From: a virus
DNA length: 27,860 nucleotides
IMG/VR virus record: IMGVR_UViG_3300024359_000030
Location: 1-27,860 of that record
Strand: one strand, 5' to 3'
Positions 1-27,860 of the stretch are shown piece by piece. How positions within the stretch are numbered: the first letter of the stretch is position 1; every line of letters begins with the position of its first letter. The notes under the pieces were generated by a model. That model was not told the origin of the DNA and did no database searches. It saw only the letters and a list, made by a program, of their open reading frames with translations. Both the position numbers and the translations under genes were made by a program.

Positions 1-57
1 ACTCGTGGCACAATCGTGTCGCAGACAGCAACCACTATCAATGTCGTGAAGGGATAG
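1..57 (+). CDS. C-terminal end of an upstream ORF (partial)
   Basis: Frame 1 is open from the window edge to a TAG at 55-57, giving 18 residues ending TTINVVKG. The stop lies four bases before the next ATG, which is the tight spacing seen throughout this region. The fragment is too short to identify, and it may be a chance open frame. Confidence 0.35.
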   Translation, partial: TRGTIVSQTATTINVVKG

Positions 58-60
58 ATT

Positions 61-315
61 ATGACAAATTGGGAACATGTGAAGAATGATTTGACGCGGA
101 GCCTCTTAGAAGGCCGTGCACCTGCCAGCAAAGTAAATCTAAGTATTGTGTTGAGTAACATGCTGAGAGAGCAAGGCTTGGATTGTAGCAACATCGAATT
201 ACCTGAGGAAGTATTTTGGGTACGTGCTGATGCACTAGATGAGGCGATCGACGCCTACGGGGAAGGTGATATTGCTCTTTGCATGAACCGCGTGAAAACC
301 TTTTATCTAACTTGA
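61..315 (+). CDS. Hypothetical protein, 84 aa
   Basis: I do not recognise this protein. It is small, soluble and mildly acidic, with a helical-looking N-terminal half (KNDLTRSLLEG, LSIVLSNMLREQGL) and an acidic C-terminal half (RADALDEAIDAYGEGD). The ATG is preceded by GAAGGGATAG, a good ribosome-binding site. The same 19-base stretch around this start recurs at the start of the next gene (327). The gene sits in a run of short same-strand genes typical of a phage accessory region. There is no signal peptide, membrane segment or cysteine motif. Confidence 0.65.
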   Translation: MTNWEHVKNDLTRSLLEGRAPASKVNLSIVLSNMLREQGLDCSNIELPEEVFWVRADALDEAIDAYGEGDIALCMNRVKTFYLT

Positions 316-326
316 AGGGATAGATT

Positions 327-434
327 ATGACCGCCTACTTTACTGCCTGCGCTGTATCGTGGGCTCTCGAAAACCGTGTAGACGCAACGTGTGATCCATG
401 TGATGATTGCACCCACTGGATAGGAGAAATATGA
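327..434 (+). CDS. Small cysteine-rich protein, 35 aa
   Basis: This is a short ORF starting at an ATG with the ribosome-binding sequence GAAGGGATAG and ending in TGA one base before the next gene's ATG. The product contains CDPCDDC, a CxxCxxC cluster (residues 22-28), plus an earlier Cys at residue 8, so it could bind a metal. It has no membrane segment. The good ribosome-binding site and the exact fit between neighbours support a real gene. The length and lack of a known family keep the call tentative. Confidence 0.5.
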   Translation: MTAYFTACAVSWALENRVDATCDPCDDCTHWIGEI

Positions 435-435
435 C

Positions 436-837
436 ATGCCACGCTTAGAACAAATCGTGTTTGCTATTGACAAGAACCACGATGCTCATGTCGTGTCTAA
501 ATTCATGAGACACATGGACACACAACGTGCAATGGGCAAGACCGATGGCCCTATCGTGCAGTGTATAGGCTCTTGGACTGATGCTGAGGGCAAAGTCCAC
601 ATGGAACCTTCCTATATGGTGAGCACCCGTGACTTTGACAAACACGTGAAAGAGAGTGGCTATGTCTCCAATCAGGTCTGCTTCCTAGCAATCCCAGGAG
701 ACACCCGCCAGCCTTGCGCCCTCGTGTTCCCTGACGGTACACATGAAGCCCTTGGTCCTATGCGTAAGATCACTTCAACAGAAGGTGTGAGCAACTGGAC
801 CTACGTTATTGAAACAGGAGATTATTTCACAGGCTAG
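436..837 (+). CDS. Hypothetical protein, 133 aa
   Basis: I do not recognise the family. The protein is soluble, of mixed alpha/beta composition and moderately charged. It begins MPRLEQIVFAIDKNHDAHVV and has no signal peptide or membrane segment. The start follows TAGGAGAAAT, a clear ribosome-binding site. The stop TAG at 835-837 is followed, in the -1 frame, by about 40 codons of coding-looking sequence with no start codon (813-935). The annotated C-terminus may therefore be the product of a frameshift, natural or from sequencing. Confidence 0.65.
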   Translation: MPRLEQIVFAIDKNHDAHVVSKFMRHMDTQRAMGKTDGPIVQCIGSWTDAEGKVHMEPSYMVSTRDFDKHVKESGYVSNQVCFLAIPGDTRQPCALVFPDGTHEALGPMRKITSTEGVSNWTYVIETGDYFTG

Positions 838-935
838 ACCTATTTGAAGAACTTGCTGACGTCACCACATTGTCAGAAGATTATCGTGAGATTGAGGCAA
901 TATTAGAGGAGGAATACGAGGGGTCTAATCCCTAA
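813..935 (+). pseudogene. Open frame without a start codon, -1 relative to the preceding gene
   Basis: The frame is open from just after a TGA at 810-812 to a TAA at 933-935. It encodes an acidic helical-looking tail (LDLFEELADVTTLSEDYREI, then EAILEEEYEGSNP). No ATG, GTG or early TTG is available. The composition looks like protein-coding sequence. The simplest reading is that it was once, or is, the C-terminus of the 436-837 gene reached by a -1 shift. No canonical slippery heptamer is visible in the overlap. Confidence 0.35.
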
Positions 936-958
936 TCCGCTTAGGTTTGCGTTTGATA

Positions 959-989
959 TTAACAACATGTAGTGCCTGCCGTGTATACT
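959..989 (+). promoter_or_regulatory. Possible sigma70 promoter with an inverted repeat centred on the -10
   Basis: TTAACA (959-964) and TATACT (984-989) are separated by 19 bp, upstream of the gene at 1032. An inverted repeat, CCTGCC (975-980) and GGCAGG (993-998), is exactly symmetrical around the -10 hexamer. The -35 element is weak and its spacing long, so the promoter call is tentative. Confidence 0.35.
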
Positions 990-1031
990 CGTGGCAGGTC
1001 TTGTATTACACTCAGGAAAGGGGTTACGAGA

Positions 1032-1250
1032 ATGCTCATATCAGGTTGGTTTGAGACAGAAGAAGGCGCAGGTTTTATCGAGGTGTCAGGTGTGGATACT
1101 GTCGGTGATCTCGCTTGTGTCCTCTACGCTAATTATGGTGTGGAGGTGATCGGTGTAGACATTGAGCTTGAAGGTGAATATACTGATGGCACAGATGTCT
1201 CCACTACTATGACAAGGCTGGCTGAGGAGCTCGAAGCTCTTATTGCCTAA
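1032..1250 (+). CDS. Hypothetical protein, 72 aa
   Basis: I chose the ATG at 1032 because AGGAAAGGGG lies just upstream. An in-frame non-ATG extension to 972 has no ribosome-binding site and would overlap the putative promoter. The product (MLISGWFETEEGAGFIEVSG...) is small, acidic and beta-rich in appearance, with a helical C-terminus (RLAEELEALIA). I do not recognise the family. It has no cysteine motif or membrane segment. It is the first gene downstream of the possible promoter at 959-989. Confidence 0.6.
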   Translation: MLISGWFETEEGAGFIEVSGVDTVGDLACVLYANYGVEVIGVDIELEGEYTDGTDVSTTMTRLAEELEALIA

Positions 1251-1291
1251 ATGAAACAGGTTAGCAACTAATCAAAGAAAAGGATTGTGCT

Positions 1292-2809
1292 ATGATTAAT
1301 GTTAAAACTCTAGACGATGTGCCTGTGGGTGCTTTTTACAAGAATGGTATCGTGTTCAGTGAGATTATCGCAAAGAAGATTAACGAAGGTTACACTGGAA
1401 CAGGTCTAGGCAAGGTTGTCGTGACGAATGGAGGTGTCTGCGCTCCCGCCGTTGACCTTTATTCAGTATGGCCTACCGAAGACCAGTCAGATAGTTGTAG
1501 CCGCATCTACTCAGCGGAGTATGTTGACAACCTGTCGGACCCTGACATCACCGTGAGACGTGCTAAGGATTGTCCTCTGATCAATAACTCTAAGTACGGT
1601 TCACCTGCTGAGGTAGGCTTAGCCCTCCTTTCGTCCTCAGATTATTACTTCGATTCGGGTGAGACGCCTGTGCGAGGCTTCCTCCGTAGCCGTGAGGAGG
1701 TAGGTATCTCAGCTATCCGTTTTGCTATTGGTCTCCACAGACCTTGCAAAGAAGATGGTGGCAAGGTTTCTATCTACCGTGACGCTGTTGACTACAAACG
1801 TGACAGACGCACAACCCTTAAAGCTGGTCGTGCCTTCCGTCACATGTTCCCCTCCGCAGATGACAAGTCCATCGCATCATTGGCGGAGGCTTGGCTTGAA
1901 CAATCAGCTCCTCGTGACCTCACCTTTAAAGTAGGTCGCAGTGCTGAGGACTTCACACGTGCCTATGACCACGATACAGCTCCTTTCCGTAACCCAACTC
2001 AGACCTCTTTCCGTAAATCCATCGCCTCATCTTGTATGCAAGGTGTTGGCCGTGAGTATCGTGACGAGGTTGGCATCTGGGACTACGCCTCAGTAGGTGC
2101 AGCTTATGCCTCTGGTGACTTTGAGATTGCTTGGGTAGAAGACAAGGATGGCCACATAGCGGGTCGTGTAGTCTATTCGGTAGCTGAGGGTCACAAAAAC
2201 ACATCAGGGCCTCTCTATGGGGCTTGTGAGCAGTCTCTGGACATGTTACAAGACCACCTCACTGTAAATGGTATAGAGTATGATGTCGAGGCGTGGTCAG
2301 GTCTACGTCTGAAGTGTGTAGGGCCAAAAGATGATCCTGTTGTCCCTTATCTTGACGGTGACTTAGGTGGTAGTGTTACTTATGGTGGTGAGTTCATTGA
2401 GCTTTGCTACATCAGCGTTGGTGAGTTTACCTTCGACGGCACTGATGGTTTTGGCAGGAGGACTACGGGTACGTGTGAGTGTTGTGGTGGTGGTGGTTTC
2501 GAACACGAGGAACTGCATCGCTCCGACTACGGCCCTTATTGTGAGTATTGCTTTGATGAGGCATTCACCTATCTTGAGTGTGGGACTGTGGTGGATCGTG
2601 AAGAAGCTGTTGAAGCCTATATATTCCTCGACAACGAAGCTGGTGGCTGTACACTGCCACAAGTTATCCATATTGATGACGCTGTTTACTGTGAGGAGTA
2701 TGATGAGTATTGGCATCAGGACTACGTTACTATTGACGATGAAGGTGTTGAAAGACCTACACACCTCATCCCAGATCAACTTGAATTAGACTTGGAGGAA
2801 GCAGCGTAA
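1292..2809 (+). CDS. Large hypothetical phage protein with a C-terminal cysteine cluster, 505 aa
   Basis: I do not recognise the overall family. The long N-terminal part (about residues 1-390) is soluble and of mixed composition. A probable zinc-binding segment follows: C395-x-C397-C398, then C417-x-x-C420 and C430, within CECCGGGG...PYCEYCFDEA. The spacing is like a treble-clef or zinc-ribbon knuckle. The tail is strongly acidic (YCEEYDEYWHQDY; ELDLEEAA). The ATG at 1292 follows AAAAGGATTG. Its TAA overlaps the ATG of the next gene by one base (TAATG), so the two are probably translationally coupled. DNA or nucleoprotein binding is possible but only inferred from the cysteine cluster. Confidence 0.75.
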   Translation: MINVKTLDDVPVGAFYKNGIVFSEIIAKKINEGYTGTGLGKVVVTNGGVCAPAVDLYSVWPTEDQSDSCSRIYSAEYVDNLSDPDITVRRAKDCPLINNSKYGSPAEVGLALLSSSDYYFDSGETPVRGFLRSREEVGISAIRFAIGLHRPCKEDGGKVSIYRDAVDYKRDRRTTLKAGRAFRHMFPSADDKSIASLAEAWLEQSAPRDLTFKVGRSAEDFTRAYDHDTAPFRNPTQTSFRKSIASSCMQGVGREYRDEVGIWDYASVGAAYASGDFEIAWVEDKDGHIAGRVVYSVAEGHKNTSGPLYGACEQSLDMLQDHLTVNGIEYDVEAWSGLRLKCVGPKDDPVVPYLDGDLGGSVTYGGEFIELCYISVGEFTFDGTDGFGRRTTGTCECCGGGGFEHEELHRSDYGPYCEYCFDEAFTYLECGTVVDREEAVEAYIFLDNEAGGCTLPQVIHIDDAVYCEEYDEYWHQDYVTIDDEGVERPTHLIPDQLELDLEEAA

Positions 2810-3750
2810 TGACAGCCAGTAAGCAAAAGCTGGTAAGCATGTTGACCTATATGAGACCTGCTTACAGTATCACAGAGCAGATATTCTGTGAGAAGTACTT
2901 GTTGCCTATCTTCGGTGAACCCGATGAGCACGGCAACTATATCAAAGTGATAGGCGATAGACCTAACATCGCCTTCACAGCACACACCGACACTGTTCAC
3001 AAGATGGAGGGCATCCAGAAGCTATCTATCTCAAACGATGTCGTCACTACTATGACAGGCAGCTGCCTAGGTGCTGACTGCACCACAGGGGTCTGGTTGT
3101 TGCTAGGTATGATCGAAGCAGGTGTTGAGGGTGTCTACATAGCCCACGCAGCTGAAGAGATAGGTGGTGTCGGTAGCACTAACCTAGTCAAAGATTACCC
3201 TGCTTGGTTGATCGAGATTGATGCAGTCATCTCCTTTGACAGGTTTGATACGTGTAGCATCATCACACACCAAGGTGGTATGCGTACAGCTAGTGACGAC
3301 TTCGCTAAGTCACTGGCAGGTGCTCTTGAGCTCCCTCAGCTTAAACCTGACAGCTATGGTACATACACTGACTCAATGGAATACGCTGAGATCGTGTCAG
3401 AATGTACCAATATCAGTGTGGGTTACTACAACCAACACACAGCTAAGGAGTCACAGGATCTAGAGTACGCTGAGATGCTGCTTGAGAGGCTCATAGAGGC
3501 CGACTGGAGCGCATTGGTGTTCTCTCGTGACCCGACAGTAGTGGAGTACACTGGAGGCTCTGTAGGGCGCTATTCAGAGGGTGGTGAAGATGATGCAGAA
3601 GTTGCTAAGATATGGAAACTTCTACTTGACAGGCCAAGTGAAGTAGCTGAGTTGCTATACAGCTACGGTTTTACGATGGATGACATGTGCGATGAGCTTG
3701 ACTTAGACCTTATTGACAGATCGTTCTACACAGATGTCGCTACATACTAA
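2809..3750 (+). CDS. Zinc metallopeptidase-like protein (M20/M28/M42-type fold), 313 aa
   Basis: The sequence carries a full set of co-catalytic zinc peptidase motifs in the expected order: AHTDTVH (H59, D61), GADCTTG (bridging D90), HAAEEIGG (catalytic E116, ligand E117), an Asp-rich SFDRFD (144-147) and YNQHTAKE (H210). Families with these motifs include aminopeptidases, dipeptidases and deacylases of the M20/M28/M42 clans. There is no signal peptide, so it should act in the host cytoplasm. It is coupled to the upstream 505-residue gene by a TAATG overlap. Such enzymes are not part of the standard T7-like gene set. The substrate is unknown; a peptide or acylated amino acid is only a family-based guess. 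Confidence 0.75.
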   Translation: MTASKQKLVSMLTYMRPAYSITEQIFCEKYLLPIFGEPDEHGNYIKVIGDRPNIAFTAHTDTVHKMEGIQKLSISNDVVTTMTGSCLGADCTTGVWLLLGMIEAGVEGVYIAHAAEEIGGVGSTNLVKDYPAWLIEIDAVISFDRFDTCSIITHQGGMRTASDDFAKSLAGALELPQLKPDSYGTYTDSMEYAEIVSECTNISVGYYNQHTAKESQDLEYAEMLLERLIEADWSALVFSRDPTVVEYTGGSVGRYSEGGEDDAEVAKIWKLLLDRPSEVAELLYSYGFTMDDMCDELDLDLIDRSFYTDVATY

Positions 3751-3766
3751 TCAAAAGGAATATAAT

Positions 3767-3967
3767 ATGACATATACTTACATCGCAGAGATTACGAACA
3801 ACAAGTCCCTTGTGGATTCAACTACTTCCTCTGACCTGAAGGAGGTGGTAACGTGGGCGACAAACAACTCTATAGAGGGTGACCTAATTGTAATCTCTGA
3901 AGGTTACGAAGGTGCTGATGGTGTTGTAGGCAAGCATGACCACATCAATAGCTGGTACAATTCCTAA
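3767..3967 (+). CDS. Hypothetical protein, 66 aa
   Basis: I chose the ATG at 3767, with AAAAGGAATATAAT upstream. A longer in-frame form from 3713 would run through the end of the peptidase gene and has no ribosome-binding site. The product starts MTYTYIAEITNNKSLV and ends HDHINSWYNS. It is soluble and of unknown function. It is the last gene before the strong promoter at 3977. Confidence 0.6.
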   Translation: MTYTYIAEITNNKSLVDSTTSSDLKEVVTWATNNSIEGDLIVISEGYEGADGVVGKHDHINSWYNS

Positions 3968-3976
3968 AGAATTATC

Positions 3977-4005
3977 TTGACAGGTGTGACATACACCGTT
4001 ATAAT
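3977..4005 (+). promoter_or_regulatory. Strong sigma70-type promoter upstream of the thyX region
   Basis: Both hexamers match consensus exactly: TTGACA (3977-3982) and TATAAT (4000-4005), with a 17-bp spacer. The spacer contains a perfect inverted repeat, GGTGT-gacat-ACACC (3983-3997), a possible operator. A second short dyad, AGGCT-tt-AGCCT, lies near the expected start of transcription. The promoter should drive the small genes, thyX and the genes that follow. Confidence 0.75.
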
Positions 4006-4099
4006 AGGCTTTAGCCTCCTTAAAGAAAACTAATTGTTTTGAAAGGTATGGTTAAAGAAGATGAAGAGTAATACTTTAAGTATACATAAGGAGAGACTT

Positions 4100-4198
4100 A
4101 TGAGAGAAGCGGAATGGGATGACGAGATCATTGACGGTCACAACCGTTTTGTTGACGCAGTAGTGGAAGCAGCTGAGAGAGGTTATGAAGACGAATGA
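4100..4198 (+). CDS. Small acidic protein, 32 aa
   Basis: This short ORF starts MREAEWDDEI and is acidic and probably helical. It has a very good ribosome-binding site (AAGGAGAGA) seven to eight bases before the ATG. Its TGA overlaps the start of the next small ORF (ATGA-type overlap at 4195). The promoter upstream and the coupled neighbours support expression. Function is unknown. Confidence 0.5.
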   Translation: MREAEWDDEIIDGHNRFVDAVVEAAERGYEDE

Positions 4199-4350
4199 AA
4201 GTTTATTATGTAACACCCTCCTACTTCCACCCTGACTCTGAGACATTAGTCTTCGTGTCGTCTACAGCCTTAACTCAATTCCTCAACTACTCCGAATATA
4301 AATGTGAGGTGACTACAAAAACCTTCAAACAAGGAGTGCCTACAACATGA
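4195..4350 (+). CDS. Small hypothetical protein, 51 aa, upstream of thyX
   Basis: The ORF starts MKVYYVTPSYFHPDSETLVF and overlaps the preceding ORF by four bases (ATGA). Its own TGA overlaps the thyX start codon in the same way. This double overlap fills the gap before thyX exactly and is strong evidence for translation. It has no recognisable domain, signal peptide or membrane segment. Confidence 0.55.
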   Translation: MKVYYVTPSYFHPDSETLVFVSSTALTQFLNYSEYKCEVTTKTFKQGVPTT

Positions 4351-4970
4351 TTAAAGCAACACTTATTGACCACATGGGCTCAGACCTTTCAGTAGTCAAC
4401 GCAGCACGAGTTAGCTTTGGTAAGAAAGCAGATAACTACACACCCGAGCAGAACAACAGGCTAATACTGTACCTTGCTAAACATAGACACATTAGCCCCT
4501 TCGGGCATTGCTTTGCCTCCTTCCACGTTAAGGCTCCAATCTTTGTAGCACGGCAGCTGGTCAAGCATAAGTTCCTCAGAATTAATGAGATTAGTCGTCG
4601 ATATGTAGATGATGAACCTGAGTTCTACACACCTGATGTGTGGCGTGGACGTAGTGCTGACAAGAAGCAAGGCAGTGAGGGTGAAGTTAACCCAGAGTAT
4701 AACCCACAATACCTAGACGGTAAGATAAAGTATGCTTACTTACAAGCGCTTCAAATGGGAGTAGCCCCTGAGCAAGCCCGTATGATTCTGCCACAGTCTA
4801 CACTAACTGAGTGGTACCACAGTGGAAGTCTAGACGCTTGGGCAGACTTATGTAATCTACGTTGTAAACCTGACACACAGTATGAGTCGCAGTTGGTTGC
4901 TAATCAGATCGACACCATCATGAGTGATCTATACCCTGTAGCGTGGAGGGCGCTCCGTGGTGAGTCCTGA
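4347..4970 (+). CDS. thyX: Flavin-dependent thymidylate synthase ThyX, 207 aa
   Basis: ThyX makes dTMP from dUMP with FAD, NADPH and methylene-tetrahydrofolate, supplying thymidine for phage DNA synthesis. Family features are clear: HISPFGH (residues 48-54), the signature region KHKFLRINEISRRY (73-86) and the C-terminal half with PEQARMILPQ and LCNLRC. Relative to the usual RHRxxSxNExSxRY signature, both flanking Arg are Lys (K73, K75) and the first Ser is Arg (R78). N80, E81, S83, R85 and Y86 are kept. Length is normal for the family. The start overlaps the previous ORF (ATGA), and the last 14 bases overlap the HNH gene downstream. Enzyme identity is secure; the effect of the altered signature is unknown. 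Confidence 0.93.
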   Translation: MIKATLIDHMGSDLSVVNAARVSFGKKADNYTPEQNNRLILYLAKHRHISPFGHCFASFHVKAPIFVARQLVKHKFLRINEISRRYVDDEPEFYTPDVWRGRSADKKQGSEGEVNPEYNPQYLDGKIKYAYLQALQMGVAPEQARMILPQSTLTEWYHSGSLDAWADLCNLRCKPDTQYESQLVANQIDTIMSDLYPVAWRALRGES

Positions 4971-5487
4971 TGTACTAAGTAACCTACTACGGTATGAACC
5001 TAAGACAGGTAAGCTATACTGGCTCAAAAGGGATCGTGACTATTTCCCAAGTGATTGGTCGCACAAAGTGTGGAACAAAAGGTACTCTGATGTGGAGGCC
5101 TTTACAACAAACACCAAGGGGTATTTATCAGGGAGAATCTTTGACAAGGGATACCTAGCCCACCGTGTCTGCTTCGCCCTCTTCCACGGCCACTGGCCTA
5201 AGGGTGGGGTTGACCATATTGATGGTGACCCAAGTAACAACACTATAGGGAACCTAAGAGACGTTACTTCATCTGAGAACAGTAGGAATACAAAACGTCA
5301 CTCACATAATACGTCAGGTGTGACAGGTGTGTACTTTGAGAGTTACACTGACCGATGGGTAGTTTCCGCAGAGAAGCATGGTAAACGACTCAAGAGGCGG
5401 TTTCTCAATAAGGATGACGCTGTATCATGGAGGAAGCAGTTAGACCATGAACTTGGGTTTCACGAAAACCACGGACGATATGAATAG
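4957..5487 (+). CDS. HNH endonuclease with C-terminal AP2-like DNA-binding domain, 176 aa
   Basis: The protein is a probable free-standing homing-type endonuclease. The HNH core is LAHRVCFALFHG (H69, R70), GGVDHIDGD (D86, H87) and NNTIGNLRD (94-102). An AP2/ERF-like domain follows: NTSGVTGVYF to GKRLKRRF, residues 118-149. The start is GTG at 4957, with GGAGG seven bases upstream inside thyX, so the gene overlaps thyX by 14 bases. It belongs to a set of four HNH-type genes in this window, each abutting a DNA or nucleotide gene. It probably spreads by cutting related phages that lack it; this is inferred from the family. Confidence 0.88.
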   Translation: MVSPDVLSNLLRYEPKTGKLYWLKRDRDYFPSDWSHKVWNKRYSDVEAFTTNTKGYLSGRIFDKGYLAHRVCFALFHGHWPKGGVDHIDGDPSNNTIGNLRDVTSSENSRNTKRHSHNTSGVTGVYFESYTDRWVVSAEKHGKRLKRRFLNKDDAVSWRKQLDHELGFHENHGRYE

Positions 5488-5512
5488 CTGCACTAATGGA
5501 AGGAGAAAAGCA

Positions 5513-5875
5513 ATGACTAATCGTAAATTTACACCGCCAACAGAGTTCCCCGCAGAGTATGTCGATGGGTTTGGGGGTAAGGTCACTATCTTGGGGCGTT
5601 CTTATTACAACAAAGAGAGACCTCTGGTAGGTTTTGATGACGAGGGCTGCGCCTGTAATTACGCAGAAAACGGGGCTTATTGGCCTGATGATGGGGGTAA
5701 ATACGACCTTCACGACATCCAAAAGCGCATCACAACGTGGCACAACGTCTACGAGGGTTGGGTCGGGGCTTCAAATAAAGTGAACCGTGGGGCTACAGAA
5801 AACCGCCTCTGCGTCTACCGCATTGAACGTAACGAGGATGGCAGCAACCCTAAGATATTCGTGGAGGAAGTTTGA
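5513..5875 (+). CDS. Hypothetical phage protein, 120 aa
   Basis: I chose the ATG at 5513 because GGAAGGAG lies ten bases upstream. The longer in-frame form from 5447 would overlap the HNH gene by 41 bases without a ribosome-binding site. The product starts MTNRKFTPPTEFPAEYVDGF and is soluble, Gly- and aromatic-rich, with a beta-rich look (GGKVTILGRSYYNKERPLVG). It resembles conserved hypothetical proteins of marine phages by memory only, and I cannot assign a function. Confidence 0.7.
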   Translation: MTNRKFTPPTEFPAEYVDGFGGKVTILGRSYYNKERPLVGFDDEGCACNYAENGAYWPDDGGKYDLHDIQKRITTWHNVYEGWVGASNKVNRGATENRLCVYRIERNEDGSNPKIFVEEV

Positions 5876-5934
5876 AGAAAATACTACTCACAACAACAGC
5901 ACTTCATCAACCGTGGAACGAAGGAGATTGGGAC

Positions 5935-6240
5935 ATGACTGACGGGAACACATACGCAATCAACAAACACCTCGACGATCTTGAGGACTGGGCCGCACTG
6001 CAAGAGGTCACGACAGAGCTTGAGCAGGCAGAGGCAAGTATCGAGGAACTGGAGGGTAAGCTATCTAAGAGCGAAGCTCTATTGGCGAAGGCGTTGGAGG
6101 CTTTGGGCGAAGCTGTCTACCTGCTTGATCCAGACGAGAAAGACATGGCACGGAAGGCAGGTGTGTATCGGGTCGTGACCACCCTCGCAGAACTAAGCAG
6201 CGTTAGCTGCGCTAACTCGAAAGGACAAGACGATGGGTGA
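5935..6240 (+). CDS. Coiled-coil hypothetical protein, 101 aa
   Basis: I prefer the ATG at 5935, which has AAGGAG eight bases upstream. A TTG at 5872 would add 21 residues and overlap the previous stop. Residues from about 27 to 65 form a heptad-like, Glu/Leu/Lys-rich helix (VTTELEQAEASIEELEGKLS, then KSEALLAKALEALGEA), so a coiled-coil oligomer is likely. The C-terminus overlaps the next gene by 8 bases. No known family is recognised. Confidence 0.65.
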   Translation: MTDGNTYAINKHLDDLEDWAALQEVTTELEQAEASIEELEGKLSKSEALLAKALEALGEAVYLLDPDEKDMARKAGVYRVVTTLAELSSVSCANSKGQDDG

Positions 6241-6421
6241 TGGCATTATTGGCAAAATACTGGACCGTTATGGGTTTTTGGGGGCGCTTGCACTTGCGCT
6301 TGCTTTGGTGGTTCTGGTTAATGTGTGGATTGTTGCTTCTGTGATTTACCCAGTCGCATTTTTAACACCTGTTTTAATAGCGATCTGGATGGTTTGGAGG
6401 GTGAGAGGAGAGAAGCGATGA
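6233..6421 (+). CDS. Small membrane protein with two predicted TM segments, 62 aa
   Basis: The N-terminus MGDGIIGKILDRYG is followed by two hydrophobic stretches, about residues 15-36 and 38-57, joined by a short turn (SVIYPV). It ends in a basic tail (RVRGEKR), placing the C-terminus in the cytoplasm by the positive-inside rule. Size and topology fit a holin-like or envelope-associated phage protein, but no adjacent lysis enzyme is visible, so holin is only one possibility. It overlaps its neighbours on both sides (8 bases upstream, 4 downstream). Confidence 0.65.
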   Translation: MGDGIIGKILDRYGFLGALALALALVVLVNVWIVASVIYPVAFLTPVLIAIWMVWRVRGEKR

Positions 6422-6582
6422 AGTTTACACACCAACACAGTGACGGCACAAAGATTAAAATAGAAATGGCAGAACATGCGTCTATGGATGCTGTACTTGA
6501 AGAGTTTCAAAACTTCCTTCGTGCTTGTGGATACGTAATTGAATACAATCAATGTTTAATTTTGGAGAATATGGATGAATGA
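6418..6582 (+). CDS. Hypothetical protein, 54 aa
   Basis: The ATG at 6418 overlaps the previous stop (ATGA) and follows GAGAGGAGAGAAG, a strong ribosome-binding region. This start is better than the upstream in-frame one at 6325, which lies inside the membrane-protein gene. The product (MKFTHQHSDGTKIKIEMAEH...) has a beta hairpin-like start and a helix (MDAVLEEFQNFLRACGY). Function is unknown. Confidence 0.6.
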   Translation: MKFTHQHSDGTKIKIEMAEHASMDAVLEEFQNFLRACGYVIEYNQCLILENMDE

Positions 6583-6862
6583 CTACCAACTAACACGAGA
6601 CGCAGCAGGTAATATTACAACACGTTATGATAAGATGCTACGTGACCTAAGGGATGACTATGAAGATGAGCTGGTTGTTGGGTCACTTATAAAATACTAC
6701 AACCTATGCTCAGTACTCGTTAAGGACGAGGGTGGTATGGATATGGGTGTAGATGAAGACCTACTGCGGGCTATTGAACGTATCTTGCAGGGCTACATGA
6801 GTACCTTTGCTGAATTCAACGCATGGATGTCAACGAGAGGAAAGCAAGATGAAAGTCAATGA
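6575..6862 (+). CDS. Hypothetical protein, 95 aa
   Basis: The protein is soluble, acidic and mostly helical (TTRYDKMLRDLRDDYEDEL; EDLLRAIERILQGYMSTF). The start follows TTTGGAGAATATG and overlaps the end of the preceding gene by 8 bases. It is one of a chain of overlapping small genes between thyX and the terminator at 7585. No family is recognised. Confidence 0.65.
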   Translation: MNDYQLTRDAAGNITTRYDKMLRDLRDDYEDELVVGSLIKYYNLCSVLVKDEGGMDMGVDEDLLRAIERILQGYMSTFAEFNAWMSTRGKQDESQ

Positions 6863-7085
6863 CATACTAAAGAACGTACTAGAAACAAACGCAGCCTTAG
6901 AGTTTACAAACGAGATTGTCTTGGCTATTCTGAAAAGCTCCCGTGATATATGTACTGAGCTACGTAAAGAATTAGACTTCAAAGTTGGTACAGGAAATGC
7001 TACGGAAGCTCAAATGAAAGACTGGGAAAGCCTTGTACAAGACATAGCAGCACTTAACCGTGTGATCGACTATTATGGAGGGTGA
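6849..7085 (+). CDS. Hypothetical helical protein, 78 aa
   Basis: I chose the ATG at 6849 because GAGAGGAAAG precedes it. The in-frame start at 6807 lies deep in the previous gene. The product (MKVNDILKNVLETNAALEFT...) is predominantly helical and soluble, without motifs I know. It overlaps the previous gene by 14 bases and the next gene closely follows. Confidence 0.62.
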   Translation: MKVNDILKNVLETNAALEFTNEIVLAILKSSRDICTELRKELDFKVGTGNATEAQMKDWESLVQDIAALNRVIDYYGG

Positions 7086-7086
7086 T

Positions 7087-7365
7087 ATGAATGAGCTTTG
7101 CCCCTCATGTAGAGAGCCGCTAAATTGTACATCAGGAGATGGTTGTGCGGCCATGACTAAGCATACCTTTAATAAGGAAGACCCTTTGTTAAACCTTACG
7201 CTTGACACTGACGAGCTAGGTATCTGGCTAATCACAGAGGAAGCAGGGGAGACACAACAACTAGGCCATATCTCTTGGAGAGAAATTACTCGTGGTGTGC
7301 AACAAGCTTTGCTACAAGAGAACTTCTTGATTGCACTAGCTGAAATGGATAAGGACTTAATATGA
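7087..7365 (+). CDS. Small protein with an N-terminal zinc-ribbon-like knuckle, 92 aa
   Basis: The start at 7087 follows TATGGAGGGTGAT. An ATG at 7075 would overlap the previous gene and place the ribosome-binding sequence inside the coding region. The N-terminus contains CPSCREPLNC and a further Cys (GDGCAAM), a possible metal-binding knuckle. The rest is acidic and ordinary. The stop overlaps the next start (ATGA at 7362). Function is unknown. Confidence 0.6.
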   Translation: MNELCPSCREPLNCTSGDGCAAMTKHTFNKEDPLLNLTLDTDELGIWLITEEAGETQQLGHISWREITRGVQQALLQENFLIALAEMDKDLI

Positions 7366-7580
7366 CTAACAAAGTAGGACACATGAAAGTGACAAACCTA
7401 ACTGAACATGAAGACGGTGGTGCTACCATAGAGTTTGATATGGATGACACCACAGCAGCATTAGCACAAGAGCTAGGCCTGAGGATGGCCACTTTAAGGA
7501 AGCTCATGATCTACTGTGGTGCTACAGGGACTGACGTAGATTACGTCTTTGATGCAATACTAGGTAGGTTAGATACTTAG
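7362..7580 (+). CDS. Hypothetical protein, 72 aa
   Basis: The product is acidic with a beta segment (GGATIEFDMDDTTAALAQEL) and a helical C-terminal part. It overlaps the previous gene by four bases (ATGA). An internal Met (MKVTN, residue 8) is an alternative start. It is the last gene of this transcription unit, ending four bases before a strong hairpin terminator. No family is recognised. Confidence 0.62.
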   Translation: MTNKVGHMKVTNLTEHEDGGATIEFDMDDTTAALAQELGLRMATLRKLMIYCGATGTDVDYVFDAILGRLDT

Positions 7581-7584
7581 AACG

Positions 7585-7618
7585 AAAGGGGGGCTTTACA
7601 CTGGCTCCCTTTTTCTTT
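7585..7618 (+). terminator. Rho-independent terminator closing the thyX-to-7580 unit
   Basis: AAAGGGGG (7585-7592) pairs with CTCCCTTT (7605-7612, one G-T pair) around a 12-base loop, followed by a T-rich tract. The stem loop contains the -35 element of the next promoter, so the end of one unit and the start of the next share sequence. Confidence 0.7.
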
Positions 7619-7623
7619 ATAAT
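7595..7623 (+). promoter_or_regulatory. Sigma70-type promoter for the replication unit, overlapping the terminator
   Basis: TTTACA (7595-7600) and TATAAT (7618-7623) are spaced by 17 bp. The -35 lies in the loop of the terminator hairpin and the -10 in its T-rich tail. The promoter would drive the gene at 7650 and the primase-helicase. Confidence 0.6.
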
Positions 7624-7649
7624 AACACATTGTAGACAAGGAGAGTACT

Positions 7650-7847
7650 ATGACGGATGAAAACAAACTGACCAGATGGGCTATCCTAGTTTACTCAGGT
7701 AAGTTCTGGCACTACGTTGTCAAGGGTAATAAACTGAGCCTTCACCACCTACCGAAGACATTCCTCAACAAGGAAGAAGCAAATAAGGTGGCTGCTAAGT
7801 TTGAAGGTGCGTACTACATCAAAGGTCAGGAGGCCAGAGAGCTATGA
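7650..7847 (+). CDS. Hypothetical protein, 65 aa
   Basis: This small basic protein (MTDENKLTRWAILVYSGKFW...) is rich in aromatic residues and Lys. It has a good ribosome-binding site (AAGGAGAG). It is the first gene after the promoter at 7595 and overlaps the primase-helicase start (ATGA at 7844). Its position suggests a replication accessory role, but nothing in the sequence shows one. Confidence 0.65.
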   Translation: MTDENKLTRWAILVYSGKFWHYVVKGNKLSLHHLPKTFLNKEEANKVAAKFEGAYYIKGQEAREL

Positions 7848-9436
7848 GCAACACAACCCATGTACCGTGTCCATACGAGGATTGCGGCTCCTCTGACGCT
7901 TTCAGCTGGGAGGATAACGAGCAGGTAGGTAAGTGCCACTCCTGTGACAGGTCGTACCCGATGGCGGGTATGGGCAGTATGTCCATCTTCGACTGGGCAC
8001 CAACAGACTACCCACTTAAGGAAAGGAAACCACCAGTGACACAAAGAGAGATTGCATCGGGTACCTTCGGGGGTGTCCGTGGTATTGACCCAGACGTATG
8101 TGAGTTATATGGTATTCAACTTCAACTAGATGCGGCTGGTGAGCCAGTACGGTACGCTTTCAAGTGGCCTAACAACGTAAAGTACCGTGGGTACGACGAG
8201 AAGAAGTTCTGGTTGAAGAGTAAAGGAAGCCTAGACGATTTGTTTGGCCCTGAGTTCAACAAGGGTAGTTCGAACAGACTGTATATCACAGAAGGTGAGT
8301 TCGACGCTGCAAGCCTGTACCAAGTACTAGGTAAGTCATTCCCTGTTAAGTCTCTTCCGTCAGCTACCATGTCTGACCGCTTCATTAAGAAGAACTTCGA
8401 GTACATGAACAGCTTCAAGGAGATAATCTACGCTGGTGAACAGGACGCACCAGGGAAGGCAGCAGCTGAGCGTCTATACGAGTTGTTCCCTGAGAAGTTC
8501 TACTTTGTACCTATGTCTAAACATAAGGATGCCAACGAGTTCCTTATGGCGGGTGACGGTAGTGATCTCATGTGGTCAGCCAAGAAGCCACAGCGCTTCA
8601 GCCCTGACAACTTCTACCTAGGTGATCTTGACATCGAAGAGACCATCAAGAGAGAGAACCCTTACAGCTATGTAGCTACAGGCCACAGCGGTCTTGATGA
8701 TAAGATCAGGGGGCTAGTCAAAGGAGGTATTACTTTTGTTAAGGCACCTCGTGGTGGTGGTAAGACAGAGATGGTACGTTTCTTTGAGTGCGGTCTCCTT
8801 AAGTCAGACCCTGACGTAAAGGTGGCTATGATGCACATGGAGGAGATGCGTTCCACCACCTACCGTGCGATGGCTACATACGAGCTAGGGATCAATGTGC
8901 GTACTAAGGAGGACGCAGCGGCTAACGGTGTCAGTGAAGATGCTGTAATCGGTGCCGCACAACGTATCGCTGATGATCGTACTGTTGTCTTCGAGCTTCG
9001 CTCACATGACGATCCCATGAAGATCCTTGACTATGTACGGATGGCTGCTACGGTCTACGGTGTTGACTATGTGTTCATTGACCACGTACAGCGGCTGGCT
9101 TACCTTTCTCAAGGGGGGGCTGATGGGGCTACGTCACTCCTGACAGCTGTCGGCTCTCGTATGGCCCAGCTAGCTAAGGAGCTGGACATCGGGGTTATCT
9201 TCATCTCTCAAGTGAACGAAGATGGTCGTACCAAGTACGCAGGTTCTCTTGAAGAAGAGGCTATCATTTGTATCAAGCTAGAGCGTGACGTCGAGAGCGA
9301 GGATGAGGATGAGCGCAACACTACCACCTTTGTTGTAGACAAGAACAGACCTTTCAGTAGACTTGGGAAGGCAGGTAGTATATACTACGATCCAGACACA
9401 ACAATACTAGCAGAAGGGGAAGGCTTCGATGTATAA
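7844..9436 (+). CDS. T7 gp4-like DNA primase-helicase, 530 aa
   Basis: This bifunctional protein makes RNA primers and unwinds DNA at the phage fork. The N-terminal zinc finger is C9-x4-C14...C31-x2-C34. A TOPRIM primase domain follows (YITEGEFDAASLYQVLG; IIYAGEQDAPGKAAAERLYE; HKDANEFLMAG). The DnaB/RecA-type helicase has Walker A APRGGGKTE (K307), Walker B DYVFIDHVQR (D413) and the downstream ISQVNEDG motif. Length (530) is slightly below the 566 of T7 gp4. The C-terminus ends in a short acidic tail with an aromatic residue (AEGEGFDV), as in helicases that contact their polymerase. It overlaps genes on both sides and precedes the polymerase. Confidence 0.95.
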   Translation: MSNTTHVPCPYEDCGSSDAFSWEDNEQVGKCHSCDRSYPMAGMGSMSIFDWAPTDYPLKERKPPVTQREIASGTFGGVRGIDPDVCELYGIQLQLDAAGEPVRYAFKWPNNVKYRGYDEKKFWLKSKGSLDDLFGPEFNKGSSNRLYITEGEFDAASLYQVLGKSFPVKSLPSATMSDRFIKKNFEYMNSFKEIIYAGEQDAPGKAAAERLYELFPEKFYFVPMSKHKDANEFLMAGDGSDLMWSAKKPQRFSPDNFYLGDLDIEETIKRENPYSYVATGHSGLDDKIRGLVKGGITFVKAPRGGGKTEMVRFFECGLLKSDPDVKVAMMHMEEMRSTTYRAMATYELGINVRTKEDAAANGVSEDAVIGAAQRIADDRTVVFELRSHDDPMKILDYVRMAATVYGVDYVFIDHVQRLAYLSQGGADGATSLLTAVGSRMAQLAKELDIGVIFISQVNEDGRTKYAGSLEEEAIICIKLERDVESEDEDERNTTTFVVDKNRPFSRLGKAGSIYYDPDTTILAEGEGFDV

Positions 9437-9686
9437 TTACATGTATGACGACGATGACTATGAGTTCGATGGTTCGGGTTGTCTCGACGGAGAAGATGAC
9501 TACTTCGGTGAGATGGACGATGAGTTTGGTGAGTTTGACCCGATGAATGAAGACGTTGTACGTGAGCTCAACAAACAGATGCTTCAGACAGAAGTTGAGC
9601 TTGCAGAAGCTATAGCACAAGGTGACCTTCATCGAGCAGAGAGACTCCAAGATGAGATTGAACTGTTCCTGATGATGGACCACTAG
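9429..9686 (+). CDS. Strongly acidic small protein between helicase and polymerase, 85 aa
   Basis: About 18 of the first 42 residues are Asp or Glu, alternating with Tyr and Phe (MYDDDDYEFDGSG, EMDDEFGEFD). The second half is a helix with mixed charge (ELNKQMLQTEVELAEA, RAERLQDEIELFLMM). It overlaps the helicase stop by 8 bases. The charge pattern could mimic DNA or bind a basic surface such as the polymerase, but this is inference. No family is recognised. Confidence 0.65.
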   Translation: MYNYMYDDDDYEFDGSGCLDGEDDYFGEMDDEFGEFDPMNEDVVRELNKQMLQTEVELAEAIAQGDLHRAERLQDEIELFLMMDH

Positions 9687-9698
9687 AGAGGAGAAAGT

Positions 9699-11660
9699 AT
9701 GCCAAGGATCGCGTTCTGTGATATTGAGACTAACGCTGTTGACCACCCCGATAGGATTTGGCTGGTAGGTGGTAAGATGGCGGACACAGGTGAGGTCTTC
9801 CGTTTTGAAAACATCCACGAGGACGAGGTTGCACGCAGGGCTGCTACTGAGTGGCATCATTCACTAGACAAGATGGTTGGCCATAATTTCATCCAGTATG
9901 ACCTCCCTATCCTCAACAAGTGGTTAGACAAACCCCTAGACCCCCGAAAGGTGTTAGACACATTGATAGTCTCACGTACTGTAGACTACGACATACTGAC
10001 TCCACAAGGAGGCAAAGGCCCACACTCATTGAAGAGCTGGGGTATCCGACTAGGTGTTCACAAAGGAGACTACACTGACTTCGCTAACTTCAACCAAGAC
10101 ATGATCGACTACTGGGAAGGAGACCTAGATACTACAGAAGCTTTGTTCAACCACTTCAGCGATGTAATCTACGACAAGGACTGGTCCCGTTCACTGAGAG
10201 CAGAACATGACCTACAGATCGAACTAGTCCGCACTAAGTACCACGGCTTCCACTTTAATGAGGAGCTTGCACGTCACCTACTCGACAAAGTAACAGAGGA
10301 GATGGATAAACTAGGGGATCAGTTTCAAATAGACTTCCCACCTAAGCTACTCCAAGTGAACAGTATCAAATACAGGGAGAAGCAAGACGGTACACTGTAC
10401 TCCAACGTCCTACAAGCCAAGGAGAAGTACGACTTGACTAACAGAGTCGGGGATGAGCTCCAGTGTTTCAACTTCATACCGTTCAATCCTGGGTCATCTC
10501 GTGTACGTGCTGATGCACTGTGGGATGCTGGTTGGAAACCTTTCGATAAGACAGCTACCCATATCAAGTTCCTCCGCCTAAAGGTCGGTGACCCTTACGG
10601 TAAGAAGGTTGCCAAGATGGATAAGAAGTTCTACGACGAGAAGAAGGCTGACCTAGAGCGGTACGGGTACACGGTGTCAGAAGAGAACCTACTGACACTC
10701 CCTGAGGACGCCCCTGAGGGTGCTAAGGGCCTCGCCCAGTGGCTTACCCTAGAAGGACGTAGGAGCTCACTGTCTGAGTGGCTAGGGCAGGTCTGTAACG
10801 ATGGGAGGATACACGGTACTATCAACAACATCGGGGCTTGGACAGGGCGTTGTGCTCATAACAACCCTAACACAGCTAACATCTCTTCAGTCTTTCATGG
10901 AGATGCTAAAACACCAGTCGAAGAAGTCAAGAAGAAATACGATGGATTCTTACGGCAGTGTTGGGGTACACCTGATGGTTCGTATCTTGTAGGTTGTGAC
11001 GCAGACGGTATCCAACTTAGGGTTCTTGCTGATTACCTATGGCGACACTTTGACGCTGACCAGTATGCACTAGCTATTATGGAGGGCAATAAAGAGGATG
11101 AAACAGACATTCATAATGTTAACAAACGTGCATTAGGTGTCGAGAGTGCCACAAGGGATGACGCAAAGACTTTCATCTACAGTTGGCTCCTTGGAGCAGG
11201 GGTAGCTAAAACTGCCTCGATACTAGGTGTTAATCAAAGAGAGGCTCAAGCTGCTCGTACTCGTTTTGAACAGGGTATTGATGGGTTGGCCCCTTTAAAG
11301 AGACGACTTATCCCTTACATTGGTGAACAGGGGTATTTCACAGGGTACGATGGCCGTAAGGTTAAAGTACCTAGCGAGTATAAAGTACTAGCGGGTCTTC
11401 TTCAATCAGGGGAGAGTGTGTTGATGAAACATACCCTCATTAACTTCCACAAGAAAGCTAGGGCAGAAGGTATCAACTTCAAGATGACGGCTTTTGTTCA
11501 TGATGAATATCAGGTGGAAGTTATAGGCACTGAGGAAGAGGCACACCACATGGGTAAGCTCATAGCCACTACTATGACGCAGACTGGTGAAGAACTTGGT
11601 TTTAGAATACCAACTCCAGGTTCTTATGACTTAGGGAGGACTTGGTATGATACTCACTAA
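9699..11660 (+). CDS. Family A DNA polymerase with 3'-5' exonuclease domain (T7 gp5-like), 653 aa
   Basis: This is the replicative polymerase. The exonuclease domain shows the DEDD motifs: FCDIETNAV near the N-terminus, VGHNFIQYDLPIL, and a third motif around YWEGDLDTTEAL. The polymerase domain has motif A VGCDADGIQLRVLADY, motif B RDDAKTFIYSWLLGAG (R486, K490) and motif C FVHDEYQVEV. In motif B, the position equal to E. coli F762 is Tyr (Y494), as in T7. The position equal to E. coli Y766 is Leu (L498), which is unusual. It is somewhat shorter than T7 gp5 (704). The start follows GAGAGGAGAAAGT, and the last 14 bases overlap an endonuclease gene. Confidence 0.96.
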   Translation: MPRIAFCDIETNAVDHPDRIWLVGGKMADTGEVFRFENIHEDEVARRAATEWHHSLDKMVGHNFIQYDLPILNKWLDKPLDPRKVLDTLIVSRTVDYDILTPQGGKGPHSLKSWGIRLGVHKGDYTDFANFNQDMIDYWEGDLDTTEALFNHFSDVIYDKDWSRSLRAEHDLQIELVRTKYHGFHFNEELARHLLDKVTEEMDKLGDQFQIDFPPKLLQVNSIKYREKQDGTLYSNVLQAKEKYDLTNRVGDELQCFNFIPFNPGSSRVRADALWDAGWKPFDKTATHIKFLRLKVGDPYGKKVAKMDKKFYDEKKADLERYGYTVSEENLLTLPEDAPEGAKGLAQWLTLEGRRSSLSEWLGQVCNDGRIHGTINNIGAWTGRCAHNNPNTANISSVFHGDAKTPVEEVKKKYDGFLRQCWGTPDGSYLVGCDADGIQLRVLADYLWRHFDADQYALAIMEGNKEDETDIHNVNKRALGVESATRDDAKTFIYSWLLGAGVAKTASILGVNQREAQAARTRFEQGIDGLAPLKRRLIPYIGEQGYFTGYDGRKVKVPSEYKVLAGLLQSGESVLMKHTLINFHKKARAEGINFKMTAFVHDEYQVEVIGTEEEAHHMGKLIATTMTQTGEELGFRIPTPGSYDLGRTWYDTH

Positions 11661-12093
11661 GGTTTGTGTAGTTTGTGAAACTGAGAAAGAACACTCTGAG
11701 TTTCACGCTAACAAGCAGATGAAGGACGGTAAGGATAGCCGCTGTAAAATCTGTAAGAAGACAATAGCAAAGGAGAGATACACCAATGACTGGTTTAAAG
11801 CTACATGTACCCTGAAGAGGTCTTGGTGCTCTAAGAATGGAGTACCTTACGACCTTGATCCTGAGTATCTAGGGGAGATATGGACTGATAACTGCCCAGT
11901 GTTTGATAGGCCTTTTATTAAACATGACAAGACTCAGGATATGTCACCCGCCCTAGATAGGATCGACCCTAACCTTGGTTACGTCAAAGGGAATGTCAAA
12001 TACATCTCTGCTAGGGCTAACCGAATTAAGTATGATGCATCTGTCGATGAACTTAAAAAGGTACTTGACTATATGCAATCAAACATGTTATAA
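11647..12093 (+). CDS. Zinc-ribbon HNH-like endonuclease, 148 aa
   Basis: The N-terminus carries a zinc ribbon, CVVC (7-10) with CKIC (33-36). The C-terminal half has CPVFDRPF and LDRIDPNLGYVKGNVKYI followed by RANRIK, a pattern I associate with phage HNH/endonuclease VII-like nucleases. It starts inside the polymerase gene (14-base overlap). That placement matches the other HNH-type genes here and suggests a free-standing homing endonuclease lodged behind the polymerase. The -35 and -10 of the SSB promoter lie in its last codons. Nuclease activity is inferred from motifs only. Confidence 0.75.
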   Translation: MILTKVCVVCETEKEHSEFHANKQMKDGKDSRCKICKKTIAKERYTNDWFKATCTLKRSWCSKNGVPYDLDPEYLGEIWTDNCPVFDRPFIKHDKTQDMSPALDRIDPNLGYVKGNVKYISARANRIKYDASVDELKKVLDYMQSNML

Positions 12094-12094
12094 T
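12065..12094 (+). promoter_or_regulatory. Extended -10 sigma70 promoter for the SSB gene
   Basis: TTGACT (12065-12070) and TATAAT (12089-12094) are separated by 18 bp, with TGT just before the -10 (extended -10). It lies inside the end of the upstream endonuclease gene and would give SSB its own transcript, which fits the large amounts needed. Confidence 0.7.
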
Positions 12095-12116
12095 TCACGA
12101 ATAATAGAAGAGCTAT

Positions 12117-12132
12117 AGGAGATATACACATG
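12117..12132 (+). promoter_or_regulatory. Strong ribosome-binding site resembling that of T7 gene 10
   Basis: AGGAGATATACACATG precedes the SSB gene. It is nearly the same as the well-known T7 gene 10 leader (AAGGAGATATACATATG). Together with the extended -10 promoter it predicts very high expression. The similarity may be convergence on an efficient initiation site. Confidence 0.65.
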
Positions 12133-12672
12133 GCTACTAAAACAATCGAACTGACAGGAACGCTAGAGTGGGCTAAACTCTTCGAGTCCAACCGTGACAA
12201 CGGGGAGTATGACGTAGAGACAGACGGTGCTACGACAGTTACACTCCTCATGGAAGATGATGTCTTCAAAGCCATGAAGGACGCTGGTGTACGTAAGCAA
12301 GGTAAACCAGACCCAGACGGTAAAGGAATCCGTGTTACATTCAAGCGTCCTTGGAACGACAAGTTTGGACGTGACTGGGCAGCAGGTGCCCCTCAGGTCT
12401 TCACCCCAGCTGGAGAGGAGTGGGATATGGAGACAGACGGTCTTATCGGTAACGGCTCGGTAGGTGTTGTGTTCCTCGACGTATACGATACGAAGATGGG
12501 TAAAGGTTGCCGACTAAGTGGTGTTCAGGTTGTTGACCACGTTGAGTTCGAAGGCGGAGGTGGTTCTGGCCCTTCAATCAAACCTCGAAACTACACCACA
12601 CAAAGCAGTGCAGCACCAACACCCAAAGCTGCACCAGCTTCTAAAGAGTCTCCTGGTGAGGTGCCCTTTTGA
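12130..12672 (+). CDS. T7 gp2.5-like single-stranded-DNA-binding protein, 180 aa
   Basis: The protein coats single-stranded DNA and coordinates helicase and polymerase. The call rests on length and position between polymerase and nuclease genes, and on a beta-rich body (KTIELTGTLEWAKLF; PDGKGIRVTFKRPW; VGVVFLDVYDT; LSGVQVVDHVEFEGGG). The flexible Pro/Ala/Lys-rich linker ends in EVPF, similar to the terminal phenylalanine tails through which SSBs contact partners. The tail is less acidic than that of T7 gp2.5. The gene has its own extended -10 promoter and a very strong ribosome-binding site. Its stop overlaps the following HNH gene. Confidence 0.8.
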   Translation: MATKTIELTGTLEWAKLFESNRDNGEYDVETDGATTVTLLMEDDVFKAMKDAGVRKQGKPDPDGKGIRVTFKRPWNDKFGRDWAAGAPQVFTPAGEEWDMETDGLIGNGSVGVVFLDVYDTKMGKGCRLSGVQVVDHVEFEGGGGSGPSIKPRNYTTQSSAAPTPKAAPASKESPGEVPF

Positions 12673-13094
12673 GTGTAGATGTTAAACCTTCCCTGAGCAT
12701 AGAGGGAGCTTACGTTAACGGGCTAGGGCAGTTTAAGCTGCCCAACCCAACCTCAACAATGCCTAACGGTGCTCCACGGAAACAAGAGACCCTTTGGAGG
12801 TACGGGGAGGAGCGTAAAGCTGGTAAGACAGCCAAGCACAAGTACATGGGCACGACTTACCGAAAGAAGAACTACAAGGTACATACCCTTGTATGTGAAG
12901 CCTTCCACGGTCCAAAGCCAACTGACACCTCAGTCGTCATCCATATTAATGAGGATGGTACAGACAACAGACCTGAAAACTTAAGGTGGGGCACTCAAAA
13001 GGAGAATCTAAATATGCCTAAGTTCATAGAGTACTGTAAAAGTAGGACAGGGGTCAAAAGCCCCCGCTCAAAAGGAATAGCAGCTAAGGGTTAG
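12669..13094 (+). CDS. HNH endonuclease, 141 aa
   Basis: The core is VHTLVCEAFHGPKP, VVIHINEDGTDNRPENLRWG and TQKENLNMP. This is a standard phage HNH homing-type pattern with the first His in VHTLV, the second in IHINED and the Asn in DNRPENLRW. The start is TTG at 12669, overlapping the SSB stop by four bases (TTGA), with GAGGTG just upstream. It is the third HNH-type gene to abut a replication gene in this window. The basic C-terminus (KSPRSKGIAAKG) may help bind DNA. Confidence 0.85.
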   Translation: MSVDVKPSLSIEGAYVNGLGQFKLPNPTSTMPNGAPRKQETLWRYGEERKAGKTAKHKYMGTTYRKKNYKVHTLVCEAFHGPKPTDTSVVIHINEDGTDNRPENLRWGTQKENLNMPKFIEYCKSRTGVKSPRSKGIAAKG

Positions 13095-13135
13095 GTAAAC
13101 AAAGGAGAGGGGTTACGGCCCCTTTCTTCACCTAA
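13091..13135 (+). terminator. Long two-part hairpin after the SSB-HNH unit
   Basis: An inner 10-bp stem (13103-13112 with 13119-13128, loop TTACGG) is enclosed by a perfect outer stem, TTAGGT (13091-13096) with ACCTAA (13130-13135). There is no run of T after it, so it may be an RNase III processing site or mRNA-stabilising hairpin rather than a classical terminator. Confidence 0.5.
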
Positions 13136-13150
13136 TATGAGGAGAAACCA

Positions 13151-14014
13151 ATGACTAAAGACATCTCAACACTAGTAACCGACATGGAGGACGTGATACT
13201 CGGTAAGAAAGGATGGGACTCTGTAATAGGGGACCAGATGGCCAAGAACTACTCAACTATCGTAGCTGACAGGTTCAGCAAACCACAGGAGCCACGGGCT
13301 TACCTATCTATGTCCTCCTTAGGGACACCGTGTGATCGTAAGCTATGGTACAAAATTAACCAACCTGAGACTGCTATTCCGCTTCGAGCTAACGCCCTGC
13401 TCAAGTTTAACTTCGGTGACATGATTGAAGAGCTTGCCTTAAGTATCGCACAGCAAGCAGGACACACTGTTGAAGGTCAACAGGACCGTATGGAGGCCCA
13501 CGGTATCGAGGGTAGTCGAGATTGTGTCATTGACGGTATGACCGTTGATGTTAAGTCAGCATCTCCCTACTCTTTCAAGAAGTTCCAAGAGGGTAACCTA
13601 CGAGAGCAAGACCCCTTCGGGTATATCTCTCAACTCTCCTCCTACGTCTACGCAGCTAAAGATGATCCACTTGTGACAAATAAGACACACGGTGCATTCT
13701 TGGTTATCGACAAGGTTAACGGACACATCTGTTTGGGTATGTATGACTTCACTGAGGAGATGAAGACAAAGGAAGAAGAGATCACTCGTATCAAAGAGAT
13801 GGTCAAAACCAAGACACCACCTGAGCGTGGGTTTGAGGACGTACCTCAGAGCAAGACATCACCCAACATGAAACTGGGTATGGAGTGCAGTTATTGTGAG
13901 TTCAAGAAGGCTTGCTGGCCTGGGCTTAAGATGTTCGCTTACAGCCACGGACCCACCTACCTGACTAAGATCAAGAAACCTCTACAAGTCAAAGAGGTAG
14001 AGGACTGGTCATGA
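13151..14014 (+). CDS. Cas4/RecB-like PD-(D/E)XK exonuclease with four-cysteine cluster, 287 aa
   Basis: This is a probable DNA exonuclease in the place of T7 gene 6. The nuclease core shows GDMIEEL, GSRD (D124), GMTVDVKSA (D133, K135) and QLSSYVY (Q161, Y165), the RecB-family order. C61 (TPCDRKLW) and C246-x2-C249-x5-C255 (CSYCEFKKACWP) match the iron-sulfur cluster layout of Cas4 and AddB: one Cys before and three after the nuclease core. The start follows TGAGGAGAAACC. It overlaps the endonuclease I gene (ATGA). It is not CRISPR-linked here, and a role in degrading host DNA or in recombination is inferred. Confidence 0.85.
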   Translation: MTKDISTLVTDMEDVILGKKGWDSVIGDQMAKNYSTIVADRFSKPQEPRAYLSMSSLGTPCDRKLWYKINQPETAIPLRANALLKFNFGDMIEELALSIAQQAGHTVEGQQDRMEAHGIEGSRDCVIDGMTVDVKSASPYSFKKFQEGNLREQDPFGYISQLSSYVYAAKDDPLVTNKTHGAFLVIDKVNGHICLGMYDFTEEMKTKEEEITRIKEMVKTKTPPERGFEDVPQSKTSPNMKLGMECSYCEFKKACWPGLKMFAYSHGPTYLTKIKKPLQVKEVEDWS

Positions 14015-14418
14015 AGAAGAGTAGCACACGACAAAGGGCTATACAGGCTGGTTACCGTTCAGGGTTAGAGGAGGCACTGAGTATAAACCTCACTGAACGG
14101 GAGGTTCCTTTCGAGTACGAGACTATGAAGATCAAGTGGCTTGACAGTAAGATGCGTAGCTACACGCCTGACTTTATTCTCGAGAATGGTATCATCATTG
14201 AAACCAAGGGTAGGTTTGTTTCAGCTGATCGACGTAAACACAAGGAGATCAAGAAGCAATACCCTGACCTTGACATACGGTTCGTGTTCAGTAACTCACG
14301 GGCTAAACTCTATAAAGGGGCCAAGAGCTCTTACTCCGATTGGTGTGAGAAGGAAGGGTTCCTCTACTCAGATAAGACCATTCCAGAGGAGTGGATCACA
14401 GAGGAGAATAAAGAATGA
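14011..14418 (+). CDS. T7 endonuclease I-like Holliday-junction resolvase, 135 aa
   Basis: The enzyme cuts branched DNA so it can be packaged. The catalytic set matches T7 gp3 almost residue for residue: E20 (YRSGLEEAL), D54 (YTPDF), E64 and K66 (IIETKG); T7 uses E20, D55, E65 and K67. Length is close to the 149 of T7 gp3. It overlaps both neighbours by four bases (ATGA), so it is probably translationally coupled to the exonuclease and the phosphoesterase. The C-terminus is acidic (WITEENKE). Confidence 0.93.
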   Translation: MKKSSTRQRAIQAGYRSGLEEALSINLTEREVPFEYETMKIKWLDSKMRSYTPDFILENGIIIETKGRFVSADRRKHKEIKKQYPDLDIRFVFSNSRAKLYKGAKSSYSDWCEKEGFLYSDKTIPEEWITEENKE

Positions 14419-15194
14419 CAACAGGTAAAACAGCTATCGTGTTTAGTTGCGGCCACGCCACACCTGAAACAACCAATGAGCGGTTTGACTGGTTAGGTGG
14501 CCTCATCTACGACATTAAACCTGACTACGTAGTGGACCTAGGGGATGGTGCGGACATGAAGTCCCTCAACTCCTACGACACACGTAAACCAGAGGCGGTA
14601 GTATCACAGAACTACGGACGTGACATCGAGTCATACAACGAAGCACAGGACTTGCTCCGTTACCGTTTCAAGAAGCAACGGCGTAAGCGTCCAGCTTTCT
14701 ACGGGTTCGAAGGAAACCACGAGCACCGTATCAAAACAGCAATCTCATATGACCCAAGACTTGAAGGAGACAAGTATGGAATCTCGTTCTCGCACCTCAA
14801 CACTAAGAAGTGGTTCGACGAGTACCATGAGTACGTTGATGGTGCCCCCGCCATTCATAATTACGATGGCGTTGACTACGCTCATTACGTGGGCGCTGGT
14901 AACTTTGGCCGTGCCATTAGTGGTGTACATCACGCTTACGCTCTCATCCAAAAGCGGTATCGCTCTTGCAGCGTTGGTCACAGCCATAAGCGCGATATGT
15001 ATTTTAAGGACGACGTTGGTTCTCATGGTGCAATTGGGGCGGTGGTCGGCTGTTATAAGGGCGCTGCGGAGGCTTGGGCTGGGCAAGCTAATAAGGAGTG
15101 GTGGAAAGGAGTTCTCATCAAAAGAAATGTATCCGATGGTTGTTATGAGCCTCAATGGGTATCGCTTGATACACTTAGACGGGAATATGGATGA
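14415..15194 (+). CDS. Calcineurin-like metallophosphoesterase, 259 aa
   Basis: Motifs of the metallophosphoesterase fold are visible: DLGDGADM (D44 in GDxxD), GFEGNHEHR (N101, H102) and SVGHSHKRD (H189, H191). The first metal motif, usually DxH, reads FSCGHAT, with Cys12 where Asp is expected. Either this start of the fold differs or one metal ligand has been replaced. Family members include SbcD/Mre11-type nucleases and phosphodiesterases. The coupling to endonuclease I suggests a DNA-processing role, which is inference. The gene ends just before a terminator-promoter pair. Confidence 0.8.
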   Translation: MTTGKTAIVFSCGHATPETTNERFDWLGGLIYDIKPDYVVDLGDGADMKSLNSYDTRKPEAVVSQNYGRDIESYNEAQDLLRYRFKKQRRKRPAFYGFEGNHEHRIKTAISYDPRLEGDKYGISFSHLNTKKWFDEYHEYVDGAPAIHNYDGVDYAHYVGAGNFGRAISGVHHAYALIQKRYRSCSVGHSHKRDMYFKDDVGSHGAIGAVVGCYKGAAEAWAGQANKEWWKGVLIKRNVSDGCYEPQWVSLDTLRREYG

Positions 15195-15213
15195 GGACAT
15201 ACATGATCGTATC

Positions 15214-15239
15214 AGGGGTGACAAATAGTCATCCCTTTT
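15214..15239 (+). terminator. Rho-independent terminator after the nuclease unit
   Basis: AGGGGTGAC (15214-15222) pairs with GTCATCCCT (15228-15236) around the loop AAATA, with one G-T pair, followed by TTTT. It is placed 20 bases after the phosphoesterase stop and directly before the next promoter. Confidence 0.7.
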
Positions 15240-15242
15240 ATC

Positions 15243-15271
15243 TTGACGTAAAGACAACACTGTGATATAAT
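15243..15271 (+). promoter_or_regulatory. Strong extended -10 sigma70 promoter for the mazG-RNR unit
   Basis: TTGACG (15243-15248) and TATAAT (15266-15271) are spaced by 17 bp, with TGA before the -10. The predicted start of transcription (about 15278) is only some 8 bases from the ATG at 15286. The transcript would then be nearly leaderless and the GGGAG at 15273-15277 mostly excluded. Confidence 0.75.
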
Positions 15272-15285
15272 TGGGAGCTCGACAT

Positions 15286-15453
15286 ATGGAATATGTAGTA
15301 ACGATGAAGGTTAAGGTAGACGAGGATTACTTCTACTTAACGGAGGATGTAGCTGAACGACAGGCTACTTTGTCTGAGCAACTTAGGAACGCCTTGTACG
15401 ACCTAGATGACCTCTCTGTCACACAGGTGTTGGCGGAGGAGGTTGGTCAATGA
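15286..15453 (+). CDS. Hypothetical protein, 55 aa
   Basis: I chose the ATG at 15286, preceded by GGGAG. A TTG at 15271 would begin inside the -10 element and is rejected. The product (MEYVVTMKVKVDEDYFYLTE...) has a beta strand then a helix (QATLSEQLRNALYDLDDL) and is acidic. It overlaps the mazG start (ATGA). Function is unknown. Confidence 0.6.
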   Translation: MEYVVTMKVKVDEDYFYLTEDVAERQATLSEQLRNALYDLDDLSVTQVLAEEVGQ

Positions 15454-15764
15454 ATACTATGGAGTACTCCTATTGGGTTGAAGATAAGATCATGACAGAA
15501 GGTAATGACAGGCTTATTGAGAATACACTAGGTCTTGTCGGAGAAGCAGGGGAGGTAGCTGAGAAGATAAAGAAACTTATTAGAGACTCCAATCGTTTCT
15601 CTAACCAAGACATCGTCAAAGAGTTAGGTGATGTAGTGTTCTACGCTACCGCCCTAGCTAACTACTTCGAGAGCAGCCTTGAGGAGGTTATTGAACTCAA
15701 TGTAGATAAACTAGATGACCGCCAAGCAAGAGGTGTGCTAGGGGGTTCCGGCGATGATCGGTGA
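15450..15764 (+). CDS. MazG-like nucleotide pyrophosphohydrolase, 104 aa
   Basis: This all-helical NTP pyrophosphohydrolase shows GLVGEAGEVAEKIKK (E32xxE35) and KELGDVVFY (E58xxD61), the two metal-binding half-motifs. It has the C-terminal RQARGVLGGSGDDR common in phage MazG-like proteins. Such enzymes hydrolyse nucleoside triphosphates. In phages they may clean the nucleotide pool or lower alarmone signals; the in vivo substrate here is unknown. It overlaps the following HNH gene by 11 bases and lies in the same unit as the ribonucleotide reductase. Confidence 0.88.
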   Translation: MNTMEYSYWVEDKIMTEGNDRLIENTLGLVGEAGEVAEKIKKLIRDSNRFSNQDIVKELGDVVFYATALANYFESSLEEVIELNVDKLDDRQARGVLGGSGDDR

Positions 15765-16158
15765 TTGCGTAGAGACGCCTCACGGGGTTAAAGACAAGGA
15801 TGGTTACCCCAGAGCTAAGTACCAAGGTAGGTTGGAGAATGTGTCACGTACCATAATGGGCCTTCTCTATGGAAGAGACGCCATCGAGGGTAAGCTAGTG
15901 TGTCACACATGTAACAACAGAGCTTGTGTCAACCCCGCTCACCTCTACATTGGAAACCCACAATCCAACTCCGACGACAAGTGGGCAGACGGAACCATGT
16001 GCCAAGGTGAAACAAGCGGCAGATGGCGTCACGATGTAAAAACAGAAGACCTGTACTATATGTACAACGACTTGGGCATGTCACAAGATGCTATTTCTAA
16101 ACAAGTTGGAATTTCACAAAGCTCCATTTCGGGACGACTAAGGGGACGTAACCGATGA
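15754..16158 (+). CDS. HNH endonuclease with C-terminal helix-turn-helix, 134 aa
   Basis: The HNH core is NVSRTIMGLLYG, LVCHTCNNRACVNPAHLYIG and NSDDKWADGTM. This is the HNH family in which Cys residues bind zinc and the RACVNPAHL segment carries the catalytic His. The C-terminal MSQDAISKQVGISQSSISGR reads as a helix-turn-helix for target recognition. The start ATG lies within the last codons of mazG (11-base overlap). It is the fourth HNH-type gene of the window and the second, with the one after thyX, next to a nucleotide-metabolism gene. Confidence 0.88.
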   Translation: MIGDCVETPHGVKDKDGYPRAKYQGRLENVSRTIMGLLYGRDAIEGKLVCHTCNNRACVNPAHLYIGNPQSNSDDKWADGTMCQGETSGRWRHDVKTEDLYYMYNDLGMSQDAISKQVGISQSSISGRLRGRNR

Positions 16159-16223
16159 GTGAATACAACTCATACCACTATGTAATGCAACTAATTGAAC
16201 AAACATTAAAGGATAGCTTATGA
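16155..16223 (+). CDS. Very small ORF bridging HNH and RNR genes, 22 aa
   Basis: ATG at 16155 overlaps the HNH stop (ATGA) and the ORF ends in TGA overlapping the RNR start. The peptide (MSEYNSYHYVMQLIEQTLKD...) is helical. The double overlap suggests it is translated, perhaps only to couple the two genes. It lacks its own ribosome-binding site. Confidence 0.3.
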   Translation: MSEYNSYHYVMQLIEQTLKDSL

Positions 16224-17986
16224 TCAAGAACTCAGAATCAGACCGCCCAGTAGGCCCAACAATCGGTCTGTCTGAAGAGATTCACCAGATGAAGTACCGG
16301 TCGAAGGGTGAGAGCTTTCGAGCGGCTATGACACGGGTTGCCAACGCACTCAAGGACGACGAGCACCACTTCCAAGAGTTCCGTGATATCCTATACGACA
16401 TGCGCTTCATGCCGGCTGGACGGGTACAATCAGCTATGGGTGCTCCTAGACGCGTCACGGCTTACAACTGCTTTGTGAGTATGACCATCCCTGACTCTAT
16501 GGAAGGTATCATGCTCGCAGCACAAGAGGCTGCTAAGACTATGCAGCTTGGAGGTGGTATCGGTTATGACTTCAGTACCCTCCGTCCCTCAGGTGCCCTC
16601 ATTAAGGGCCTAGAGAGCCGCTCTAGTGGTCCTCTGAGCTTCATGGGTATCTTTGACGCAGTATGCAAGACTATCAGCTCAGCTGGCCACCGTAGAGGCG
16701 CTCAGATGGGTGTACTGCGGGTAGACCACCCTGACATTTCTTCATTCATCCACGCCAAGACCAATTCAACAGCTTTTACACAGTTCAACCTATCAGTAGG
16801 TGTCACAGACAAGTTCATGCAAGCTGTTAAAGAAGATGATACCTTTGATTTAGTCTTTGAAGGCCGTGTCTATGACACTGTCAATGCCCGTGCCCTGTGG
16901 GATGACATCCTGCGTAGTACATGGGATTGGGCTGAACCAGGCATCTTGTTCATCGACCGTATTAACAAGAAGAATAACCTGCACTACTGCGAGACTATTG
17001 CAGCGACTAACCCATGCGGTGAGCAACCCTTGCCACCAAACGGTGCATGTCTCCTTGGTTCATTCAACCTAGTCAAGTACATCTACGAGTGTGACGGTAC
17101 CTACTCGTTTGACTACGAGAGCCTTAAGCATGACATCCCGCATGTCGTACGTGCTATGGACAATGTAGTTGACCGAGCAGTATACCCTCTTCCTTCACAA
17201 GAGGCAGAAGCTAAGTCTAAAAGACGTATGGGTCTTGGGGTCACAGGTGTAGCTAACGCTATCGAAGCTATGGGCCACGAGTATGGCTCCCCTATGTTCC
17301 TTCTTACTCTCATGAAGATCATGAAGCTTATCCGTGACACAGCGTATATAGCCTCTGTATCTCTTGCGGCTGAGAAAGGACCGTTCCCGTTGTACCGCGA
17401 AGAGTTCCTCGACAGTGACTTCGCAAAGACACTACCAACAGACATTCGGGATAGGATCAGCCGCTATGGTATCCGTAACAGCCACCTACTCAGTGTAGCA
17501 CCAACTGGTACTATCAGCCTCTCAGCTGACAACGTCTCGTCGGGTATCGAACCAGTCTTCTCCTACGGTTTTGACCGTACTATCCAGACCTTCGATGGCC
17601 CACGGGTTGAACGTGTAGACGACTACGGTTACCGCACATTCGGTGTTAAAGGCCGCAAGGCTGATGACCTCCCTGTGTTGACCCACGTAGAGGTTCTTAA
17701 CCTAGCCTCACGCTACGTAGACAGTGCTTGCTCTAAGACCTGTAACGTAGGTGACGATGTGTCATGGGATGAGTTCAAAGCTGTGTACATGGCTGCGTAT
17801 GACGGAGGTGCATCTGGTTGTACTACTTTCCGTGCCTCTGGTAAGCGCTACGGCATCCTCAACGCCTCCTCCTCCGAGGATGTAGTAGAGGAGAAAGTAG
17901 AAGAGGACAACAGTGACTTCGTCGATGAGAAAGAGGGAGGAGCCTGTTACTTCGACGTCAATACAGGTCAACGTGAGTGTAGTTGA
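16220..17986 (+). CDS. nrdJ: Class II (adenosylcobalamin-dependent) ribonucleotide reductase, 588 aa
   Basis: The enzyme reduces ribonucleotides to deoxyribonucleotides. Conserved features: YNCFVSM (C84, a redox cysteine), LQLGGGIGYDFS-like barrel start (MQLGGGIGYDFS), ATNPCGEQPLPP (N264, C266, E268 at the radical site), SVAPTGTISL and SSGIEPVF. The C-terminal pair CYFDVNTGQREC (C576, C587) can re-reduce the active site. No small-subunit gene follows and the sequence pattern is that of class II, so cobalamin is the likely cofactor. It needs host or environmental B12. The start follows AAAGGATAGCTT. The same enzyme class is a hallmark of marine cobaviruses. Confidence 0.92.
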   Translation: MIKNSESDRPVGPTIGLSEEIHQMKYRSKGESFRAAMTRVANALKDDEHHFQEFRDILYDMRFMPAGRVQSAMGAPRRVTAYNCFVSMTIPDSMEGIMLAAQEAAKTMQLGGGIGYDFSTLRPSGALIKGLESRSSGPLSFMGIFDAVCKTISSAGHRRGAQMGVLRVDHPDISSFIHAKTNSTAFTQFNLSVGVTDKFMQAVKEDDTFDLVFEGRVYDTVNARALWDDILRSTWDWAEPGILFIDRINKKNNLHYCETIAATNPCGEQPLPPNGACLLGSFNLVKYIYECDGTYSFDYESLKHDIPHVVRAMDNVVDRAVYPLPSQEAEAKSKRRMGLGVTGVANAIEAMGHEYGSPMFLLTLMKIMKLIRDTAYIASVSLAAEKGPFPLYREEFLDSDFAKTLPTDIRDRISRYGIRNSHLLSVAPTGTISLSADNVSSGIEPVFSYGFDRTIQTFDGPRVERVDDYGYRTFGVKGRKADDLPVLTHVEVLNLASRYVDSACSKTCNVGDDVSWDEFKAVYMAAYDGGASGCTTFRASGKRYGILNASSSEDVVEEKVEEDNSDFVDEKEGGACYFDVNTGQRECS

Positions 17987-17988
17987 CC

Positions 17989-18018
17989 TTGACATAACAT
18001 AACCAAGTATGATATACT
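17989..18018 (+). promoter_or_regulatory. Extended -10 sigma70 promoter for the DUF3310/envelope operon
   Basis: TTGACA (17989-17994) and TATACT (18013-18018) are spaced by 18 bp with TGA before the -10. A perfect dyad AGTAT-gat-ATACT (18006-18018) covers the -10. Initiation near 18025 would fall inside the 5' arm of the terminator hairpin at 18022. Confidence 0.75.
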
Positions 18019-18021
18019 AAC

Positions 18022-18051
18022 GGGGAGGATCGCAAGGTCTTCCCCTTTTTT
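18022..18051 (+). terminator. Rho-independent terminator for the mazG-RNR unit
   Basis: GGGGAGGATC (18022-18031) pairs with GGTCTTCCCC (18036-18045), 10 bp with two G-T pairs, closed by the tetraloop GCAA and followed by six T. It should stop transcripts arriving from the RNR gene. Transcripts starting at the overlapping promoter lack its first bases and may read through. Confidence 0.78.
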
Positions 18052-18071
18052 AATACAGAATAGGAAAAGAT

Positions 18072-18395
18072 ATGGCCCCGCAGAAACCAAAGCCTAAGGG
18101 CAAGACTAAGCGTGAAACTACTTATAAAGGTGCCGCAGCTAAGAAGACTTCCGGTATCGAAGATAACAACTACAACAACATTGATAAACCCTTTCACTAC
18201 AACCAAGCTGGGGTGGAATGTATCGACTACATCAAGCAAGTTCTTGGCAAGGAAGGCTTCATCGCTTACTGTCGAGGTAACGTAATGAAGTACAACCATC
18301 GAGCTTTCTATAAAGGAAACCCCACAGAAGACATGGCGAAAGCTGAACAGTACCTGAAGTGGGCCAATGAGACACTAAAGGAGATACACAAATGA
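18072..18395 (+). CDS. DUF3310 protein, related to T7 gp1.7, 107 aa
   Basis: The N-terminal 30 residues are Lys/Pro-rich and disordered. The domain then follows: DKPFHYNQAGVECIDYIKQV, YCRGNVMKYNHRAFYKGN and DMAKAEQYLKWANETL. This is the DUF3310 pattern (PxHYxxxGxExIDxI, YCxGNxxKYxxR). In T7, gp1.7 with this domain acts as a nucleotide kinase, so a nucleotide-related role is plausible but not shown. The start follows AGGAAAAGAT. It is the first gene of the operon that continues into the envelope cassette (ATGA overlap). Confidence 0.85.
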   Translation: MAPQKPKPKGKTKRETTYKGAAAKKTSGIEDNNYNNIDKPFHYNQAGVECIDYIKQVLGKEGFIAYCRGNVMKYNHRAFYKGNPTEDMAKAEQYLKWANETLKEIHK

Positions 18396-19027
18396 TTCGA
18401 GGTTTAGCAGGAGTCCTAACAGCCCTTACACTGGGCATAGGCTCCGCCCACGCAGCCATCGTCACATCCACATCAAACGCCATCCATCTGTCAGGGGACA
18501 TCCTCCAAGGTGATTCAGCAAAGGTACGAGCTAAGGTAGAGGAGACAGGCATTAGGGTTTTAGTCCTGTCCTCTAACGGAGGTGTGGCTGTGGAGGGGTA
18601 CGAGCTTGGGTACACAATAAAGGACCTCGGTCTTACAACTGTTGTCCGTCGAGGGGAGGTCTGTCTAAGCGCTTGTGCTGTGGCCTTTATAGCTGGTAAA
18701 GAGAAGGTCTCAGAGGGCCTCCTTGGGTTCCATGTGGCATGGGCTAACAATGCCCGAGGTACCTTCTCTGATGGCTTAAAAGGAGGTCAGTATATGGGTA
18801 CCTTGACAGCTGGTTACTTCTTCAACATGGGTTACACGCTTCAGATACCGTACATGGTTTCCCGGTACACAGACTCTGGTACGTTCCTACTACTTACCAC
18901 ACAAGACTTAAAACTCTTTGAGATGAAAGATAACGACTTTACGGAACCAAGGGACCTCCCAGCTAACTGGGCTGCTACCCGTATCGCTGGTTCAACAAGG
19001 TTGCACCTCCTACGGAAAGGACTATAA
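18392..19027 (+). CDS. Exported ClpP/crotonase-fold serine peptidase-like protein, 211 aa
   Basis: A signal peptide is clear: MIRGLAGVLTALTLGIGSAH, with cleavage after AHA at about residue 21, so the mature protein is extracytoplasmic. The fold pattern of ClpP/SppA-type peptidases follows: LVLSSNGGVAVEG (oxyanion-type NGG, residues 62-64), CLSACAVAFIAG (candidate nucleophile S93) and GFHVAW (candidate H114). A third acidic residue is not obvious. Two Cys flank the Ser (CLSAC), possibly a disulfide. It is coupled to the DUF3310 gene and followed after one base by the ExbB-like gene. It could cut or chaperone envelope proteins. The enzymatic call is moderate, the fold and export calls stronger. 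Confidence 0.75.
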   Translation: MIRGLAGVLTALTLGIGSAHAAIVTSTSNAIHLSGDILQGDSAKVRAKVEETGIRVLVLSSNGGVAVEGYELGYTIKDLGLTTVVRRGEVCLSACAVAFIAGKEKVSEGLLGFHVAWANNARGTFSDGLKGGQYMGTLTAGYFFNMGYTLQIPYMVSRYTDSGTFLLLTTQDLKLFEMKDNDFTEPRDLPANWAATRIAGSTRLHLLRKGL

Positions 19028-19028
19028 G

Positions 19029-19460
19029 ATGAGAACTTGGAAATGGTACTTCGTGTTTAACGCCGGTATCTTGGGTCTTATAGGGGGTCAGTACTGGTTT
19101 AATCTAGGTAATGTGTTATACGAAGCAGACAGCACAATGTTGACATTCATTATCCTAGGTATAGCTATTATCTCATCGTCCATGATGGGACTACGTGCTA
19201 AGAAAATGGTTGGACAAGATAACAACATGTCCTGGTTCCTCTCTGATGCAGTTCTTAGCCTTGGTATGGTAGGTACTCTATTCGGGTTCCTCCTTGTACT
19301 AGACTCTGCCTTCACAGAGATCGACACATCGTCCACAGAGAGTATGACAGAGGCTATCGGAGTTCTTGCATCAGGTATGTCTACTGCTCTTGTAACGTCC
19401 CTTGTAGGGCTCCTATCGTCACTCTGGTTAAAACTACAGCTAGTCATCTTGGAGGGTTGA
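19029..19460 (+). CDS. MotA/TolQ/ExbB-like proton channel protein, 143 aa
   Basis: Four hydrophobic segments are seen at about residues 8-27, 39-57, 72-92 and 109-136. The last two carry the family pattern: LSLGMVGTLFGFLLVLDSAF, and AIGVLASGMSTALVTSLVGL. These correspond to the pore-lining helices of MotA/TolQ/ExbB (GTVxG...A-L-T-T). The large cytoplasmic loop of typical members is missing, so the protein is minimal. The partner is the next gene, one base downstream, whose TM helix carries an Asp. Together they should form a proton-driven stator-like complex in the inner membrane. Family level is fairly secure; the function is unknown. Confidence 0.78.
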   Translation: MRTWKWYFVFNAGILGLIGGQYWFNLGNVLYEADSTMLTFIILGIAIISSSMMGLRAKKMVGQDNNMSWFLSDAVLSLGMVGTLFGFLLVLDSAFTEIDTSSTESMTEAIGVLASGMSTALVTSLVGLLSSLWLKLQLVILEG

Positions 19461-19461
19461 T

Positions 19462-20046
19462 ATGAGACGTTACTCAAGCAACCTTGCGTTCGTTGACTTG
19501 TTGTTTAACCTCCTGGTGGGTTTCACTTCTCTGTTTGTTATCGCTTTCCTGTTGATAAACCCTATCGCTAAAACAGGGGTGGTTGACCCACCCGTAGTAA
19601 TCATGGTGGAGTTGACATGGGATGATGAGAGTACAAGAGACCTTGACCTGTACACCCGTGGTCCTGACGGTAAGATCGTTAGCTACGGGTACAAGAGCAA
19701 CGGGTTCATAACCCTAAAGAAGGATGACCTTGGTAAAGGCAGTGACACTTTCGTTATCAACGGGGAGCGAGTAGAGGTTACCCGTAACTACGAGATCACT
19801 ACTATGACGGTCTTGCCTGACGGGGACTACATCATCAACGTACACTACTTCTCATCGAAAGGTGACCCAGAAACGGTTAACCTTCGTATAACAGGGCTCC
19901 AACCCTTTAAGGTACACCACGAGGATTCTGTTACGTTGTCACCTAGGCAGGAGCGTACTATTGTGGCTTTCAGGGTGGTAGACGGGGAGATAGTGGACCT
20001 TCGTTCTGATATCGAAGTGAAACTAAGAGGAGAGGAAGGTCCATAA
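19462..20046 (+). CDS. ExbD/MotB-like membrane protein with periplasmic DUF2135-like domain, 194 aa
   Basis: The N-terminus has one TM helix, AFVDLLFNLLVGFTSLFVIA, with an Asp (D12) at its start. This is the position used for proton transfer in ExbD, TolR and MotB. The rest is periplasmic. Residues 47-150 (VELTWDDESTRDLDLYTRGP, DGKIVSY, LPDGDYIINVHYFSSKG, VNLRI) look like a beta-sandwich of the YfaP/DUF2135 type. This replaces the peptidoglycan-binding or TolR-type domain of known partners. It follows the ExbB-like gene after one base. Function is unknown: the architecture suggests force or signal transfer from the proton gradient to an envelope target. Confidence 0.7.
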   Translation: MRRYSSNLAFVDLLFNLLVGFTSLFVIAFLLINPIAKTGVVDPPVVIMVELTWDDESTRDLDLYTRGPDGKIVSYGYKSNGFITLKKDDLGKGSDTFVINGERVEVTRNYEITTMTVLPDGDYIINVHYFSSKGDPETVNLRITGLQPFKVHHEDSVTLSPRQERTIVAFRVVDGEIVDLRSDIEVKLRGEEGP

Positions 20047-20486
20047 TGTTAGTCATTCAAACAGTATACGTAGTACTCGTTACACTTGTTGTGTTCCTTA
20101 TGTTCTACTCCAAGTTAGGTAGGTTCTTTAAGGCATCAGCCCTTACACTTTCTATCTTACTTGGGGCTGTTACGCAGACACACTACGTTAAACAACTAGG
20201 TAGTCCCATCGAGGGCTACCCATCCTACGAGTTCCTGTACATTCACCATATAGCTACAGGTAAGTTTATCAAGGTATGGGTCTGGGATAAAGAACGAGGT
20301 GATCGTCTCTACGTTATCCCCTACAACCAGGATGATGCTGAAAAGCTAGAACAAGCTAAGCAGAGGACTGAGCAAGGGTCTCCTCAGGGTGGCTCCTTTG
20401 ACCAAGAACAAGGAGATAGGGAACGAGCCGAAGGACTACGTATAGACGACTGGCAGAACCCTGACATCTCAGAAAGGAAGAGTTGA
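20046..20486 (+). CDS. Small membrane protein of the envelope cassette, 146 aa
   Basis: Two N-terminal hydrophobic segments (about residues 3-21 and 28-45) are followed by a soluble domain (YEFLYIHHIATGKFIKVWVW, YVIPYNQDDAEKLEQAKQRT). The tail is a flexible Gln/Glu/Gly-rich stretch ending in ISERKS. I do not recognise the family. It starts on the last base of the ExbD-like gene and its stop overlaps the SbmA-like start, so it is translationally tied to both. Confidence 0.65.
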   Translation: MLVIQTVYVVLVTLVVFLMFYSKLGRFFKASALTLSILLGAVTQTHYVKQLGSPIEGYPSYEFLYIHHIATGKFIKVWVWDKERGDRLYVIPYNQDDAEKLEQAKQRTEQGSPQGGSFDQEQGDRERAEGLRIDDWQNPDISERKS

Positions 20487-21457
20487 TGTGGGTTTTTTAC
20501 ACAAGCAAGAAGTGGGCCCTCTGGGCCTACCTCGGCACCTTCTTTATACTAGGTACCCTATGGTTACAGGTACAAGTAGACGTACAGATTAACCACTGGT
20601 TCGGTGACTTCTACGACCTGATCCAGAAGGCACTTGCCACCCCAGGGTCTGTGACTATAGGTGAGTACTGGGCAGGGCTTGCATCTTTTGGTTGGTTGGC
20701 TGGTACCTGGGTTGCCCTCAGTCTTGTTGGTTCCTTTGTCACCGCTCACTTCCTCTTCCGCTGGAGAGCGTCAATGGTCGAGTGGTACCACGAGGTCTTC
20801 GATAAAGGGCGTACCATTGAGGGTGCTTCACAACGTGTCCAAGAAGACACGATCAAGTACACGAGGATCGTAGAAGGTCTAGGTGTTTCACTAATAGAGA
20901 GCGTAATGATTCTCGTCGAGTTCTTCCCACTACTACTGGGTCTTGGCGCAGGGTTGTCTATCCTCTGGTTTGGAGATTGGAAATATGGATTGGTTACAGG
21001 AGCTTTCGTCTGGACATTGGGCGGTACTTTGCTACTTGTTGTTAGTGGTTATATCTTACGGCTGGTTGGCATTGAATACGACATCCAGAAGAAAGAAGCA
21101 GCGTATCGTAAACACCTTGTCAAGATGGAAGACGACGGTACTGTCTCTCCTAAGGCGTTAACTGAGCTATTCGAGGATGTACGTACAATACACTTCACTA
21201 GTTATCTTCAGTACCTTAAGTTTAACGTGGTGCGTATGGCCTATCTACAAGTTAATGTCCTGACTGCTTATATCTTCTTAGCTCCTGCTATTGTAGGTGG
21301 TCTTATTTCACTAGGTTTGATGCAGCAAATCATCCGTGCCTTTGGTAGAGTAGAGGGTTCTATGCAGTTCTTGATTAAGTCTTGGCCCACTATCATAGAG
21401 CTCATCTCAGTGTACAAACGACTACGTGAGTATGAGGCACAGATCAAGTCATCTTGA
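20486..21457 (+). CDS. SbmA/BacA-like peptide transporter, 323 aa
   Basis: SbmA and BacA are inner-membrane, proton-driven importers of peptides such as microcins and antimicrobial peptides. Family signatures are clear: INHWFGDFYDLIQKAL (near residue 36), FRWRASMVEWYHEVF, and IEGASQRVQEDTIKYTRIVE followed by GLGVSLIES. About six to seven TM segments are visible. There is no nucleotide-binding domain, as expected. It is shorter than E. coli SbmA (406), mainly at the C-terminus. ATG at 20486 overlaps the preceding TGA. A phage-borne copy could change peptide uptake or phage sensitivity, or work with the ExbB/ExbD-like pair. Function in the phage is inferred. Confidence 0.85.
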   Translation: MWVFYTSKKWALWAYLGTFFILGTLWLQVQVDVQINHWFGDFYDLIQKALATPGSVTIGEYWAGLASFGWLAGTWVALSLVGSFVTAHFLFRWRASMVEWYHEVFDKGRTIEGASQRVQEDTIKYTRIVEGLGVSLIESVMILVEFFPLLLGLGAGLSILWFGDWKYGLVTGAFVWTLGGTLLLVVSGYILRLVGIEYDIQKKEAAYRKHLVKMEDDGTVSPKALTELFEDVRTIHFTSYLQYLKFNVVRMAYLQVNVLTAYIFLAPAIVGGLISLGLMQQIIRAFGRVEGSMQFLIKSWPTIIELISVYKRLREYEAQIKSS

Positions 21458-21482
21458 CCTTTTAGCAACAGTGTGTTACACT
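21454..21482 (+). promoter_or_regulatory. Sigma70-type promoter for the clpP-like gene, with a dyad on the -10
   Basis: TTGACC (21454-21459) and TACACT (21477-21482) are spaced by 17 bp, with TGT before the -10. AGTGT-gtt-ACACT (21470-21482) is a perfect dyad covering the -10. The dyad has the same layout as the one in the promoter at 17989. Confidence 0.55.
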
Positions 21483-21510
21483 AACTTAATGTCTTTAGAA
21501 AGGACCTAGA

Positions 21511-22203
21511 ATGTTCGAACAGATGATTAACGCAGCTAAGAAGAAGACACCAGCCAAGAAACCAGCCACTAGGAAGAAGACTGTTACTCCGAAGACCTCT
21601 GAACCTGTAGCAGCACCCTCTGTCTGCCCTAAGTGCAACCCACCTGAACCAACACCAGAGATGCAGGCCCCTGGCTCCTACCTCCGCGAGAACGGACTTA
21701 TGTTATTAGTTGACAAGTTTGATCAGGAAAAGATCATGCCTCTTGTTGCTACCATCTACGAGTACAACCTGATGCCCGAAGAGATACGACCACAGCAGCT
21801 TACTCTTATCATCAACAGCCCTGGGGGCTCTGTACACTCAGCCTTCCACCTCATCGACGCTATGATGATGTCAGAGATTCCAGTAGTGACTATCGGTAAG
21901 GGTCTGGTAGCCTCTTGTGGTGTTCTCACCCTTATGGCTGGTGATCGACGACTCTTGACACACAACACCTCAGTTATGTCACATCAATATAGCTGGGGTT
22001 CTCGTGGGAAGGAACACGAACTACAGGCTATCGTTAAAGAGTTTGACATGGCAAGCGCCCGTATGATTGACCACTACAAGAAGTGTACAAAGAAGTCTGA
22101 GCGGTACATCCGCAAGAACCTCCTCCACCCAACAGATGAGTGGTTGACCCCTGAGGAGTGTAAGAAACACGGCATCATCGACGATATCATCCAGACATAT
22201 TAA
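21511..22203 (+). CDS. ClpP-like serine protease with basic N-terminal extension, 230 aa
   Basis: The catalytic triad of ClpP is complete: S135 (GLVASCG), H158 (SVMSHQYSW) and D209 (HPTDEWLTPEE). The oxyanion motif INSPGGSV (101-108) and the C-terminal GIIDDII also match. The first 50 residues are Lys/Ala/Pro-rich with CPKC (39-42), unlike host ClpP. There is no signal peptide. Phage ClpP-like enzymes often mature capsids, but no capsid gene is in the window, and a role in degrading or processing host proteins is equally possible. The gene has its own promoter, and the next promoter follows it. Confidence 0.88.
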   Translation: MFEQMINAAKKKTPAKKPATRKKTVTPKTSEPVAAPSVCPKCNPPEPTPEMQAPGSYLRENGLMLLVDKFDQEKIMPLVATIYEYNLMPEEIRPQQLTLIINSPGGSVHSAFHLIDAMMMSEIPVVTIGKGLVASCGVLTLMAGDRRLLTHNTSVMSHQYSWGSRGKEHELQAIVKEFDMASARMIDHYKKCTKKSERYIRKNLLHPTDEWLTPEECKKHGIIDDIIQTY

Positions 22204-22209
22204 AACTAC

Positions 22210-22239
22210 TTGACAGGAGGGGTGTGCTTATGGTATACT
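22210..22239 (+). promoter_or_regulatory. Strong extended -10 sigma70 promoter before two small genes
   Basis: TTGACA (22210-22215) and TATACT (22234-22239) are spaced by 18 bp with TGG before the -10. It sits just after the clpP-like stop and should strongly express the 27-residue and 79-residue ORFs downstream. Confidence 0.75.
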
Positions 22240-22273
22240 CCTCCTATTGTTTAATTAGAGAAGGATTATCACT

Positions 22274-22357
22274 ATGGGTTTCAAATTCACATGGAAATGG
22301 GCGGCTGTCTTTCTTATCGGTCTTGTGTTCGCATCTAAGTTCTTTGGTTTGATCTAA
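22274..22357 (+). CDS. Hydrophobic single-TM microprotein, 27 aa
   Basis: The peptide MGFKFTWKWAAVFLIGLVFA followed by SKFFGLI forms one TM helix with a basic N-terminus (K4, K8), implying a cytoplasmic N-terminus. The ribosome-binding sequence GAGAAGGATTATC precedes it and a strong promoter lies 35 bases upstream. The next gene starts one base after its stop. It could be a holin-like, regulatory or host-membrane-targeting peptide. Confidence 0.55.
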   Translation: MGFKFTWKWAAVFLIGLVFASKFFGLI

Positions 22358-22358
22358 G

Positions 22359-22598
22359 ATGGCCCCTAAACGAAAGAAGCCCCCTGCTCCAAGTCTGGAA
22401 CAAGAGGCTAAAGCCTTCGTAGAAGGTAAGAGGAATGTTACTAAGAAGACCGTACCTACAGGTGATCCCTCCACCTTACGGTTACAATTAGCAGCTTCGG
22501 TACTAGCTGGGTTGCTTCCTTCTGGTAATATAGTACGAGCAGAAGAACTCGTAGAAGAGGCATTTAGGTATGCAGACCTAATCCTCGAGTATAAATAA
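22359..22598 (+). CDS. Hypothetical protein, 79 aa
   Basis: The basic, Pro-rich N-terminus (MAPKRKKPPAPSLEQEAKAF) is followed by a helical C-terminal part (LQLAASVLAGLLPSGNIVRA, EELVEEAFRYADLILEYK). I do not recognise the family. It follows the 27-residue ORF after one base and is the last + strand gene before the shared terminator. Late position and small size suggest an accessory protein. Confidence 0.6.
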   Translation: MAPKRKKPPAPSLEQEAKAFVEGKRNVTKKTVPTGDPSTLRLQLAASVLAGLLPSGNIVRAEELVEEAFRYADLILEYK

Positions 22599-22622
22599 GA
22601 ACTAACTAACTGTTAACTTTAA

Positions 22623-22658
22623 ACCCCTCTCGGTGTAAAAACTGAGGGGGGTCTTTTT
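22623..22658. terminator. Bidirectional-looking terminator between convergent units
   Basis: ACCCCTCTCGGT (22623-22634) pairs with ACTGAGGGGGGT (22641-22652), 12 bp with two G-T pairs, loop GTAAAA, followed by CTTTTTG on the + strand. On the - strand the stem is followed by a T/A-rich stretch (TTTAAAGTTA). It serves the + strand unit and probably also the - strand genes, whose last stop is at 22671. Confidence 0.8.
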
Positions 22659-22670
22659 GTGTTTGGACTA

Positions 22671-25600
22671 CTAGTCGTACGTAGCTGCAGGGGCTTCCAT
22701 ACGCTTGATGAAGTCAGCTGTTTCTAGCTGTGATCTAACGATACTAACCTGTGCTAGGTTCAAGGCACCTAGGTCATCCCCTAGCTCCAGTTCCGTAAGA
22801 GCTTCCTTAACAGCTTCAACGCTATGCTTACTCATTATGTCGTACTGGGCACCCAGTGTGTCCTGAGGGCCGTTATAACGGGCAACAAGCATGAACATAG
22901 CTTCTTTACGCACCTTCTTCACCTGATCCTCGTAGTGCATCTTCTGTACGTCTCCAGGGGCTTTAAGGAACGCCTCGTTGTTCATCTTAGCCGCAGCCCA
23001 GTCTTCCATAGCGAGGTAGACCTGACGCTGGTACTCATTGACAGCCTCAGGTATCATACCCTTCTTGTCTTTTGAGAGACCAGAGTTAAGACCCCATTGG
23101 TCAACTCCTACAACATTCATAACACGTTGGAGGTTGGTGAGCATTGGTGTACGAGCGCCACCGAAGGCAGCAGTACTCATCTGGTCCATCTCACCTGTAG
23201 CAGAGCTTACCTTAGGTGGATCACTCTTACCAAGGAGGAAGCTAGTTGTAGTGTCGATATAACGGAGGGAGTTACCTACAAACTTATTACCCTGTGCTAC
23301 GTCCTTAGGGCGTTGATTAGCACCTGTTGCAAGACCAATAGCTGTGTCTATAGGTTGATACGGACGTAAGAAACCACTGAGAGCCTGTGCTGTAATGTCA
23401 GAGGCAATAGTGATGCCTTCTACACCTGCCTGCTTAAGCTCACCTGCAAGGAGGGCGGCTCCGAAGTCAGCAAACTCAGCTGTAGTCTTGTTGAGGTTAC
23501 GTGTAAGACCACCGCCACCGAAGTCTTTACCGATCTGTGTGATGATCTCAGCTGGTACGTCCTCCCCTGCCATGTTGTAAGCGGCTACACGTGATGCAGC
23601 CTTGAACAAGGAGATAGGGTAGTCGTACTGTTGCGATATTACAACACCATCTACCAGCTCATCGTACAGACCCAAGCCATTACGGCGGTTCTCGTCCTCA
23701 TCCTGAGCCATTCCGTATACAAGACCAGCTGCAACAGCCCCACGTGCATTAAGCTCAAGGAAGGACTTATCTGCGTACTTACCGGTCTTCTTAGCTGCGA
23801 TGTTAAGAAGAGGTGTATGTTTGATACCGAAATCAATAGTGTTGTTGAAGAACTTACCGAATGGAATCATGAAGCCAAGGCCAGGGATGTTACGTGCATC
23901 CTCAATCATACCAGCCACTTGACCAAGTTTACTGTTGTCTTTGTATGACTTAGAGAAGATGTTCTCTTGGGTTCGCATAACGGCATCAAGCTCAAGCTGC
24001 TTATACTCCTTCGTCGCCATGATCTTTATAGCGTTGGGATCGGAGTAGAACTCATCCCATTCTTTACCAAACTTAGTACGAAGCATCTTGTTCATCTGGC
24101 TTACGTACTCTTGTGACTTAGTAAAACTATCCTGTGCGTGTACGAATGTAGCGTGTTGAACACCATTGATCCATGTATCAAGGTTACCTTGTACTCTACC
24201 AGCCTTACCACCCATACGGCTCATAGCGTCTACTGACTGTACTACGTCAATACCACCAGCCAAGGTACGGTCAAGGGTGTCCAGACCACCTGTGCTCCGA
24301 AGCAATGCGCTCTTGAACGCAGCATGGGTCATATCAGGGTCCATAGCAAACTTAACACGGTCCTTAACAGACAGAAGCAGCTGCTTAGCTACAAACAGCT
24401 CACTCTTACCGCTGTCAGCACCTTTTAGGACAGACTTAAGAATACCGACATTACCTTTGTACAGAGCCATTGTGATATCTGTAGCAGCGTCTATAGCGGC
24501 AGCACCGCTGTAACCAACAAGGTTGAGCATAGACGTGGAGGGGTGTGACACTAGGCTTCTGATGAACTTGTTCTGTGACTCAGTTACGTTAGCAAGGAAT
24601 GCACCTTTACCTTTGAACCGCTCTGCTTGCGGCACGATGTCAGCAATAAGGTTATGCCCAAGGGCTTCTTCCATGAAGTCATTCAGGTTGAGGTCCTTAA
24701 GGTTTGTATCAAGCCGTTTAGCCACCTGACCCACACTGTTCATCATGCGAGCACTCTCGTTCATACGGTTAGCGAAAGCATCGGAGAAGGCTTCAACTGT
24801 CATCTGACCCTTAGGTATACCTACCGTACCCACAAGGCTGTCGATGGCGTCCTGGTCTAGCTCCTCACGCATGAAGTCTGATATCCAGTTAGACATTGTG
24901 TCATCGTCTGTACGTTTGACGTAGAAGTAACCACCTTCGTGCATGATCTCAGCAAGACCACGTAGACGAGGAGCCTCCTCAGCGCCTTCCTCAGCTGTCT
25001 CCTTACCAGTACGGCCAAGGAGGAGGTCAATAAAGAAGTCAGTATCCTCTGGTGTGATCTGCTCACCGTTCTTAACCTTTGTAAGCCAGGCTACTTCGCC
25101 TTCAGGGGCCTGGTCAGCCCACTCCCGCAGTGACTTCTCTAGGTCAGCTGCAATCTTCTTGGGGTCAGCCTTCTGGACTGTCTCAGATACAAGGGCTGTA
25201 TTTGTGAAGCCACGTTTAGCTACAACACCAGCTTGGATGCCACCCATAGCCATGGCTGATAGAGCGGCAATACCGACAGCACCTTTGCTTATCTCGTCCT
25301 GTACACCTGTCTCAAGTAGACTACGTTGGTAGAGGAACTCAGTACCTGCGTTAGCAACGGCATCAACAGCTGTGGTAGCTGCAATCTCCTTGAGACCAGC
25401 CTTTGTCAGAACACGTTGGATACCTTTGTTAGCTGCCATCTTAGCAGAGAACTCAGCTACCTCTTGAGCACCTTCTACAGCTGCTGCAGCACCAGCCTTC
25501 TTAAGGACTGATGTACCTGCCTTCTTAGCTACTTCACGGCTAGCTCCTTTTATAAGCTGCTTAGCTACTTCTTTCTGTGCGATAGTCTGAGCAGTCTTAG

Positions 25601-26369
25601 TACCTGTCCGTATAGCTGTACCGCCTACTGCCTTGCCCACAATACCACCTACAAGGTTAATAGGGTCAAGGAGTGTAGTAGAAAGGTAATCAGCAACCCC
25701 ACTACCTGTCTCAGCCCACGTAGCTTCACTACTGAAGAGACCTGCCATACCTTCATAGATAGCGTAAGCCTTACCTACCTTAAGCATAGCCTCAGGGTTT
25801 TCCTTGGCGTCCATAAGGTAGTCAGCCTCACTGATAGCACGTACAGAGTTACCCGCTGCGTTACCACGGCGGTTCTCAAGGAACATCTCTACGACCTCAG
25901 CTCGGTCTTTGTTGCTCACAGCCGAACGACCGTACCGATCCTTTACAAAGTCAAAGATAGGGTTGTACAGCTCAGGGCGTTCAATAAGATCATTCTCTGA
26001 ATAGGAGCCAGGTTCAACACCTGAAGGGAGAAGACCATTAAAGGGAGTACCGCTGTCCTCTGGGGCTTCCCTACGGATCATCCCTGGGTTCTCAGATAGT
26101 AGATCATCAATAGACAAAGGAGTCTTTTCCTCTGAGACTTCCCTGCGGATCATTCCTGGGTTCTCAGCTATTAGATCATCAATAGACAAAGGAGTCTTTT
26201 CCTCTGGGACTTCCCTACGGATCATCCCTGGGTTCTTAGATACTAGATCATCAGTAGACAAAGGAGGTAACGCCTCGGCACTCTTCCCGATAACGTCCTC
26301 TTCCTCCCCGAACCTACCTCTCTCCTTAGCCACATTGACTGGTTTGAAAGTGTCTTGAAGGGAACTCAT
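22671..26369 (-). CDS. Large virion-associated protein, probably internal/ejected, 1232 aa
   Basis: I identify this by character rather than by a known domain. It is very long and Ala/Gly/Lys-rich, with hydrophobic helical stretches (VAKKAGTSVLKKAGAAAAVE; GAVGIAALSAMAMGGIQAGV) typical of internal or ejected proteins of T7-like phages. The N-terminus holds three near-identical 24-residue repeats built around SIDDL and ENPGMIRRE (nucleotide period 72, 26075-26290). No lysozyme or transglycosylase motif is visible. It begins one base inside the end of the upstream gene (TAATG on the - strand). A role in DNA ejection is inferred from size, composition and place; a tail-tube or scaffold protein cannot be excluded. 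Confidence 0.65.
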   Translation of the reverse strand: MSSLQDTFKPVNVAKERGRFGEEEDVIGKSAEALPPLSTDDLVSKNPGMIRREVPEEKTPLSIDDLIAENPGMIRREVSEEKTPLSIDDLLSENPGMIRREAPEDSGTPFNGLLPSGVEPGSYSENDLIERPELYNPIFDFVKDRYGRSAVSNKDRAEVVEMFLENRRGNAAGNSVRAISEADYLMDAKENPEAMLKVGKAYAIYEGMAGLFSSEATWAETGSGVADYLSTTLLDPINLVGGIVGKAVGGTAIRTGTKTAQTIAQKEVAKQLIKGASREVAKKAGTSVLKKAGAAAAVEGAQEVAEFSAKMAANKGIQRVLTKAGLKEIAATTAVDAVANAGTEFLYQRSLLETGVQDEISKGAVGIAALSAMAMGGIQAGVVAKRGFTNTALVSETVQKADPKKIAADLEKSLREWADQAPEGEVAWLTKVKNGEQITPEDTDFFIDLLLGRTGKETAEEGAEEAPRLRGLAEIMHEGGYFYVKRTDDDTMSNWISDFMREELDQDAIDSLVGTVGIPKGQMTVEAFSDAFANRMNESARMMNSVGQVAKRLDTNLKDLNLNDFMEEALGHNLIADIVPQAERFKGKGAFLANVTESQNKFIRSLVSHPSTSMLNLVGYSGAAAIDAATDITMALYKGNVGILKSVLKGADSGKSELFVAKQLLLSVKDRVKFAMDPDMTHAAFKSALLRSTGGLDTLDRTLAGGIDVVQSVDAMSRMGGKAGRVQGNLDTWINGVQHATFVHAQDSFTKSQEYVSQMNKMLRTKFGKEWDEFYSDPNAIKIMATKEYKQLELDAVMRTQENIFSKSYKDNSKLGQVAGMIEDARNIPGLGFMIPFGKFFNNTIDFGIKHTPLLNIAAKKTGKYADKSFLELNARGAVAAGLVYGMAQDEDENRRNGLGLYDELVDGVVISQQYDYPISLFKAASRVAAYNMAGEDVPAEIITQIGKDFGGGGLTRNLNKTTAEFADFGAALLAGELKQAGVEGITIASDITAQALSGFLRPYQPIDTAIGLATGANQRPKDVAQGNKFVGNSLRYIDTTTSFLLGKSDPPKVSSATGEMDQMSTAAFGGARTPMLTNLQRVMNVVGVDQWGLNSGLSKDKKGMIPEAVNEYQRQVYLAMEDWAAAKMNNEAFLKAPGDVQKMHYEDQVKKVRKEAMFMLVARYNGPQDTLGAQYDIMSKHSVEAVKEALTELELGDDLGALNLAQVSIVRSQLETADFIKRMEAPAATYD
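26075..26290 (-). repeat. Tandem 72-bp coding repeats (three units)
   Basis: Units beginning GGATCATCCCTGGGTTCT (26075), GGATCATTCCTGGGTTCT (26147) and again at 26219 are spaced exactly 72 bp apart. They keep the reading frame and encode 24-residue repeats near the N-terminus of the 1232-residue protein. The third copy diverges after about 45 bp. Confidence 0.9.
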
Positions 26370-27838
26370 TAACGTGACCTTCCTGTGTTACGGCGAGCTC
26401 TTGCGTCTAGTTCATCATCAGGTGTTCTGAGTACACGTCCTCTGCGATTATCCCAGTCCATAGCCTCTTCTGTTTGCTCGACTTCGGGACGTGAGTAATC
26501 CTTAGGACCGTCGGCTTTGTAAGTAACACGTGCAATAACATTCTCTACAACACCCTTAAGGACCTCAGGTGGGATTTGGATCTCAAGATCAGAGATAAGA
26601 ACATTAAGGTCTTCCTTAAAGTAAGCCAACTCCTGCACGTTTGTTGGTTCGTAGACACCAAGGTCGAAGAGCTCCTCTTCAACAGCAACAACCTTCTCCT
26701 CAAGTGCTTCCCCTTCGAGAGCACCTTCGATACCACTTTCGATCTCTTCGATAGTCTGCGGCTCACGAATAGGACGGTTGTCAGGGATAACTGTCTTAGG
26801 CTGTGCGCCTTCAGTCATAACTTCTTCGAACAGAGCATCAAGCTCAGGTACTGGTTTAAGAGATGTATCTACATTGCTTACACTGAATCCACTCTCGTCT
26901 ACACCACCAGCAGCTCCTTGCTCAGGTGCTACAGAACCTTGGGTAAGACCTTCAGGACCCTCTGCTGGTGCCTCTATTATTAAGATTTCATCACCTACCT
27001 TAGCCCGTCCTGTGAAACCATCCTTAATGGCGTCCGACAACTCCTGAGGAGTTGCGAAGGAGGTAGACGACCCCCTCGATGCGCTAGGAGCTGTAACTAC
27101 AGGTGCTGTACCTGTACCTCCACCAGGGGGTGTAACCACAGCTTCCTCAGAGGTGTAGGAACTACCAATAACAGAGTTATCCAGAAGGTTATGTTTCTCA
27201 GCAGCAGCTTTACCGAACCCAAGCTTAGCCAACTTAGAAAGACCTTGAACACGAGTAGCTTTCTGCCCCAACATAGCAAGGGCTTGCTGGGTTTCTTCTC
27301 GGAGACCATCCGGTAGACCACTAAGGCTCCTAACCGCTTCTGTCTCAGTAGCTGCTTCCCAGAAACTCATCTGCTTATCAAGGTCCTCCAAGTTAGTAGG
27401 GGTTCCTGTTTGTTGGAAGAGGTGTTTAGTAGGTTTGTAGTTCTTAAAAGCAACCAGACCTTTAGCAAAGCTTTTAGGGTCTGTGATACCTTCACCTGTA
27501 GTAAGCATCTCCAAAGCCTTTTGAGCTTCAGCTTCCCCTTGACCTTCGATAGTACCTGCGTACTTAAAGTACTTGGGGAGGTCTCCTAGAGTAACAGTGT
27601 TACCCTTTTGAGCCTGCGCTGTTATAAAAGCCATCATGGAGGCTTGTGTACCTGCGTCACCTTTAAGCATCTTAAAGAACTCAGAGTCCTTCTGCTCTTC
27701 ACTGAGGTTTTGGTACTCGTTGTGGTACATAGTTGCACCTTCAGTGATAGCTTCTGCTGACATCACCGTTGAACCACCTTTAGAACCACCTTTAGATGGG
27801 GTACCCCCTCCTAGTGATGATGCAAGACCAGGTGGCAT
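26369..27838 (-). CDS. Structural-type protein, Gly/Glu/Ala-rich, 489 aa
   Basis: I do not recognise the family. The N-terminus is Gly/Ser-rich (MPPGLASSLGGGTPSKGG), then helical up to about residue 230. The middle is low-complexity Ala/Pro/Gly (VVTPPGGGTGTAPVVTAPSA). An acidic helical part follows (EEIESGIEGALEGEALEEKV), and the C-terminus is Arg-rich (RTPDDELDARARRNTGRSR). Placement directly upstream of the large virion protein suggests another internal or assembly protein. I prefer the ATG at 27838. The frame stays open to the window edge, with TTG at 27850, so a longer N-terminus is possible. An overlapping frame shows TGATAG, probably the end of the preceding gene. Confidence 0.6.
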   Translation of the reverse strand: MPPGLASSLGGGTPSKGGSKGGSTVMSAEAITEGATMYHNEYQNLSEEQKDSEFFKMLKGDAGTQASMMAFITAQAQKGNTVTLGDLPKYFKYAGTIEGQGEAEAQKALEMLTTGEGITDPKSFAKGLVAFKNYKPTKHLFQQTGTPTNLEDLDKQMSFWEAATETEAVRSLSGLPDGLREETQQALAMLGQKATRVQGLSKLAKLGFGKAAAEKHNLLDNSVIGSSYTSEEAVVTPPGGGTGTAPVVTAPSASRGSSTSFATPQELSDAIKDGFTGRAKVGDEILIIEAPAEGPEGLTQGSVAPEQGAAGGVDESGFSVSNVDTSLKPVPELDALFEEVMTEGAQPKTVIPDNRPIREPQTIEEIESGIEGALEGEALEEKVVAVEEELFDLGVYEPTNVQELAYFKEDLNVLISDLEIQIPPEVLKGVVENVIARVTYKADGPKDYSRPEVEQTEEAMDWDNRRGRVLRTPDDELDARARRNTGRSR

Positions 27839-27860
27839 AATCTCTATCAAGGCAAGCTGA

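Follow-up and report, generated by a model that had tools for sequence, protein, structure and literature searches.

A zinc peptidase gene and the gene directly upstream of it form a recurrent two-gene unit in a viral stretch of 27,860 nucleotides (IMG/VR record IMGVR_UViG_3300024359_000030, positions 1 to 27,860), hereafter called the window. The coupling of the two genes is strongly supported, and phages of unrelated groups as well as bacterial contigs show the same pairing. The downstream gene encodes a putative enzyme of 313 residues, well supported by sequence and model comparisons as a dizinc exopeptidase whose fold is of the PepT/M42/M28 class; the upstream gene encodes a partner of 505 residues, the SCM protein. 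We tentatively read the pair as an early two-protein exopeptidase complex, in which a conserved enzyme would receive substrates presented by a faster-evolving partner. Coordinates are given in Table 1.

Table 1. Features of the peptidase gene and its upstream partner in the window
Feature	Position	Strand	Evidence or remark
Partner (SCM protein), 505 aa	1292..2809	+	TAATG overlap with the peptidase ORF
Partner residues 207-334, GNAT-like predicted fold	1910..2293	+	VIA Z 5.3-6.8; Foldseek E at least 0.0087
S247-C248-M249 motif of the partner	2030..2038	+	S 65, C 65, M 63 of 65 dereplicated members
LIM-like Cys cluster C395/C398...C417/C420, putative zinc cluster	2474..2551	+	C 62, 59, 60, 60 of 65
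GGAGGAA, ribosome-site-like, within the 3' end of the partner gene	2794..2800	+	from sequence reading
Peptidase ORF, PHROG_4191, putative lidless dizinc exopeptidase type	2809..3750	+	313 aa, ATG start; real ORF
Catalytic domain, residues 1-240	2809..3528	+	PepT/M42-like in the model; last residue aligned by VIA 234-241
H59-x-D61, metal ligand and catalytic Asp by homology	2983..2991	+	invariant in A4; aligned to HMD of PepT 3gb0
D90, bridging metal ligand by homology	3076..3078	+	invariant in A4; aligned to LGAD of 3gb0
E116-E117, catalytic Glu and metal ligand by homology	3154..3159	+	invariant in A4; HMM alignment
D144, metal ligand by homology	3238..3240	+	invariant in A4; aligned to fD of 6esl/6ica
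H210, last metal ligand by homology	3436..3438	+	invariant in A4; aligned to VGYEEIHT of 3gb0
C-terminal tail, residues 241-313	3529..3747	+	low-confidence stretch, then four predicted helices

The peptidase gene was recovered as an ATG-started frame at exactly the coordinates first proposed, its ATG overlapping the stop of the upstream frame by one base. Residues 3-243 of its product match the PHROG_4191 'peptidase' profile (E 9.6e-74). The AF2 model (pLDDT 90.9) has a tripeptidase as its best fold match (Z 23.8 over 228 residues), followed by PepT, TET/M42 and DapE; 595 of 1000 chains reached Z >= 8 in this search, in which the absence of a family was never counted against that family. In an HMM alignment the ligands line up with those of solved PepT and aminopeptidase chains. 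The cut-off of Pfam Peptidase_M28 (PF04389) was not reached by the window's protein (17.5 vs 21.3 bits), and one homolog from a huge phage exceeds it (score 23.9). The zinc-aminopeptidase-like fold of the original prediction is thus supported. Its further claim, that all metal and catalytic residues are intact, was correct for H59, D61, D90, E116, E117, D144 and H210: they are invariant in the 53-member alignment A4, and all seven occur, in the order H-D-D-EE-D-H, in the 214 relatives complete at these positions (a redundant set, 78 after dereplication at 80%). The other nine of the 223 profile hits are short or gapped there, two of these loci (L079 and L180) owing to a fragmented frame. D147, which had been listed together with D144, has to be dropped: position 147 is usually Gly in the 53-member alignment, and D144 is the conserved residue of the two.

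No lid or dimerisation domain of the M20/M42 type was found within residues 1-240 of the model, in which 228 residues span a tripeptidase chain of 373. As modelled, the peptidase is reduced to a catalytic domain and a helical C-terminal tail. Among dereplicated relatives a long tail, of at least 85 aa beyond H210, accompanies an SCM protein of the same locus in 54 cases and occurs without one in 7; short tails occur with an SCM protein in 0 cases and without one in 5. This association corresponds to about 4 changes on the tree, a number at which the independent-pairs test has no power to reach significance. A Rad23 XPC-binding-like match of the tail (E 0.17-0.62) was discarded.

The distribution of the pair was then considered. 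Within the best 80 of the scan, hence among nearest kin, the 90 peptidase ORFs of the viral loci L008-L095 comprise 75 with the partner directly upstream, 8 without upstream DNA and 7 other cases, so that the partner is in place in 75 of the 82 cases having upstream DNA. Anchored on the partner, again in the best 80 of the scan and thus nearest kin, the peptidase is adjacent in 78 of 81 cases (78 of all 84 partner ORFs, 3 more being without downstream DNA). The partner is also present in 11 of the 19 peptidase loci on contigs filed as bacterial. Spacing lies between -116 and +55 bases in 89 of 91 dereplicated pairs, for a search range of -250 to +700. The gene order is reversed but overlapping in L187, and L078 and L190 carry two pairs each. 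Both families occur in two huge phages. LR745206 has a partner beside one of its five peptidase copies; in LR756504, three SCM proteins detected with the 39-member profile lie apart from every one of the eight peptidase copies, and one of these copies forms a fusion with a DnaJ-like zinc domain (PF00684, E 3.9e-6, short of the family cut-off). No partner was found in the whole records of Thermus P23-45 and Brevibacillus SecTim467 with the five-member and 39-member profiles; a negative from a single profile carries little weight, because the five-member profile had missed the SCM proteins of LR756504. The peptidase-matching Thermus, Bacillus, Cellulophaga and Brevibacillus groups were not named among the partner matches, the queries being of low sensitivity. 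Peptidase and partner trees correlate (mirror-tree Spearman 0.94), which we do not count as proof because shared ancestry yields the same. The two members differ in rate: dN/dS is 0.058 for the peptidase vs 0.316 for the partner on the same two contigs (window vs its 97%-identical relative L009), a comparison restricted to L009 because silent sites vs L019 and L020 are saturated or undefined. The enzyme is constant and the SCM partner faster-evolving.

Phage records with a homolog of the peptidase number 373-384, and the majority bear Klebsiella, Pectobacterium or Vibrio names; the records examined from these three hosts (KP34, VKV295, PP90, PhiM1 and MGD1) are Autographiviridae. Published tables in the consulted passages count the peptidase and an upstream 'hypothetical protein' as conserved in KP34-like phages (PMC4411677) and in Phimunavirus (PMC6115819); the SCM motif is present in each of the two upstream proteins. 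The original prediction was right to couple the enzyme to the 505-residue protein and to hint at a two-gene function, and the co-occurrence that it proposed to check in other phages is observed; its placing of the enzyme outside the T7-like set, in an accessory region, is not supported. In KP34, where the homologs are gp10 and gp11, and in PhiM1 the pair is located before the primase, in a region which a passage of the Phimunavirus paper calls early (PMC6115819), and from this position in related phages the window's pair is probably early as well. Hundreds of other phages carry this gene pair, which therefore has the look of a core tool made of two parts and not of a stray addition. In the titles, abstracts and passages of the literature searched (including PMC8006926, PMC6115819, PMC7824862, PMC7552054, PMC4411677 and PMC4012986) we found neither a published function for the pair nor its naming as a unit; the peptidase is carried by hundreds of phage genomes, KP34-like Klebsiella phages included, with no stated purpose in these sources. 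With the unit recognized, two anonymous conserved and probably early genes become one testable object.

The partner family gave no Pfam match. Of the 5 members of alignment A2, 3 match PHROG_13313 and 3 match PHROG_6980 at E <= 0.1, both being PHROGs of unknown function; the window's own partner matches only PHROG_13313 (E 0.0014). In 65 members collected as dereplicated profile hits, with the motif not used as a filter, Y272 (64/65), R292, Y309 and D355 (65/65 each) are conserved together with the SCM motif. With so little variation, these polar residues resemble an active site more closely than a simple adaptor surface. The cysteine cluster noticed in the first reading corresponds to C395, C398, C417 and C420, each nearly invariant; it matched a LIM chain at E 0.034, and a LIM match was obtained for 5 of 39 partner members (best E 0.014). 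A weak BFVD row and a similar HC-I / SC-M pattern suggested a possible kinship with PcfJ, of which one protein was inspected by eye. The C-terminal '..AA', present in the first 5 partners, was rejected as a shared degron or tag, being absent from most viral-contig relatives.

In the reading that we tentatively prefer, both genes would make one early-infection exopeptidase machine, with the 313-residue protein as the enzyme and the SCM protein as its dedicated partner. Through its putative zinc cluster and its GNAT-like domain the partner would bind certain substrates, for which N-termini or peptides from host or phage proteins are the likeliest candidates, hand them to the enzyme and take the place of the missing lid. 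The two proteins may form a physical complex, for which the peptidase tail is a likely docking site. The enzyme would probably act as an aminopeptidase, rather than as a carboxypeptidase or deacylase, with host proteins as candidate substrates. Gene adjacency, the joint occurrence of long tail and partner, the difference in rate and the DnaJ-like fusion speak for this reading; the peptidase genes not linked to a partner and the active-site-like polar residues of the partner speak against it. M28 aminopeptidases have a lidless single catalytic domain and work without a lid, so a partner is not strictly required. DapE deprived of its dimerisation domain is described as inactive (abstract of PMC4012986), so a lidless peptidase may need help.

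The middle domain of the partner brings in a second reading, unlikely in our view, according to which a GNAT-fold SCM enzyme with invariant Cys, Arg, Tyr and Asp would attach an acyl or aminoacyl group to a target, and the exopeptidase would remove or trim the same bond or prepare the acceptor N-terminus. Acetyltransferases account for nearly all of the best 50 VIA rows, but with Z at most 6.8, under the tool's guide of 8; FemX and L-PGS, which are aminoacyl-tRNA-using enzymes, are among the Foldseek rows. The near-invariant polar residues of the 65 partners point in the same direction. The canonical GNAT acetyl-CoA loop, Q/RxxGxG/A, is nevertheless absent at the expected strand-helix turn in ten aligned partners inspected by eye, where mostly xxYG or xxYx is seen. 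Profile-profile comparison with GNAT, FemAB and Leu/Phe transferase families gave probabilities under 1% throughout, a comparison without power because the positive controls (Fem-GNAT and Aat-GNAT) also failed. A precedent is offered by Rac, through which phiKMV-like phages can use a GNAT for host-protein cleavage, according to passages of PMC7552054. An improbable extension of this reading is that the SCM protein founds a new phage transferase family, GNAT-like in fold and with an invariant Cys, which lacks the canonical acetyl-CoA loop and modifies host proteins with an amino acid or an acyl group, the lidless exopeptidase being its matched editing enzyme; if true, hundreds of phages would carry among their early genes a compact system that both writes on and trims the N-termini of proteins.

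It is also improbable that the pair serves in counter-defence, inactivating an immune signal that is peptide-like or conjugated to an amino acid, or trimming a defence protein. The pre-primase position in KP34-like and Phimunavirus phages, in a region called early in PMC6115819, would suit such a role. The faster evolution of the partner and the spread of the pair over unrelated phages fit as well. Anti-defence genes, however, are usually variable. Against this role, then, the pair is conserved in whole groups in the tables consulted (PMC4411677, PMC6115819). Neither protein had a convincing PADLOC model match, the only one being a weak HEAT_CxxC match (E 0.048) in a library of defence, not anti-defence, proteins. 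We attach a similarly low probability to amino-acid supply, in which a cytosolic peptidase would release amino acids from peptides of the host to feed the synthesis of phage proteins and the upstream gene would be a mere neighbour. The fold neighbours PepT and M42 are indeed tri- and aminopeptidases, and the window also encodes an SbmA/BacA-like protein, of a family that imports peptides; frequent adjacency to one particular partner in distant phages and bacterial contigs argues against a mere neighbour. Moreover the peptidase is present on just 1 of 15 SbmA-bearing contigs, most of them fragments, and a peptide-uptake role shared by SbmA and the pair is not supported. A non-cutting binding or structural protein built on the exopeptidase fold would agree with the missing lid and the inactivity of lidless DapE (PMC4012986), but is very improbable given the seven residues retained in 214/214 complete relatives and the dN/dS of 0.058.

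The exopeptidase pair that we tentatively favour can be compared with several known systems. The closest are the PHROG_4191 proteins of Drulisvirus (KP34), Phimunavirus, Maculvirus and Rhizobium phage Pasto, which belong to the same family and follow an SCM protein in the records examined. They have about 35-42% identity to the window's peptidase (tblastn) and the same seven residues in the five aligned; in the rows listed their annotations go no further than 'peptidase', 'zinc peptidase', 'aminopeptidase' and the like, or read hypothetical. Peptidase T and tripeptidases (M20B) and the TET M42 aminopeptidases have the catalytic-domain fold and ligand order in common with the window's enzyme, which differs from PepT and M42 in its predicted lack of a lid or dimerisation domain, its extra helical C-terminal tail and the LGADC found after the bridging Asp in 53/53 A4 members, although Pasto and PP90 retain LGADD. 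The lidless single catalytic domain of M28 aminopeptidases resembles that of the window's peptidase, for which the Pfam match is weak. Finally, Rac, a GNAT of phiKMV-like phages described in the abstract and passages of PMC7552054 as triggering cleavage of the host RNA polymerase alpha, ties a GNAT-type protein to proteolysis of a host protein in related phages, a possible parallel to the SCM partner with its GNAT-like predicted domain. The Rac gene lies downstream of that for the phage RNA polymerase; an acetyl-CoA pocket is predicted in its product, and the protease suggested is that of the host (PMC7552054). Unlike Rac, the SCM partner precedes the primase in both KP34 and PhiM1.

The ORF proposed for a zinc aminopeptidase-like enzyme was confirmed, and its start codon overlaps the stop codon of the preceding 505-aa ORF (TAATG). 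Its 313-aa product, P0001, matches the family PHROG_4191 "peptidase" (E 9.6e-74) and scores 17.5 bits against Pfam M28, below the 21.3-bit cut-off. The AlphaFold2 model (mean pLDDT 90.9, input alignment of 53 sequences) has a staphylococcal tripeptidase as top structural match (Z 23.8, rmsd 2.6, 228 residues), followed by PepT, TET/M42 peptidases and DapE; Foldseek agreed with a PepT/M42-like fold. In a PDB profile search, H59/D61, D90, E116/E117 and H210 align with PepT (3gb0, E 0.0013), and D144 with bacterial aminopeptidases (6esl, 6ica; E 0.04-0.06). As originally predicted, the seven putative metal and catalytic residues are intact: they are invariant throughout the peptidase alignment, and every one of the 214 ORFs (78 after dereplication) with full coverage of these positions, out of 223 hits, keeps them, the nine others being short or gapped there, including the frames of L079 and L180, which are broken into pieces. 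The window enzyme extends a known peptidase family by one new member.

Features of the window and the evidence for them
Feature	Position	Strand	Remark
SCM protein (partner)	1292-2809	+	505 aa
GGAGGAA	2794-2800		within end of upstream (505-aa) gene; sequence reading
Peptidase P0001	2809-3750	+	313 aa
Thymidylate synthase, then HNH endonuclease	4347-5487	+	directly adjoining, with overlap
SbmA/BacA-like protein	20486-21457	+	PF05992, E 3.5e-124, profile 2-315 of 315
Two long ORFs	22671-27860	-	1232 aa and open 496 aa

The peptidase had been held to lie outside the T7-like gene set; this view was not upheld, since it is found across hundreds of phage records and is conserved in named groups. Using tblastn it was identified in 373 INPHARED records with P0001 and in 384 with the VKV295 homolog, under the host names Klebsiella (230-231), Pectobacterium (51), Vibrio (42), Escherichia (10), Thermus (10) and others. 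In the available text of two papers, KP34p10 (hypothetical) and KP34p11 (putative peptidase) are among the conserved genes of "Kp34likevirus" (PMC4411677), and PhiM1_09 and PhiM1_10 are listed as conserved proteins of Phimunavirus (PMC6115819). The peptidase gene is directly preceded by gp10 in KP34 and by gp09 in PhiM1, and both contain the S-C-M motif (S247-C248-M249 in the window) after which we name the SCM protein.

The suspected two-gene association was borne out in other phages. On viral contigs (L008-L095, the best 80 of 593 loci plus 8 from an earlier scan, a few contigs being in twice), the partner lies directly upstream of 75 of 90 peptidase ORFs. Eight others have less than 300 bases upstream and 7 have no adjacent partner; in 5 of these 7 it is elsewhere in the locus, and in two of the 7 the upstream stretch is just 641 bases (L073) or 336 bases (L075) long. 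When loci were anchored on the partner (best 80 of 155), the peptidase adjoined 78 of 84 partner ORFs; 3 had no downstream DNA and 3 were separated, two of the latter being pieces in one locus. Spacing was -116 to +55 bases in 89 of 91 dereplicated pairs (search interval -250 to +700), and gene order is reversed in L187. Contigs deposited as bacterial genomes contributed 19 loci, 11 of which also contain the partner; these may be prophages or contaminating phage contigs. Compared by host name and not record by record, partner counts (from two queries) agree with peptidase counts: Klebsiella 231 vs 230-231, Pectobacterium 51/51, Vibrio 42/42, Escherichia 10/10, Shigella 4/4 and Dickeya 3/3; Thermus, Bacillus, Cellulophaga and Brevibacillus records are unnamed among the partner matches in these counts. 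The literature searched, mainly non-subscription, yielded no account of the two genes as one conserved unit whose partner family lacks a named function.

The upstream proteins of the window, Pasto, BDU-MI-1, PP90 and VKV295 have a common core, S-C-M...R...YG...PYxD, at an overall identity of only 19-24% to the window's partner. Residues K242, S247, C248, Y272, R292, Y309, D355, G377 and G386 are invariant in the partner alignment (n=39, 38 chosen by the SCM motif, the window counted among or beside them). In 65 dereplicated profile hits retrieved with no motif filter, S247, C248, R292, Y309 and D355 are always kept, Y272 in 64 and M249 in 63; the cysteine cluster noticed earlier is real, each of four cysteines being kept in 59-62. 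Pfam gave no fitting family, the commonest weak match being LIM (5 of 39 members). In the partner model (pLDDT 85.7), nearly all of the 50 VIA structure matches shown for the middle domain (residues 207-334) are annotated acetyltransferases, at Z 5.3-6.8, values which the tool cautions can reflect a common arrangement. The remaining rows (such as A-PGS, Elp3, TofI and a "bacterial toxin") we take to be GNAT-like. FemX and L-PGS were among the Foldseek matches, the best of which had an E-value of 0.0087. Inspection of ten members by eye revealed no usual acetyl-CoA loop. Comparing profiles with those of the GNAT, Fem and Aat families yielded no match, but the positive controls failed too. Weak structural matches to a phage "Amidoligase enzyme" and a PcfJ-like protein were also seen (BFVD rows 29 and 34), and the PcfJ pattern (HC-I ... 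Y ... G) is by eye similar to the SCM core.

We tentatively favor an exopeptidase made of two proteins: the SCM protein, which evolves faster, would pick and present substrates, the invariant enzyme would trim them and the enzyme tail (residues 241-313) would be the docking site. The main alternative, which we rate as rather unlikely, is a writer/eraser pair, suggested by the GNAT-like predicted fold of the SCM protein and by Rac, a GNAT of phiKMV-like phages that causes host RNA polymerase alpha to be cut by unnamed proteases (PMC7552054).

Compared with L009, the window's peptidase has a dN/dS of 0.058 and its partner one of 0.316. For two pairs of one contig, the normalised score retained is 0.36-0.45 between peptidases and 0.09-0.13 between partners. 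Two diverged pairs occur in each of L078 and the Mesorhizobium locus L190, those of L190 lying within 7 kb (4637-11383). Tail length was compared in 66 of the 78 dereplicated enzymes, chosen because their locus either contains an SCM protein or extends 1.5 kb or more upstream: long-tailed enzymes (85 aa or more after H210) number 54 with and 7 without an SCM protein in the locus, short-tailed ones 0 and 5 (Fisher p 9e-5). Because the tail state requires a minimum of just 4 changes on the tree and the corrected test is without power, the association of the long tail with the partner is suggestive only. Short-tailed peptidases with no SCM protein in the fetched stretch (L203, L205, L202, L195-L197), on contigs titled Bacterium HR15, Fimbriimonadales, Flavobacterium, Leptospiraceae, Methylococcaceae and Crenothrix, are possibly of a stand-alone type.

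The coupling is looser in some phages. In the 634-kb phage LR745206.1 (L102-L105) there are five copies of the peptidase and two or more SCM proteins, one of which adjoins a peptidase. In the 636-kb phage LR756504.1 (L207, L266, L269-L275, L295-L297), with eight copies, the SCM proteins found, at least three in number, all lie apart from the peptidases; 3 of the 8 copies are long fusion frames (roughly 700 aa upwards), and one of these carries a DnaJ-like CxxCxGxG zinc region. In P23-45 and SecTim467 no partner was found with either of two partner profiles.

The window, a virus record of 27,860 bases, contains T7-type replication genes (primase/helicase, polymerase, Gp2.5-like protein, endonuclease), a thymidylate synthase, presumably ThyX-type, a ribonucleotide reductase large subunit and a head protease; RNA polymerase was not found among the subset of ORFs searched. 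Neither of the two minus-strand ORFs matches a PHROG, or a Pfam family at E <= 0.01. The SbmA/BacA-like gene is flanked by small ORFs on one side and the head protease gene on the other. Its product (dN/dS 0.048 vs L282) matches 17 viral-contig loci, among them close to identical relatives of the window as well as contigs 102 and 243 kb long, and 4 INPHARED records of presumed phage origin; a phage SbmA is absent from the literature titles among the matches listed.

The two-protein reading may be compared with known exopeptidases. As the predicted peptidase structure comprises a catalytic domain and a helical tail only, the lid present in M20/M42 enzymes is missing. Lidless M28 enzymes function alone, so a partner is not strictly needed. 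DapE without its lid is inactive, according to the available text of PMC4012986, and it is therefore plausible, by analogy, that the SCM partner substitutes for the missing lid of the phage enzyme.
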